Notes under the pieces: generated by a model
Databases searched by the model: none
The model's input: the letters and a program-made list of their open reading frames with translations, nothing else
Told to the model about the DNA's origin: nothing
Program-made: the position numbers and the translations under genes
Origin: an uncultured Alphaproteobacteria bacterium
GTDB lineage: Bacteria > Pseudomonadota > Alphaproteobacteria > CAAHEQ01 > UBA3637
DNA: 48,488 bases
NCBI GenBank assembly: GCA_949292205.1
Contig: CASEYR010000010.1
Location: 1 to 48,488, forward strand
Direction: 5' to 3'
Shown here: one piece after another, positions 1 through 48,488 of the stretch
Position numbering within the stretch: position 1 is the stretch's first letter
Layout of the letters: every line of letters begins with the position of its first letter

Positions 1-1214
1 AATTCGCAACTAACACAATTACCCTTAAAATAAAAACGTTCACCGCGACACTGATCACATGTTTCAGGGGTGCTGGTATACCGCACCATTTCAGGATCAT
101 CACAGTCATAGCACATTGAGCCTGAACCAAACTGTCCCTCCGGACAATCCCAGTTACAACCTGTTTGATCCTCGTTCGGTGTCCCCTCACAATAATGACA
201 AATACCGGGACCCAAAGAAGTCCAATATCTTTGAGAGCAAGAATCACATTCCTCCTTTAATACACCCCAATAAATATCCCTTTTCAAATCACATCGGTAG
301 CATAATCCATCATGGAGCATCCGGTTAGAACAACGATGGCATTCTGCTGTCCCTTTGTCATCTTGATCAACATGGATAGATCCTGACGTATTATTACATG
401 AATAACAGCGACCATTTTCTGCTTTAAACCAACTATCCCCGCATTTATGGCAAGCAGTTGCCCCTGCCTCATCATCAGTCACAAAAAAGACAGTATTTTT
501 ATCTGATGGACAGGCTTGGCACTTACCGCTTGAATTGATTGTTTCCCCCTTGGGACAAGGCTCGCAAGTTCCCTCAACACAGTAAGGTGTCGGAGCCGCA
601 CATAAATTATCATAGTCTATACAGATCTTTTCTTCCGAACATCTTCCACATTCACCGCACTCTGCATCGCTCTCACACCGACGATACCTGTCCGGATCCG
701 TATTCTTGGATTTTAAGCCACCATTGAAGTAAATCTTAACTTGATTCTCATCACTTTGTTGACACCCGATACCGTCGTTTGAGACAACTTCTTCAACCCA
801 ATCCGCTTGATCTCTTTTAACTTGTCGACATACCCCTTCATTTAATCTGCTAACCATAACACTATAGCTGTTTTCAGCCTCTCGTTTCAGAGATAATAAG
901 CGATCTCCTGAAAGTGTTTTTAAATTGACTTCTCCCGCAATTGCTAATCCTTGTAAAGCTCCATCCGTCATAACCTGCAGTGAAACCCATTTAACATTAT
1001 TCCAAATCTCATTGGATTGATACTTGTTCACCGACCAGCGATAACTCATAATACCGCCAATCGCCAACACACCCATCAAGGCCAGAACGCCCAGCATTTC
1101 CACCATACTCCGCCCCGATTCATTTTCTTTACTTCTCTTTATTCGGGTATATGTTTCACTTAATTCTGATTGCTCCGATACATCAACAGATGTCATATGG
1201 TATTTGCTTTTCAT
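1..1214 (-). CDS. Prepilin-like cysteine-rich protein, 3' end cut by window edge
   Basis: I read this open frame by hand from the ATG at 1214 to base 1 (404 codons, no stop), so the C-terminus is missing. The first 34 or so residues are hydrophilic. They are followed by a type IV prepilin-like motif, ESGRSMVEMLGVLALMGVLA, with Gly before the cleavage point and Glu at +5, then a hydrophobic helix ending near residue 56. Residues 60-160 look like a pilin globular part. From about residue 185 the protein is dense in Cys, with CxxC and CxxCP-type spacings and short repeated modules. A GAGGAG ribosome site precedes the ATG. Export by a type II or IV pilus-like machinery is inferred. The leader is unusually long for a prepilin. 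The right-edge protein (47225-48488) shares the Cys-rich style and a similar mid-region, EGVCRQV versus QGVCNQV. Function unknown. Confidence 0.8.
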   Translation of the reverse strand, partial: MKSKYHMTSVDVSEQSELSETYTRIKRSKENESGRSMVEMLGVLALMGVLAIGGIMSYRWSVNKYQSNEIWNNVKWVSLQVMTDGALQGLAIAGEVNLKTLSGDRLLSLKREAENSYSVMVSRLNEGVCRQVKRDQADWVEEVVSNDGIGCQQSDENQVKIYFNGGLKSKNTDPDRYRRCESDAECGECGRCSEEKICIDYDNLCAAPTPYCVEGTCEPCPKGETINSSGKCQACPSDKNTVFFVTDDEAGATACHKCGDSWFKAENGRCYSCNNTSGSIHVDQDDKGTAECHRCSNRMLHDGLCYRCDLKRDIYWGVLKEECDSCSQRYWTSLGPGICHYCEGTPNEDQTGCNWDCPEGQFGSGSMCYDCDDPEMVRYTSTPETCDQCRGERFYFKGNCVSCE

Positions 1215-1231
1215 TAATCGACTCCTCTTTT

Positions 1232-1261
1232 GTAACAATTTAACGGACATTAAATTGTTAC
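1232..1261 (-). promoter_or_regulatory. Perfect 12-bp inverted repeat in leader of the pilin-like gene
   Basis: GTAACAATTTAA and its exact reverse complement flank a six-base loop. The element lies 18 bases upstream of the ATG at 1214, just before the ribosome site. As RNA it would be a stable hairpin without a T-tract. As DNA it could be an operator. The rest of 1262-1436 has no gene I can support and no clear sigma-70 promoter. Confidence 0.5.
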
Positions 1262-1436
1262 GCTTTCAGGCGTCAACGCACCCCCCTGTAAAAATAGAAT
1301 ACAAGTCTTTTAATCTTTTTATTTTTTCTCTTGACTTATCTGTCCCGTTCGTGCTATCTCTTTCCGTAACGGTTTAATGTCCCTTGTGTTTATTTATAAA
1401 GAATTAATATATTTAAAAAGTATTTAGACAAAGGTA

Positions 1437-1889
1437 TTATACATTTTTTTCCAAAAGCGGCTTCACTAACGTATGCAAAAAATCAAGAAAATTTGAATAA
1501 CCGGCTATCGGTGCATAAGTATATCGATCTAGTATTTGATACTCTTTTAGGTTAGAATCATAAACAATAATTGTCTCCCATCCCCAACCCAATAAAAGTT
1601 TACGCTTCATTGTGGGATTATTCTGACAAAACACATAATTTTGCATAATCCCCGGATGGAAAAAAGCCCCCTTTTCCCGTTCTATTTTATTCAAAGAAAA
1701 TAGTGTAATCCCATTCCAAACCAAACCATTTGTAGCCGATAAAAAAGAAACATAGTCCGTTGGAATAGATGAAACGCCGGCTTTCACCAATTTAACAGAG
1801 GCCTGCAAAGCTTCTTTTGGCTCTATCGGAGGAAAAACAACAGCATAATGTTCGTATAAGCATTTTAAAATTTGATTTTGTGTCAGCAT
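1437..1889 (-). CDS. SUKH/SMI1-KNR4-like small protein
   Basis: A 150-residue cytosolic protein with no signal or membrane segment. The segment IPTDYVSFLSATNGLVWNG, followed by a strand-rich half with several aromatic residues, resembles the SMI1/KNR4/YrhA (SUKH) fold, where a Pro-x-x-Tyr...Phe-Leu...Asn-Gly signature is typical. SUKH proteins are often immunity proteins for secreted toxins, though some have housekeeping roles. It is the last gene of the virD4 operon. The upstream gene ends three bases before it, and a GGGGAGA site overlaps that gene's end. An immunity or secretion-accessory role is inferred from position and fold resemblance only. The family call is by eye. Confidence 0.6.
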   Translation of the reverse strand: MLTQNQILKCLYEHYAVVFPPIEPKEALQASVKLVKAGVSSIPTDYVSFLSATNGLVWNGITLFSLNKIEREKGAFFHPGIMQNYVFCQNNPTMKRKLLLGWGWETIIVYDSNLKEYQILDRYTYAPIAGYSNFLDFLHTLVKPLLEKNV

Positions 1890-1891
1890 AA

Positions 1892-2572
1892 TTATCTCCC
1901 CGGCATACTTTTCATGGCAATATCTCGCAGAGCACTTTGGGAATACCCGGCCAACACACTTCGATCTTGTTTGTTTTTCCCTCCGGATCCGGTAAATAAT
2001 CCCGTTGGCACATAGACTTTTCCTGTCGGAACTGGAACATATAGTTGCCGAGGTGTTAGCACACCTTCCGGACCAATCAACTGCCGATTGATATAATGGT
2101 GAATTAACTCATGAAAAGGCGTTGATTGAATTAAAACCATATTATTAAAATCAATACTGCCACCATAATTTAAAGGATATTTCAGATGAACGGTAAAATT
2201 CTCGGGCAACTGACCTTTTTTCATATAAAAAATACCCTCTTCAGAAATACCAGCCGAACGTAAATCATTTGCATAGTTATACGATAAAAATCTGATAAAG
2301 TCTCTGATTGTCCGACACAGTGTTTTATGTTGCCCCAGCAAATCTTCATTTTCTTTTGGGAAATAGACCACCGCCATTAAATCCATTCCCGGAAAGTTCA
2401 TACTGTTGAACAGAGCCTCCCAGTAAGCTTGACCATCTTCTTCCAAAACCATACCGGACAAGGGATCATCTTCATTATTGAAAGGTGTTTGCAACAACCG
2501 GTCCCAATCCGCAAAAACATCCACGGCATCTAATGACGTTTCAAGCGATATTTCTTCCGATTTATTGCTCAT
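1892..2572 (-). CDS. Unknown cytosolic protein with HELIH motif, virD4 operon
   Basis: A 226-residue protein with no signal peptide or membrane helix and an acidic N-terminus. I do not recognise the family. Around residues 150-165 it reads STPFHELIHHYINRQ, which contains HExxH (HELIH), the zinc-binding core of many metallopeptidases. The third ligand cannot be assigned, so catalysis is unproven. The start ATG lies just after the end of virD4, whose last codons (AAAGGA) supply the ribosome site, so the two are translationally coupled. The SUKH-like gene follows. Candidate roles are a T4SS accessory protein, a substrate or effector, or a processing enzyme. Confidence 0.7.
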   Translation of the reverse strand: MSNKSEEISLETSLDAVDVFADWDRLLQTPFNNEDDPLSGMVLEEDGQAYWEALFNSMNFPGMDLMAVVYFPKENEDLLGQHKTLCRTIRDFIRFLSYNYANDLRSAGISEEGIFYMKKGQLPENFTVHLKYPLNYGGSIDFNNMVLIQSTPFHELIHHYINRQLIGPEGVLTPRQLYVPVPTGKVYVPTGLFTGSGGKNKQDRSVLAGYSQSALRDIAMKSMPGR

Positions 2573-2575
2573 CTG

Positions 2576-4768
2576 TTATCCTTTCATTTTTGTTTCTATA
2601 TCCTCTTCTATATCAAATATATCACCCTGCATCAAGGATTTTAAAGCAGCCATATCTGTTTCTTCACGTTGAGCAACAATCCAATAAGGCACAAAAGGGG
2701 CAGCTGGCAAAGAGCATTTTTTACGCATTCCTTTATCCATATACCAACGCGGAGCATCTGCCATAATCGGGCGATTTAAAAAGCCCTGAAATAAAACCAC
2801 TTGCTTTAACATATCCAAACTCATCAAGGTTGAAGCCCCCACCACATTTGAACTCTGCAAAGAACGAGACACATTCGCAGCAAATGGATTAGTCTGCATA
2901 GAAACTCCTTCTGTACGAGATGAGCTAGCCACCTCAATTGTCTTAGTTCCAATCATCTTTGAAAAACGTTCTGCCGTCTGCTCATTGTTTTGGGATAAAA
3001 TAACTTTAGCTGCTGTTGTTGTAATAATTGTCTCTAAGTCATCTTTACCATATTGTCCGGAAATCTGTCCCAAATCCTGCCCAATCAACAAATAGGACAC
3101 CTTTTGACCACGACCAACGGCCGGACCATCTTTAACGGCAGCCAATTTTGGCATCTGAGGAAACTCGTCAAGAACAAACAATACCGGATAAGGACCGGAT
3201 TTAATACCATCCGACCCAACGAAATTCGGAGGATTAGAAATCAAGAAAGAACTCATCAACTCAACAAAAACACCGGTAATAACATTCAATGTTCGAGCAT
3301 CGACCTGATTAACAGATAAATAAACAGATATCGGTTTTACCTCTCCCGTAATCGGATCCATCATACCACGCAAGTCACGGAAAGTTAAATCACTAAACTT
3401 TGTCCGAGAACGAACGGCTGAGTTTTTAAAGATGTTAATTCCCGAAAAAGCTGTTGATAAGATAGAGCCACGCTCCTTATCCGGCGTTCCGGCCAACTGA
3501 CTCAATTCAACCGTAGCACGTCTGGCGTATCCGAAACGCTCACTTTCTGCAATAGCCAGTTTAAGAGCATCTGCACCGGCATCGGCAAATGCCGCTGCCT
3601 GATCCCCCTCATCAGCTCTCCGCTTTAAGTCGGCATTGATTTTCATCTGAGTATCTGTCCACCAATCAAAAATCATAGCGATACAAGGTTCAGATCCCTG
3701 CCAACTTTCCGGTAATCCCTCCCAAGTTCCGACAGGAGCATAATTATCAGAAGTCAACTTACCCTCTTTCAAGGCATCCAAAGCTATCCGAGCACTCGGA
3801 TCCGTCATATCCAAATAATATGTTTCTAAAACCTCGGCATCTTCTTTATCGAAAGATCCTTCGCTTAATTTTGAAGCGAAATAATCATTGGCACGAGCCC
3901 GCTCGCATTTGCTACAAATAAAGTGTAAAAAACCAGACATAGCATTACGCCCCGTTTTTGACCAGTGAGGATCTGCCCCGCCCTTTGGCTCTTCAACCAA
4001 AACTGCAACCATAGAGTCAATATACATATCGCGCCCCGGTCCCAAAGGTGGCAAACAAGAGGGTGATAGTGGATTCCAGCTAGGATAATAAATCCCTTTA
4101 TCAGGATCATCCTCCGCCCCCCAGTTAATAACAAAAACAGGGCCCTGAGTCGCACGATATCCTGATGTGTTATAACATAGTTCTGGCTTTGGGTCGTTAA
4201 TAATCAGACTCAATCCCGGAGACTCCAGAATAGTCGGAATAACGACACCAACCGTTTTACCGGTTCCCGGAGGCGCCACAACCAAAGCAGACAATGTTTC
4301 CGGCATTTTTAACAATTTTCCTTTAAAACGCCCCAAAACAATAACAAAGCCATCAAACAGCTTCATTTTTTTAATATCGGCATATTCAGCCATACGACCA
4401 CCGCCAAAAACATTCGGCATATATTTATACGGATTGGTAATAATCCGAACAACCAAAAAAATCATCGGAATAATAAAAGCCAAAAACGGCAGATACATAC
4501 TATAATTTGTTCGAGATGAAATTTTAAAAACCGCATAATAATTACCAAATGCATTTAGCATAGCACTGGGACTGAAAATGGTTTTTTTCCAAAATGTCCA
4601 AGCTGCACTTAATTGAGCAAAGCTGAATCCTTGCTGAATCCAGTTCGTCATCGGCAACAAGATCATTAACAAAAACCAAAAAATAATAATTGTCCAAACA
4701 ATACTCCAACCGACCCAAGCGATAAACTTACCTTGTTCTTCGTATGCTTCATCTCGTTTAAATGCCAT
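2576..4768 (-). CDS. virD4: VirD4/TraG-family T4SS coupling ATPase
   Basis: A 730-residue protein. Two N-terminal membrane segments (about residues 16-40 and 92-112) precede a Walker A motif, APPGTGKT (165-172), and the VirD4/TraG-type segment NDPKPELCYNTSGYRA. Walker B is VLFVLDEFPQM near residue 530, followed by GRGQKVSYLLIGQDLGQI. These are the hallmarks of the hexameric type IV coupling protein that recruits substrates to the channel at the inner membrane. It is VirD4/TraG-like rather than DotL-like. It sits 20 bases after a two-TM protein and is coupled to the HELIH protein downstream. It lies in the same locus as virB8-virB11, though a J-domain gene and an RHH gene intervene. The ribosome site is AAGAGG. 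No relaxase is nearby, so DNA transfer is not implied. Confidence 0.93.
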   Translation of the reverse strand: MAFKRDEAYEEQGKFIAWVGWSIVWTIIIFWFLLMILLPMTNWIQQGFSFAQLSAAWTFWKKTIFSPSAMLNAFGNYYAVFKISSRTNYSMYLPFLAFIIPMIFLVVRIITNPYKYMPNVFGGGRMAEYADIKKMKLFDGFVIVLGRFKGKLLKMPETLSALVVAPPGTGKTVGVVIPTILESPGLSLIINDPKPELCYNTSGYRATQGPVFVINWGAEDDPDKGIYYPSWNPLSPSCLPPLGPGRDMYIDSMVAVLVEEPKGGADPHWSKTGRNAMSGFLHFICSKCERARANDYFASKLSEGSFDKEDAEVLETYYLDMTDPSARIALDALKEGKLTSDNYAPVGTWEGLPESWQGSEPCIAMIFDWWTDTQMKINADLKRRADEGDQAAAFADAGADALKLAIAESERFGYARRATVELSQLAGTPDKERGSILSTAFSGINIFKNSAVRSRTKFSDLTFRDLRGMMDPITGEVKPISVYLSVNQVDARTLNVITGVFVELMSSFLISNPPNFVGSDGIKSGPYPVLFVLDEFPQMPKLAAVKDGPAVGRGQKVSYLLIGQDLGQISGQYGKDDLETIITTTAAKVILSQNNEQTAERFSKMIGTKTIEVASSSRTEGVSMQTNPFAANVSRSLQSSNVVGASTLMSLDMLKQVVLFQGFLNRPIMADAPRWYMDKGMRKKCSLPAAPFVPYWIVAQREETDMAALKSLMQGDIFDIEEDIETKMKG

Positions 4769-4788
4769 TTTAACCTCTTCTTACCCGA

Positions 4789-5865
4789 CTAAAACAACCC
4801 TTGTATTGATTCTAAATCCCTGATGGTTCCTCTGTCCGTTGCCTTCGGAAGGGCCGTAGCAAAAGCAGGAAGCTCATCAGGCCCCCCCAAATCTGTTCGA
4901 CAAACAATCACACCCGATTTACGCCAAGTATCCCCCATATCTTCAGCATTAATAATAGTTCCCTCTTTTTCAATCAAGATCGGAATAACTTTCTGTTCAA
5001 AGCCACACTCTGTTACTTTTTTACCGAATGTTTCAGCAGCCTTTACCAATTGATATACCGGAGAAATCCGATGATCCGTTTCCGAAAACCACAGAGGCTC
5101 CTCATCATTAAAAAACTCTTCATCAGCCAACCAATCTCCTTTTTTATCATCCGTCATACACAAGACTATCTGACTTGCAGAAACCCCAACGTATGAAAAA
5201 GACAGTTCCCCGAAAGCAACATCTTTAATAATTTGATAGTTAGAATCAGACAAAATAGCAACCAAATCCTCCTCTAAACGAACCCGTTCAGGCAACTTAA
5301 TCTCATCCAAAGAGATATTGCTGATATCCTCATCTAGGAAAGCGGGTCTCCCCCCTTCTTTTTTATCCATACTCTGCACGACATCCGTTTTCCCGTCAGA
5401 CTCAGAAACAATTGATACATCTGCATCGGCATCCATTGTCTTTCCGGCTAATTTCGGTAGCGGTCGTCCGGTTGTATTCAAAGGACGCGGACGAACTTTT
5501 TTGTGTGATTGAGAAGCTTTTACTTTTATCTTTTTTTTGATAATCTGTTCAGGCTTATTCACTCTACCAAGCCACTTTATTTGACGCACAATAAAAGAAA
5601 AGAGTTTCCCCCAAGAAACATGACAAAATATCCGCCACAAAAAGAAAAATACCGGAACCGCACAAATCAGAGAAAGGACAAAGATCCAATCACTTTTTGC
5701 CGAAATAATCCATCCGGAAATAAACTCATTCCAAATATAGGCCCAATCCTGAAACGAAAATAAATTAAAATTCCAATTTTGGCTGTAAAACTCATACAGA
5801 ATCCACCCAAAAAAGATCACGCCCACCATTAAGCCGATTAAGATTGTTCGTCTGATATTTTTCAT
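4789..5865 (-). CDS. Two-TM protein upstream of virD4
   Basis: A 358-residue protein not matched to a named family. Membrane helices lie at about residues 7-27 and 60-82. A basic linker (KKKIKVKASQSHKKVRPRP) follows, then an acidic stretch and a globular cytosolic domain from about residue 190 to the end. The second half has an alpha/beta pattern loosely like restriction-endonuclease or NERD-type folds, but I see no convincing D-ExK site. It starts the virD4 operon, after a recognisable promoter at 5899-5927. An inner-membrane partner of the coupling protein is the most economical inference. Confidence 0.75.
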   Translation of the reverse strand: MKNIRRTILIGLMVGVIFFGWILYEFYSQNWNFNLFSFQDWAYIWNEFISGWIISAKSDWIFVLSLICAVPVFFFLWRIFCHVSWGKLFSFIVRQIKWLGRVNKPEQIIKKKIKVKASQSHKKVRPRPLNTTGRPLPKLAGKTMDADADVSIVSESDGKTDVVQSMDKKEGGRPAFLDEDISNISLDEIKLPERVRLEEDLVAILSDSNYQIIKDVAFGELSFSYVGVSASQIVLCMTDDKKGDWLADEEFFNDEEPLWFSETDHRISPVYQLVKAAETFGKKVTECGFEQKVIPILIEKEGTIINAEDMGDTWRKSGVIVCRTDLGGPDELPAFATALPKATDRGTIRDLESIQGLF

Positions 5866-5898
5866 TCAACTCTAATTCCTCAATGACCACTTTTTATC

Positions 5899-5927
5899 AT
5901 TATATCGGAAAAAGTATCTCTTGACCA
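5899..5927 (-). promoter_or_regulatory. Sigma-70-type promoter for the virD4 operon
   Basis: On the minus strand, TGGTCA (-35), 17 bases, TATAAT (-10), ending 34 bases before the ATG at 5865. The -10 is perfect; the -35 matches 4 of 6. It would drive the two-TM gene, virD4 and the two genes after it. Confidence 0.55.
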
Positions 5928-6000
5928 GAAAAAAATGATATTCAAAACAAAAAAATAAGCAATCGGAACATACAAAAAATTTTATCCCATACACAAACAT

Positions 6001-6108
6001 AAACTTCCACTCGCTAACGCAAGTGGTGTTATCTGTTCCGAACGACGTTCGCCCAGCCCAAAAGCTTCGCAAGCCTAACGGCTGGGCTGGTATGTACGTT
6101 CGAATCAT
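6001..6108. repeat. Single short copy (108 bp) of modular palindromic repeat
   Basis: This is the same element as the tandem array at 42871-43290, but without a 30-bp module near its end. It contains consecutive small palindromes: CCACT...AGTGG, CGAACGACGTTCG and GCCCAGCC...GGCTGGGC. It ends in CGTTCGAATCAT, which directly abuts the T-tract of the terminator at 6108-6142. A 78-codon minus-strand open frame over it (5872-6108) is mostly translated repeat and is not credible as a gene. Confidence 0.9.
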
Positions 6109-6142
6109 AAAAAAACACGGAGCATAGATATTGCTCCGTGTT
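6108..6142 (-). terminator. Intrinsic terminator of the RHH gene
   Basis: On the minus strand, AACACGGAGCA pairs with TGCTCCGTGTT around a 7-base loop, followed by a run of Ts. It starts 10 bases after the stop codon of the RHH gene. Confidence 0.85.
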
Positions 6143-6151
6143 CAGAGTAAT

Positions 6152-6433
6152 TTAAGAAGCCTGAGCCAAAACCACATTAGGATTGTATTCCGGAGGGATT
6201 GCAAAGGTTGCTTTTTCGTATTTATTCAACTCTGCTCTAAAATAAGTTAAAACAAATAAACGTGTAGCCGAAGATAGCCCTGATTTCCCCCGAATACGGT
6301 CTATTTTCGAGCATAATTCATGAATAGTGATATGTCGTCTAGAACAAATATCGGCCAAAGAAATCCATGTTTCACGATCCAATCGCATACTGGTTCTACG
6401 TCCATTTACAATCACATTTTTACAAATTAGCAT
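6152..6433 (-). CDS. Ribbon-helix-helix domain protein (RHH_4 type)
   Basis: A 93-residue protein. The region NGRRTSMRLDRETWISLADI followed by a helix ending in SSATRLFVLTYFRAEL matches the alphaproteobacterial RHH_4 pattern: a DNA-contacting beta strand (TSMRL), then two helices. These proteins are small, probably dimeric DNA binders of mostly unknown regulon. A strong AAAGGAG site precedes the ATG and an intrinsic terminator follows, so it is a single-gene unit. It lies between the two T4SS operons and is divergent from the J-domain gene. It could regulate the locus, but homologues are ordinary chromosomal genes and the placement may be incidental. Confidence 0.85.
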   Translation of the reverse strand: MLICKNVIVNGRRTSMRLDRETWISLADICSRRHITIHELCSKIDRIRGKSGLSSATRLFVLTYFRAELNKYEKATFAIPPEYNPNVVLAQAS

Positions 6434-6451
6434 TTAGTCTCCTTTCTTTAT

Positions 6452-6480
6452 TTGACAAACCACATTATATTTAATAGTAT
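6452..6480 (+). promoter_or_regulatory. Promoter for the J-domain gene in the divergent intergenic region
   Basis: TTGACA (-35), 17 bases, TAGTAT (-10) on the plus strand, about 78 bases before the ATG at 6558. The opposite strand holds TATAAT at 6464-6469 and TTGCAT-N17-TATTAA, candidates for the RHH gene. The two promoters would overlap. Confidence 0.55.
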
Positions 6481-6557
6481 GTAATCATAAAAAATGCAAC
6501 TAATAATAAATAAAATTTTATTCACTCAACTTTTAGTGGTTATTCAAAAGAAAGCAT

Positions 6558-7112
6558 ATGAAAAGATATTCATTTGAAAACAAAAAGAAAATAACAAGAA
6601 AATGTGATTATCCCAACTGTGAGGAGGCAGGAGAGTATCGTGCCCCCAAAGATAGGTCTTTAAAAGAACATTACTGGTTTTGTTTAAAACATGTTAGTGA
6701 ATATAATAAAAATTGGGATTTTTTGAAGGGGCTATCCGCTGATGAAATAGAGGAACATCTACAAAATGATGTTACATGGCAACGTCCGACATGGAAACTC
6801 GGACACGGTGGTCTTAAGCCTGACCCCAAAGTCAAAGACTACTTTAAAGTACAGGAAGATATCGGTCTAGGCATGGATGGAAAATACAATCCGCCTCCCC
6901 CGAAGACACAAAGATACGAACAAAAGATGCAAACAGCAATTGCCTTTATGGATCTAGATCTTCCTTTAACAGCAGAAAGCGTCAAAAAACAATATAAAAA
7001 ATTAGCTAAACAATATCATCCGGATACAAATAAAGGGGATAAAGAGGCTGAAAAACGCTTCAAACAACTGAATGATGCTTATCATTACATTTTAGAACAT
7101 ATAACCAAATAA
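6558..7112 (+). CDS. J-domain (DnaJ-like) protein, alphaproteobacterial type
   Basis: A 184-residue protein with a C-terminal J domain (about residues 130-182) carrying the HPD tripeptide at 154-156 in KQYHPDTNKGDKE, which stimulates DnaK-type Hsp70. The N-terminal part has Cys16, Cys21, Cys42 and His45 in a zinc-ribbon-like arrangement and an HVSEYNKNWDFLKG segment, a layout I know from short J-domain proteins of alphaproteobacteria. There is no Gly/Phe region or DnaJ zinc centre. It is the only plus-strand gene inside the T4SS locus, convergent with virB11 (18-base gap, no clear terminator). Its client is unknown. Confidence 0.9.
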   Translation: MKRYSFENKKKITRKCDYPNCEEAGEYRAPKDRSLKEHYWFCLKHVSEYNKNWDFLKGLSADEIEEHLQNDVTWQRPTWKLGHGGLKPDPKVKDYFKVQEDIGLGMDGKYNPPPPKTQRYEQKMQTAIAFMDLDLPLTAESVKKQYKKLAKQYHPDTNKGDKEAEKRFKQLNDAYHYILEHITK

Positions 7113-7130
7113 AGAATGTTCCCAACAGAA

Positions 7131-8120
7131 TCAAGTAATCTCTGTAACAGCCCGAATATTACCATCTCGATTAATTTGAACAACGCGTAATTTTTCATGC
7201 ATTTCTTTTAAAGTTTTTTCACGATCAGTCGTCGGATATGAATGCAAAATACGTCCCAGAAAAGATTTATAAGCATCTTCTGCCGAATTCGCATGAATCG
7301 TAGCAAAACAGTTCTCATGCCCTGTATTCATCAACTCCCATAAAGCACCGGCATTTTGGACTGAAATTTCCCCCCCCAAAATAGCATCCGGAGTAAAGCG
7401 AACAACCAAGTCAATAACTTTTTTATAATCAAAGTCATTTGTTTGCTCTGTTCTGGACAAAACCAGATGAACTCTATTTTTATGAGGAACAATCAACTCC
7501 CGAGTATCTTCAATTGTTAAAATACGCTTATGCTCATCTAATAATTTAATCATATTATTTAAAAAAGTCGTCTTACCGGTTGCCGTTCCACCACTAATCA
7601 AAATATGATCTCCACGCTTTACAGATAACAACAACCGCTCATATGGATCATCCGGATCCTCAACACCTTTTAACTTGTTGATTTGACGCAATCTGCCACC
7701 TTCTTCTACGCCAAAATCCGTTATGCCAATATCCAAATCTTCTCGATACACACGGATATCCAAAGCCACACCACCCGTCAAATCATTATTATCATAAATA
7801 ATATTACGACCGGCAATACCCGTAAAACGATGCCCCCCCGGTAATGTTGCATACACGGCAGGACTTCCGCTTTGAGGATCAAAGGATAAATCATAGGTGT
7901 TGGCAATAATATACAAGATATTATTTAAATACTCCCGAGTTAATTTAGGATCCTCATAATAGTGCCACGGATAAGCGTGACGCCCTCGCAATCTCAACCA
8001 AATTCCACCGGGATTATTAACGGCAACATCTTCTACATTATCTTGATTATACCAGTATGCCAAGGGACGCAAAGCCGATTCAAGAACCCGATATGTGTCA
8101 ACAATAGATAGCGTCCCCAT
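7131..8120 (-). CDS. virB11: VirB11-family T4SS ATPase
   Basis: A 329-residue traffic ATPase. The N-terminal domain begins VEDVAVNNPGGIWLR (residues 29-43), the VirB11 pattern. Walker A is GGTATGKTT (177-185), the Asp box is LTIEDTREL, the Walker B/His-box region is PDAILGGEISVQNAG, and the end is TGHENCFATIHANS (267-280). The usual Arg after GGE is Ser here. VirB11 forms a cytoplasmic hexamer that works with VirB4 and VirD4 to power pilus assembly and translocation. It follows virB10 by 18 bases in the same operon, with ribosome site GAGAGG. A DotB identity was considered, but the virB8-B9-B10-B11 order favours VirB11. Confidence 0.93.
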   Translation of the reverse strand: MGTLSIVDTYRVLESALRPLAYWYNQDNVEDVAVNNPGGIWLRLRGRHAYPWHYYEDPKLTREYLNNILYIIANTYDLSFDPQSGSPAVYATLPGGHRFTGIAGRNIIYDNNDLTGGVALDIRVYREDLDIGITDFGVEEGGRLRQINKLKGVEDPDDPYERLLLSVKRGDHILISGGTATGKTTFLNNMIKLLDEHKRILTIEDTRELIVPHKNRVHLVLSRTEQTNDFDYKKVIDLVVRFTPDAILGGEISVQNAGALWELMNTGHENCFATIHANSAEDAYKSFLGRILHSYPTTDREKTLKEMHEKLRVVQINRDGNIRAVTEIT

Positions 8121-8138
8121 ACATCCCTCTCTTTATAG

Positions 8139-11100
8139 CTAAAATATTCTGGCAGAGGATTGTTCAGACTTAGGTAAAATCGGTTGAACAACCCTATTTT
8201 CCAAATTACTATCAGTGTTAGCTGTGGGTTCAGTATCAGCATTTATCACATTTTCATCTACCGGCGCTGTATCAACACCGTTATAAATCGGAGGAACATT
8301 AACGGCAGAAGATATATTCGGATCATAATATTGTGTCTCATACTCGGTTCCTATAGCTTCACCGACAGGTCCGTTTACGGCTCCAACACCGGCGCTATCT
8401 GCTGCCTGCAATACCTCTCCCGTTCGATTTGCAATCCAGTTCCCCTGTGAAGCCCCTTGAACCTGTTTAGACAATCCACCGAATTGAGCATCATAATCTT
8501 GCTCATCCTCCACCTCAGTTCTCAACCACAAATCTTCATTTGAGAAGACGGTCATCCGAGTTCCGGCAGGGACAAATACAACAGGTTTAATACTTGTTGC
8601 TTCTTGCAGCAGCTGTTGGAAAATACCATCCATAGAATCCAAGAAGTTACTCCGAGCATCGCTAGCAGCCTGACTGCGAGAACTTTGAGTTGTTGTTCCA
8701 TCACTTTGATTTGTCGTGACATCATCATTAGTTGCTATCGCGTATGCAACGGCAGAATCCAACAATGTTTGCATAACCGGTTTACCATATTTCTGGATTA
8801 ACTGTTCATCCAAATACGCAGCCACACCACCACGACCTTGAGCATCACCGGACTGAGCCGAAAACTTAAAGGCAGATCCATCCGGACGAATTAAACGTTG
8901 CCAAGAAATTTCCAACTTAGCGACATGATTTTCACCACCATTTCCAGCGGCCTGTCCGATTAAGCGACTACCGGCGGGAATAATGATATTACGTCCTTCT
9001 TCTGCATAAATATGACGCTCAACAATCGCCGTAACCGGAATATTGGTATATCGAGAATCTATCGAATGAACCAGAACTGCCGGTATAGCTTTGTCTTTCA
9101 AAATCATCCGAGACATATCCACCGGATAGCTGGATACAATCTTGGGTTCTCCCCAATCCATATCTTTCTTCTGACGAGCTCGCGCCAATGTCCGTCCATC
9201 CGGTTGTAATCTACTAAAGGACTTAATTTTTTGACGCATATTCTGACGTCGTTGAGCTAACAGTTGTTGCATTTGTTGCAACTGTTCAGGGTGAGTTTCA
9301 ATCTTTTTATCCAAATTAGGACGAACACGACCTTGAGCATCAGCACCACCAACCAACAAGCGATTATCCAAAGAATACGGACGTCCATCATCTCCCATAT
9401 ACCCGACAACCGTACCGTCCTGATCAATCAAAGATCCCTTTGGAGTAATTTCAAAGACTTTGTCTCCGATAAAGATACGTCGACCGGAAACTCCTTTTTG
9501 TCCCATTCCGACACCAGGAATTAAACCATTCAAACGAGAATCCGTCCCACCAATACTTCCAAAACCATTACCGGTATCTCTGGGAATATGGCGTCCAATT
9601 AAGTTTCCTTCGGCATCATAGACATTTCCTTGTGCATCAATACGCCCCAAATATGTTCCATCATTCGTGTACATATTTCCTTTTTCGTCAATGTAACCGA
9701 TTTGATTGCCATACTTATCATAGATTTTACCACATTTTATCGTATAGAGCAAATTACCGTTCTTATCCCGCACATCTCCATTATACTGGGCATTTTGACA
9801 CTCGGTACTATTTCCCAAGGAAACAGATCCGTCCGAATTAATTTGACCGATCACATTACCATTGGCATCAACGATTGTTCCATCCGGCATAACCTTTCCG
9901 ATAACCTCACCGGCAGCATTAATCAGATCACCCTTTCCATTAATTAAGCCTAAGAAGTTACCATCAGCATCTCGCAAGACACGTAATTGATCCAGCTCAT
10001 TTCCGGACATATCCAACAAGCGACCGTCCTCTGTCAATGTTGCAATTTTCTTACCTGAAACAGGATCAATAATATCACCGTTTGATAAAACTTGGAATTG
10101 AGCTGTTCCATCCGGAGACTTGTATAACCCATCACGACCAAAGGTTCCGGCGATACTACCGTCAGCATTGAACATCAGTTCTTCATCCGGAGATACCGTC
10201 CGACCGATAACATTACCATCAAAATCAACCATAGTCCCTTTGCCATCACCTAAAACTTTACCAATAGCAACGCCATCTTTATTCACAACAGTTCCGTCAA
10301 ATTTAACACGCCCTAACGGATTCCCATCTTTATCTAAGACAAGACCACGCTCCAAAACATGTCCGATAACATTGCCGGCATTATCGACGACAGATCCATC
10401 ATTCCGAGCACACCCCATATTGATACCTTTTGTATCAACAACGGTTGAATCCGGTAAAGTCCGACCCAAGAAGTTTCCTTCGGGAGATAAAACGGCACCG
10501 ATGCGAACGACGCGACCAATCTGCCGATCAGAATTATCAACCGCCCACTTATCTGGAGTAATGCGACCGACAACATCCCCACGACCATTAATCACCTGAC
10601 CATTAAAAGATGTTTGACCAACAACTTTACAATCATTGACTACCAACTGCTCCGGAATCAAAGCGCCTAAAATTTTCAACTCATGATTGCCCTTAACCGC
10701 TCCGTTGACAGCAATCTGCCCTGCTTCCTCTCCGGCAAAAGAAACTACTTTCCCTTCGCCACTCAAAGAACCCAAGACAGTTCCATCATGACTTGTTGCC
10801 GGATTAAATGATAAAACAGCACCCTCCAACGGTAATTCTTTTCCAAGAATCGTACCATCATCTAACATCCGATAAACTTTTTTATCCGAAGCATCTAAAA
10901 TATCCCCACCAAGAGTTGTTCTACCCAAAACAACATTTTTGTAGCTAAAGGGCAATCCCTGTTTTACGATATGTCCCGCATACGGCATAGTTGTGAACAT
11001 ATTTCTATCCGCAACACCGACAGCTGTTCCGTCTGACATAATTCGCCCCATTAACATATTATCTCTACCGACAATACTACCGTCCAATGTCACAGAGCCA

Positions 11101-14100
11101 ATATCATATCCATCATCGTTAATAGCCATTCCCATCGGTATAGCTCCACCGGCCCACAGAGAATCAACTGTTAATGCCGATCCGAATGGCATATACTCTG
11201 CCAACTTTTTTCCATCTCCGCTGACAACCGTTGCGGTACCAGAGCTTCGACCGATAATTGCGCCATTTCGATCAATAAAGGTTTTAGGGGCAAAAATACC
11301 ACCGCTAAAAGAACCTTTTGTATTGTATACAGCGCCAATTCCACTTCCCAAAGCAGATCCCGTCACAATACCATCTGCAACTGTTTGCCCTGTTACAATC
11401 GCCTGTCCCATAACATTCAAATTCGTGGTAATAGGCAGTCCGACTGGAGCAAAACCACCAACAATTTTCTTTGTTAGATCAGACACAAGACCATTCATCA
11501 TCAGCTGCCCAACCGCTTTACTGTCAACCATACCCATGACAGAACCATTTAAACCGGACATGCCAAGCAAACGACCAGAAACACTATCATTAACAGCCAA
11601 ACTATCCGCCATTAATCGTCCGACAATAACACCATTATTAATCGCAAACTTATTATTAAACAGTGATCCCTGTGTCTGCCCTTTATGATCAACAACCGAT
11701 CCCGATCCATCAACCAATCCTAAGGATGATCCGTCATTTGTCACAGGCACACCCAATGGAATATAAGATCCAACAACCGTTCCGTTGGGTTGAATAACTT
11801 GCCCATCTAATGTTACGCGACCAACAATCTGTTTTCCATCTTCAACAGCTCCATCATAACGCGTCCATCCGATTATTTGACCATCCGCATTAACAGCAAT
11901 ACCCGGAGCTAATATCTGCCCAACAACACCACTTTGCCCATCCGACACGAATCTGGATGCATTCGTGGTTGCCAAAGCCTGACCGGACGCACCAATAACT
12001 TGACCATTTGGTGAGATTGCTCCCATCAAAGAACCATCAGAAGTCACAACAACACCATGATGAATCAATCCGCCCATGACATTGCCGTCTCTATTAAGAG
12101 CAACGCCCGATATTGTTACCGAACCAATAGGATTTCCGCTTAAATCATTTAAATCGCCTTTAAAAGAAGTCCAACCGATCAACTTTCCGGATAAATCCAG
12201 ATAAGGACCAATCCGAACCAACCGTCCGATAATATCACCCTTTGTTCCGATAACGGCTCCGAAAGGAGAAATAACTCCAATTTGGCGTCCTCTCTGATCG
12301 TTGACAGTTCCACGATATGTTATAGACCCCAATACGCCATGTGCCCCAACCGGCAAAGAAATCTCAGGATAGACACCACCGATAACCCGATTCTCATTTG
12401 ATACAACTACCCCATTCGCCAATACACGACCAATTTTTGTCCGAGCCGACGAAATGACATCTCCTTTTTCCGTAACACTACCCAATTCCTGACCGATAAC
12501 AGATAAAACCATACCTTGAGGAATACGAACACCGATAGTTTTTCCAGAACGATCTACCACCGTTCCGTCTGCACGAATAGCGCCCAAGACTTCACCGGCC
12601 GATCCCACTAACAACCCATCAACAGTCATAGTTGCCATATACAGTCCGTTCATATCCATAAACGAAGTCTTATCAGGAATTAAAGCACCAACAATCGTAT
12701 TTTTATCCCCATTCAAAACGGTCATATCCGGCAACACAACACCAAAACGTTCTCCGGCCAAATTAACCGCCACACCTGTTTTTTGAGAATACCGCCCCAG
12801 AATTAAACCGTCATGTGAAAAGATGACACCATCGGGCGGAATGACACCGATAACATTTCCGTTTTTATCGGTTACCCAACCATTTGGTTGTAAATCACCT
12901 ATTTTATTGCCTTGCGCATCAAAGACCTCATTTCCAACAACCGTCCAATTCGTCGGATTGCCGTTTTCATCCAAAATAACACCATTGTGTTTGGATTTAT
13001 CTACGACACGACCGATAACTGTTTTACCGTCTAATGACGTTACGGTTCCATCCGGATTGACACAACCGATAACCTTGCCGTTCAGGTCAATTACTTTACC
13101 GTCCAACCGCACACGACCGATAACCTTGCCGTCATTTCCGACAACTAAACCTTTTTGAGCAACTGAACCGATAACCTCTTGTTGACGGTTCACAACTTGC
13201 CTTTCGGGTGTAACACAACCAACGCTCATCCCCGCTGCATCAACAACTTGACCATCCAAAGTAATTAAGCCCAGCAAGCGACACCCTTCTGCGATAGCCG
13301 TACCACGCGGGATCACAACGCCAATAATACGGTTATTTGCATTTGTTACATATCCATCCGCCATAACGCGCCCGATTGATTCCACGGTTGCGTTCATCAC
13401 AGAGCCATCCGGATAAACAGATCCTAAAACTTGACAGCCCTTACCAATGACGCGTCCACGAGCCATAACAGCTCCAATTACCTTTGAACCGGCCGAAACA
13501 GTTGCATCTGCATTAACACATCCGACAACCGAACCTTTTGCGTCAACAGCCTTTCCTTCAGAATTAACAAATCCCAACAAGGTGCCTTTTTCACTAATAA
13601 CCAATCCCTGTGTTACAGCCGTTCCGATTTCAGTTTGCTTTTCATCTACAACGGCACCATCTAATAAAACCTTACCGACGATCTGTCCAAAGCTGTCTTT
13701 AACCTCTCCATTCAATAAAATCTGCCCCAAAGACTTGCATGATGCAGCGACAGCAACTCCTTGAGGAATCACACCACCGATTAATTCACCACTGGGATCA
13801 ACTGCCAAACCGGTCGGTTTAATCGTTCCAATAACTTGTCCGTCTGCATTAACAATACTGCCGTCCGGAATAATACCGCCGATCACGTCTCCGGTGAAGT
13901 TAATCACCAAGCCCCAAGGTCTCAATGACCCAATCACGGCACCTTCTAAATTAACAACCGATCCATCAACCAAAGGACGTCCGATAACCGTATTGGCGCC
14001 ATCAACAACAGTTCCGTCAGGAAGAACCTTTCCGATAACAAGCCCTTTATCATCCATAACAGAAACGACCGGCAAAGCTGCCCCCAAAACCTTTAAAGAG

Positions 14101-14981
14101 GAATCAACAATCGTATCATCTTGCAACAAACGCCCCAGTCCAACACCATCAGCCGCCAACACATCACGACTTGGAGAAATTGTCCCTAACAGCTTATTAT
14201 CCATACCCATCGGAATTTTATCCGGAGCAACAATACCGACAATTTTACCATCTTTATTGATTAACAGCCCATTCTCGGTTACTTTAATTTTTTCACCGTT
14301 AATAGTAACGGTACCATCATCATCAACCTCATGCAACTGTCCATCCAATCCCATAGCAACTTTCTTTTCGAGAACATCTTCGTCCTTACAAGGACTTTCG
14401 CAAATGACACAATCCTTAGAATCTGTAGACTGAGCCTTAATCTGAACAGATAAAATTTCCTCACGAAAAACAGATGGACTATCTTCCTTCCAGCGAATAT
14501 TCAAAATATTTTGTAATTGACGCAAAAAGGTGGGATTCCACAGTAACTTAACATTACAACTTTTATCTTGCTCAATTTTTAAATTCGGCGTACAAGTTCC
14601 CTGTATAGAGAATCCATCAACCTGCTCTTCGGCAAACTCCATACCGATAAACTCAATCGGGGCATTTCGGGCAGTTAAAGTAACGATTGCCTCCGCCTGA
14701 GACCCCAACACAACACCGTCCATGTTAACCGACGCAGGTTGAGCCTCCAACGAGGCACTCCCACGAGCAAAACTAGCCCCCTCGGCTTCATTTTTAACGG
14801 CCAGTTCAAAATCTGCTGAATTCCAATCTAGTTGTGGAGCCTGAGGGGCAGTATCCTCTCGCCCAGACATAAAAATCAAAGCAACAACAAACAACACCAA
14901 CAACCCCAACCCCAAAAACAAAAGTTTGCGGTTGCTTCCCTTTGCATATTGCTCAGACGAGCTTAATCCTCTGCCACTCAT
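8139..14981 (-). CDS. virB10: Giant repeat-bearing VirB10/TrbI protein
   Basis: About 2,280 residues, against roughly 380-480 in typical VirB10. I prefer the ATG at 14981 (site GGTAGGAT) over a TTG two codons upstream. The order is: short cytosolic N-terminus; one TM helix (about 20-41); a beta-rich Ig-like segment (about 85-185, with paired Cys); a Cys cluster near 193-200; about 1,650 residues of 17-residue repeats (see 9380-14375); a Gln/Arg-rich helical linker; then the TrbI/VirB10 fold (about 1958-2155), with PAGSRLIGQ, RLIRPDGSAF, a helical antenna-like insertion and VVFVPAGTRMTVF; and a polar tail of about 125 residues. VirB10 spans inner and outer membranes and gates the core complex. 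DotG of Legionella and CagY of Helicobacter are also repeat-expanded VirB10 relatives. The gene lies between virB9 and virB11. Confidence 0.92.
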   Translation of the reverse strand: MSGRGLSSSEQYAKGSNRKLLFLGLGLLVLFVVALIFMSGREDTAPQAPQLDWNSADFELAVKNEAEGASFARGSASLEAQPASVNMDGVVLGSQAEAIVTLTARNAPIEFIGMEFAEEQVDGFSIQGTCTPNLKIEQDKSCNVKLLWNPTFLRQLQNILNIRWKEDSPSVFREEILSVQIKAQSTDSKDCVICESPCKDEDVLEKKVAMGLDGQLHEVDDDGTVTINGEKIKVTENGLLINKDGKIVGIVAPDKIPMGMDNKLLGTISPSRDVLAADGVGLGRLLQDDTIVDSSLKVLGAALPVVSVMDDKGLVIGKVLPDGTVVDGANTVIGRPLVDGSVVNLEGAVIGSLRPWGLVINFTGDVIGGIIPDGSIVNADGQVIGTIKPTGLAVDPSGELIGGVIPQGVAVAASCKSLGQILLNGEVKDSFGQIVGKVLLDGAVVDEKQTEIGTAVTQGLVISEKGTLLGFVNSEGKAVDAKGSVVGCVNADATVSAGSKVIGAVMARGRVIGKGCQVLGSVYPDGSVMNATVESIGRVMADGYVTNANNRIIGVVIPRGTAIAEGCRLLGLITLDGQVVDAAGMSVGCVTPERQVVNRQQEVIGSVAQKGLVVGNDGKVIGRVRLDGKVIDLNGKVIGCVNPDGTVTSLDGKTVIGRVVDKSKHNGVILDENGNPTNWTVVGNEVFDAQGNKIGDLQPNGWVTDKNGNVIGVIPPDGVIFSHDGLILGRYSQKTGVAVNLAGERFGVVLPDMTVLNGDKNTIVGALIPDKTSFMDMNGLYMATMTVDGLLVGSAGEVLGAIRADGTVVDRSGKTIGVRIPQGMVLSVIGQELGSVTEKGDVISSARTKIGRVLANGVVVSNENRVIGGVYPEISLPVGAHGVLGSITYRGTVNDQRGRQIGVISPFGAVIGTKGDIIGRLVRIGPYLDLSGKLIGWTSFKGDLNDLSGNPIGSVTISGVALNRDGNVMGGLIHHGVVVTSDGSLMGAISPNGQVIGASGQALATTNASRFVSDGQSGVVGQILAPGIAVNADGQIIGWTRYDGAVEDGKQIVGRVTLDGQVIQPNGTVVGSYIPLGVPVTNDGSSLGLVDGSGSVVDHKGQTQGSLFNNKFAINNGVIVGRLMADSLAVNDSVSGRLLGMSGLNGSVMGMVDSKAVGQLMMNGLVSDLTKKIVGGFAPVGLPITTNLNVMGQAIVTGQTVADGIVTGSALGSGIGAVYNTKGSFSGGIFAPKTFIDRNGAIIGRSSGTATVVSGDGKKLAEYMPFGSALTVDSLWAGGAIPMGMAINDDGYDIGSVTLDGSIVGRDNMLMGRIMSDGTAVGVADRNMFTTMPYAGHIVKQGLPFSYKNVVLGRTTLGGDILDASDKKVYRMLDDGTILGKELPLEGAVLSFNPATSHDGTVLGSLSGEGKVVSFAGEEAGQIAVNGAVKGNHELKILGALIPEQLVVNDCKVVGQTSFNGQVINGRGDVVGRITPDKWAVDNSDRQIGRVVRIGAVLSPEGNFLGRTLPDSTVVDTKGINMGCARNDGSVVDNAGNVIGHVLERGLVLDKDGNPLGRVKFDGTVVNKDGVAIGKVLGDGKGTMVDFDGNVIGRTVSPDEELMFNADGSIAGTFGRDGLYKSPDGTAQFQVLSNGDIIDPVSGKKIATLTEDGRLLDMSGNELDQLRVLRDADGNFLGLINGKGDLINAAGEVIGKVMPDGTIVDANGNVIGQINSDGSVSLGNSTECQNAQYNGDVRDKNGNLLYTIKCGKIYDKYGNQIGYIDEKGNMYTNDGTYLGRIDAQGNVYDAEGNLIGRHIPRDTGNGFGSIGGTDSRLNGLIPGVGMGQKGVSGRRIFIGDKVFEITPKGSLIDQDGTVVGYMGDDGRPYSLDNRLLVGGADAQGRVRPNLDKKIETHPEQLQQMQQLLAQRRQNMRQKIKSFSRLQPDGRTLARARQKKDMDWGEPKIVSSYPVDMSRMILKDKAIPAVLVHSIDSRYTNIPVTAIVERHIYAEEGRNIIIPAGSRLIGQAAGNGGENHVAKLEISWQRLIRPDGSAFKFSAQSGDAQGRGGVAAYLDEQLIQKYGKPVMQTLLDSAVAYAIATNDDVTTNQSDGTTTQSSRSQAASDARSNFLDSMDGIFQQLLQEATSIKPVVFVPAGTRMTVFSNEDLWLRTEVEDEQDYDAQFGGLSKQVQGASQGNWIANRTGEVLQAADSAGVGAVNGPVGEAIGTEYETQYYDPNISSAVNVPPIYNGVDTAPVDENVINADTEPTANTDSNLENRVVQPILPKSEQSSARIF
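9380..14375 (-). repeat. Protein-coding tandem repeats, about 90 units of 17 residues (51 bp)
   Basis: Inside virB10 the protein repeats roughly every 17 residues with the pattern x-x-G-x-V-V-[DN]-x-x-G-x-V-I-G-x-V-x. Examples are PDGSIVNADGQVIGTIK and LDGKVIDLNGKVIGCVN. The count of about 90 is length divided by period, not an alignment. Units are diverged at both DNA and protein level, so this is not a simple DNA tandem array. Alternating beta-branched residues and Gly/Asp turns suggest a beta-solenoid. The register blurs towards the C-terminal end. Confidence 0.85.
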
Positions 14982-15005
14982 ATCCAATCCTACCTTTTGA
15001 TAAAA

Positions 15006-16739
15006 TTATTGAACCCGAATTACCGAACAAGAAAAACCACGACGCCCCAGCTTACGACACAAAGCATCTCCGGCCTTAACACTTTTCATCGGACCAACAC
15101 GAAGTCGGAACAATTCACGAACATCGCCATCTGCCGTTGCATCGACAGAATAATACGGTTCATACCCTTTTAAGATATCTTCATTTTTAGCGTAAATTTG
15201 CTCCCAAGTACTTTCAAGTTCAGCAATATTTGCATTCGTTCCCAGCTCCACGGAAATAACTTCCTCGACATTAGCTGAAACACGTGTATTCTGACTCTTT
15301 GATACACTCTGCTGGCTAGATGTTGATGAAATCTGATTAATAACACCAACGATACCGGAGTTTGCAGATGGAGAGTACAGGACAGAAGACGGAATTGTTT
15401 GAATCGGAGTCATATTCTGCTTTTGAGCATTCATTAACACATTATAAGCATCATCGGAACAATCCACTTCACATTCTTCAACTACTGTATTCTGATTTTC
15501 GGTCAGAATAGGTTGCCCCTCCATCGTCAAAGCAGCCTGCTTACGCGTCAGTAACTCATCTGTTGTCTGGTTCTTTCCTTTTCCGCCAGCGGACACTGCA
15601 TTATCCGGTTGTGCCGGAGCATGCCATGAATCCGCACGCGATTCCGAACCGCTATAGTCCACCCACTCCAAGCCTGAAGCAGGATCCCGACGAAGTTTCA
15701 AGCAAATAATCTTTTTCCCGTTTCTCAACACCAAATCACCAACAGCCTCAACAACAATTAAACGACTGTTCGGTCCGCGCGTTCTAAATCCAACCGGAAC
15801 CTCTGAATCTTGAACGATCAGATTAACAACAGGTCTCTGAGTCATTGTCAAAGCCTTTGGTCCCAAATCAATGTACGTAAAGATATTATCACGCCAGACA
15901 TTATCCGGAGCAATATCAACATCTTCCGGATTCGGGAGATACATATCAATATCGAAACGGAAACTTTCCGGATCAACCGGAATAGACTTCAACCAATCCT
16001 TAGGACCTGTCGAAGCTGTACTCAATCCGATTTGAGGATTTTGAGCACCACCCGGCGTCAAATTGCCACGTCCAGACCAGCCCGGCGCCGAAAAACCGCT
16101 GGCAGCCGTAGAGGAGGCTGTGGCCGTGGCTCCATTAAAATTTCCAAGGGTTCCTCCTGCAGAAACCGGCGTATAACGCGGACCAACCAGAACATCCACA
16201 ACCGACTGTGTAATTTTATCTGTATTATACGTTTCACTCCGCAGATAAAAGACATAACGGTTACCCGAACGTCCAAAAACGATCATATTACAATCAACCC
16301 CGATATATGATGGATCTGCATATAGAAGAAGAGAGTTCGGAGCGGCAATTTCACCACCAAAAGACTCCGGAGAACCAATATGGACTTTTTCAATCAACTC
16401 CCAAGAAGGCAGGTTAATAAGAGTCATCATACCTTCTCTCAAACGAATCGGCAAAATAACATCCGGAGACCAGTTATAGCGAGAGTAACCCGGCTTTAAC
16501 TGACCTTCACCCATATGGGACAAAGGATCATTCCATGCTTTCTGTTGCATACCCAAAGAATGTATATATCCCAAGTTTACCTGATCAAACTCTCCCGTTG
16601 TTTGAGCAATAGCATCTTCCAACTGAGCCGCCTCCGTATCCGTCGGCAACATTTGTTGCGCTTGCGCACTTACCGTCATTAAAACCATCAGGCTGATTGC
16701 CCCCAACCATTTCATTTTTTGAGTTTTTTGTGTTACCAT
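15006..16739 (-). CDS. virB9: VirB9/TrbG-like outer-membrane core protein with C-terminal SPOR domain
   Basis: A 577-residue protein with a signal peptide ending in VSAQA-Q. The N-terminal VirB9-like domain (about 85-185) includes YSRYNWSPDVILPIRLREG and NRYVFYLRSE. A Gly/Ser-rich linker follows (about 200-250). The VirB9 C-terminal domain (about 285-355) has IFTYIDLGPKALTMTQRPVV and GDLVLRNGKKIICL, the region that binds VirB7 and VirB10. After a further linker, residues 505-577 read as a SPOR domain (FRLRVGPMKSVKAGDALCRK, then FSCSVIRV). SPOR domains bind denuded peptidoglycan glycans. The ribosome site is GGAGAA. A usual VirB9 is about 250-300 residues. The gene is followed by virB10 and preceded by a 124-base gap after virB8. 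Confidence 0.9.
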   Translation of the reverse strand: MVTQKTQKMKWLGAISLMVLMTVSAQAQQMLPTDTEAAQLEDAIAQTTGEFDQVNLGYIHSLGMQQKAWNDPLSHMGEGQLKPGYSRYNWSPDVILPIRLREGMMTLINLPSWELIEKVHIGSPESFGGEIAAPNSLLLYADPSYIGVDCNMIVFGRSGNRYVFYLRSETYNTDKITQSVVDVLVGPRYTPVSAGGTLGNFNGATATASSTAASGFSAPGWSGRGNLTPGGAQNPQIGLSTASTGPKDWLKSIPVDPESFRFDIDMYLPNPEDVDIAPDNVWRDNIFTYIDLGPKALTMTQRPVVNLIVQDSEVPVGFRTRGPNSRLIVVEAVGDLVLRNGKKIICLKLRRDPASGLEWVDYSGSESRADSWHAPAQPDNAVSAGGKGKNQTTDELLTRKQAALTMEGQPILTENQNTVVEECEVDCSDDAYNVLMNAQKQNMTPIQTIPSSVLYSPSANSGIVGVINQISSTSSQQSVSKSQNTRVSANVEEVISVELGTNANIAELESTWEQIYAKNEDILKGYEPYYSVDATADGDVRELFRLRVGPMKSVKAGDALCRKLGRRGFSCSVIRVQ

Positions 16740-16863
16740 AACCGTCTTCTCCTTTAATTTGACAAAACTCTTTCCTTTATCCTATATCAAAACCACACAT
16801 AAAGTCTACAAAAAAATAAAAAAAAGCTCTTTTTTTATAATTCTCATCTTTTTATAGACATCA

Positions 16864-17568
16864 TTAATCCAATAATTGCATTCTAAACCGATTAACAACA
16901 AAGCCCAGAGGATTTTTCAATCTTTGTTCCCAACGCAATCCCTCTCGCAAAGCCCCGAAATCAATTTCCATCAACACAGACCACTTTGACCGCTTCGGTT
17001 CACTCATATCCAGCTTCATATCAACCAATTCCACCTCAGCTTGCCATGTGACACCCGCTCCTTGAGCCGGGTAAACCGAAGCATTTAAAATACGAACATT
17101 ACGCGTTAATCCCTCTTTTTGAGCCTGCTCCAACAAGGCTGGAGCTGTCCGCAAAAACTCTTGAAAAACAGCACTTCCGCTCATCCACTGAACGGCCCCC
17201 TCCGTTCCCCACCGTCGCTCTAATTCATTCGTATCCGATCCGATTCCCAAACGTGCCACCAGATATTGCCTAACAAATGACTCCTGCAAATCCTTAGAAG
17301 ATAAAGTTGAAGCAGAAGGGCGCCGAATTGTAATAATTTGCTGATCCTTGTCTTGAGTTGACACATAAAACGGTTGAACCCGAACGATAGGCGTCAAAGA
17401 AAACAACGCCATCAGTAAAATGATATTAGCTAACAATGCCGCAGCACTGACAAGCCCGAAAGCTCGCGCCATCCATAGATAGCGACGTTCTTTCAAGGCC
17501 TCTTCGGATACATCTTCCACACTGCGCTCTGGATCATTATCCGATTCCATGTGTGACTTGAACTGCAT
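16864..17568 (-). CDS. virB8: VirB8-like inner-membrane T4SS protein (copy 1)
   Basis: A 234-residue protein: cytosolic N-terminus, one TM helix (about 36-57), then a periplasmic NTF2-like domain. It ends with the VirB8 signature NPLGFVVNRFRMQLLD, matching the NPLGF-x-V-x-x-[YF]-R pattern of the family. VirB8 is a bitopic protein that organises the periplasmic part of the inner-membrane complex. The ribosome site is GGAGG, nine bases before the ATG. It lies 21 bases after the VirB7-like gene, and a second VirB8-like gene lies further upstream. Duplicate VirB8 is known in the Rickettsiales vir homologue (rvh) system. Confidence 0.9.
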   Translation of the reverse strand: MQFKSHMESDNDPERSVEDVSEEALKERRYLWMARAFGLVSAAALLANIILLMALFSLTPIVRVQPFYVSTQDKDQQIITIRRPSASTLSSKDLQESFVRQYLVARLGIGSDTNELERRWGTEGAVQWMSGSAVFQEFLRTAPALLEQAQKEGLTRNVRILNASVYPAQGAGVTWQAEVELVDMKLDMSEPKRSKWSVLMEIDFGALREGLRWEQRLKNPLGFVVNRFRMQLLD

Positions 17569-17589
17569 TACAGCAGCCTCCTCCGTTCG

Positions 17590-17766
17590 CTACGAGAACC
17601 AAGCCGGCAACGCCGGAGCCTTTTCAAGCTGTAGACAAGCACAAGGTGATTTTTTCAGCTCGGAATAATCCGGACCAATACCAACTGTTTCCTTCTCATA
17701 TACAGACCCGCAAGCCACCAGAGCAAGCACTCCAACAGCAAATAAAACCATCAACATTTTTTTCAT
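17590..17766 (-). CDS. VirB7-like small lipoprotein
   Basis: A 58-residue lipoprotein. The start at 17766 gives MKKMLMVLFAVGVLALVACG with a lipobox (LVAC) and Cys19 as the lipidated residue. A longer frame upstream lacks a proper ribosome site, while GAGGAA precedes this ATG. The mature part has a CAC pair. In VirB systems a small lipoprotein, VirB7, binds the VirB9 C-terminal domain in the outer membrane, and this gene sits in the equivalent place near virB8 and virB9. Assignment rests on size, lipobox and position, since VirB7 sequences are poorly conserved. Confidence 0.75.
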   Translation of the reverse strand: MKKMLMVLFAVGVLALVACGSVYEKETVGIGPDYSELKKSPCACLQLEKAPALPAWFS

Positions 17767-17855
17767 TTTGTGTTTTCCTCTCGTCAAAATTAAAAAAACT
17801 ATCCCTAATTTAGCACATAAATTCAAAATATCCAACAAAAAACTCTTTTTTTACT

Positions 17856-18494
17856 CTATTTTTTTATGCTGTTGCCATTCCGAACCACATTTGTCTCATC
17901 ATATTTGGCAACAACCGTCCCGAACGGATTCACAAAATCTTTTCCAAATCCTTTATATCCTGCACCTTCGGCTATTGTAATAACGGCTCGTCGACTTTGG
18001 GGACGCAAAACCGTCATTCCGTCTTGCTTATAAATATCAAAATCAACCGTAAAAATATTCCCTTGACGTCTGACATCTAAAATATGAACACTCTGAGTAT
18101 CTGTTCTATTTTTTGAATCCGTCACGAAATCACCTTTATCTTGTATAAACTGACCATAAACCGTCGGTGAAGACAACCGCCGAACGGGTCCACCAACACC
18201 CCATCTATAAGACATCTCAGCCATATCGGGAATAAACTCAACTCTATTTTCAATATAAAACCGAATCAACATTTCTTCAATCAATTTTTTATCTCCGATA
18301 GGGGCAGAGAAACTGGTTGCCTCCAAAGCTTGTCCAAAAGTCATAACATTCGGAGTCAACAGCTGAGCCAACACACTAGCCTTCGGAGCCATATGTAACA
18401 ATGTCAAAGCAAAAAAGACATTAACAGTCATCAAACTTCCCGTAATAACCAACCACGCTCTGACAGAAAAATCAGCAAACCGGAAAGATTTCAT
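17856..18494 (-). CDS. VirB8-like protein (copy 2)
   Basis: A 212-residue protein from the ATG at 18494. The GGAGG ribosome site lies in the last codons of the upstream gene, giving tight coupling; an earlier in-frame start is unnecessary. A TM helix (about 13-35) precedes a periplasmic domain ending NPFGTVVAKYDET, a recognisable variant of the VirB8 NPxG signature. It is divergent from copy 1 (only short motifs in common), so the duplication is old or the two were acquired separately. It may form a hetero-oligomer with copy 1 or replace another bitopic component. Confidence 0.82.
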   Translation of the reverse strand: MKSFRFADFSVRAWLVITGSLMTVNVFFALTLLHMAPKASVLAQLLTPNVMTFGQALEATSFSAPIGDKKLIEEMLIRFYIENRVEFIPDMAEMSYRWGVGGPVRRLSSPTVYGQFIQDKGDFVTDSKNRTDTQSVHILDVRRQGNIFTVDFDIYKQDGMTVLRPQSRRAVITIAEGAGYKGFGKDFVNPFGTVVAKYDETNVVRNGNSIKK

Positions 18495-18495
18495 T

Positions 18496-20109
18496 TTAAC
18501 CTCCGAAAGAACCACCGTTGATACATAAAGCATCTATCGGTTTTTGACTTTCTTTTTCAATTTGTTTATCCCACTCTTGTTTTTTCGCATCCAACGCTTT
18601 GGCGGCATTGTATTCACGTAAAAGTCTATCAATATGCTGTGCATTTGTCGCCGTCAAAAAAACATGTCCATCTAAATCTTTTTTTAACGCATCAAAGGTT
18701 GCCTTATCTTGCTGAAAGACAGACAAGGTCAAAGCCTCTTTCAATTTTTCATGATAGACGGGATTGGTTTCTTGAGCTGACTGCAAAGTATCGACTTTTT
18801 CCAAACGCCTTTTTTCCTCAGTTCGAGCCCAAGCTGTTTTATAAATTGCCTCTTCTTTTTTAATTTTTTCCTCAGCGACCTTCAGTAAGGCCTCTTTCTG
18901 ATTTTTCAATTCTTTCAAAGAATCGTCAAATGATTTATCATTTGCTAAATCAAAATCATCATCCAACTTAATATAGTTACTTAAATCATCACGAACGGAA
19001 TTAACGACACGATTCGTGTTTTCATTAGCAACCTCAACGATTTTTTCAGCTCCGTTTAATTCTTTTTTTAATAATTGATAAACGGCCAATCGATTGTTTC
19101 GCTCAGAAGAAGTATAGTGTTTAGCCGATTCTTTCAATATTAATCCTTTTGAAAAATCTTCTGCCATTTCCCCTTTAGGATTAATATCTTTAAAGTTATC
19201 CTTTGCATATTCCTTCCACGGATCAGGTAGGCTTGGATAAATCTGACGCATAGGGTCATCACTATCCAAATATAACACAGTCTCCTCTTTTGGAGGCAAC
19301 GGCTTCGGAGCAATCGGAGCCTTTTTTAGGACCAACGGCAGTCCAACGGCTTTTGCCGGACTTTGAGCGACCAACATAGCAATATAAGCTTCATGGGCTT
19401 TTTCCACATCCTCATAACGTGCATAATCGTATTTTTCATCGCCGACAGCAGGACGCCCCTGAAGAGGAACACCAAAATAAGCATTTAATTTTGTGTATGT
19501 ATCATCCCATGTTTTATCAAAGACATATTTTTGATCCTCCCACAGAGGGAAAGACGGAGAGTTCTCATTTTTTCTTTCTCCCCAACTATCTTGATTTTGG
19601 TAAACATCCGTTAAAATTTCATTTCCGATAGCCCAATAAGAAAGCGTTTCCGCCAATCGCTCATCTGAAAAAGTCCCGGCTTCTACTTCGGCACGCAGCT
19701 TCTCTCTCTGTTCATCTGACAAACCTTCCGCAGAGTTAATAAAAATTGTCAGTTCTTTTTCTCGTCGATCATAGCGATTTTTCATTTTTTCCCAAACTTC
19801 TTTGGGATTTTTAAACTGCTCACTCAATCGACGAATATTACATTTCTCCATAGCCTCCATACGTTTTTGTTGAAGCTTCATATTTTTCTGAACTCTAGCC
19901 TGCTCCTCCAAGTTTGCCCGAGCCTCCCACATCCGATTCATCAGATTGTGTAAAGTCAAAGCCTTATCCAAAGCATTATTTTCCGCATCATAGAAAGTCA
20001 TAGAAGCCGGATTGACTGTCGGCATAGCATCTGAAAATTGAAGAGCACTTCCCGTCGTTGATGACAACACCACAAAACCAACCATAATCAAAACAGATAT
20101 TTTTTTCAT
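18496..20109 (-). CDS. Exported coiled-coil protein of the T4SS operon
   Basis: A 537-residue protein with a signal peptide (MKKISVLIMVGFVVLSS, cleavage near SALQ). The mature protein is highly charged and helical, with long predicted coiled coils (about 60-150 and 330-520, rich in Glu, Lys and Gln) around a Pro-rich middle (KKAPIAPKPLPPKEE). It ends in a Gly-rich tail with a single Cys. I recognise no family. Ribosome site CGGAGG. It lies between a lipoprotein and VirB8 copy 2 with gaps under 15 bases, so it should be made with the secretion apparatus. A periplasmic structural role is inferred only. Confidence 0.8.
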   Translation of the reverse strand: MKKISVLIMVGFVVLSSTTGSALQFSDAMPTVNPASMTFYDAENNALDKALTLHNLMNRMWEARANLEEQARVQKNMKLQQKRMEAMEKCNIRRLSEQFKNPKEVWEKMKNRYDRREKELTIFINSAEGLSDEQREKLRAEVEAGTFSDERLAETLSYWAIGNEILTDVYQNQDSWGERKNENSPSFPLWEDQKYVFDKTWDDTYTKLNAYFGVPLQGRPAVGDEKYDYARYEDVEKAHEAYIAMLVAQSPAKAVGLPLVLKKAPIAPKPLPPKEETVLYLDSDDPMRQIYPSLPDPWKEYAKDNFKDINPKGEMAEDFSKGLILKESAKHYTSSERNNRLAVYQLLKKELNGAEKIVEVANENTNRVVNSVRDDLSNYIKLDDDFDLANDKSFDDSLKELKNQKEALLKVAEEKIKKEEAIYKTAWARTEEKRRLEKVDTLQSAQETNPVYHEKLKEALTLSVFQQDKATFDALKKDLDGHVFLTATNAQHIDRLLREYNAAKALDAKKQEWDKQIEKESQKPIDALCINGGSFGG

Positions 20110-20121
20110 GCGAACCTCCGA

Positions 20122-20841
20122 TTAATCCTTCATCAACGATTGTGTCATTGTCATAACACCGCTCTTTTGATTACCGCCTTTTATCTGCAAGCGTTGAGAT
20201 ACAATTTGTTGTTGTAAACTTAATAACTGATCATATAAAAGACGAACATTTGCATTATCACGCAAAGCCTGATTATAATCCGTAGCGCCTCCTTTATATC
20301 CAGATTGAAAAGCACCAATTGCCTCTTGAAGATTTTTCAATCCATTCTTAATAACCAACGATGCAGCAACTAACTGGATCACCCGATCCTGTTCCTCAAA
20401 AGCTCTTTCCTTGACATATTGAGAAATAGACTCAATGGTTCCTGCCGTAGTCGTTAAAGCATCTTGAACGGTCGAAGCCAATTGCTTTGATGAAACCCCC
20501 GTATACTCCCGAGATAAGTCATCAGGCATATCCAAAAGACCCTTTGCCACTTTTTCCGTATCTTTTGATAAGCTCAATTTAATTTCAAAAATACCCAAAT
20601 CAACGGATGTATTAGCATTTTTCAAGAGATTCTGAAGTTCTGACTCTGTATCTGTATAGGCCTTGATAATGGTTTGTGCCCCAGACACAACCGATAACGG
20701 AACAGAGCTCAAAGAATCCAAAACGGGCGTTGGTTCAGGCGCCAACAAAAAGTCAATCAACAGATATGCTTTTGCCTCATAACAACCAGACAAAACCATA
20801 GCTGCGGTCAAAAAACAAGCAATTCTCTTTTTTATATTCAT
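20122..20841 (-). CDS. Exported helical (lipo)protein of the T4SS operon
   Basis: A 239-residue protein. The N-terminus has a hydrophobic core ending LSGC, a lipobox with Cys20 that would anchor it by lipid. The rest is helical with heptad-like stretches (for example LLYDQLLSLQQQIVSQRLQI near the end). The helical exported architecture resembles TrbJ/VirB5-type pilus-tip or adhesin subunits, but no diagnostic motif is visible. GGGAGG precedes the start. It is one of a run of consecutive exported helical genes here. Confidence 0.78.
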   Translation of the reverse strand: MNIKKRIACFLTAAMVLSGCYEAKAYLLIDFLLAPEPTPVLDSLSSVPLSVVSGAQTIIKAYTDTESELQNLLKNANTSVDLGIFEIKLSLSKDTEKVAKGLLDMPDDLSREYTGVSSKQLASTVQDALTTTAGTIESISQYVKERAFEEQDRVIQLVAASLVIKNGLKNLQEAIGAFQSGYKGGATDYNQALRDNANVRLLYDQLLSLQQQIVSQRLQIKGGNQKSGVMTMTQSLMKD

Positions 20842-20852
20842 CTTGAACCTCC

Positions 20853-21518
20853 CTATGGTTTCTCAAGTAATTGTTCTTCTTGCTTTAACAGCATGGAGGC
20901 AGCCTCCATTTCCATCAATCGAGCCTCCAAAAAAACATTCGCTGCCGTAATTAAAGCCAACGATTTAATCGTTTCCGTATTTAATTCTATTTCCTGAATA
21001 ATACCGCCGGCAGAACTGCTGGCCTCTTGCAATGATTTCAAATCATCAGCCGTTGATGATCGCACACCCGCAGCATATGATATAATTTCCTTTCCTAAAT
21101 TTGTTACATAAGTCTTTCTTTTATTTCGCACTTCGGCTTTCATTTCTTCTGTCACATTTGCCGCATCAGCCGGCACAAAAAATGTTTTTTTAACAAAGGC
21201 CAGAGCCTCCTCTAAACTTTCTTGTGGCGGAGCAATTTCCGCTGACGGTAAAGAGTTTGGATCATTTTGAGTCACAAAATCATATGTTGAAGCGGAAGGA
21301 GGGGTTATACTCGTTGTTCCAGTCCAGATTTCAACCTGCTCTTTTAAAGCATTATTCTTGGCCAAATTGGCTGCATATTGGCTGGTTCTTTCAATAGATT
21401 GCATTGTAAACTGCAATCCCCGAAAAACATCCAAAACCGCAAACGTAGCCCCACCTGAAACAGAAACACAAACGACAAGCATAAAGGCAATAACGACACC
21501 AATACATTTTTTCTTCAT
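20853..21518 (-). CDS. Exported helical protein, possibly VirB5/TrbJ-like
   Basis: A 221-residue protein with a signal peptide (hydrophobic to about residue 25, SGGA-TFA region). The mature part is almost entirely helical: VFRGLQFTMQSIERTSQYAA, then a short Ser/Pro stretch, then long helices ending in a Met/Leu/Glu-rich segment (LEARLMEMEAASMLLKQEEQ). This resembles the TrbJ/VirB5 layout of a helical bundle with an exported N-terminus, and the gene neighbours agree, but identity is too weak for a symbol. GAGGAGG ribosome site; 11-base gap to the next gene. Confidence 0.78.
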   Translation of the reverse strand: MKKKCIGVVIAFMLVVCVSVSGGATFAVLDVFRGLQFTMQSIERTSQYAANLAKNNALKEQVEIWTGTTSITPPSASTYDFVTQNDPNSLPSAEIAPPQESLEEALAFVKKTFFVPADAANVTEEMKAEVRNKRKTYVTNLGKEIISYAAGVRSSTADDLKSLQEASSSAGGIIQEIELNTETIKSLALITAANVFLEARLMEMEAASMLLKQEEQLLEKP

Positions 21519-21528
21519 CTACACCTCC

Positions 21529-23151
21529 TCATTCACCCTGATTCAAAACACCACCGGCAGTAATGTTATCCAAAGCGCCCATCTCTAACAACTGAGCCTT
21601 CAATGCCGTAATTGCATTATTTTTTTGAAGCGATTGAGCCGACAATCCGGCAATTTCTTTCAACATATTAAAGATATCCGATGACATTTCAATTTTATCA
21701 CTACGCTCTGCCAGTTCTTCACCCGAAGCTCCAACCAAAGCGGATGATTTCAATCCACTCCCGATACCTGAAGACAGGGCATTAATTTGCAACTGATTTT
21801 GATTTTCACGCACTTCATTAATATCTGCCGGTGTTCCCAGAATCAATTCGGCTCCGGCATCGGTTGCCTTTTTCATTCCGGCTAAAACAAGCAACGCAAT
21901 TCCCTGTTCAACTTCGGACACTTTATTTCCTACCGCTGCGACACCCGAAGCAGCCAGAGAACCCCCCCCCTCAACCACATCTTTTACGCCACCGGCAACA
22001 TCTCCGACCGTTTGTCCGACAGAACTTCCCGAAGCAACATTCCAGCTACTCTCAAGAACCTCTTTTCCGGAATCCATCTCTATTTTTGCCTGCTCCTTCA
22101 ATGGATCTAAATAACTGCCAATCCCTGAATCATTAACAACTTCCATCGCATTATGAACTCCGGATAACATATCATCTAAATTATCAGCATTTTGAATATC
22201 TGACACGGCACCACTACCCTTATTATACAGCGAGTTTGCAGAATTATAGTTTTTCTCTATCGTATCAACCATATCAAATCCACTGTCAAAGGATCCGGTT
22301 ATCCCACTTAAAGAATCATTTATCGAATCAGATAAGGATTCACCGCCACCCTCCAGCTTTGAAATCAAATCACTTCCCCCTTCTTCTGCTTTCGTCAAAA
22401 TAGACTTAATTTGACTAGGAACCGTCGGAGCCATTTCGCTGGCAGAAAGCGTTGTGACGGAAGGGACCCAATCTACAGCACTTAATGCATCCATTGAGCA
22501 AGCCTTAACCAGCTCCATATTGCGAGTCGGAGTCGTTGCCTGTTGAAATAACTTTTGTGTTGCATTTCCGATATAAGATTTTGATACATCCCCACCGCCT
22601 AACTGCTTATACAAACTTTCGGTTGCATCCACCGAATCAGCCACCGAATCGATTTTATCCGTCAACTTCTCTCCCGTCAAAGCATCTGTATAGGCCTTAC
22701 CTGTATTACTCCACAATTTTTCATTCTTGCTATCCGTTTGATTCAGAATATTTTCCAAAGAGGTCTGTTTTTTTGCCAAATCATTTAAAGAATCATATCC
22801 CGCATCAATACACTCGGAAATGTATAAATCTCCGGCACAAGAATTCGCTGCTTTAATTAGATTCTCTTTATCAACATCCATAATATCTTTATCTATTTTA
22901 TTCAAAGCCGATTTTGTACAAGTAGCTATTTGGTTTGAAATAGCATTACACATATCCGCCCCTAAAACACTGCACATGGTGTTCTTAAATTCAACAATCT
23001 GCTCCATTTTCTTAATCTGTGACATAATCTCGCTTGTATTTTTAATTTCAAGAGACAATTCCAAAGGTCCAATTGTTACCTTTGCACCCGCCGGGCACGC
23101 AATGACAAGCAATGTTAAGACACATCCTATTTTCTTTAAGTTTTTGATCAT
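21529..23151 (-). CDS. Large exported T4SS-operon protein, Ser/Gly-rich and helical
   Basis: 540 residues from the ATG at 23151, chosen because AAGGAG lies six bases upstream and the protein then begins with a clean signal peptide (MIKNLKKIGCVLTLLVIACP, cleavage near AGA-K). An in-frame upstream start is less likely. The first 150 residues contain six or more Cys, likely disulfide-bonded. The middle (about 240-420) is rich in Ser, Gly and Asp, and one hydrophobic stretch (near 440) might insert in a membrane. The size could suit a VirB6-related or TrbL-like role, but there are not enough TM helices for VirB6. Function unknown. Confidence 0.75.
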   Translation of the reverse strand: MIKNLKKIGCVLTLLVIACPAGAKVTIGPLELSLEIKNTSEIMSQIKKMEQIVEFKNTMCSVLGADMCNAISNQIATCTKSALNKIDKDIMDVDKENLIKAANSCAGDLYISECIDAGYDSLNDLAKKQTSLENILNQTDSKNEKLWSNTGKAYTDALTGEKLTDKIDSVADSVDATESLYKQLGGGDVSKSYIGNATQKLFQQATTPTRNMELVKACSMDALSAVDWVPSVTTLSASEMAPTVPSQIKSILTKAEEGGSDLISKLEGGGESLSDSINDSLSGITGSFDSGFDMVDTIEKNYNSANSLYNKGSGAVSDIQNADNLDDMLSGVHNAMEVVNDSGIGSYLDPLKEQAKIEMDSGKEVLESSWNVASGSSVGQTVGDVAGGVKDVVEGGGSLAASGVAAVGNKVSEVEQGIALLVLAGMKKATDAGAELILGTPADINEVRENQNQLQINALSSGIGSGLKSSALVGASGEELAERSDKIEMSSDIFNMLKEIAGLSAQSLQKNNAITALKAQLLEMGALDNITAGGVLNQGE

Positions 23152-23173
23152 GTGCAGACTCCTTCCGTTTTTT

Positions 23174-23857
23174 TTACTTAACATCCCTTAATGTATTAAT
23201 GCTTTGACTCGCTAAATTACCGGATTGAATAACCGATCTGGCATTTAATTCGGCCGCCGTTTCACCACTGATACGGATTAAAGAAACCAAAACATCTGTT
23301 TGAGTCAAGCTATTATCAATATCCTGTCCGATTGAACTCAACATTTCAGCCTTAGCCGCAGCTTCTGTTTGGGCAACCCATGCTTCCGACAAAGACTGAA
23401 TAGCAAGTGCTTGAAAGTTCTGAGCTTGATTACTGGCAAGCTCCTTTAACGCATCTTCAGTCATTTCTGCACGTTCTTCCTTTGTTGATGGCAAAACCAA
23501 TTCAGACCGTAATAGATTGAGCGTATCATTTGACATAGCCTTTGTCGGATCTGTATAATCAATCCCAAAAGACTGAAATGTATTACCTATAATATTAGAC
23601 TGTCCCAACAATGTTTTTTCAAGACCATCCTTTTGGGTTAATTTTGAAATCGCATCTTGAGCTCCGATAATTTTTTGATTTGCCTCTTGATACGTATCAT
23701 GCACATCCGCTATACTTTGCGCTATATCACTTTGACCAACATCTTTCATAATATTAACAAATTGAGCCGGATCATCGACCGGAATTTGCGATAACGATGG
23801 ACAAGCAATTCCCATCACCATCATAAAAATCAATGGTTGAAAAAGTCTATTCCGCAT
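23174..23857 (-). CDS. VirB5/TrbJ-like exported protein
   Basis: A 227-residue protein with a signal peptide (cleavage near CPSLSQ). The mature protein opens IPVDDPAQFVNIMKDV, close to the 'PV-x-DPAN' opening of VirB5/TrbJ proteins, and continues as a helical bundle with a Gln/Ala-rich second half. VirB5 is a minor pilus component or adhesin at the tip. It overlaps the preceding gene by 11 bases, with AAAGGAGG before its ATG. It is the best VirB5 candidate among the exported genes at the head of the operon. Confidence 0.75.
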   Translation of the reverse strand: MRNRLFQPLIFMMVMGIACPSLSQIPVDDPAQFVNIMKDVGQSDIAQSIADVHDTYQEANQKIIGAQDAISKLTQKDGLEKTLLGQSNIIGNTFQSFGIDYTDPTKAMSNDTLNLLRSELVLPSTKEERAEMTEDALKELASNQAQNFQALAIQSLSEAWVAQTEAAAKAEMLSSIGQDIDNSLTQTDVLVSLIRISGETAAELNARSVIQSGNLASQSINTLRDVK

Positions 23858-24749
23858 CTTGTGTCCCCTCCTTTACCATATTTTCCAGAGCATCGCTTTC
23901 TTGTTGGATTTTTTGTGATACCTGATCAGTTATACTTCCCGTTTTCTCCACGACTGAACCGGCACCACCAACAGCACCGGTTGCTGCATCCTTTATTTGG
24001 TCAATAAAACCATCTGATTTTTCATCCACTTCCGAACCGCCATTTGTCATATCCGCGGCGGTTGAAGGTGTTGCAGAAACCCCCTGTAACGTTTTTGTTG
24101 CCGTCAACAAAGCTATTGTTGCTTCCGTCGAGGCCAAGGTCAAAGCACCACTTAAAACCTGACGATCCGAAGCTGTTAAAACTTGGAAAATTTCCTGTAG
24201 GTTATTGGCACCTGTTACGCTACTTGTAATTGTATCAATATTAACCGCCTCAGCACCATGCTGGGATGAAACGCTTTTCAATCCCATAGAATAAGACATA
24301 CTATTCAAAGCCAGATCCGTAACCGCCAGATTTTGATTATTTGTAATAGTTCGGATTTGCTCATCCGTATAACTTAATCCGCTACTGAATAAAAGCGTAT
24401 TATCAATCAAATTGTTGGCTTCCGCATAGTTCATCAAGCCACTTTCATCGGCCAAACCGCCCAAAGACAACTTCTTAAGGCTAATCAGATCATATCTGTC
24501 TTTTGTGGCAATATCCCCCAACTTTAAAAACGGCGATATATATTGCCCCAAACCACCCAACATATTATTCAACTGGACAGCTCCGGATACAATATCCTCT
24601 TGAGTCGCCAGTGCTTTTTGAGCCTTCTGCACTAAAGATATCACTGTCGCAAATTGTGACAAATGAGACACCGGTTCCTGCGCATAAGATATACTTCCCG
24701 TCAGCAAGAGACACAACACCACCACCGCACGCAATAGATTGAAACACAT
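23847..24749 (-). CDS. First gene of the T4SS operon: exported helical protein
   Basis: A 300-residue protein with a signal peptide (VVVLCLLLTGSISYAQ). Helical throughout, with several segments that resemble TrbJ/VirB5 subunits (QFATVISLVQKAQKALATQE; ASDRQVLSGALTLASTEATI). It ends in a hydrophilic, Gly/Ser/Glu-rich tail after residue 235. AAGGAGG precedes the ATG, and a promoter-like element lies 51 bases upstream, so this is the probable start of the long T4SS transcript. The next gene overlaps it by 11 bases. Family assignment is tentative. Confidence 0.75.
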   Translation of the reverse strand: MCFNLLRAVVVLCLLLTGSISYAQEPVSHLSQFATVISLVQKAQKALATQEDIVSGAVQLNNMLGGLGQYISPFLKLGDIATKDRYDLISLKKLSLGGLADESGLMNYAEANNLIDNTLLFSSGLSYTDEQIRTITNNQNLAVTDLALNSMSYSMGLKSVSSQHGAEAVNIDTITSSVTGANNLQEIFQVLTASDRQVLSGALTLASTEATIALLTATKTLQGVSATPSTAADMTNGGSEVDEKSDGFIDQIKDAATGAVGGAGSVVEKTGSITDQVSQKIQQESDALENMVKEGTQDAE

Positions 24750-24799
24750 ATCAAGCCTCCTTATCCATCGGATATTCTAAAATACAGTCCTATCTTATA

Positions 24800-24827
24800 A
24801 TAGTATCACACTTTTGAAAAAGAACAA
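24800..24827 (-). promoter_or_regulatory. Promoter of the main T4SS operon
   Basis: On the minus strand, TTGTTC (-35, 24822-24827), 16 bases, TACTAT (-10, 24800-24805), about 50 bases before the first ATG. It overlaps the end of the gap after folD; no strong terminator separates the two. Confidence 0.45.
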
Positions 24828-24834
24828 GTTTTTT

Positions 24835-25683
24835 TTAATTCTGCTTATTTTCTTTTTCATAAATATCAACAATATTTTCAAGAAGCATTGTTACCGTCAT
24901 AGGGCCAACCCCTCCGGGAACGGGCGTAACGGCTCCGGCAATACCGTTCACAGCATCAAAAGAAACATCTCCTTGAAGTTTTCCATCTTCATTACGGTTA
25001 ATTCCCACATCAATAACAATGGCCCCCGGCTTTATAAAATCCCGCTTAATCAAATCAGGTTTGCCGGCCGCAACAACTAATATATCCGCCGTCTGGCATA
25101 AAGCAGCCAAGTTTCGTGTATGGGTATGAGCCTGCGTCACAGTACACTGTGCCGCTAACAATAATTGAGCCAAAGGCTTTCCCACCAATCTCGATCGCCC
25201 GATAATAACGGCATTTAATCCATCCGGATTTGGACAAGCCTTATAAATCAAAGTCATGCAAGCCTTAGGCGTACAAGGAATAATCCCTGGTTTTCCGATA
25301 AACAATCGCCCCAGATTCCGTGTGCACAACCCATCTACATCTTTATTTGGATCTATAGACTCAATCACAGCATCAGAATCTATATGCTTTGGCAATGGCA
25401 ACTGAACCAAAATACCATCTATATTCGGATTATGATTCAAATCGTGAATAAAAGCGATTAAAGCATCTTGAGTCAATACCGGCGATAAATAAAACAACTC
25501 GGTTGCAATACCAACCTTTTCGGCAGCTTTTGCTTTATTGCACACATAGATATGACTGGCCGGATCATCTCCGACCAAAATGACCGCTAGTTTGGGAGCT
25601 CTTGAAAATTGCGATACGCGTCGTAATAAATTGTCTTGAATTTCCAACGCCAGAGCTTTTCCATCAATGATATGTGTATTCAC
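24835..25683 (-). CDS. folD: FolD: methylenetetrahydrofolate dehydrogenase/cyclohydrolase
   Basis: A 282-residue bifunctional enzyme that interconverts 5,10-methylene-, 5,10-methenyl- and 10-formyl-tetrahydrofolate with NADP, supplying one-carbon units for purines and fMet-tRNA. Visible motifs: the catalytic Tyr-Lys pair in HIYVCNKAKAAEKVGI, the substrate loop DGILVQLPLPKHID, the NADP-binding GRSRLVGKPLAQLL and the C-terminal PVPGGVGPMTVTMLLEN. Length is normal. It is the last gene of the envelope operon, 11 bases after surA. Confidence 0.96.
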   Translation of the reverse strand: MNTHIIDGKALALEIQDNLLRRVSQFSRAPKLAVILVGDDPASHIYVCNKAKAAEKVGIATELFYLSPVLTQDALIAFIHDLNHNPNIDGILVQLPLPKHIDSDAVIESIDPNKDVDGLCTRNLGRLFIGKPGIIPCTPKACMTLIYKACPNPDGLNAVIIGRSRLVGKPLAQLLLAAQCTVTQAHTHTRNLAALCQTADILVVAAGKPDLIKRDFIKPGAIVIDVGINRNEDGKLQGDVSFDAVNGIAGAVTPVPGGVGPMTVTMLLENIVDIYEKENKQN

Positions 25684-25694
25684 TTATCCTCCCG

Positions 25695-26864
25695 CTACTT
25701 GTATTCAATAACTGTATTTCTTTTAATTTCTAGTAGTTTTTGTTTCGATTCCAAGTCCATTTTTTCCATCTCAATCTGCCGCGCCAACTCTTCATGAGTT
25801 GGAACAATACGTCGCTTTTCGGAAGAACACTTCATAAAATAAAGCAGTCCGTCTGGCGTTTGAACCGGTCCGACAAGCGTTTTAAAAGGAGCCTCACTTA
25901 AAAGCCCATAAACTTCGGCCGGCAGTTGATTCGGACTCACTTGTCCTCGTTGAAGTGATTGCGGAATGGCATCATCCTTCACAACTTCTTGAAATACATC
26001 ACATCCACCGACAATCGGTTTTTCCAATAAGGTAGCAGCAATACTATCTGGCGGAACAACCGCCTGAGCCATTTCCCAAATTGTTACAGCATCAGATGTC
26101 AATGCATCTCTTTTATCCAACATTAACACAAGTGCATAACCATTAGAAACAGCTATTGGACGGGACAGTTGCCCCGATCGCATTTGCTTTAAAACAGGGG
26201 CAACATCTTCTCCATAATACATACTGTCAGCATTACTAACCAAACCACCGCTATTACGACTATCCGATATAGATTCTGCGCTTGCTAGTTCTTTAAAATC
26301 AACCCCTTCTTGAAGCTTCTGCCATATTGATAGGGCTTTTTCTTCTGTCGGAACAATAATTTCAGCAAAACGGAAAGACTCTTGAGCCAACTCCTGACGT
26401 ATCATTTTTTCCCGAGCCTGAACCTCAGCGTCACTGACGGAAGCAGTATGTCCTGACTTATGCAGAACACGTAACCACCCTAAATCAGCCAAGATCTGAT
26501 TTTCAAAGGTTTCCAATGGAATTTTTCTTTCGGAAAGCATCTGGTTAAATGCTCCGGTCAACAAGCCATTTTGCTCTTCCAATCGTTTCATAGCTTGATG
26601 AATATCCTCATTAGACGGAACAACCCCCTGACGTTCGGCTTCCTGTATTTTAATTCGTTCATCAATCAAATCAGCTAATGCTTGCTTTTTTAAAGTTTCA
26701 GAAACAGCTCGATCTGACTCATTTCTCTGTAACAGCATTAACTTTGCCCGACTCTCCACATCAAAAGATGAAATCGGATAATCATTGACGATAGCCTTTA
26801 TTTCTCCTGCCAAAACGTTACTACACCCCAGCCAAAAAACACACAGTCCAACCCAAAAACGCAT
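25695..26864 (-). CDS. surA: SurA-like periplasmic peptidyl-prolyl isomerase/chaperone
   Basis: A 389-residue protein with a signal peptide (cleavage near VLAGE). The N-terminal SurA chaperone domain (about 20-140) includes LADLIDERIKIQEAERQGV. A parvulin-type rotamase domain (about 150-255) has RFAEIIVPTEEKA, SDSRNSGGLV and RPIAVSNGYALVLM. A second, degenerate domain follows. SurA escorts unfolded outer-membrane proteins, LptD among them, to the BAM complex. Its start codon overlaps the stop of the LptF-LptD ORF by one base (TAATG), the classical lptD-surA pairing. Confidence 0.9.
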   Translation of the reverse strand: MRFWVGLCVFWLGCSNVLAGEIKAIVNDYPISSFDVESRAKLMLLQRNESDRAVSETLKKQALADLIDERIKIQEAERQGVVPSNEDIHQAMKRLEEQNGLLTGAFNQMLSERKIPLETFENQILADLGWLRVLHKSGHTASVSDAEVQAREKMIRQELAQESFRFAEIIVPTEEKALSIWQKLQEGVDFKELASAESISDSRNSGGLVSNADSMYYGEDVAPVLKQMRSGQLSRPIAVSNGYALVLMLDKRDALTSDAVTIWEMAQAVVPPDSIAATLLEKPIVGGCDVFQEVVKDDAIPQSLQRGQVSPNQLPAEVYGLLSEAPFKTLVGPVQTPDGLLYFMKCSSEKRRIVPTHEELARQIEMEKMDLESKQKLLEIKRNTVIEYK

Positions 26865-29800
26865 TACATTCCCCCCAGAGTTTTCAACACGATTTTCAAT
26901 GAAACGGATACACCGCCTTTATAATCTCGGTCTCGTGTAAAAGAACGGTTAACATCTAAAATAAATGCCGTGCATTCATTATCATACTGCAGCACGCCCC
27001 CTGTTTCAATCGGCCCCCCCTCACGAGATAAATCATACCGATAATATCCGGACGCTTGAATATTTCGAGTCAATTTACTGGAGCCAAAGAATATAATCTC
27101 CTCTCGAGAAGGATAAACACTATCTCCGATTTTATAAGACTTTGCAAATACATAGTCAACCCCCAATCGTAAAGGATCCGTCCCGCCACTCAACAGCAAC
27201 TCACTTTTTTTAGGCGAAAAATCTTTTTGATCCAAACGAAACCGATAGGCCAAAGAAACATACTTATTACTAATCTGCATTCTGCCGACATAATCGGAAA
27301 AGTGATTATCATATCCCATCAACTCGGTCATTAATTCATCTTCGCCAAAGCGATAAGATTGACCGAATAATGCCGAAATTGTTCTATCGTTTCCATGGTT
27401 AAACAAAGTCCACCTAACGCCATAGTTAATTCGTGTTCCCGTTTCAACCCGATCATAACCGGAAAAGCGATTGGTAGAGAACAAGTTGGTATCATCAAAT
27501 TCAAAAACCAAACTGTCCACATTTGGTATTTTATCTGAATTACCACTATTCGGCGCCGTCACAAGCATCGCTATCGGTTCTAAAACTTGGGTTGTTTGTT
27601 TTCCGGAACGAACGAATGGATACTTAATTTCAGCCGACAAATTCGGATATATCCGTCCTGTTGTATAAGAATCATTTGACTGACGATTAGCAAAAGAATA
27701 ATTACCCGTATCAACAGCGTATCCATCTGCACGAACCGAGGCTGTCAAATTAAATGCTGCCCCAAAAGAGCTGACATACGGCAAAGCCACGCCCTGCGTC
27801 ACGGACAAGCGATTGGATTTAAAATGATCACGCGTATTAATTAAAGCGGAGTTAACAGCCGTAAATCCATACAAACCGAAAGAGGTTAAAGGCATTGTAT
27901 TATATTGAAAATCCATCACCGGCAAAATAATAGGGATGGAATGACTATCAACACCATCGACAAGACTTTGAAATGAATATCCCTTAACTTTAAAATACGT
28001 TCTGTTACCAAACCGTTCGGCAGAAATATCCGAAGTCAAAAACGATTGAGAATCATCAACACCAGGAATATTATATCGACGAAAATATGTATCAGAAGAA
28101 ACTTTAAATAAATTTCCTTTTAAGCGCCATTGATCATTCAAATCGTACTCAAAATCAGCCCTTATATGCCCTTCCCGCCGATCATCTTCATCTTTAGTTC
28201 CGCTAACTTGAACATTTAAAAAACCTTTTTCATAAAGTCCCTCATACAAAGCAATGCCCAACGGGAAGTGAGATGGAGAAAAAGTCGGAGTAATTGTTAG
28301 GTTTTGATTATCTGCCAAATCAATGAAAACGGGCAAATCAACGCCCCCTTTCATTTCATTACCGCTAGACAACCCCGGCGGTAAAAAACCGGTTTTCCGC
28401 TTAACGGAAAAATCAGGCATTTGCAGATACGGCCAATAAAAGACAGGAACATCTTTCACATCTAAAAAGACATGTTTATAAACGAATTCTTTATCCGCTT
28501 TATCATGCCGCATATTTTTAGCCCGCAACTGCCATAGCGGAGCATTTCCATCGCACGAATCACAGGGAGTATAAATAACATCTCGCAGATAAACCCGCTT
28601 TCCCATATCCGTTCGTTTCATCCGAGAAGCCCCCAAGCGAGTCCCCTCATACAACCGAGTTTCCATTTCTTCGGCCACGATATCGGTCATTCCTTTTGAC
28701 AAAACAACATTTTGAGTTTTTGTAACAGTTCCATCAGGCATTTTAATCACGACATCATTCGGCGCAAAAATTTGATTATGAGATCGATTAAAAATAATTT
28801 TATCCGTTTCTAAGACAATTCCGTTTTGTTTTAAGACAACGTTTCCGGAAGCCAATACCTCATCCTTAGCCTTGTTATAAGTTACCTTATCGGCCTCAAA
28901 ATCCACCGGAGCATCTTTATCCATAGACTCCAAATCAAAATCCAGAGCAGCCGACACAGGCATACTCAAGCTTAAAAACAAGCCCAACATCAAAACAGAA
29001 CTTACCCGTGAGATTTTCACCTTTTTTTTCCGAATAACAAACCAATAAATCAGAAATACCGGGGCAAAGACATTCAAGACGACCAAACTCAAAAACCATA
29101 GATTTTTACCCGCCATATTTTCAAAAGCCAGAGCCAAAGACTGAACCAGCAGAGCAGCCCCAATTGTAAAGTTAATTCGACCGACTTGTCCGCGACGATT
29201 ATAGAATCCGGACAAAACACCAAACATGGCTAAAAATACAAATGTAAAATTATATAGTGGGGACGTAAGTCGTTTAACGAACTCAACCTTATATTTCCGC
29301 CAAGTTGGTTCATATCCCACCGCTTCACGAGATGTCGTCAAAAGAGTTTTTAAAGAAAGCTCACGAACATCGGTTGATCTTTTAGCTCCATCTTTCCGTT
29401 GATCGGAAAAGCTCATCGTATATTTATCAAATTTCAAAATAGAAAATTGCTGTGTTTTGGGATGAAACTCTTGACGTGTTCCGTTATGAAAAACAACACG
29501 CACGCCATCCGGCTCCTGAAAAACAGTACCTGATTTTGCGGCCAGCATAGAAACTTGATCACACCCCTTCATCTCGTAAGCCAAAACGCCTTTTACATTT
29601 CCGTCAGGCAATCTTTCCTTCACATACAAAGTCAATCCATTTTTAAATGAATTAAATTGACCTTCTTGTAATAACAGATGAGACAAATCATTTCTGATAC
29701 GCCACCGCATTTCTCGCAACTCGGTATTAGAAGCGGGAATAACAAAAATAGAAAATAAATAACCTGCTACAGTCAATACGGTTGCAAACATAAAAACGGG

Positions 29801-30103
29801 ACGCATAATTTGAATCGAACTCATGCCGACAGCCTGCATTACCATCAATTCTTTATCCGATTGCATTCGGATAAATGTAAACAGAGTAACGGCAAACAAA
29901 GCCAACGGAGATAGCACTTGCAAGAAATTGGGCAAAACCAAGACCGTCATTTTCAAAAATAGCCCGACGGAAACCCCTTTGGTTACAATCATATCAATCA
30001 TACGTAAAGATTGCGTCAGCCATACCAAAACCGTCATGCTGGCCAAGACCAACACAAAGCCGATTATGATTTGTTTTAAAACATAGCGGTCTAAAATTGT
30101 CAT
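26864..30103 (-). CDS. lptD: LptF permease fused in frame to LptD (LPS export)
   Basis: One uninterrupted 1,079-codon frame. Residues 1-357 are an LptF-type LPS ABC permease: TM helices near 10-30, 55-78, 100-122, 283-303, 310-330 and 336-357 around a periplasmic domain, with the alphaproteobacterial LptF signature WLTQSLRMIDMIV. Residues 359-385 form a complete signal peptide (basic RKKKVKISR, hydrophobic core, MPVSA-A). From 386 the protein is LptD: OstA-like N-domain (VDFEADKVTYNKAKDEVLAS), CDSC pair, then the beta-barrel to the C-terminus. Normally these are separate inner- and outer-membrane proteins. Signal peptidase could release LptD. A GTG at the start of KVKIS might also be an internal start, but I see no good ribosome site. 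lptG, usually between lptF and lptD, is absent. The ORF overlaps xerD by four bases. Confidence 0.93.
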   Translation of the reverse strand: MTILDRYVLKQIIIGFVLVLASMTVLVWLTQSLRMIDMIVTKGVSVGLFLKMTVLVLPNFLQVLSPLALFAVTLFTFIRMQSDKELMVMQAVGMSSIQIMRPVFMFATVLTVAGYLFSIFVIPASNTELREMRWRIRNDLSHLLLQEGQFNSFKNGLTLYVKERLPDGNVKGVLAYEMKGCDQVSMLAAKSGTVFQEPDGVRVVFHNGTRQEFHPKTQQFSILKFDKYTMSFSDQRKDGAKRSTDVRELSLKTLLTTSREAVGYEPTWRKYKVEFVKRLTSPLYNFTFVFLAMFGVLSGFYNRRGQVGRINFTIGAALLVQSLALAFENMAGKNLWFLSLVVLNVFAPVFLIYWFVIRKKKVKISRVSSVLMLGLFLSLSMPVSAALDFDLESMDKDAPVDFEADKVTYNKAKDEVLASGNVVLKQNGIVLETDKIIFNRSHNQIFAPNDVVIKMPDGTVTKTQNVVLSKGMTDIVAEEMETRLYEGTRLGASRMKRTDMGKRVYLRDVIYTPCDSCDGNAPLWQLRAKNMRHDKADKEFVYKHVFLDVKDVPVFYWPYLQMPDFSVKRKTGFLPPGLSSGNEMKGGVDLPVFIDLADNQNLTITPTFSPSHFPLGIALYEGLYEKGFLNVQVSGTKDEDDRREGHIRADFEYDLNDQWRLKGNLFKVSSDTYFRRYNIPGVDDSQSFLTSDISAERFGNRTYFKVKGYSFQSLVDGVDSHSIPIILPVMDFQYNTMPLTSFGLYGFTAVNSALINTRDHFKSNRLSVTQGVALPYVSSFGAAFNLTASVRADGYAVDTGNYSFANRQSNDSYTTGRIYPNLSAEIKYPFVRSGKQTTQVLEPIAMLVTAPNSGNSDKIPNVDSLVFEFDDTNLFSTNRFSGYDRVETGTRINYGVRWTLFNHGNDRTISALFGQSYRFGEDELMTELMGYDNHFSDYVGRMQISNKYVSLAYRFRLDQKDFSPKKSELLLSGGTDPLRLGVDYVFAKSYKIGDSVYPSREEIIFFGSSKLTRNIQASGYYRYDLSREGGPIETGGVLQYDNECTAFILDVNRSFTRDRDYKGGVSVSLKIVLKTLGGM

Positions 30104-31014
30104 TTAAAAAATCCTTTGGCCTTACTATACGCTAAAGGATGAGATTTTTCAACTACCTTTTTTAGGCGATCCTCCAAAACATGCGTATAAATCTCGGTTG
30201 TTGCAATATCGGCATGCCCCAGCATTTTTTGAACCGAGCGCAAATCAGCATCATGAGCAACCAAATGACTGGCAAAAGAGTGCCTAAACACATGTGGAGA
30301 AACCTTTTCCGGAGGAATACCGGCAGTCAAAGCAACTTGTTTTAAATGTTTAAAAAAACCATCTCGTGTTAAGTGTCCCGACTTTGAGGAAGACGGAAAC
30401 AACCACTTATTCGGGCGTCCCGGCGGCAACATCATTTCACGCACGGTCAACCATTGCTCCAATGCAGCCGAGGCCGGTTCATTCAAGGGCACCATACGCT
30501 CTTTGTTTCCCTTACCCGTCACAAACAGTGTTTTATTATCCTGAGTAACAGCCAGAACAGGCAGTCCGACCAATTCGCTGACACGCAAGCCGGAAGCATA
30601 GAGTACTTCTAACAAGGTATAAATTCGTTTATTTTCCCGCTGAGCCGTTTCAATCAAGCGTCGCACCTCTGCCTCGCTCAGATATTTCGGCAGCGATTTG
30701 TTTAACTTCGGAGATAACAAATAATCGGATGGATTTTTATCAACGACATCTTCCGAGAATAAAAAACGATAAAACTCCCGTGTTGCCGACAGCCGACGAG
30801 CCTGAGTTTTCGGAGACATACCATTACAAACCAACTGATGCATATAGGCTTGTAAATCAGAGCGTTTAACCCGAACCAAGCTGACATTTCTAGCTTCCAA
30901 AAAAGCCGTTAAGTCAGTCAAATCCCGCCGATAAGCCTCAATCGTTCGCGGCGAAGCACCGCGTTCGGCAACCATCATTTCCAAAAAAGCTTCAATATGT
31001 TTGGATAATCCCAT
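30100..31014 (-). CDS. xerD: XerD tyrosine recombinase
   Basis: A 304-residue site-specific recombinase that, with XerC, resolves chromosome dimers at dif under FtsK control. The SAM-like N-terminal domain (about 5-90) is followed by the catalytic domain with Arg144 (ASGLRVSELV), Lys168 (GKGNKERMVP), His241 and Arg244 (HVFRHSFASHL), His267 (LGHADI) and nucleophile Tyr276 (TTEIYTHV). Size and motifs are those of housekeeping XerD rather than a phage or ICE integrase, and it is embedded in an envelope operon (ATGA overlap with the LptF-LptD ORF). XerC cannot be wholly excluded. Confidence 0.93.
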   Translation of the reverse strand: MGLSKHIEAFLEMMVAERGASPRTIEAYRRDLTDLTAFLEARNVSLVRVKRSDLQAYMHQLVCNGMSPKTQARRLSATREFYRFLFSEDVVDKNPSDYLLSPKLNKSLPKYLSEAEVRRLIETAQRENKRIYTLLEVLYASGLRVSELVGLPVLAVTQDNKTLFVTGKGNKERMVPLNEPASAALEQWLTVREMMLPPGRPNKWLFPSSSKSGHLTRDGFFKHLKQVALTAGIPPEKVSPHVFRHSFASHLVAHDADLRSVQKMLGHADIATTEIYTHVLEDRLKKVVEKSHPLAYSKAKGFFK

Positions 31015-31015
31015 C

Positions 31016-32521
31016 TCAATATGCCAATCGTTCCATTAACAAAGCATCAGCCATTCCTTTTGGCAAAACACGTCCCATAACACTAATCAAAGGACGCTCC
31101 GGATCCGATGAGTTTGCCAACAATATCAAGCCATTTAAAAGACCAACTCCAACTTCTCCGCGTTCAATTTGTTCTTGAACAGAGGCGGTTACAAATCCGG
31201 GGTAGCCCACAGATATTCCCGAAGGCACCTGAACAGCTTTGTCAGGCGATATTGGAAAGAAAAAAGGAATCCCTTTTAGATCAACATCACATGTCTTATC
31301 ACGAATGCATCCCTCAATCAAAGGATCAATCGTATCCGGAACGCCTGCCCCCATCATATTCATCAGGACAGCTAATCGCAAGGCCGCTACCTGATTTTTA
31401 TCGGTCAAGAGTTCATACCACTTGGCTGCCGTTGTCAATTCTCCGTTCAAGGCACAGACACGAATGACTTCCGAAGCCATATCGACCGTTTTTTCACTTG
31501 CGTTCAGGCGATAAACCAACTCCATCGCCGTCGGAGATACGGATAGCAAAACCCCATCGCGAGCAGCTTGATTCAAATAAGCCCGAACAGCTTTTTCCAA
31601 AGCAGCCTCTTTTTTAGCGGCAAGAGCCTCTTGATATAGTCCGGCTCGTTTAATTGCACCGACATCCTTATCTCCAAACGCGGTTGGCTGAGCCAACACA
31701 CTCTTCCAATCCGCTACCGATAAATAAGCTTGTTCGGCAGCCTCTACCCGCACGGCAGGAGGTATTTTTTCATTTAATGCCAACGCACGCAATTTTCCGC
31801 GAGATAAAGGACGCTCCAGAACCGTACGTCCAAATGCCTGAGCAACCAAGGGAAGTTCCCACACAGAGGGAGTCCCTTCATTTGGCAAATTCGGACTCAA
31901 TTTACGATAAACACGATCACCGCTCACCGCCCCAAACGCAAAAGTCTCTTCGTTCCCCTCTCGGTAGACATCAAAAGCCAGAGTCGCTTCAGCATTCGTC
32001 CCCATTTCCCGAGTACAAGCCACTTGAATAAAAGCAGCCTCAGAGGAAGGGAAAGCCGCAATCAATCCATCTACACACGCTTCTGAAAAACGCCCCAAAG
32101 CAAATAGCGCCTCGGCTTTAAAGCGCTTCATTTCATCGGTTTTCTGAGGCTCCGGAATCTGATCAATCAAGGTCAAGACATCTTCAAATAAGCCCTGTTC
32201 TGACAGAGCCTTCAGGCGTGTTTTCAAAAAAGAGCCGTCAGCTTTTATAAAAGCATCAGAGCCACTCACATCCGTCAACAATAATTGCCGAAAAACATCT
32301 AATTGAGCGCGTGTTAACTTTAATTGTCCAACAGACTCAATTTGCTTTGTTAATTCAGATAGATCTGATGGATTTCCCCAAACTCCGGATGAAAAAGGCG
32401 TCGAAACACCTGCTGTATCAACAGTCAACTCGGGCAAATCAGAAACGGCAACATTCGCCCAACAATATGGCCCAAAGACAAACGCCCCAAATAGGACACA
32501 ACCAACAATTTTATTTAACAT
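31016..32521 (-). CDS. Exported helical-repeat (TPR-like) protein, alphaproteobacterial hypothetical
   Basis: 501 residues from the ATG at 32521, which overlaps the end of the upstream microprotein gene by 11 bases; an alternative start 63 bases upstream would read through that gene. The start at 32521 gives a good signal peptide (LNKIVGCVLFGAFVFGPYCWA). The mature protein is helical, with TPR-like stretches (FKAEALFALGRFSEACVDG). I know similar unnamed proteins next to xerD/aroK in alphaproteobacteria but no function. It ends one base before xerD. Confidence 0.85.
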   Translation of the reverse strand: MLNKIVGCVLFGAFVFGPYCWANVAVSDLPELTVDTAGVSTPFSSGVWGNPSDLSELTKQIESVGQLKLTRAQLDVFRQLLLTDVSGSDAFIKADGSFLKTRLKALSEQGLFEDVLTLIDQIPEPQKTDEMKRFKAEALFALGRFSEACVDGLIAAFPSSEAAFIQVACTREMGTNAEATLAFDVYREGNEETFAFGAVSGDRVYRKLSPNLPNEGTPSVWELPLVAQAFGRTVLERPLSRGKLRALALNEKIPPAVRVEAAEQAYLSVADWKSVLAQPTAFGDKDVGAIKRAGLYQEALAAKKEAALEKAVRAYLNQAARDGVLLSVSPTAMELVYRLNASEKTVDMASEVIRVCALNGELTTAAKWYELLTDKNQVAALRLAVLMNMMGAGVPDTIDPLIEGCIRDKTCDVDLKGIPFFFPISPDKAVQVPSGISVGYPGFVTASVQEQIERGEVGVGLLNGLILLANSSDPERPLISVMGRVLPKGMADALLMERLAY

Positions 32522-32657
32522 CGGCGTAAGACACAGTCTTTTCAACAGCAACTGATTCAGGTGTAAAATCAGAAACGGCAACAAAAATTAAAAATAAAAT
32601 AACAATCGCTCCCAGCACTTTTAAAATTAAATGATTTTTTTCACTGTTTTGACGCAT
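32511..32657 (-). CDS. 48-residue single-pass membrane microprotein
   Basis: Read by hand: MRQNSEKNHLILKVLGAIVI... to stop at 32511, with AAGGAG upstream of the ATG. One TM helix (about residues 11-29), a short basic N-terminus and a polar C-terminal tail of about 19 residues. The last codons overlap the start of the exported helical protein, so translation is coupled. It leads the minus-strand operon containing xerD and LptF-LptD. No family recognised. The good ribosome site and overlap argue it is translated. Confidence 0.7.
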   Translation of the reverse strand: MRQNSEKNHLILKVLGAIVILFLIFVAVSDFTPESVAVEKTVSYADVK

Positions 32658-32673
32658 TTTTGAACTCCTTATC

Positions 32674-32702
32674 TGGACATCAACTTAAAAAAATGTTATG
32701 AT
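32674..32702 (+). promoter_or_regulatory. Promoter of the aroK-CNNM operon
   Basis: TGGACA (-35, 5 of 6 consensus), 17 bases, TATGAT (-10, 5 of 6), 44 bases before the ATG at 32747. It lies in the gap between the divergent operons. Confidence 0.6.
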
Positions 32703-32746
32703 GAGTCCCAGATTATGCTTTTAATTTTGTTTTGTCAAGAAAGAAC

Positions 32747-33331
32747 ATGGTTCAGAAACTATTGCAATCAAAAATAATTCTTCTGGTCGGTATGATGGGT
32801 GTCGGGAAGACAAGTCTGGGACGCATCATCGCCAAAAAACTACATTTACCGTTTTTGGATAGCGATCGTGAAATTGAAAAGATGACGGGCTTTTCCATTT
32901 CGGATTTATTTGCGCGATATGGAGAGAAAGAGTTTCGAGCCGGCGAAGAGCGTGTTATGAAACGTCTTTTATCCGGAGGCCCATGCGTTCTTTCCTCCGG
33001 CGGCGGTGCTTTTTTATCTGAAAAGACGCGTCAGATTGCGACAGAAAAGTCGATTTCTGTTTGGATAAAGGCCGAAGCTGATGTTATTTCGGGACGCACC
33101 GAGGGTCGCACACATCGTCCCCTAGTTCCGGCAGCAGATAACAAAAGAGTGATTGAACGTTTGGTTCGGGAATGCTATCCGCTTTATGCACAGGCGGACA
33201 TTACGGTTCCGTCTTATAACGAGCATCCGGCAAAAACAGCCTCCCGTTTGTTGCGAGAGCTGGAAAAACGGTCAATTATTTCACCGAACATACCGACAAA
33301 AAATCCAACGACACATAAAGGAAAGTCATGA
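32747..33331 (+). CDS. aroK: Shikimate kinase AroK
   Basis: A 194-residue enzyme that phosphorylates shikimate at the 3-hydroxyl with ATP in aromatic amino-acid biosynthesis. Walker A is GMMGVGKTSLGR, the shikimate-binding Asp is in DSDREIEKMTG, followed by EKEFRAGEERVM, SSGGGAF and the lid region EGRTHRPLV. I prefer the ATG at 32747 over a TTG 15 bases earlier, since an AGAAAG site precedes it. It overlaps the CNNM gene by four bases (ATGA). The aroB gene usually found next to it in alphaproteobacteria is missing here. Confidence 0.93.
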   Translation: MVQKLLQSKIILLVGMMGVGKTSLGRIIAKKLHLPFLDSDREIEKMTGFSISDLFARYGEKEFRAGEERVMKRLLSGGPCVLSSGGGAFLSEKTRQIATEKSISVWIKAEADVISGRTEGRTHRPLVPAADNKRVIERLVRECYPLYAQADITVPSYNEHPAKTASRLLRELEKRSIISPNIPTKNPTTHKGKS

Positions 33332-34587
33332 CATCTTACCTGATTCTTTTGTTTTTACTTTGTTGCTCATTCTTTTTTTCCGGAACTGAAACAGCGGTTA
33401 CAGCTGTTTCGGCACCTTTGCTTCATGATCAGGAAAAGCAGGGGAATAGTCGGGCTAAAAAATTGAATCGATTAAAAGCAAACGGAGATCGTCTTTTAGG
33501 AACGCTTTTGTTCGGAAATAATGTTGTCAACATTGCCACGACAGCCTTATCAACCAGTTTGTTGATTGAAGCTTTTGGCGAACGTTGGGGCGTTATCCTT
33601 GCCACTTTTGTGGTCAGTGTTGTGATTCTTGTTTTTTCGGAAATCTTACCCAAGACCTACGCGTTATCAACTCCGTTTTCTTTTGCCATGACGGCGACGC
33701 CTTTACTCCTCTTTTGTGTTCGTCTTTTTTATCCGTTTGTATTTGCTTTGAACATTGTATCAAAGTGGGTTATGCACTTTTTACCGAAAGCCGATCAAAA
33801 TACGGATTCCGAGGAGCAATTAAAAGCTGAGATTCGCGGAGCCATTGATATGGATGCCGACTCAAATCTCAGCCAAGAAAAAGGCATGTTAAAGAGTGTG
33901 TTAGATTTGGATGAAGTAACGGTAGAAGACATTATGGTTCATCGCAGTCATTTAGTTTCCTTGAATGCTCTGTCCAAACCACAAGAGATTTTCAATTTCA
34001 TCAGTCATACACCATTTAGCCGTATTCCCCTTTGGAAAGGCAAGCGCGATAATATCGTAGGTATTTTGCACGTCAAATCTGTTTTAAAAATGATGACTCT
34101 TTTTGACGCCGGATACAAGAATATTCATATATTAGATTACTGCACAAAGCCATGGTTTGTCTTGAACACAACCTCTTTGTTAGATCAGTTACACGCCTTT
34201 AAAAAACGTCGCGAGCATTTTGCTTTAGTCGTGGATGAGTATGGTGATTTACAAGGCTTGGTTACATTAGAGGATGTTCTGGAAGAAATTGTCGGCGATA
34301 TTTCGGACGAAAATGACACGCCCGAACAATCAACATTTCAGGTTACAAAAACAGAATCAGGGGCATGGCGTGTGGACGGAGGCGTTACCATCCGAGATTT
34401 GAATCGGCATTTCAAATGGGAGCTTCCGGATGAGGAGGCGGCAACTCTTGCCGGTTTGGTTATGTATCGAGCGGAACGAATTCCGACCCCCGGCCAAACA
34501 TTTTTAATTGATGGCTATACGTTCACGATTGTCGGACGAGATAAAAACCGACTGACACAGATTGATATCTTACCGCCAGCGATATAA
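33328..34587 (+). CDS. CNNM/CorC (HlyC) family transporter with CBS pair
   Basis: A 419-residue membrane protein. The CNNM (DUF21) transmembrane domain (about 1-170) has SGTETAVTAVSAPLLHDQEK and FSEILPKTYAL. Two CBS domains follow (about 195-320) with VEDIMVHRSHLVSL and VVDEYGDLQGLVTLEDVLEE, then the C-terminal CorC/HlyC domain (about 335-415). The family is linked to magnesium or cobalt efflux; older annotation calls it hemolysin-like. It is translationally coupled to aroK. No strong terminator is visible after it; 34588-34720 holds nothing I can support. Confidence 0.93.
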   Translation: MTSYLILLFLLCCSFFFSGTETAVTAVSAPLLHDQEKQGNSRAKKLNRLKANGDRLLGTLLFGNNVVNIATTALSTSLLIEAFGERWGVILATFVVSVVILVFSEILPKTYALSTPFSFAMTATPLLLFCVRLFYPFVFALNIVSKWVMHFLPKADQNTDSEEQLKAEIRGAIDMDADSNLSQEKGMLKSVLDLDEVTVEDIMVHRSHLVSLNALSKPQEIFNFISHTPFSRIPLWKGKRDNIVGILHVKSVLKMMTLFDAGYKNIHILDYCTKPWFVLNTTSLLDQLHAFKKRREHFALVVDEYGDLQGLVTLEDVLEEIVGDISDENDTPEQSTFQVTKTESGAWRVDGGVTIRDLNRHFKWELPDEEAATLAGLVMYRAERIPTPGQTFLIDGYTFTIVGRDKNRLTQIDILPPAI

Positions 34588-34720
34588 GATTCTTTGAATA
34601 GCTAACAAAGGAAATATTTTTATGCTGCCCCAGCCAATCCTAACAGTTTATTTAATAACTAATTTTGTTCGGATATTTTTCAGGCTATCCCACCCCAAAA
34701 AATAACACAAAAAATTTTAC

Positions 34721-34749
34721 TTGACTTTTAAAAAGAAATCATGTAAAAG
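34721..34749 (+). promoter_or_regulatory. Promoter of tRNA-His
   Basis: TTGACT (-35), 17 bases, TAAAAG (-10), with the tRNA beginning 16 bases after the -10. The -10 is weak. Confidence 0.5.
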
Positions 34750-34764
34750 TAATCCACATTCCAT

Positions 34765-34842
34765 GGCGGATGTAGCTCAGTTGGTTAGAGCGCTGGTTTG
34801 TGGTACCAGATGTCGTGAGTTCGAGTCTCATCTTCCGCCCCA
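34765..34842 (+). tRNA. tRNA-His (anticodon GTG) with encoded G-1 and CCA
   Basis: Cloverleaf read by eye: G-1 at 34765; acceptor GCGGATG with CTTCCGC (one T-T mismatch); D arm with GTTGGTTAG; anticodon loop TTGTGGT in the stem CTGGT/ACCAG; T loop GTTCGAGTC; C73 then CCA. G-1 is encoded and opposes C73, the normal bacterial histidine identity element. Confidence 0.96.
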
Positions 34843-34848
34843 TTTCCG

Positions 34849-34875
34849 ACGGCTCTGTTTCTTGAGCCGTTTTTC
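34849..34875 (+). terminator. Intrinsic terminator after tRNA-His
   Basis: ACGGCTC, 8-base loop, GAGCCGT, then TTTTTC. It begins seven bases after the CCA end. Confidence 0.9.
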
Positions 34876-34893
34876 TTTATTCCTAAACTACGC

Positions 34894-36612
34894 TTAGTCG
34901 TTATCGCCAGAGCATTCAATAGCATGATATGTCGGCCAATCACCTTTTGCGACAGAATCTAAAGACAATAAAGGCTGTCCCATCAAACTTCGGTAAATCC
35001 AATAATTAACAATGATCCGTTCAACAAAACTACGTGTTTCTTTAGAAGGAATACTTTCTAAAAATAACAAGGGATCATCACAATTCATCTTCTTTTTCCA
35101 CCGAATCAAATTGCCGGGTCCGGCATTATAGGCAACCGCTAAAAACACCAAATTATCCCCTATTGCCGACATATCCATTAATTTTAACAAATAGTTTTGC
35201 CCTAATGACAAATTATAGGCCGGATCTTTTAATAGCTGTTTTTGGAAAGGGTATTGCAACATATTTGCCACCTCACGCCCCGTATCAGGCATAATCTGCA
35301 TTAATCCGACGGCACCGGCTTTACTTTCTGCACGACGATTAAAGCAAGATTCTTGTCTGACAAAAGCATAAACCAAAGCTTTATCCAACTTCCACCCGTC
35401 TTTAGGTGTCCAATTCGGAGCGGGATATCTGGTACTACCATCTCCCAAATCACCAACGATACCCAATAAATCGGCATCAAATCCATTTTGTTGAGAAATC
35501 ATTAACAAGATTCCTTTTGCCTCATCATCGGCTTCCAAATAGAGTTTAGACAACTCCCGTTGAGCCCATTCATCTTGTCCGATTTGCTGTAAGGCATAAA
35601 ACCGATTCAACGCAGGGTGAGAAAATTCAGCATTAATATCATCACTTGGAAGAGCGGGGGTATCCCACACATGCCCCAAATCACGTGCCAACATACGCAT
35701 AGCTAAAATACCATAAAACAAACGCTTATGTTGTGCTGCTTTTTCCAAATAATCACCGACTTTTTGATACTGCCCCTGTTTTAAGTAAGCTCTGGCAGCC
35801 CAAAAAGAGGCACTAGCCTCTAATAAAGGATATGTTTTCTTATGATCTGCCGCAGCACTAAAATAAGCAGCCGATTCGGCATATTTTTCTTGTCGCCAAG
35901 AAACCAATCCAGCCACCCAATAAGCCTGCGGAATCTTATCCGCTGAATGTTTTAAAGCCGTCCGAACAAAGGACATGGCTTTTTCATCCTCACCATCTAT
36001 AAAGTAAGAAAAAGCCAAAGCCGTTCTAGCCGAATCATGATCAAAGTAAGAAAAAAGATTGGCAGCCTCTTTAGATTCGACCAATTGGCGCGCATTTAGT
36101 GTTTTCCCACGATTGATATAGCGATAAATTTGTGTCATGATCTTTTTCGCTTTTTGACGGCGATCGGCTGACAGATATGAAAAATTCTTGCCAACCAGTA
36201 AATCTATCGGCTCGGGCCTGAAAACGGCAGAGCATGTTCCGGCTCTGCCCCCGAAAATACCTTTGGGCTTTTGTGCCGATGTAACGGCTTTCTTTTGACG
36301 CCCCAGTTCATAGATATCCGATGCAACAGCTAAATCACTATACTTGTTTAACCATGATGTAATTTCAGATTTACTTGTCTTGTAATATTTTGAAAAATAA
36401 CGATCATACAAGACATACCCCATCAATGTTTTGTCTTTTAGCTTCTTTTCTAAAGATTTGGCTGTCTTGATATCTCCCTTTTCTTGAGTTGAAAGAATTT
36501 TTTTGTATGTCGTTACGTCTGTTTGAGACAAAACAGTTCTGTCTCCGGCAAAAACAGCAACTGATCTCAAAATACTAATACATAAGAAAACAAAACAGAT
36601 AAAATATCTCAT
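34894..36612 (-). CDS. slt: Soluble lytic murein transglycosylase (Slt70-like)
   Basis: A 572-residue exported enzyme with a signal peptide (cleavage near VFAGD). A long alpha-superhelical U/L region with TPR-like helices (about 40-390) leads to the SLT catalytic domain (about 405-560): catalytic Glu421 in YAFVRQESCFNRR, then GAVGLMQIMPDTGREVANML, NLSLGQNYL and AVAYNAGPGNLIRWKK. It cleaves the MurNAc-GlcNAc bond to give 1,6-anhydro-muropeptides in the periplasm. It follows a small exported protein by six bases with a weak ribosome site, suggesting coupling. Its products would feed the recycling enzymes encoded just beyond. Confidence 0.93.
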   Translation of the reverse strand: MRYFICFVFLCISILRSVAVFAGDRTVLSQTDVTTYKKILSTQEKGDIKTAKSLEKKLKDKTLMGYVLYDRYFSKYYKTSKSEITSWLNKYSDLAVASDIYELGRQKKAVTSAQKPKGIFGGRAGTCSAVFRPEPIDLLVGKNFSYLSADRRQKAKKIMTQIYRYINRGKTLNARQLVESKEAANLFSYFDHDSARTALAFSYFIDGEDEKAMSFVRTALKHSADKIPQAYWVAGLVSWRQEKYAESAAYFSAAADHKKTYPLLEASASFWAARAYLKQGQYQKVGDYLEKAAQHKRLFYGILAMRMLARDLGHVWDTPALPSDDINAEFSHPALNRFYALQQIGQDEWAQRELSKLYLEADDEAKGILLMISQQNGFDADLLGIVGDLGDGSTRYPAPNWTPKDGWKLDKALVYAFVRQESCFNRRAESKAGAVGLMQIMPDTGREVANMLQYPFQKQLLKDPAYNLSLGQNYLLKLMDMSAIGDNLVFLAVAYNAGPGNLIRWKKKMNCDDPLLFLESIPSKETRSFVERIIVNYWIYRSLMGQPLLSLDSVAKGDWPTYHAIECSGDND

Positions 36613-36618
36613 GATGCT

Positions 36619-37185
36619 CTAGGAAATTGGAACAAACTCAACACGTTTTTTACAAGCATCCTCCGAAACCCCCACCATTTTACAAGAGGTCACATCAACC
36701 AGCGGAACGGTCAGAATAGATTGACATATATCTCCGGCTAAAGTTAAATCTTGAGTTTGACGTCCCTTTTTATCTACATTTTTAAAGTTCATTTTAACTT
36801 TAGACTCTCTAAACGTCAAAACAATCTCTATACTATCAACCTTCCGTCCGGTTTCATTTTCCAACGTCATGGTTGCCGAACAATAGGAAAAGTTTCGTGC
36901 CGGAGGCAACGTACTATTGACGTTATCAATCACCAGGCGAAGATTCCCAGATGAGGGTTGCATTGCATCTTCTGCTTCTTGCTCCAACTGCCGATTTGTT
37001 TTTATTTCCGGAAACAACGGAGCCGGTTGAGTTGAAGTGTTTGGCTTTACCATTTCGTTCTGAGTCGCCTCAACCGAACGATTGGCTTGAGTCAATCCGC
37101 TCAGTTCGGGAAACAGTCCTTGAGACTGTGCCGTAACACCCGTTCCGATTAAGATAAAAAATAAACTTCCTAAAAATAATTTCAT
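36619..37185 (-). CDS. Small exported protein of unknown function upstream of slt
   Basis: A 188-residue protein with a signal peptide (MKLFLGSLFFILIGTGVTAQ), a polar low-complexity stretch (about 20-75) and a beta-rich C-terminal domain (about 80-188) with four Cys, probably two disulfides (around YCSATM, DICQS, TSCKMV, EDACKKR). No family recognised. GGGAGG ribosome site. It shares a transcript with slt. Two short FPE motifs (LFPELSGL, LFPEIK) repeat in the linker. Confidence 0.8.
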   Translation of the reverse strand: MKLFLGSLFFILIGTGVTAQSQGLFPELSGLTQANRSVEATQNEMVKPNTSTQPAPLFPEIKTNRQLEQEAEDAMQPSSGNLRLVIDNVNSTLPPARNFSYCSATMTLENETGRKVDSIEIVLTFRESKVKMNFKNVDKKGRQTQDLTLAGDICQSILTVPLVDVTSCKMVGVSEDACKKRVEFVPIS

Positions 37186-37267
37186 CCGGACTTCCTCCCT
37201 TTACATCAAATAAAAATTAGAGTAAACTTGCTATTAGTTGTAATCAGTTTAAAGAAAGAAATTCAAA

Positions 37268-38635
37268 ATGGCAACCTTTTTTTTCTGTGGTATTGGTGGT
37301 ATTGGGATGAGTTCTATCGCTCTTTACCTTCAAAAAAGCGGACATACGGTGTATGGTTCCGATCGTTCTTTTGATCAAAATACAAATCAAAATATGCAGG
37401 ATATGCTTCGAAAAGCTGGTATTACTCTTTTCCCGCAAGATGGAAGCGGGGTAAGTGATTCAATTGATACATTTGTTGTGTCTACGGCTGTTGAAGATTC
37501 GATTCCGGATGTTCAGGTGGCTAAGCAAAAGAAGATAATGCTTAGACGTCGTGCCGAGATTTTGGCTGATATTTTGCACGCCGGAATCGGTATTGCCGTC
37601 GGAGGAACCAGCGGTAAAACAACCGTTACCGCTATGATTGGACATATTTTACATGAAACGGGACGACATCCTTTGATGATTAACGGTGGAATATCCGTTA
37701 ATACGTATGATGGAAATCCTTCGTCAAATTTAATGTTCGGAGATGGGCGTGAATGTGTTATAGAAGCCGATGAGTCGGATGGCTCTATTGAATTATATCA
37801 TCCGGCCATTGCGGTTGTAACAAACATCTCTTTGGATCATAAACCGCTGGACGTTATCTGTCCTTTATTCCGTGATTTTATCAATCGAGCAGAAAAAGGC
37901 GCCGTCATTAATTTAGATGATGTGGAAACCAAACGTCTTGCCTTGACACAAAAAAAATTAGTTTCTTTTTCTATAACTGGCAATTTTGAGGCCGATTTAA
38001 AAGCCGGAGATATTCATCCATCTATGAACGGTATTGATTTTTCAGTTAACGGTTATCCGGCTCATTTAAGTATAATCGGCCGGCATAATGTGGAAAATGC
38101 TCTGGCTGCAATCGGAGCCTGCCTCTTAATCGGTGTTCCTTTGCAAGATAGCATTCAGGCTTTACGCTCCTTTCAAGGTACATGTCGCCGAATGCAAATT
38201 GCCGGAAAACAAAACGGTATCATTATCTATGATGATTATGCCCATAATCCGGCTAAAATTCAGGCGGCTTTACGGGCTTTGAAAGATTTTTCCGGTCGAA
38301 TTTTTGCTATCTTTCAACCGCACGGATTTGCACCTACACGTTTGATGAAGGAGACTTTAATTCAGATGTTGTCCGATGAATTGACAGCTGATATTATCTG
38401 GATTATGCCCGATATTTACTATGTGGGTGGAACGGTCGCAAAAGATATTTCCAGCAAGGATATTGTCGATCCTTTGATTGCTCTTGGAAAACAAGCCGTG
38501 TATCTTCCGAAGCGGGACGATATTTTGACTTTTTTAAAGCAGAATCTACGTGTGGGAGATCGTGTCTTGGTTATGGGGAGCAGAGATAATAGTCTAACTC
38601 AGTTTGCTGAACAAATAGCTGCTCTGAAAGGATAA
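37268..38635 (+). CDS. MurC/Mpl-like Mur ligase
   Basis: A 455-residue ATP-dependent Mur ligase. The N-terminal UDP-MurNAc domain has GIGGIGMSSIAL (8-19), the central ATP domain GTSGKTTV (113-120) and CVIEADESDGS, and NISLDHKPLD follows. The C-terminal domain carries DDYAHNPAKI and the QPHGFAPTR stretch. MurC adds L-Ala to UDP-MurNAc; Mpl reattaches recovered tripeptide. It is next to LdcA and near a lytic transglycosylase, so recycling (Mpl-like) is likely. The P-loop has Ser where GTHGKTT is usual. A second housekeeping murC elsewhere would support this. Confidence 0.82.
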   Translation: MATFFFCGIGGIGMSSIALYLQKSGHTVYGSDRSFDQNTNQNMQDMLRKAGITLFPQDGSGVSDSIDTFVVSTAVEDSIPDVQVAKQKKIMLRRRAEILADILHAGIGIAVGGTSGKTTVTAMIGHILHETGRHPLMINGGISVNTYDGNPSSNLMFGDGRECVIEADESDGSIELYHPAIAVVTNISLDHKPLDVICPLFRDFINRAEKGAVINLDDVETKRLALTQKKLVSFSITGNFEADLKAGDIHPSMNGIDFSVNGYPAHLSIIGRHNVENALAAIGACLLIGVPLQDSIQALRSFQGTCRRMQIAGKQNGIIIYDDYAHNPAKIQAALRALKDFSGRIFAIFQPHGFAPTRLMKETLIQMLSDELTADIIWIMPDIYYVGGTVAKDISSKDIVDPLIALGKQAVYLPKRDDILTFLKQNLRVGDRVLVMGSRDNSLTQFAEQIAALKG

Positions 38636-38639
38636 TCTT

Positions 38640-39518
38640 ATGAAACAAATCAAGATTATTGCGCCATCATCTCCCGCAGTTGGGTTGACCCCCGAAAAAA
38701 TGAGGCGACTTGCCCAGTCTTTTGAAGAAATCGGGTGGCAATGCCATTTGGCTTCTCATACGCTGGACAGTGTTCGCTTTCTGGCCGGAATCGACGAACA
38801 TCGGGCAATGGATATTATGACCGCATTTGCCGATTCCTCTATTGATGCTGTTATGACTCTGAAAGGCGGATACGGAAGCAATCGGTTGTTAGATCGATTG
38901 GATTATGATGAAATTCGCAAGCATCCGAAACCGTTTCTGGCGTTTAGTGATGGGACGGCTCTTCAAAACGCATTATGGACACGCTCGGGCATAAGCGGTT
39001 GGAGCGGTTTTCAAGCAACTTTCTTTTTAAATGCCCCATCTTCTCGCTTGATACAGTCATTAAAAAATGCTCTGGATTGCAAGCCCTTTCAAACAAACGG
39101 ATTATCTTGTTTGGTAACAGGAAAGGCAACGGGGGTATCCGTTGGCGGAACGTTGAGTGTTTTAACGGGACTAATCGGAACGCCTTATTTTCCGAACATG
39201 TCCGGTAAGATTTTAATCCTAGAGGAGGTTCGTGAAGAACCTTATCGTGTTGATCGCATGTTGGCTCAGCTTCGTTTGGCGGGCGTATTTAATCAAATCG
39301 CCGGTGTAGTCTTGGGTGATTTTTCATCATGCATTGCTAAAGATCCGGCTGACGGAACAATAGAAGAGGTCTTGTGGGATTATTTCCAAAATCTGACTGT
39401 TCCCGTAGCAACAGGATTGCCTTATGGACACAATATGGATCATATCTTGATTCCGATCGGGCAAGAGCTGACTCTTGATACGATTGCAGGAACACTGACT
39501 CAAACCAACCGAATCTGA
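38640..39518 (+). CDS. ldcA: LdcA-type L,D-carboxypeptidase (peptidase S66)
   Basis: A 292-residue cytosolic serine peptidase that removes the terminal D-Ala from recycled murein tetrapeptide. Motifs: IIAPSSPAVG at the N-terminus, TLKGGYGSNRLL, nucleophile Ser103 in AFSDGTAL, the Glu region ILILEEVREEPYRVDRML (Glu195/196) and His264 in LPYGHNMDH. Length is normal for S66. Four bases separate it from the Mur ligase; the pair fits removal of D-Ala, then religation to UDP-MurNAc. The U32 gene follows by 21 bases. Confidence 0.92.
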   Translation: MKQIKIIAPSSPAVGLTPEKMRRLAQSFEEIGWQCHLASHTLDSVRFLAGIDEHRAMDIMTAFADSSIDAVMTLKGGYGSNRLLDRLDYDEIRKHPKPFLAFSDGTALQNALWTRSGISGWSGFQATFFLNAPSSRLIQSLKNALDCKPFQTNGLSCLVTGKATGVSVGGTLSVLTGLIGTPYFPNMSGKILILEEVREEPYRVDRMLAQLRLAGVFNQIAGVVLGDFSSCIAKDPADGTIEEVLWDYFQNLTVPVATGLPYGHNMDHILIPIGQELTLDTIAGTLTQTNRI

Positions 39519-39539
39519 TTTCGGATACAGGAGATAACA

Positions 39540-41804
39540 ATGAAAACAGAACTACTTTCCCCCGCCGGAGATATTGAGGCGGCTTATAGTGCTTTTTATT
39601 TCGGAGCCGATGCCATCTATCTTGGGTTGCGTCGTTTTTCGGCTCGTGCCGAGGCAACTAATTTTTCACCTAAAGAACTAGATGAAATAACCGCCTATGC
39701 GCATAGTATCAATAAAAAAGTGTATGTCGCCGTTAATACGGTTGTTCAGGAAAATGAACTCTCGGACGTTTTAGAAACGCTGACTATTTGTGATCACTGT
39801 CATGTCGATGCCGTTATCGTTCAGGATTGGGGCGTTGCACGTGTGGCTCGGACAACATTTCCAAACTTGGTCTTGCATGGAAGTACTCAGATGGCGGTTC
39901 ATAATTTAGCCGGCGCTTTGACTCTGAAAAAAATGGGATTTAAGCGAGTCGTTTTGGCTCGGGAACTATCCTTGCCTGAAATTCAAAAAATTCAACGGGA
40001 ATCAGGCTTGGAGGTTGAAGTCTTTATTCATGGAGCTTTGTGCTATTCTTATAGCGGATTATGCCTTTTCTCCTCTTTAACAACCGGACGCAGTGCCAAT
40101 CGCGGTAAGTGTGTGTATTCGTGTCGTGATACGTTTAAATTGAACGGCCGTCAATATCACCCCTTTTCCATGAAGGATTTGGCTCTGGAAAAAGATGTCT
40201 TGAAATTATCAGGTCTTTCTTTGAAAATTGAGGGACGAAAAAAGACAGCTCTCTATGTCGGTGCCGTTACCGATTATTATCGGCGTATTCTGGATACGGG
40301 TAAAATAGATATCGGGTTAACGGATAACTTAAAGCAAATTTTTGCTCGTCCATGGACAAAATTGCACTTTAACGGCAAGAATAAGGATGTTATCGAACCT
40401 GACTTTGTCGGACATCGCGGATTACCGATCGGAGCGGTTGATAAAGTTTTTAATCATACAATCACATTCTGCCCGACGCATGGAATAGCTCGTTATGACG
40501 GTATTCAAATCGATATTCCGGGAACTGAAAAACCGTTTGGCTTTTCTGCCGAAAATTTGGTTGTGAACGGCAAAAAAGTTTTTGAAGCTCAGAAAGGGCA
40601 GGCCGTTACGTTAACATTGCCTCCAAAACATCCGTTTATTCAAAAAGGATGTGCCGTGTATTTGGCTTCATCTACGCATGTAAAGGGGGCTTATCCCTAT
40701 AAAAAACCACGTCCGGGGGCTTTTAAAAACAGAAAATCTCTGGATGTTGATGTTTTCGTTTCATCTGACAAGGTGGTTGCTTGTGCCGAAGGAATTACGG
40801 TTGAGGTTCGGAATCAATTTGAAACGGCTCAACATCCCGAAAAAACGCAGGATGCCTTTTATCGTGCTTTTGATAAAACCGGAGATACCTCTTTTAAATT
40901 GGGCCTGTTGACCGTTCATAATCCCGAGGGCTTGTTCGTCCCGGCATCGGTTGCTAATGAGTTGCGGCGTTCTTTGTATCTTCAGATTCCACAAGAAAGC
41001 AAAACAGTGTCTTTGCCTGAAACACCTCTTTTGAAAACAGCCCAAACAACACCGCTACGCGTCATTAAAACCGATGACTTGGATTTGGCTAAGGCTCTCC
41101 CTGAAACGGCTTATGATGAATTGATTTATGTCGTTTCTTCAAAAACGGTGGCGAATGATTTATCTGAACTGCCTCGCCCAAAATTGCGATTGGCTCTTCC
41201 GACGATTTTAAGACCCGAAACGCCCTATGCGCGAATCGTTCAAGCACTCTGGCAAGCTGGGTATAAACGTTGGGAAACCGGAAATCCGTCCGGCTTATCT
41301 TTGATTCCTCAAGAAGCTGATATAACGCTTGATGCCATGATACCCGTTTTGAATACGCAAGCTATTCAGCAAGCGCTGGAACTGAGGTGTTCTCGTATCA
41401 CTTTCAGCATTGAGGACACAAAAAGTAACATTCAAACATTAACAGAGCAAACAACACAAAGCTGTTTGATCCTATATCAAGATGTTCCTTTGTTTTTGTC
41501 GGCGAATTGTCTGCGAGAAAACGCCTGTCAAGTATGTCCGCAGGAACGGTTGGAGATGTCTTTATCAAACGGGAAAGGCAGTTATACGGCTCTTTCGGAA
41601 AATTGTCAAACGACCGTTATCGATAATCGTCCTTTCTGCTTGCCCGTATCAGCTAAACACTTACCTGTCGGCGCATGGCGAATAGATTTTTGTTATCGCC
41701 GATACTCAGTTGAACAGGCTTTGGAAATTATTCGAAAAATTGAAACCGGACAAATTTTACCAAATTCTTTTTCAGGTAATTTTGAAAAACAATTTGCATC
41801 TTAA
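39540..41804 (+). CDS. U32 family protein (RlhA/TrhP-like)
   Basis: A 754-residue protein. The U32 core begins LLSPAGDIEAAYSAFYFGAD; then VIVQDWGV, LHGSTQMAVHN, and the signature EVFIHGALCYSYSGLCLFSS with four clustered Cys (GALC, GLC, GKC, YSC), likely a metal or Fe-S site. A middle domain and a long C-terminal region with more Cys (ENACQVCPQE) follow. Long U32 proteins with this layout include RlhA, needed for hydroxylation of 23S rRNA C2501, and TrhP, for tRNA U34. Protease activity is doubtful for this family. AGGAG ribosome site. Whether it is RlhA cannot be settled by eye. Confidence 0.88.
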   Translation: MKTELLSPAGDIEAAYSAFYFGADAIYLGLRRFSARAEATNFSPKELDEITAYAHSINKKVYVAVNTVVQENELSDVLETLTICDHCHVDAVIVQDWGVARVARTTFPNLVLHGSTQMAVHNLAGALTLKKMGFKRVVLARELSLPEIQKIQRESGLEVEVFIHGALCYSYSGLCLFSSLTTGRSANRGKCVYSCRDTFKLNGRQYHPFSMKDLALEKDVLKLSGLSLKIEGRKKTALYVGAVTDYYRRILDTGKIDIGLTDNLKQIFARPWTKLHFNGKNKDVIEPDFVGHRGLPIGAVDKVFNHTITFCPTHGIARYDGIQIDIPGTEKPFGFSAENLVVNGKKVFEAQKGQAVTLTLPPKHPFIQKGCAVYLASSTHVKGAYPYKKPRPGAFKNRKSLDVDVFVSSDKVVACAEGITVEVRNQFETAQHPEKTQDAFYRAFDKTGDTSFKLGLLTVHNPEGLFVPASVANELRRSLYLQIPQESKTVSLPETPLLKTAQTTPLRVIKTDDLDLAKALPETAYDELIYVVSSKTVANDLSELPRPKLRLALPTILRPETPYARIVQALWQAGYKRWETGNPSGLSLIPQEADITLDAMIPVLNTQAIQQALELRCSRITFSIEDTKSNIQTLTEQTTQSCLILYQDVPLFLSANCLRENACQVCPQERLEMSLSNGKGSYTALSENCQTTVIDNRPFCLPVSAKHLPVGAWRIDFCYRRYSVEQALEIIRKIETGQILPNSFSGNFEKQFAS

Positions 41805-41848
41805 AAATCAAGTAACTATATTGAACCATATATAAATTGGAGGAAAAT

Positions 41849-42670
41849 ATGTTGAAAAATCATAAAAAATCTTGGTTTCATTATCTACTGAAAGGAATAA
41901 TTTATTTTATTCTTTTGTGCACTATTTTATTGATTATTACCTATCTCTACGCGGGTCAAATTATCAAAAAGACAATTTCTACCGTCATTCCACCAATAAC
42001 TCAAACGGCAGTTTCTGTTGATGATATTGATTTATCCTTGTTTTCGGGGAAAATTGGTCTTCGCGGATTGGCTATCGGCAATCCTGATGGGTTCAGCGAT
42101 AAAAATATTTTTCAAATGGGAGATATTGCTGTTTCTTTTGATCCAAAATCCGTTCTTACAGATAAAATTGTGATTTATTCAGTTACTATCAGTGGCACAA
42201 GTATTTCTGCCGAAATCAATACAAACGGTCAAACAAATATCGGTATTCTAAATCAGAATATTCAAAAATACATGAATTCATCTACTTCTGAAAAAAAAGC
42301 CTCCGCAGTTGTTTCAACCCAGAAGAAAAAAAATGAACCTAGCAAAACAATCATTATTCAAGATTTAAAAATAAACGACTCTAAAGTTTCACTCGGTATC
42401 GCAAATCAAAGTATGACATTAACTCTTCCGAACATTCATCACACAAATATTGGAGAAAACGATCAAACAAAAAATATTCCTGAGATGATTGCATTGATCT
42501 TATCCTATTTCTCGGATGAATCGGTTAAAGCAGTTTTAAATTCGGGTAGTACTTTATTCAACAAGAGCCTCCAAAAGGCTCAAGACTTAATTAACGTCGG
42601 TCAGAATAGTTTAAAACAACAAACCGATCAAGTAAAAGGAACATTAGATAAGATCAAAACTATTTTTTAA
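41849..42670 (+). CDS. AsmA-like membrane-anchored periplasmic protein
   Basis: A 273-residue protein from the ATG at 41849, with GGAGGA five bases before it. One N-terminal TM helix (about residues 12-36), then a beta-rich domain: DDIDLSLFSGKIGLRGLAIG and IGDIAVSFDP-like strands typical of the AsmA/DUF748 group, which bridges inner and outer membranes for lipid transport or outer-membrane homeostasis. A Lys/Ser-rich linker and a C-terminal helix follow. It is much shorter than classical AsmA, so the family call is tentative. A strong terminator follows. Confidence 0.8.
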   Translation: MLKNHKKSWFHYLLKGIIYFILLCTILLIITYLYAGQIIKKTISTVIPPITQTAVSVDDIDLSLFSGKIGLRGLAIGNPDGFSDKNIFQMGDIAVSFDPKSVLTDKIVIYSVTISGTSISAEINTNGQTNIGILNQNIQKYMNSSTSEKKASAVVSTQKKKNEPSKTIIIQDLKINDSKVSLGIANQSMTLTLPNIHHTNIGENDQTKNIPEMIALILSYFSDESVKAVLNSGSTLFNKSLQKAQDLINVGQNSLKQQTDQVKGTLDKIKTIF

Positions 42671-42687
42671 TCATTCCTCCCTTTAAC

Positions 42688-42715
42688 AACAACTGCCGAA
42701 AGGCAGTTGTTTTTT
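42688..42715 (+). terminator. Intrinsic terminator after the AsmA-like gene
   Basis: AACAACTGCC, loop GAAA, GGCAGTTGTT, then TTTT. A GNRA tetraloop and T-tract make it strong. Confidence 0.92.
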
Positions 42716-42870
42716 ATGGCGATAACTCATTTACAAATGATTATTTTAATAGAGTCAAATAGCTCCAAAATCAAACTAAGACTAACTTATGATCACTCAA
42801 TTGATATAATAGCATAATTCTTTTATTTTCATAATGTTAATATTATATAAAGATTTTTTTCATCTGATAT
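42716..42870. other. AT-rich intergenic stretch without a supported gene
   Basis: Very AT-rich and open to no credible frame. I see no RNA gene. The longer gene-free span 42671-43345 is otherwise filled by two terminators and the repeat array. Confidence 0.6.
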
Positions 42871-43290
42871 AAACTTCCATTCACTAACGCAAGTAGCATT
42901 ATCTGCTCCGAACGACGTTCGCCCAGCCCAAAAGCTTCGCAAGCCTAACGGCTGGACTGGTATGTCTACAGCTACCTGCTTACGCAAGTAGTATCACGTT
43001 CGAATCATAAACTTCCATTCACTAACGCAAGTGGTATTATCTGCTCCGAACGACGTTCGCCTAACCCAAAAGCTTCGCAAGCCTAACGGCTGGGCTGGTA
43101 TGTCTACAGCTACCTGCTTACGCAAGTAGTGTCACGTTCGAATCATAAACTTCCACTCGCTAACGCAAGTGGTGTTATCTGTTCCGAACGACGTTCGCCC
43201 AGCCCAAAAGCTTCGCAAGCCTAACGGCTGGGGCTGGGCTGGTATGTCTACATCTACCTGCTTACGCAGGTAGTGTTACGTTCGAATCAT
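42871..43290. repeat. Three tandem copies (138, 138, 144 bp) of a modular palindromic repeat
   Basis: Units start at 42871, 43009 and 43147; each begins AAACTTCCA and ends CGTTCGAATCAT. Each carries four small inverted repeats in order: CCACT/AGTGG, CGAACGACGTTCG, GCCCAGCC/GGCTGGGC with inner GCTTCGCAAGC, and CTACCTGC/GCAGGTAG. The units differ by scattered point changes, some of which alter stem pairing. The third has a 6-bp duplication in the GGCTGGGC part. There are no spacers between units. A fourth copy, lacking the last module, is at 6001-6108. Confidence 0.95.
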
Positions 43291-43292
43291 AA

Positions 43293-43322
43293 AAAACCCT
43301 TCCCTGTATCTGGGAAGGGTTT
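43293..43322 (-). terminator. Intrinsic terminator of tuf
   Basis: On the minus strand, AACCCTTCCC pairs with GGGAAGGGTT, followed by a T-run that ends in the repeat array. It starts 24 bases after the tuf stop. The sequence is symmetric enough to act on both strands. Confidence 0.92.
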
Positions 43323-43345
43323 CTTTCAGTAACCGTTATTTCAGA

Positions 43346-44536
43346 TTATTCAACAATCTTTGAAACAACACCGGCACCGACTGTGTGACCGCCTTCACGA
43401 ATAGCGAAACGCAAACCTTCGCTCATAGCAACCGGCACAATCAAAGTAACAGTCAATTTGACATTGTCACCCGGCATAACCATTTCAACACCGGCAGGCA
43501 ATTCAATTGTACCTGTAACGTCTGTTGTACGGAAGTAGAATTGCGGACGATAGTTAGCAAAGAACGGAGTATGACGACCACCTTCTTCTTTGCTCAAAAC
43601 GTAAACTTCGGATTCAAACTTCGTGTGCGGCGTGATTGTTCCTGGAGCAGCCAAAACTTGACCACGTTCAACTTCTTCACGCTTTGTACCACGGAGCAAG
43701 ACACCGATGTTATCGCCGGCTTCACCTTGATCCAACAACTTACGGAACATTTCGATACCCGTACATGTTGTTTTTTGAGTCGGACGCAAACCAACGATTT
43801 CAATTTCTTCACCGACTTTGATAACACCGCGTTCAACACGACCTGTAACAACAGTACCACGGCCAGAGATTGAGAACACGTCTTCGATCGGCATCAAGAA
43901 CGGTTGATCCTTAGGACGTTCCGGTTGCGGAATGTAGTTATCAACAGCATCCATCAAAGCCAAGATAGCTTCTTTACCCATTTTCGGATCGCCGTCATCC
44001 AAAGCAACTTTAGCAGAACCTTTGATGACAGGGATTTCGTCACCTGGGAATTGGTAGGAAGACAACAAGTCGCGGATTTCCATTTCGACCAGTTCCAACA
44101 ATTCCGGATCATCAACCATATCCATTTTATTCATGAAAACAACGATAGCAGGAACGCCGACCTGACGAGCCAACAAGATGTGTTCACGTGTCTGAGGCAT
44201 CGGACCATCAGCAGCAGAAACAACCAAGATAGCACCGTCCATCTGAGCAGCACCTGTAATCATGTTCTTAACGTAGTCAGCGTGGCCCGGACAGTCAACG
44301 TGAGCATAGTGACGTTTAGCTGTTTCATATTCCACGTGAGACGTTGAAATTGTAATACCGCGGGCGCGTTCTTCCGGAGCCTTATCAATGTTAGCGTAAT
44401 CAACGAAAGCGGCACCACCCTGTTCGGCCAAAACTTTTGTAATAGCCGCTGTCAATGTCGTTTTACCATGGTCAACGTGACCGATCGTACCGATATTGCA
44501 GTGAGGCTTTGTTCTTTCAAATTTTTCTTTACTCAT
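43346..44536 (-). CDS. tuf: Translation elongation factor Tu
   Basis: A 396-residue GTPase that delivers aminoacyl-tRNA to the ribosome. G motifs: GHVDHGKT (G1), [12 protein letters not shown] (switch I), DCPGHADY (G3) and NKMDMVDD (G4). Domains 2 and 3 are complete ([35 protein letters not shown]). No truncation or frameshift. It lies downstream of tRNA-Gly on the same strand, the bacterial tRNA-tuf arrangement, and the tRNA promoter at 44785-44813 probably drives both. A second tuf may exist elsewhere. Confidence 0.98.
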
Positions 44537-44630
44537 TTTACTTTCCTTAACTGATCAGTGTTAAAAATGAAATCCTATTGGATTTCTTTGTTGAGATTTT
44601 TCGGCTTAAAAACCCCTTTAAACCGAACTT

Positions 44631-44650
44631 CACCGACCTGCCGGTCGGTG
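44631..44650 (-). other. Stem-loop between tRNA-Gly and tuf
   Basis: Perfect 8-bp stem (CACCGACC / GGTCGGTG) with a 4-base loop, directly 3' of tRNA-Gly and without a T-tract. It probably marks an RNA processing site or partial attenuator within the tRNA-tuf transcript. Confidence 0.55.
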
Positions 44651-44655
44651 TATTT

Positions 44656-44729
<74 letters not shown>

Positions 44730-44784
44730 ACACATACTCTTTTATCCGCCGCATACAAAGCTTTCAGCATCAAAAAGATGACTC

Positions 44785-44813
44785 ATCATACACGACCTTT
44801 TTTCCCTTGTCAA
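44785..44813 (-). promoter_or_regulatory. Strong promoter of tRNA-Gly-tuf
   Basis: On the minus strand, TTGACA (perfect -35), 17 bases, TATGAT (-10). The -35 is embedded in AAAAAAAGTGCTTGACA, identical over 17 bases to the tRNA-Tyr promoter. Confidence 0.85.
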
Positions 44814-44847
44814 GCACTTTTTTTTGAAAAACAACCAACGAATACCT

Positions 44848-45111
44848 TTAATCCCGTTCTCGCCCCAGATAACGACAAGGACCGTATTTGTTCACATTCT
44901 CATAAAGTGGATAACACTTACTCCGAAACAGGGGCTCTCCTTCATTGTTTGCAATCTGCCAGTCCTCTTTTGGAGAGGAATGAAAGTGGAACTGATCACC
45001 ATCTGCTTTCGGATGAGTATAACGGAGAGCGCTCTGACCAACAACTTTAGTTTTATTTGGACATTCAAGCACATCACGAACCATTTTACGCCAAGCAACT
45101 GTTTTTTTCAA
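44848..45111 (-). CDS. Short unrecognised ORF upstream of tRNA-Gly
   Basis: 87 codons from a TTG at 45111. The frame stays open further upstream to 45237 and still reads like protein (for example VEFWAPIGKAFLNSFTWFIR), but that extension contains no ATG, GTG or other good start. An internal ATG lies at 45084. The encoded segment is hydrophilic with several Cys and Trp (CPNKTKVVGQSALRYTHPKA). No family recognised. Either it is a small gene with an unusual start or a remnant of a longer, decayed gene. The stop lies in the AT-rich stretch before the tRNA promoter. Confidence 0.35.
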   Translation of the reverse strand: MKKTVAWRKMVRDVLECPNKTKVVGQSALRYTHPKADGDQFHFHSSPKEDWQIANNEGEPLFRSKCYPLYENVNKYGPCRYLGRERD

Positions 45112-45230
45112 AATATTCCGGTGCTTTCGAAAAATTTTTCCGTATATAAAGCGGATAAACCATGTGAAACTATTTAAAAAGGCTTTACCAATCGGAGCCC
45201 AAAACTCAACCGAGCATCCACTAAATTCAG

Positions 45231-46034
45231 TTATCTGCTATTATCAACGAAGCGATAAATTTTCGGCGTATCTGTGTGAGTCTTTTGAGATCCATCTTCA
45301 TTAAAGTGATAATCATTATAAATCTCACGCTGAGCCTCAACAAAAGCTTTTTCTATTTCGGTAGCTCCCAAATTACTTGCTTTATCTACCGGAGAAATAG
45401 CCATTCCCCCGAACCCCAGAGAAACACATACGACACTACCGATTGCCAACATAGCGGCCTTAACTTCGGGAGGCAGAGTAGCCGAATTATCCGTCTTTTT
45501 TTTACTTCGCCGAACGAAAGGAACAGAGGCGCCCAAAGCACAACCGATAATCACGGCCAACAAACCGCCTTGTGCACTGGACGTAAAATTATCATATCCC
45601 TCCTTTACAAAATCTATCATAGAGTTAGCATACGGCAACAAATCTTTTTTTTCAGATGAATCACGCCCAAAGACAGAGTCTAATAATGTATTATACGAAT
45701 CATACATTTTAGCTTGATCGGGAGTTGTCTTAGCCAACTCAAACTCCACTTGACTACAAAACTGTCTAAAATGGGGCAATGTTTTGTGTAGATTCAATCG
45801 ACTGATAATGCTTTTAGAGGCAGCTTCGTCAAAAGATCCATCACTGGCCTTTACCGGAATAAAGCGGTCGGATAATCCATATAGGACAGTCGTATTTTCC
45901 GTATTATCTCTGTTAAAGGAATCAACCGAATCTCGTGCGGAAGAAAGCAATTCCGCCGCCCCCAACGTTAACCCGCTGGCAGCCGTCAAACCAATAACGG
46001 CACTCAGATTTCTAATTGCATCTTTGATTGACAT
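45231..46034 (-). CDS. Membrane protein of unknown function between tRNA-Tyr and tRNA-Gly
   Basis: A 267-residue protein. Hydrophobic segments lie near residues 12-30, 155-175 and 190-212; the region between the first and second is helical and charged, and a basic KKKTD patch follows the second. It matches no family I know. GGAGG ribosome site and a clear promoter (46085-46113) show an independent unit set between two tRNA genes. A short open frame of doubtful status follows. Confidence 0.75.
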   Translation of the reverse strand: MSIKDAIRNLSAVIGLTAASGLTLGAAELLSSARDSVDSFNRDNTENTTVLYGLSDRFIPVKASDGSFDEAASKSIISRLNLHKTLPHFRQFCSQVEFELAKTTPDQAKMYDSYNTLLDSVFGRDSSEKKDLLPYANSMIDFVKEGYDNFTSSAQGGLLAVIIGCALGASVPFVRRSKKKTDNSATLPPEVKAAMLAIGSVVCVSLGFGGMAISPVDKASNLGATEIEKAFVEAQREIYNDYHFNEDGSQKTHTDTPKIYRFVDNSR

Positions 46035-46084
46035 ATGTCCCTCCAGTTCCTCTATTTTATATCTCAGCCATAACCATATTTTAG

Positions 46085-46113
46085 ATTATATCACAAAAAA
46101 CAAACATTGTCAC
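46085..46113 (-). promoter_or_regulatory. Promoter of the membrane protein gene
   Basis: On the minus strand, GTGACA (-35, 5 of 6), 17 bases, TATAAT (perfect -10), 51 bases before the ATG. It begins right after the tRNA-Tyr terminator. Confidence 0.75.
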
Positions 46114-46114
46114 C

Positions 46115-46154
46115 TTAAAAAAGAAAAAAACCGCTCTGATCATCAAAGCGGTTT
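46115..46154 (-). terminator. Intrinsic terminator of tRNA-Tyr
   Basis: On the minus strand, AAACCGCT pairs with AGCGGTTT around an 11-base loop, followed by a long T-rich run. It starts seven bases after the tRNA end. Confidence 0.9.
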
Positions 46155-46160
46155 AAAACA

Positions 46161-46246
46161 TGGTGGAAGGGGAAAGATTCGAACTTTCGTAGACATAAGT
46201 CGGCAGATTTACAGTCTGCTGCCATTAACCACTCGGCCACCCTTCC
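46161..46246 (-). tRNA. tRNA-Tyr (anticodon GTA)
   Basis: 86 bases with CCA and a long variable arm (class II). Acceptor GGAAGGG/CCCTTCC (one offset), anticodon stem-loop CAGACTGTAAATCTG, T loop GTTCGAATC, discriminator A. Confidence 0.97.
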
Positions 46247-46260
46247 TTCCGAAAGTGAGT

Positions 46261-46291
46261 ATAATATGCCAACATTTAAACCAAATGTCAA
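46261..46291 (-). promoter_or_regulatory. Promoter of tRNA-Tyr
   Basis: On the minus strand, TTGACA at 46286-46291, with -10 either CATATT (17-base spacer) or TATTAT (19-base spacer). The 17 bases ending in the -35 equal those of the tRNA-Gly-tuf promoter. Confidence 0.7.
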
Positions 46292-46329
46292 GCACTTTTT
46301 TTATTCATATCCTTTTTTCTTTTTTAACC

Positions 46330-46358
46330 TTGACGATACCGATAAATTAAAATATCCT
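46330..46358 (+). promoter_or_regulatory. Promoter of the SGNH esterase gene
   Basis: TTGACG (-35, 5 of 6), 17 bases, TATCCT (-10), 32 bases before the ATG at 46391. Confidence 0.6.
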
Positions 46359-46390
46359 GATTTTAAGTTCAATAAGGATAAGGAGGTTTA

Positions 46391-47050
46391 ATGCGTCTGT
46401 TTCTATTTTTCTTTACGTTTCTATTTTCATTTTCCGTTACGGCGGCTCCCTTAGATACCTTCCGATTGATGGTATTCGGGGATAGTCTTGCAGCCGGACA
46501 TCGCTTGCCGAAGAAAGATGCTTTTTACACGCGGTTAGAACAAGCTTTACAAGACAAAGGTTATGATATTCAAGTTATTAATGCCAGTAAAAGCGGGGAA
46601 ACAACAGCCGGTGGGTTAAAGCGTCAAGAAAAAGCCTTAGATAAAAAACCGGATGCTGTTTTGTTAGAGTTAGGCGTCAATGATGCCATTCGTGGCTATC
46701 CAATTGCGGATATTCGGGCAAATCTTGAAACACTGATTGAAACATTCCAAACAAACAATATTCCCGTTATGCTAATAGGGATGCAGGCTCCGCCGACACG
46801 CCCGATAACATATCAACAACAATTTTCAAAAATCTATAGTGATTTAGCCACACAATATAATTTAATTCTATATCCCTTTTTTATGGACGGGATTTTCACC
46901 CGTATTCCGGGATCTCCGTTACCGTTTTCGGATAAAGTCTTAAATGATAATGTTCACCCAAATGCCGAAGGCGTTTCTTTGATGGTTGATCGGATTCTGC
47001 CGACCGTTCAAGAGTTTTTAGAAACACAGCAAGATATTATTCAAAAATAA
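46391..47050 (+). CDS. TesA-like SGNH hydrolase (arylesterase/lysophospholipase)
   Basis: A 219-residue protein with a signal peptide (cleavage near VTAAP). SGNH blocks: nucleophile Ser32 in FGDSLAAG, Gly in SKSGETTAGG, Asn97 in LGVNDAIRG, and Asp186/His189 in DNVHPNAEG. This is the TesA group, which hydrolyses thioesters, lysophospholipids or aryl esters in the periplasm. Strong AAGGAGG ribosome site; single gene with its own promoter. It converges on the minus-strand Cys-rich gene. Confidence 0.92.
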   Translation: MRLFLFFFTFLFSFSVTAAPLDTFRLMVFGDSLAAGHRLPKKDAFYTRLEQALQDKGYDIQVINASKSGETTAGGLKRQEKALDKKPDAVLLELGVNDAIRGYPIADIRANLETLIETFQTNNIPVMLIGMQAPPTRPITYQQQFSKIYSDLATQYNLILYPFFMDGIFTRIPGSPLPFSDKVLNDNVHPNAEGVSLMVDRILPTVQEFLETQQDIIQK

Positions 47051-47060
47051 GCAAATATAA

Positions 47061-47104
47061 AGAAAGAAAAAAAGAAAGAGAGGGGACGGTAGAAGTCCCC
47101 TCTC
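47061..47104 (-). terminator. Terminator at the end of the Cys-rich gene 3' region
   Basis: GAGAGGGGAC pairs with GTCCCCTCTC (10 bp, 7-base loop). On the minus strand it is followed by a pyrimidine tract with a run of seven Ts. It could also stop plus-strand transcription from the esterase gene, but there is no T-tract on that side. Confidence 0.75.
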
Positions 47105-47113
47105 CGATTATTA

Positions 47114-47208
47114 GAGGAAAGGCAGGAAAAGCTTTCCTCAAGTACCGATACTATCGCTAGAAATAATATCGGCATTTCGGGACGTGGGATGATAAACCCC
47201 GCCCCGAA
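47114..47208 (-). other. Cluster of three stem-loops in the 3' untranslated region
   Basis: Read along the plus strand: GAGGAAAG/CTTTCCTC (47114-47139), CCGATA/TATCGG (47145-47172), and TTCGGG/CCCGAA with an inner GC stem (47176-47208). With the terminator at 47061-47104 they form a compact structured tail of about 150 bases after the stop codon of the Cys-rich gene. It may be an mRNA-protective 3' end or a 3'UTR-derived small RNA. Confidence 0.5.
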
Positions 47209-47224
47209 GGAGATATCATTAAAC

Positions 47225-48488
47225 CTAATAATATCCACTGACTGTTTGCTCCGGCTGATATCCTCCACTAACTTCTGGCAACTCTCCCTCATTTGGAGCT
47301 CTGCACTTTCCATTTTCCCAAATACCACCACAAGAGGTACAACTATCCCATGTATTTAAAGCGAGTGATGCTACATTCTTCGGACACAGATTGCAAAAAC
47401 AGGTCCCCCCCTTACATCTTTTAAAACGCCTTACATCGGTGCAGATTTCTGAGCACGCTCCATCTTTGATAATAACTGCTTCCGATGTATCACACGGGTA
47501 ACAAGAACCATAAGAATCCTGAAGTCCATCACAATCTGCTAATATACAATAGTTATAACCATTTTTAACTCGATTAGGGCATTTTTCTTCGCACACTCCG
47601 CCACTACCAACATAAACCCCCTCCGGTGTATCACACGAGTAACACTTACCAGAGGAAGACTGAAATCCGTTATCACAAACGGATTTTAAATTACAATAAC
47701 CGGAACTATTCCGCTCCCTTATTAGGTTTTCCTCCGCATCTTTACACTTCTCACACTCGTCTCTACTTACATTGCTAATCCCCTCTGGCGTATCACACGG
47801 GTAACAAACACCATAAGAATCCTGAAATCCATTCTCACAAACGGATTCTAAATTGCAATAGCTCCCATTTTCAACTCGATTGGGACACTTTTCTTCACAC
47901 GGCCCGCTACCACCAACATAAATCCCCTCCGGCGTATCACACGGATAACAACGCCCCCAATAATCATGAAATCCATCACAATTTTGTAATTGACAGATGC
48001 CTCTATTAGGATCATACTTTCTATCAGGACAAAACAAACATTCTGACTCATCAGATACATAAGAATAAGAATCCAAATCATCACATGTATAACACTCCCC
48101 ACTTGCTAGACAAATTACATTATTCTCTGGAGCGGTCGGATCAAATTCTTCGGGTGGATTTCCTTCTCCGCCATTTCCATCATCTCCCTCACCGACAGAA
48201 CCACTTGCTAAATCATTCGCAAACGCAAACAACACATCATTCGTTTCGGCTGTGCAATCTACATCGTCGGCGACAACAACGCCACCGACCAACTCCTCTA
48301 TTACCATTGGTAACGGCGAATCTATCACTTGATTACAAACACCCTGCTCGATTCCTTTAACCGTAATCGTAAATTGGGTCGCATTCCCGTTATAATTATC
48401 TGCCGTTTCTATCGCATATCCTTGCACCGTATTAACGCCATATTCAGACAAGTTAATTGAATGTCCCAATAACCGTTGTTGACTGGCG
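47225..48488 (-). CDS. Cysteine-rich repeat protein, 5' end cut by window edge
   Basis: The frame is open to base 48488, so the N-terminus lies outside; the TTG at 48469 is not the likely start. The first visible part (up to EQGVCNQVI) resembles the pilin mid-region of the left-edge protein, so a prepilin-type N-terminus is expected but not seen. After a Gly/Asp/Glu-rich linker come four Cys-rich modules of about 45-55 residues (47330-47985), each with G-x-CY-x-CDTPEG and most with CEEKCPNR-type pairs. The C-terminus ends TVSGYY. Probably a disulfide-rich surface or periplasmic protein. Confidence 0.8.
   Translation of the reverse strand, partial: ASQQRLLGHSINLSEYGVNTVQGYAIETADNYNGNATQFTITVKGIEQGVCNQVIDSPLPMVIEELVGGVVVADDVDCTAETNDVLFAFANDLASGSVGEGDDGNGGEGNPPEEFDPTAPENNVICLASGECYTCDDLDSYSYVSDESECLFCPDRKYDPNRGICQLQNCDGFHDYWGRCYPCDTPEGIYVGGSGPCEEKCPNRVENGSYCNLESVCENGFQDSYGVCYPCDTPEGISNVSRDECEKCKDAEENLIRERNSSGYCNLKSVCDNGFQSSSGKCYSCDTPEGVYVGSGGVCEEKCPNRVKNGYNYCILADCDGLQDSYGSCYPCDTSEAVIIKDGACSEICTDVRRFKRCKGGTCFCNLCPKNVASLALNTWDSCTSCGGIWENGKCRAPNEGELPEVSGGYQPEQTVSGYY

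Follow-up and report, generated by a model that had tools for sequence, protein, structure and literature searches.

A recent review describes VirB10 as the only subunit of the type IV secretion system (T4SS) to form a physical bridge between the two membrane complexes (PMC12857230). In CagY, the VirB10 protein of the Helicobacter pylori Cag T4SS, the repeats are α-helical and tolerate deletion and duplication so that their number changes by recombination (PMC2581425), with disulfides that lie inside each module (PMC10706595). The repeats of DotG, from the Legionella Dot/Icm system, have been reported as penta-peptides and placed in the stalk (PMC7511231). β-Flowers (PF21784/PF21785), in turn, have been described as small closed barrels of 4-, 5- or 6-fold symmetry (PMC10584680). 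This family was named only recently and its clan is that of the Tubby C-terminal domains. Choline-binding modules and clostridial CROP repeats are built from short β-hairpin units that wind into a superhelix with three hairpins per turn; they occur in surface or cell-wall proteins and not as parts of secretion machines. The protein considered here, for which literature searches returned no publication, has features in common with each of these.

The window that we have analyzed is a stretch of 48,488 nucleotides, in which an open reading frame on the minus strand (8139-14987) encodes 2282 residues from a TTG start, with an in-frame ATG two codons on and no internal stops. The size agrees with the ∼2,280 residues of a first-pass annotation, made from the letters alone, that had described the product as a VirB10 with a transmembrane (TM) anchor, a β repeat region and a TrbI domain, and had suggested that the repeats might span or fill the periplasm or form a surface-exposed loop; the domain description stands, while the loop is unlikely for reasons given below. 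A helix containing the TM segment, residues 10-40 (14868-14960; all features of this gene are on the minus strand), is supported by sequence and by an AlphaFold model (helix 9-39 in the model numbering), and because positive residues precede the TM segment the protein is predicted to be bitopic with a cytoplasmic N-terminus. There follow an ASH/PapD-like Ig domain with conserved Cys132/Cys144 (residues 78-188; 14424-14756), matching 6fvi with a Z-score of 13.1 and 7ptb with 12.2, and a CxxC motif (residues 193-196; 14400-14411) that is invariant in 27 species. Beyond the repeats is a TrbI/VirB10 C-terminal domain (residues 1962-2155; 8523-9104) that scores 110 bits against PF03743 (cut-off 35) and matches three VirB10 proteins from solved outer-membrane complexes, 3jqo (Z 17.6, rmsd 4.3 over 131), CagY (6x6s, Z 17.4) and DotG (9ngw, Z 15.2). 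With its TM helix, ASH/PapD-like domain, ∼93 repeat units and a C-terminal domain of the TrbI/CagY/DotG type the protein is a VirB10, and it is expected to work like one. The chain ends, after a disordered tail, in Phe (8142-8150 in the window); a C-terminal Phe, mostly Leu-Phe, is found in 64 of 71 giant VirB10 or split-gene B proteins (see below), and recalls the last residue of outer-membrane barrel proteins.

The repeats have a clear 17-residue period. BLOSUM62 self-similarity is 0.301 at lag 17, whereas 300 shuffles reach no more than -0.66 at any of the lags, which were scanned up to 120; the peaks fall at 17, 34, 51, 68 and 102. Decoding with a circular profile gives 93 full units, most of them exactly 17 residues long, in line with the ∼90 first estimated, and the interval originally assigned to them, 9380-14375, corresponds to residues ∼205-1870, where they do sit. 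The main array is unbroken over residues 209-1722 (9822-14363) and is followed by further units at residues 1737-1802 (9582-9779) and by the last two at residues 1851-1888 (9324-9437). The consensus is G-T-V-V-D-x-D-G-x-V-I-G-R-V-x-P-D; the motif G.VV[DN]..G.VIG, by which the unit had been described, proves too strict as written and serves only as a loose description, with just 2 matches, and relaxed versions give 17 and 43, compared with shuffled means of 0.03 and 1.6. TRF calls no DNA-level tandem repeat within the repeats, the units being too diverged. The unit had also not been recognized from CagY or DotG; it can be recognized, since it matches the β-flower families of Pfam: Bflower_2 (PF21785) is hit in 16 stretches with E 1.7e-80 and 266.6 bits (cut-off 38), and Bflower (PF21784) and DUF3659 match as well. 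The likeness, far over the cut-off, includes the [DNEQ]xxG hairpin tip (PMC10584680); the difference is that here ∼93 units form an uninterrupted array with a three-unit periodicity. No other Bflower_2 protein was found in the genome.

In order to model the fold AlphaFold was run with an alignment of 27 natural homologues. The repeat region is predicted to be all β, a continuous series of hairpins with pLDDT ∼90 in which strands of ∼3 and ∼5 residues alternate in nearly every unit; the mean pLDDT is 84.5 for residues 2-1011 and values are mostly 80-90 for the repeats of residues 1344-1720. Thus, neither of the outcomes that had been named as speaking against a β-solenoid, the lack of a period on self-alignment or a disordered chain, was found, with the period clear and pLDDT ∼85-94 through most repeats. 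Direct-coupling analysis (DCA), pooled over 1394 six-unit windows, pairs columns 5-9, 4-10 and 3-11 within the unit, as in a hairpin, and columns 15-2 and 15-4 with the next unit. Only one strong long-range pair emerges, column 8 with column 13 four units on, which are the cysteines discussed below; stacking of n on n+3 beyond the cysteines is not clear in the pooled analysis. Searches with Foldseek and VIA-align found no solved structure that matches the repeats well over a long stretch, which does not in itself make the fold new; with the model of residues 2-1011 they mostly returned the ASH domain, and in a viral library the repeats matched fibres only weakly and with high rmsd.

Superimposed on the 17-residue period is a second one of three units, or 51 residues, that runs along the whole array. 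Unit-to-unit similarity, with column composition removed and expressed as z relative to shuffles, is positive whenever the lag is a multiple of 3, as far as 30, and almost all the remaining lags give negative values. Hydropathy at the outward columns 2, 10, 15 and 16 depends on the phase (p 1e-9, 2e-4, 3e-6 and 9e-6, respectively), and the register is kept from the first third of the array to the last. Such a pattern would be expected of a superhelix that has three hairpins per turn and three unlike faces. As columns 15 and 2 flank the same turn, every third hairpin edge would be hydrophobic, forming a stripe along the rod.

The cysteines obey an equally simple rule. There are four pairs, each exactly 73 residues apart, with one cysteine in column 8 of a unit n and its partner in column 13 of unit n+4: 417/490 (13518-13739), for which both residues are present in 24 species and neither in 3; 518/591 (13215-13436), both in 23 and neither in 4; 569/642 (13062-13283), which overlaps the preceding pair; and 1453/1526 (10410-10631), the last two conserved in 27 of 27. 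In the two variable pairs one cysteine is never seen alone. The same spacing holds in the split proteins described below and in family f74. Neighboring pairs are mostly 3, 6 or 9 units apart, and the long central gap is mostly 51 units in the family of giant fused VirB10 proteins; in f74 the long gap measures 22, 28 or 39 units, not all of which are multiples of three. The both-or-neither distribution is strong, if indirect, evidence that the pairs form disulfides, which would in turn place the array in an oxidizing, extracytoplasmic compartment.

Comparison with 26 homologues of 38-73% identity establishes that the number of units is frozen. Over residues ∼230-1640 (10068-14300; ∼83 units) gain or loss of whole units is all but absent, the clear exception in this core being a 95-aa insertion in L057. 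Differences in length are concentrated toward the ends of the array, and the stretch past residue 1640 varies between species. Conservation within the array is lowest in its middle, residues 961-1250 (11238-12107). The dN/dS of the repeats, from pairs that are not saturated, is 0.06-0.11, so this is not a fast-evolving repeat. The earlier parallel with CagY is a fair one insofar as both are repeat-expanded VirB10 proteins, sharing the C-terminal domain, a huge repeat insert, regularly placed cysteine pairs and a length of ∼1,900-2,300 residues. CagY, however, has α-helical repeats of variable number and disulfides within modules, whereas here the units are β-hairpins frozen in number across species, the cysteines bridge units n and n+4, no DNA-level tandem repeat is found, an ASH domain is present and relatives have split genes. 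Repeat-expanded VirB10 proteins have thus arisen with unrelated repeat folds, α in CagY and β here. DotG shares the VirB10-type dome domain and a repeat region, and is set apart by the description of its repeats as pentapeptides rather than 17-residue units. The longest intact fused relative that we have seen (L031 / L099) has 2838 residues and at least 99 units, and VirB10 relatives of ∼520-670 residues that lack these repeats occur in other alphaproteobacterial families.

At 44 further loci, which belong to a sister clade, the giant VirB10 is encoded as two adjacent genes. Gene A provides the TM segment, the ASH domain, the CxxC motif and repeats, while the product of gene B starts with a signal peptide and continues with repeats and the TrbI domain; a TM segment was scored in 40 of the 44 A proteins and a signal-peptide-like start in 40 of the 44 B proteins. 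A ends 33 units past its cysteine block in 37 of 40 cases, and 33 units separate the first unit of B from its cysteine pair in 33 of 36. The break point is therefore not random, and it lies in or near the least conserved region of the fused protein, to which B can be mapped by HMM with an ambiguity of about three units (832 by score, ∼880 by the cysteines). The number of units before the cysteine block of A is divisible by three in ∼23 of 38 full-length proteins, a tally that partly reflects decoding noise and does not amount to proof. A further split, 594+1605 in G003, lacks a signal peptide and has the look of a frameshift; it was left out of the count. A tree of the C-terminal domain has long branches and leaves unsettled whether the fused or the split form is ancestral. 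In the window the sequence provides a one-chain bridge between the membranes. In the sister clade two genes encode the two ends, so that the bridge there must be non-covalent, most simply through docking of repeats on repeats. Moreover, the signal peptide of the B proteins directly precedes the repeats, which suggests that the array is periplasmic.

On balance we think that the array is a stiff periplasmic, disulfide-stapled superhelical rod that links the anchor in the inner membrane to the pore in the outer one and has a fixed length. Columns 2-5 of each unit are predicted to pair with columns 9-12 and columns 13-16 with columns 1-4 of the next unit, so that the chain would meander unbroken as a superhelix in which each turn takes about three hairpins (51 residues). 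Successive turns would be stapled by disulfides from column 8 of one unit to column 13 of the fourth unit on. A rod of this kind would join the anchor and ASH domain to the TrbI pore domain, could hold the two membrane complexes at a set distance and may pass conformational signals between them. Its hydrophobic stripe probably packs on neighboring protomers or on VirB9, and rods aligned side by side in the VirB10 ring might form a sheath around the channel. A more specific proposal, that the superhelix acts as a periplasmic ruler and that in the sister clade, where the rod would comprise two exported chains that must dock via their repeats, VirB10 is not a one-chain bridge, we offer tentatively, as having a little less than an even chance of being correct. 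In choline-binding and CROP solenoids the rise per hairpin is ∼10 angstrom. Were this value to apply, the length of 93 units would greatly exceed the width of the periplasm, and tighter winding, folding back or reaching outside would be needed. Both the three-unit period and the n/n+4 cysteines fit three hairpins per turn as in those solenoids, although the sequence is different and the structural match, to 2g7c with Foldseek, has an E of only 0.03.

The Pfam matches themselves raise the possibility that the array is a string of separate closed β-flower barrels of about five hairpins each, as Bflower_2 is defined, arranged as beads between the membranes. The 16 stretches at 266.6 bits would fit this reading, and a disulfide from n to n+4 would close a five-hairpin barrel. 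Yet the pair 518/591 spans units 21-25 and the pair 569/642 units 24-28 of one and the same protein, so that units 24 and 25 would have to sit in two barrels; the super-period is 3 and not 5; and the AlphaFold model has neither linkers nor regular dips in confidence between barrels. We consider the barrels unlikely. A wide hollow shell or tube around the secretion channel or its cargo, formed by a spiral sheet as in Rhs/YD repeats, is suggested by the longest Foldseek matches of the repeat-rich model, which are to Rhs shells (8qjb, E 4.9e-7 over 917 columns; 5kis_B, E 7e-4 over 650 columns). With rmsd values of 30-39 and probabilities of 0.44 and 0.14 for these matches only local geometry agrees, and a narrow superhelix accounts better for the three-unit period and the n/n+4 staples, leaving the shell rather improbable.

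The report that CagY sheathes the surface filament (PMC2581425) is a precedent for a surface-exposed sheath or adhesin loop such as was proposed for its repeat region, and many carriers of the present protein are gut metagenome-assembled genomes (MAGs). The array, however, lies between an inner-membrane TM anchor and an outer-membrane pore domain, the split B proteins have a signal peptide directly before the repeats, and a frozen unit number under strong purifying selection is at odds with the variation typical of exposed repeats, so that we regard exposure at the surface as quite improbable. Variation in the length of the flanking parts of the array between species is what neutral expansion, with no role for the repeats, would produce, but the low dN/dS, the paired cysteines and ∼83 units almost without whole-unit indels in 26 species make it scarcely credible.

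For the stapled rod that we favor, one lineage with a frozen array of ∼93 units and a sister lineage in which the rod is cut offer a test of the need for a covalent bridge and of machine spacing. A two-piece VirB10 calls into question whether the cell envelope has to be spanned by a single unbroken chain, and the β-flower unit, so far known from small predicted barrels, can evidently form very long arrays.

The neighboring genes are those of a T4SS. On the minus strand are a 577-residue VirB9/CagX-like protein (15006-16739), whose SPOR-like C-terminus scores 19.9 bits, just below the Pfam cut-off of 21, and from its sequence possibly binds peptidoglycan, as well as a VirB8-like protein (16864-17568), a VirB11-like ATPase (7131-8120) and a VirD4-like coupling protein (2576-4768); virB4 is on another contig of the same genome. 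The ATPase scores 143.5 bits to VirB11 and 22.2 to DotB (cut-off 463), a further difference from Dot/Icm. Upstream of virB8 is a run of seven genes (17856-24749, minus strand) without Pfam matches, most with signal peptides, that are probable further parts of the machine; one, at 17856-18533, looks like a second VirB8-type protein.

The MAGs from which the relatives derive are titled uncultured Alphaproteobacteria, and many of them come from animal guts. In a set of 43 genomes from the order none carries VirB10 without VirB9, and six lack both (G001, G007, G011, G020, G023 and G041); in G019 and G040 VirB9 and the repeats are present and the TrbI part falls at contig ends. The first five of the six are near-complete genomes of the same family, which suggests that loss of the system has occurred more than once. 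Relaxase (PF03432) has no match over the cut-off among the 43 genomes and TrwC (PF08751) none in the genome of the window; as no relaxase of these two families was found, protein secretion is weakly favored over conjugation as the role of the system.

Elsewhere in the window an LptF/LptG-type permease, which scores above the cut-off for LptF with 235 bits, and an LptD-like outer-membrane protein are fused in a 1079-residue open reading frame (26864-30103, minus strand), an unusual arrangement in which both ends of the lipopolysaccharide export path are in one chain. A tandem array of three 138-bp copies with 92% matches (42869-43293) adjoins the EF-Tu gene.
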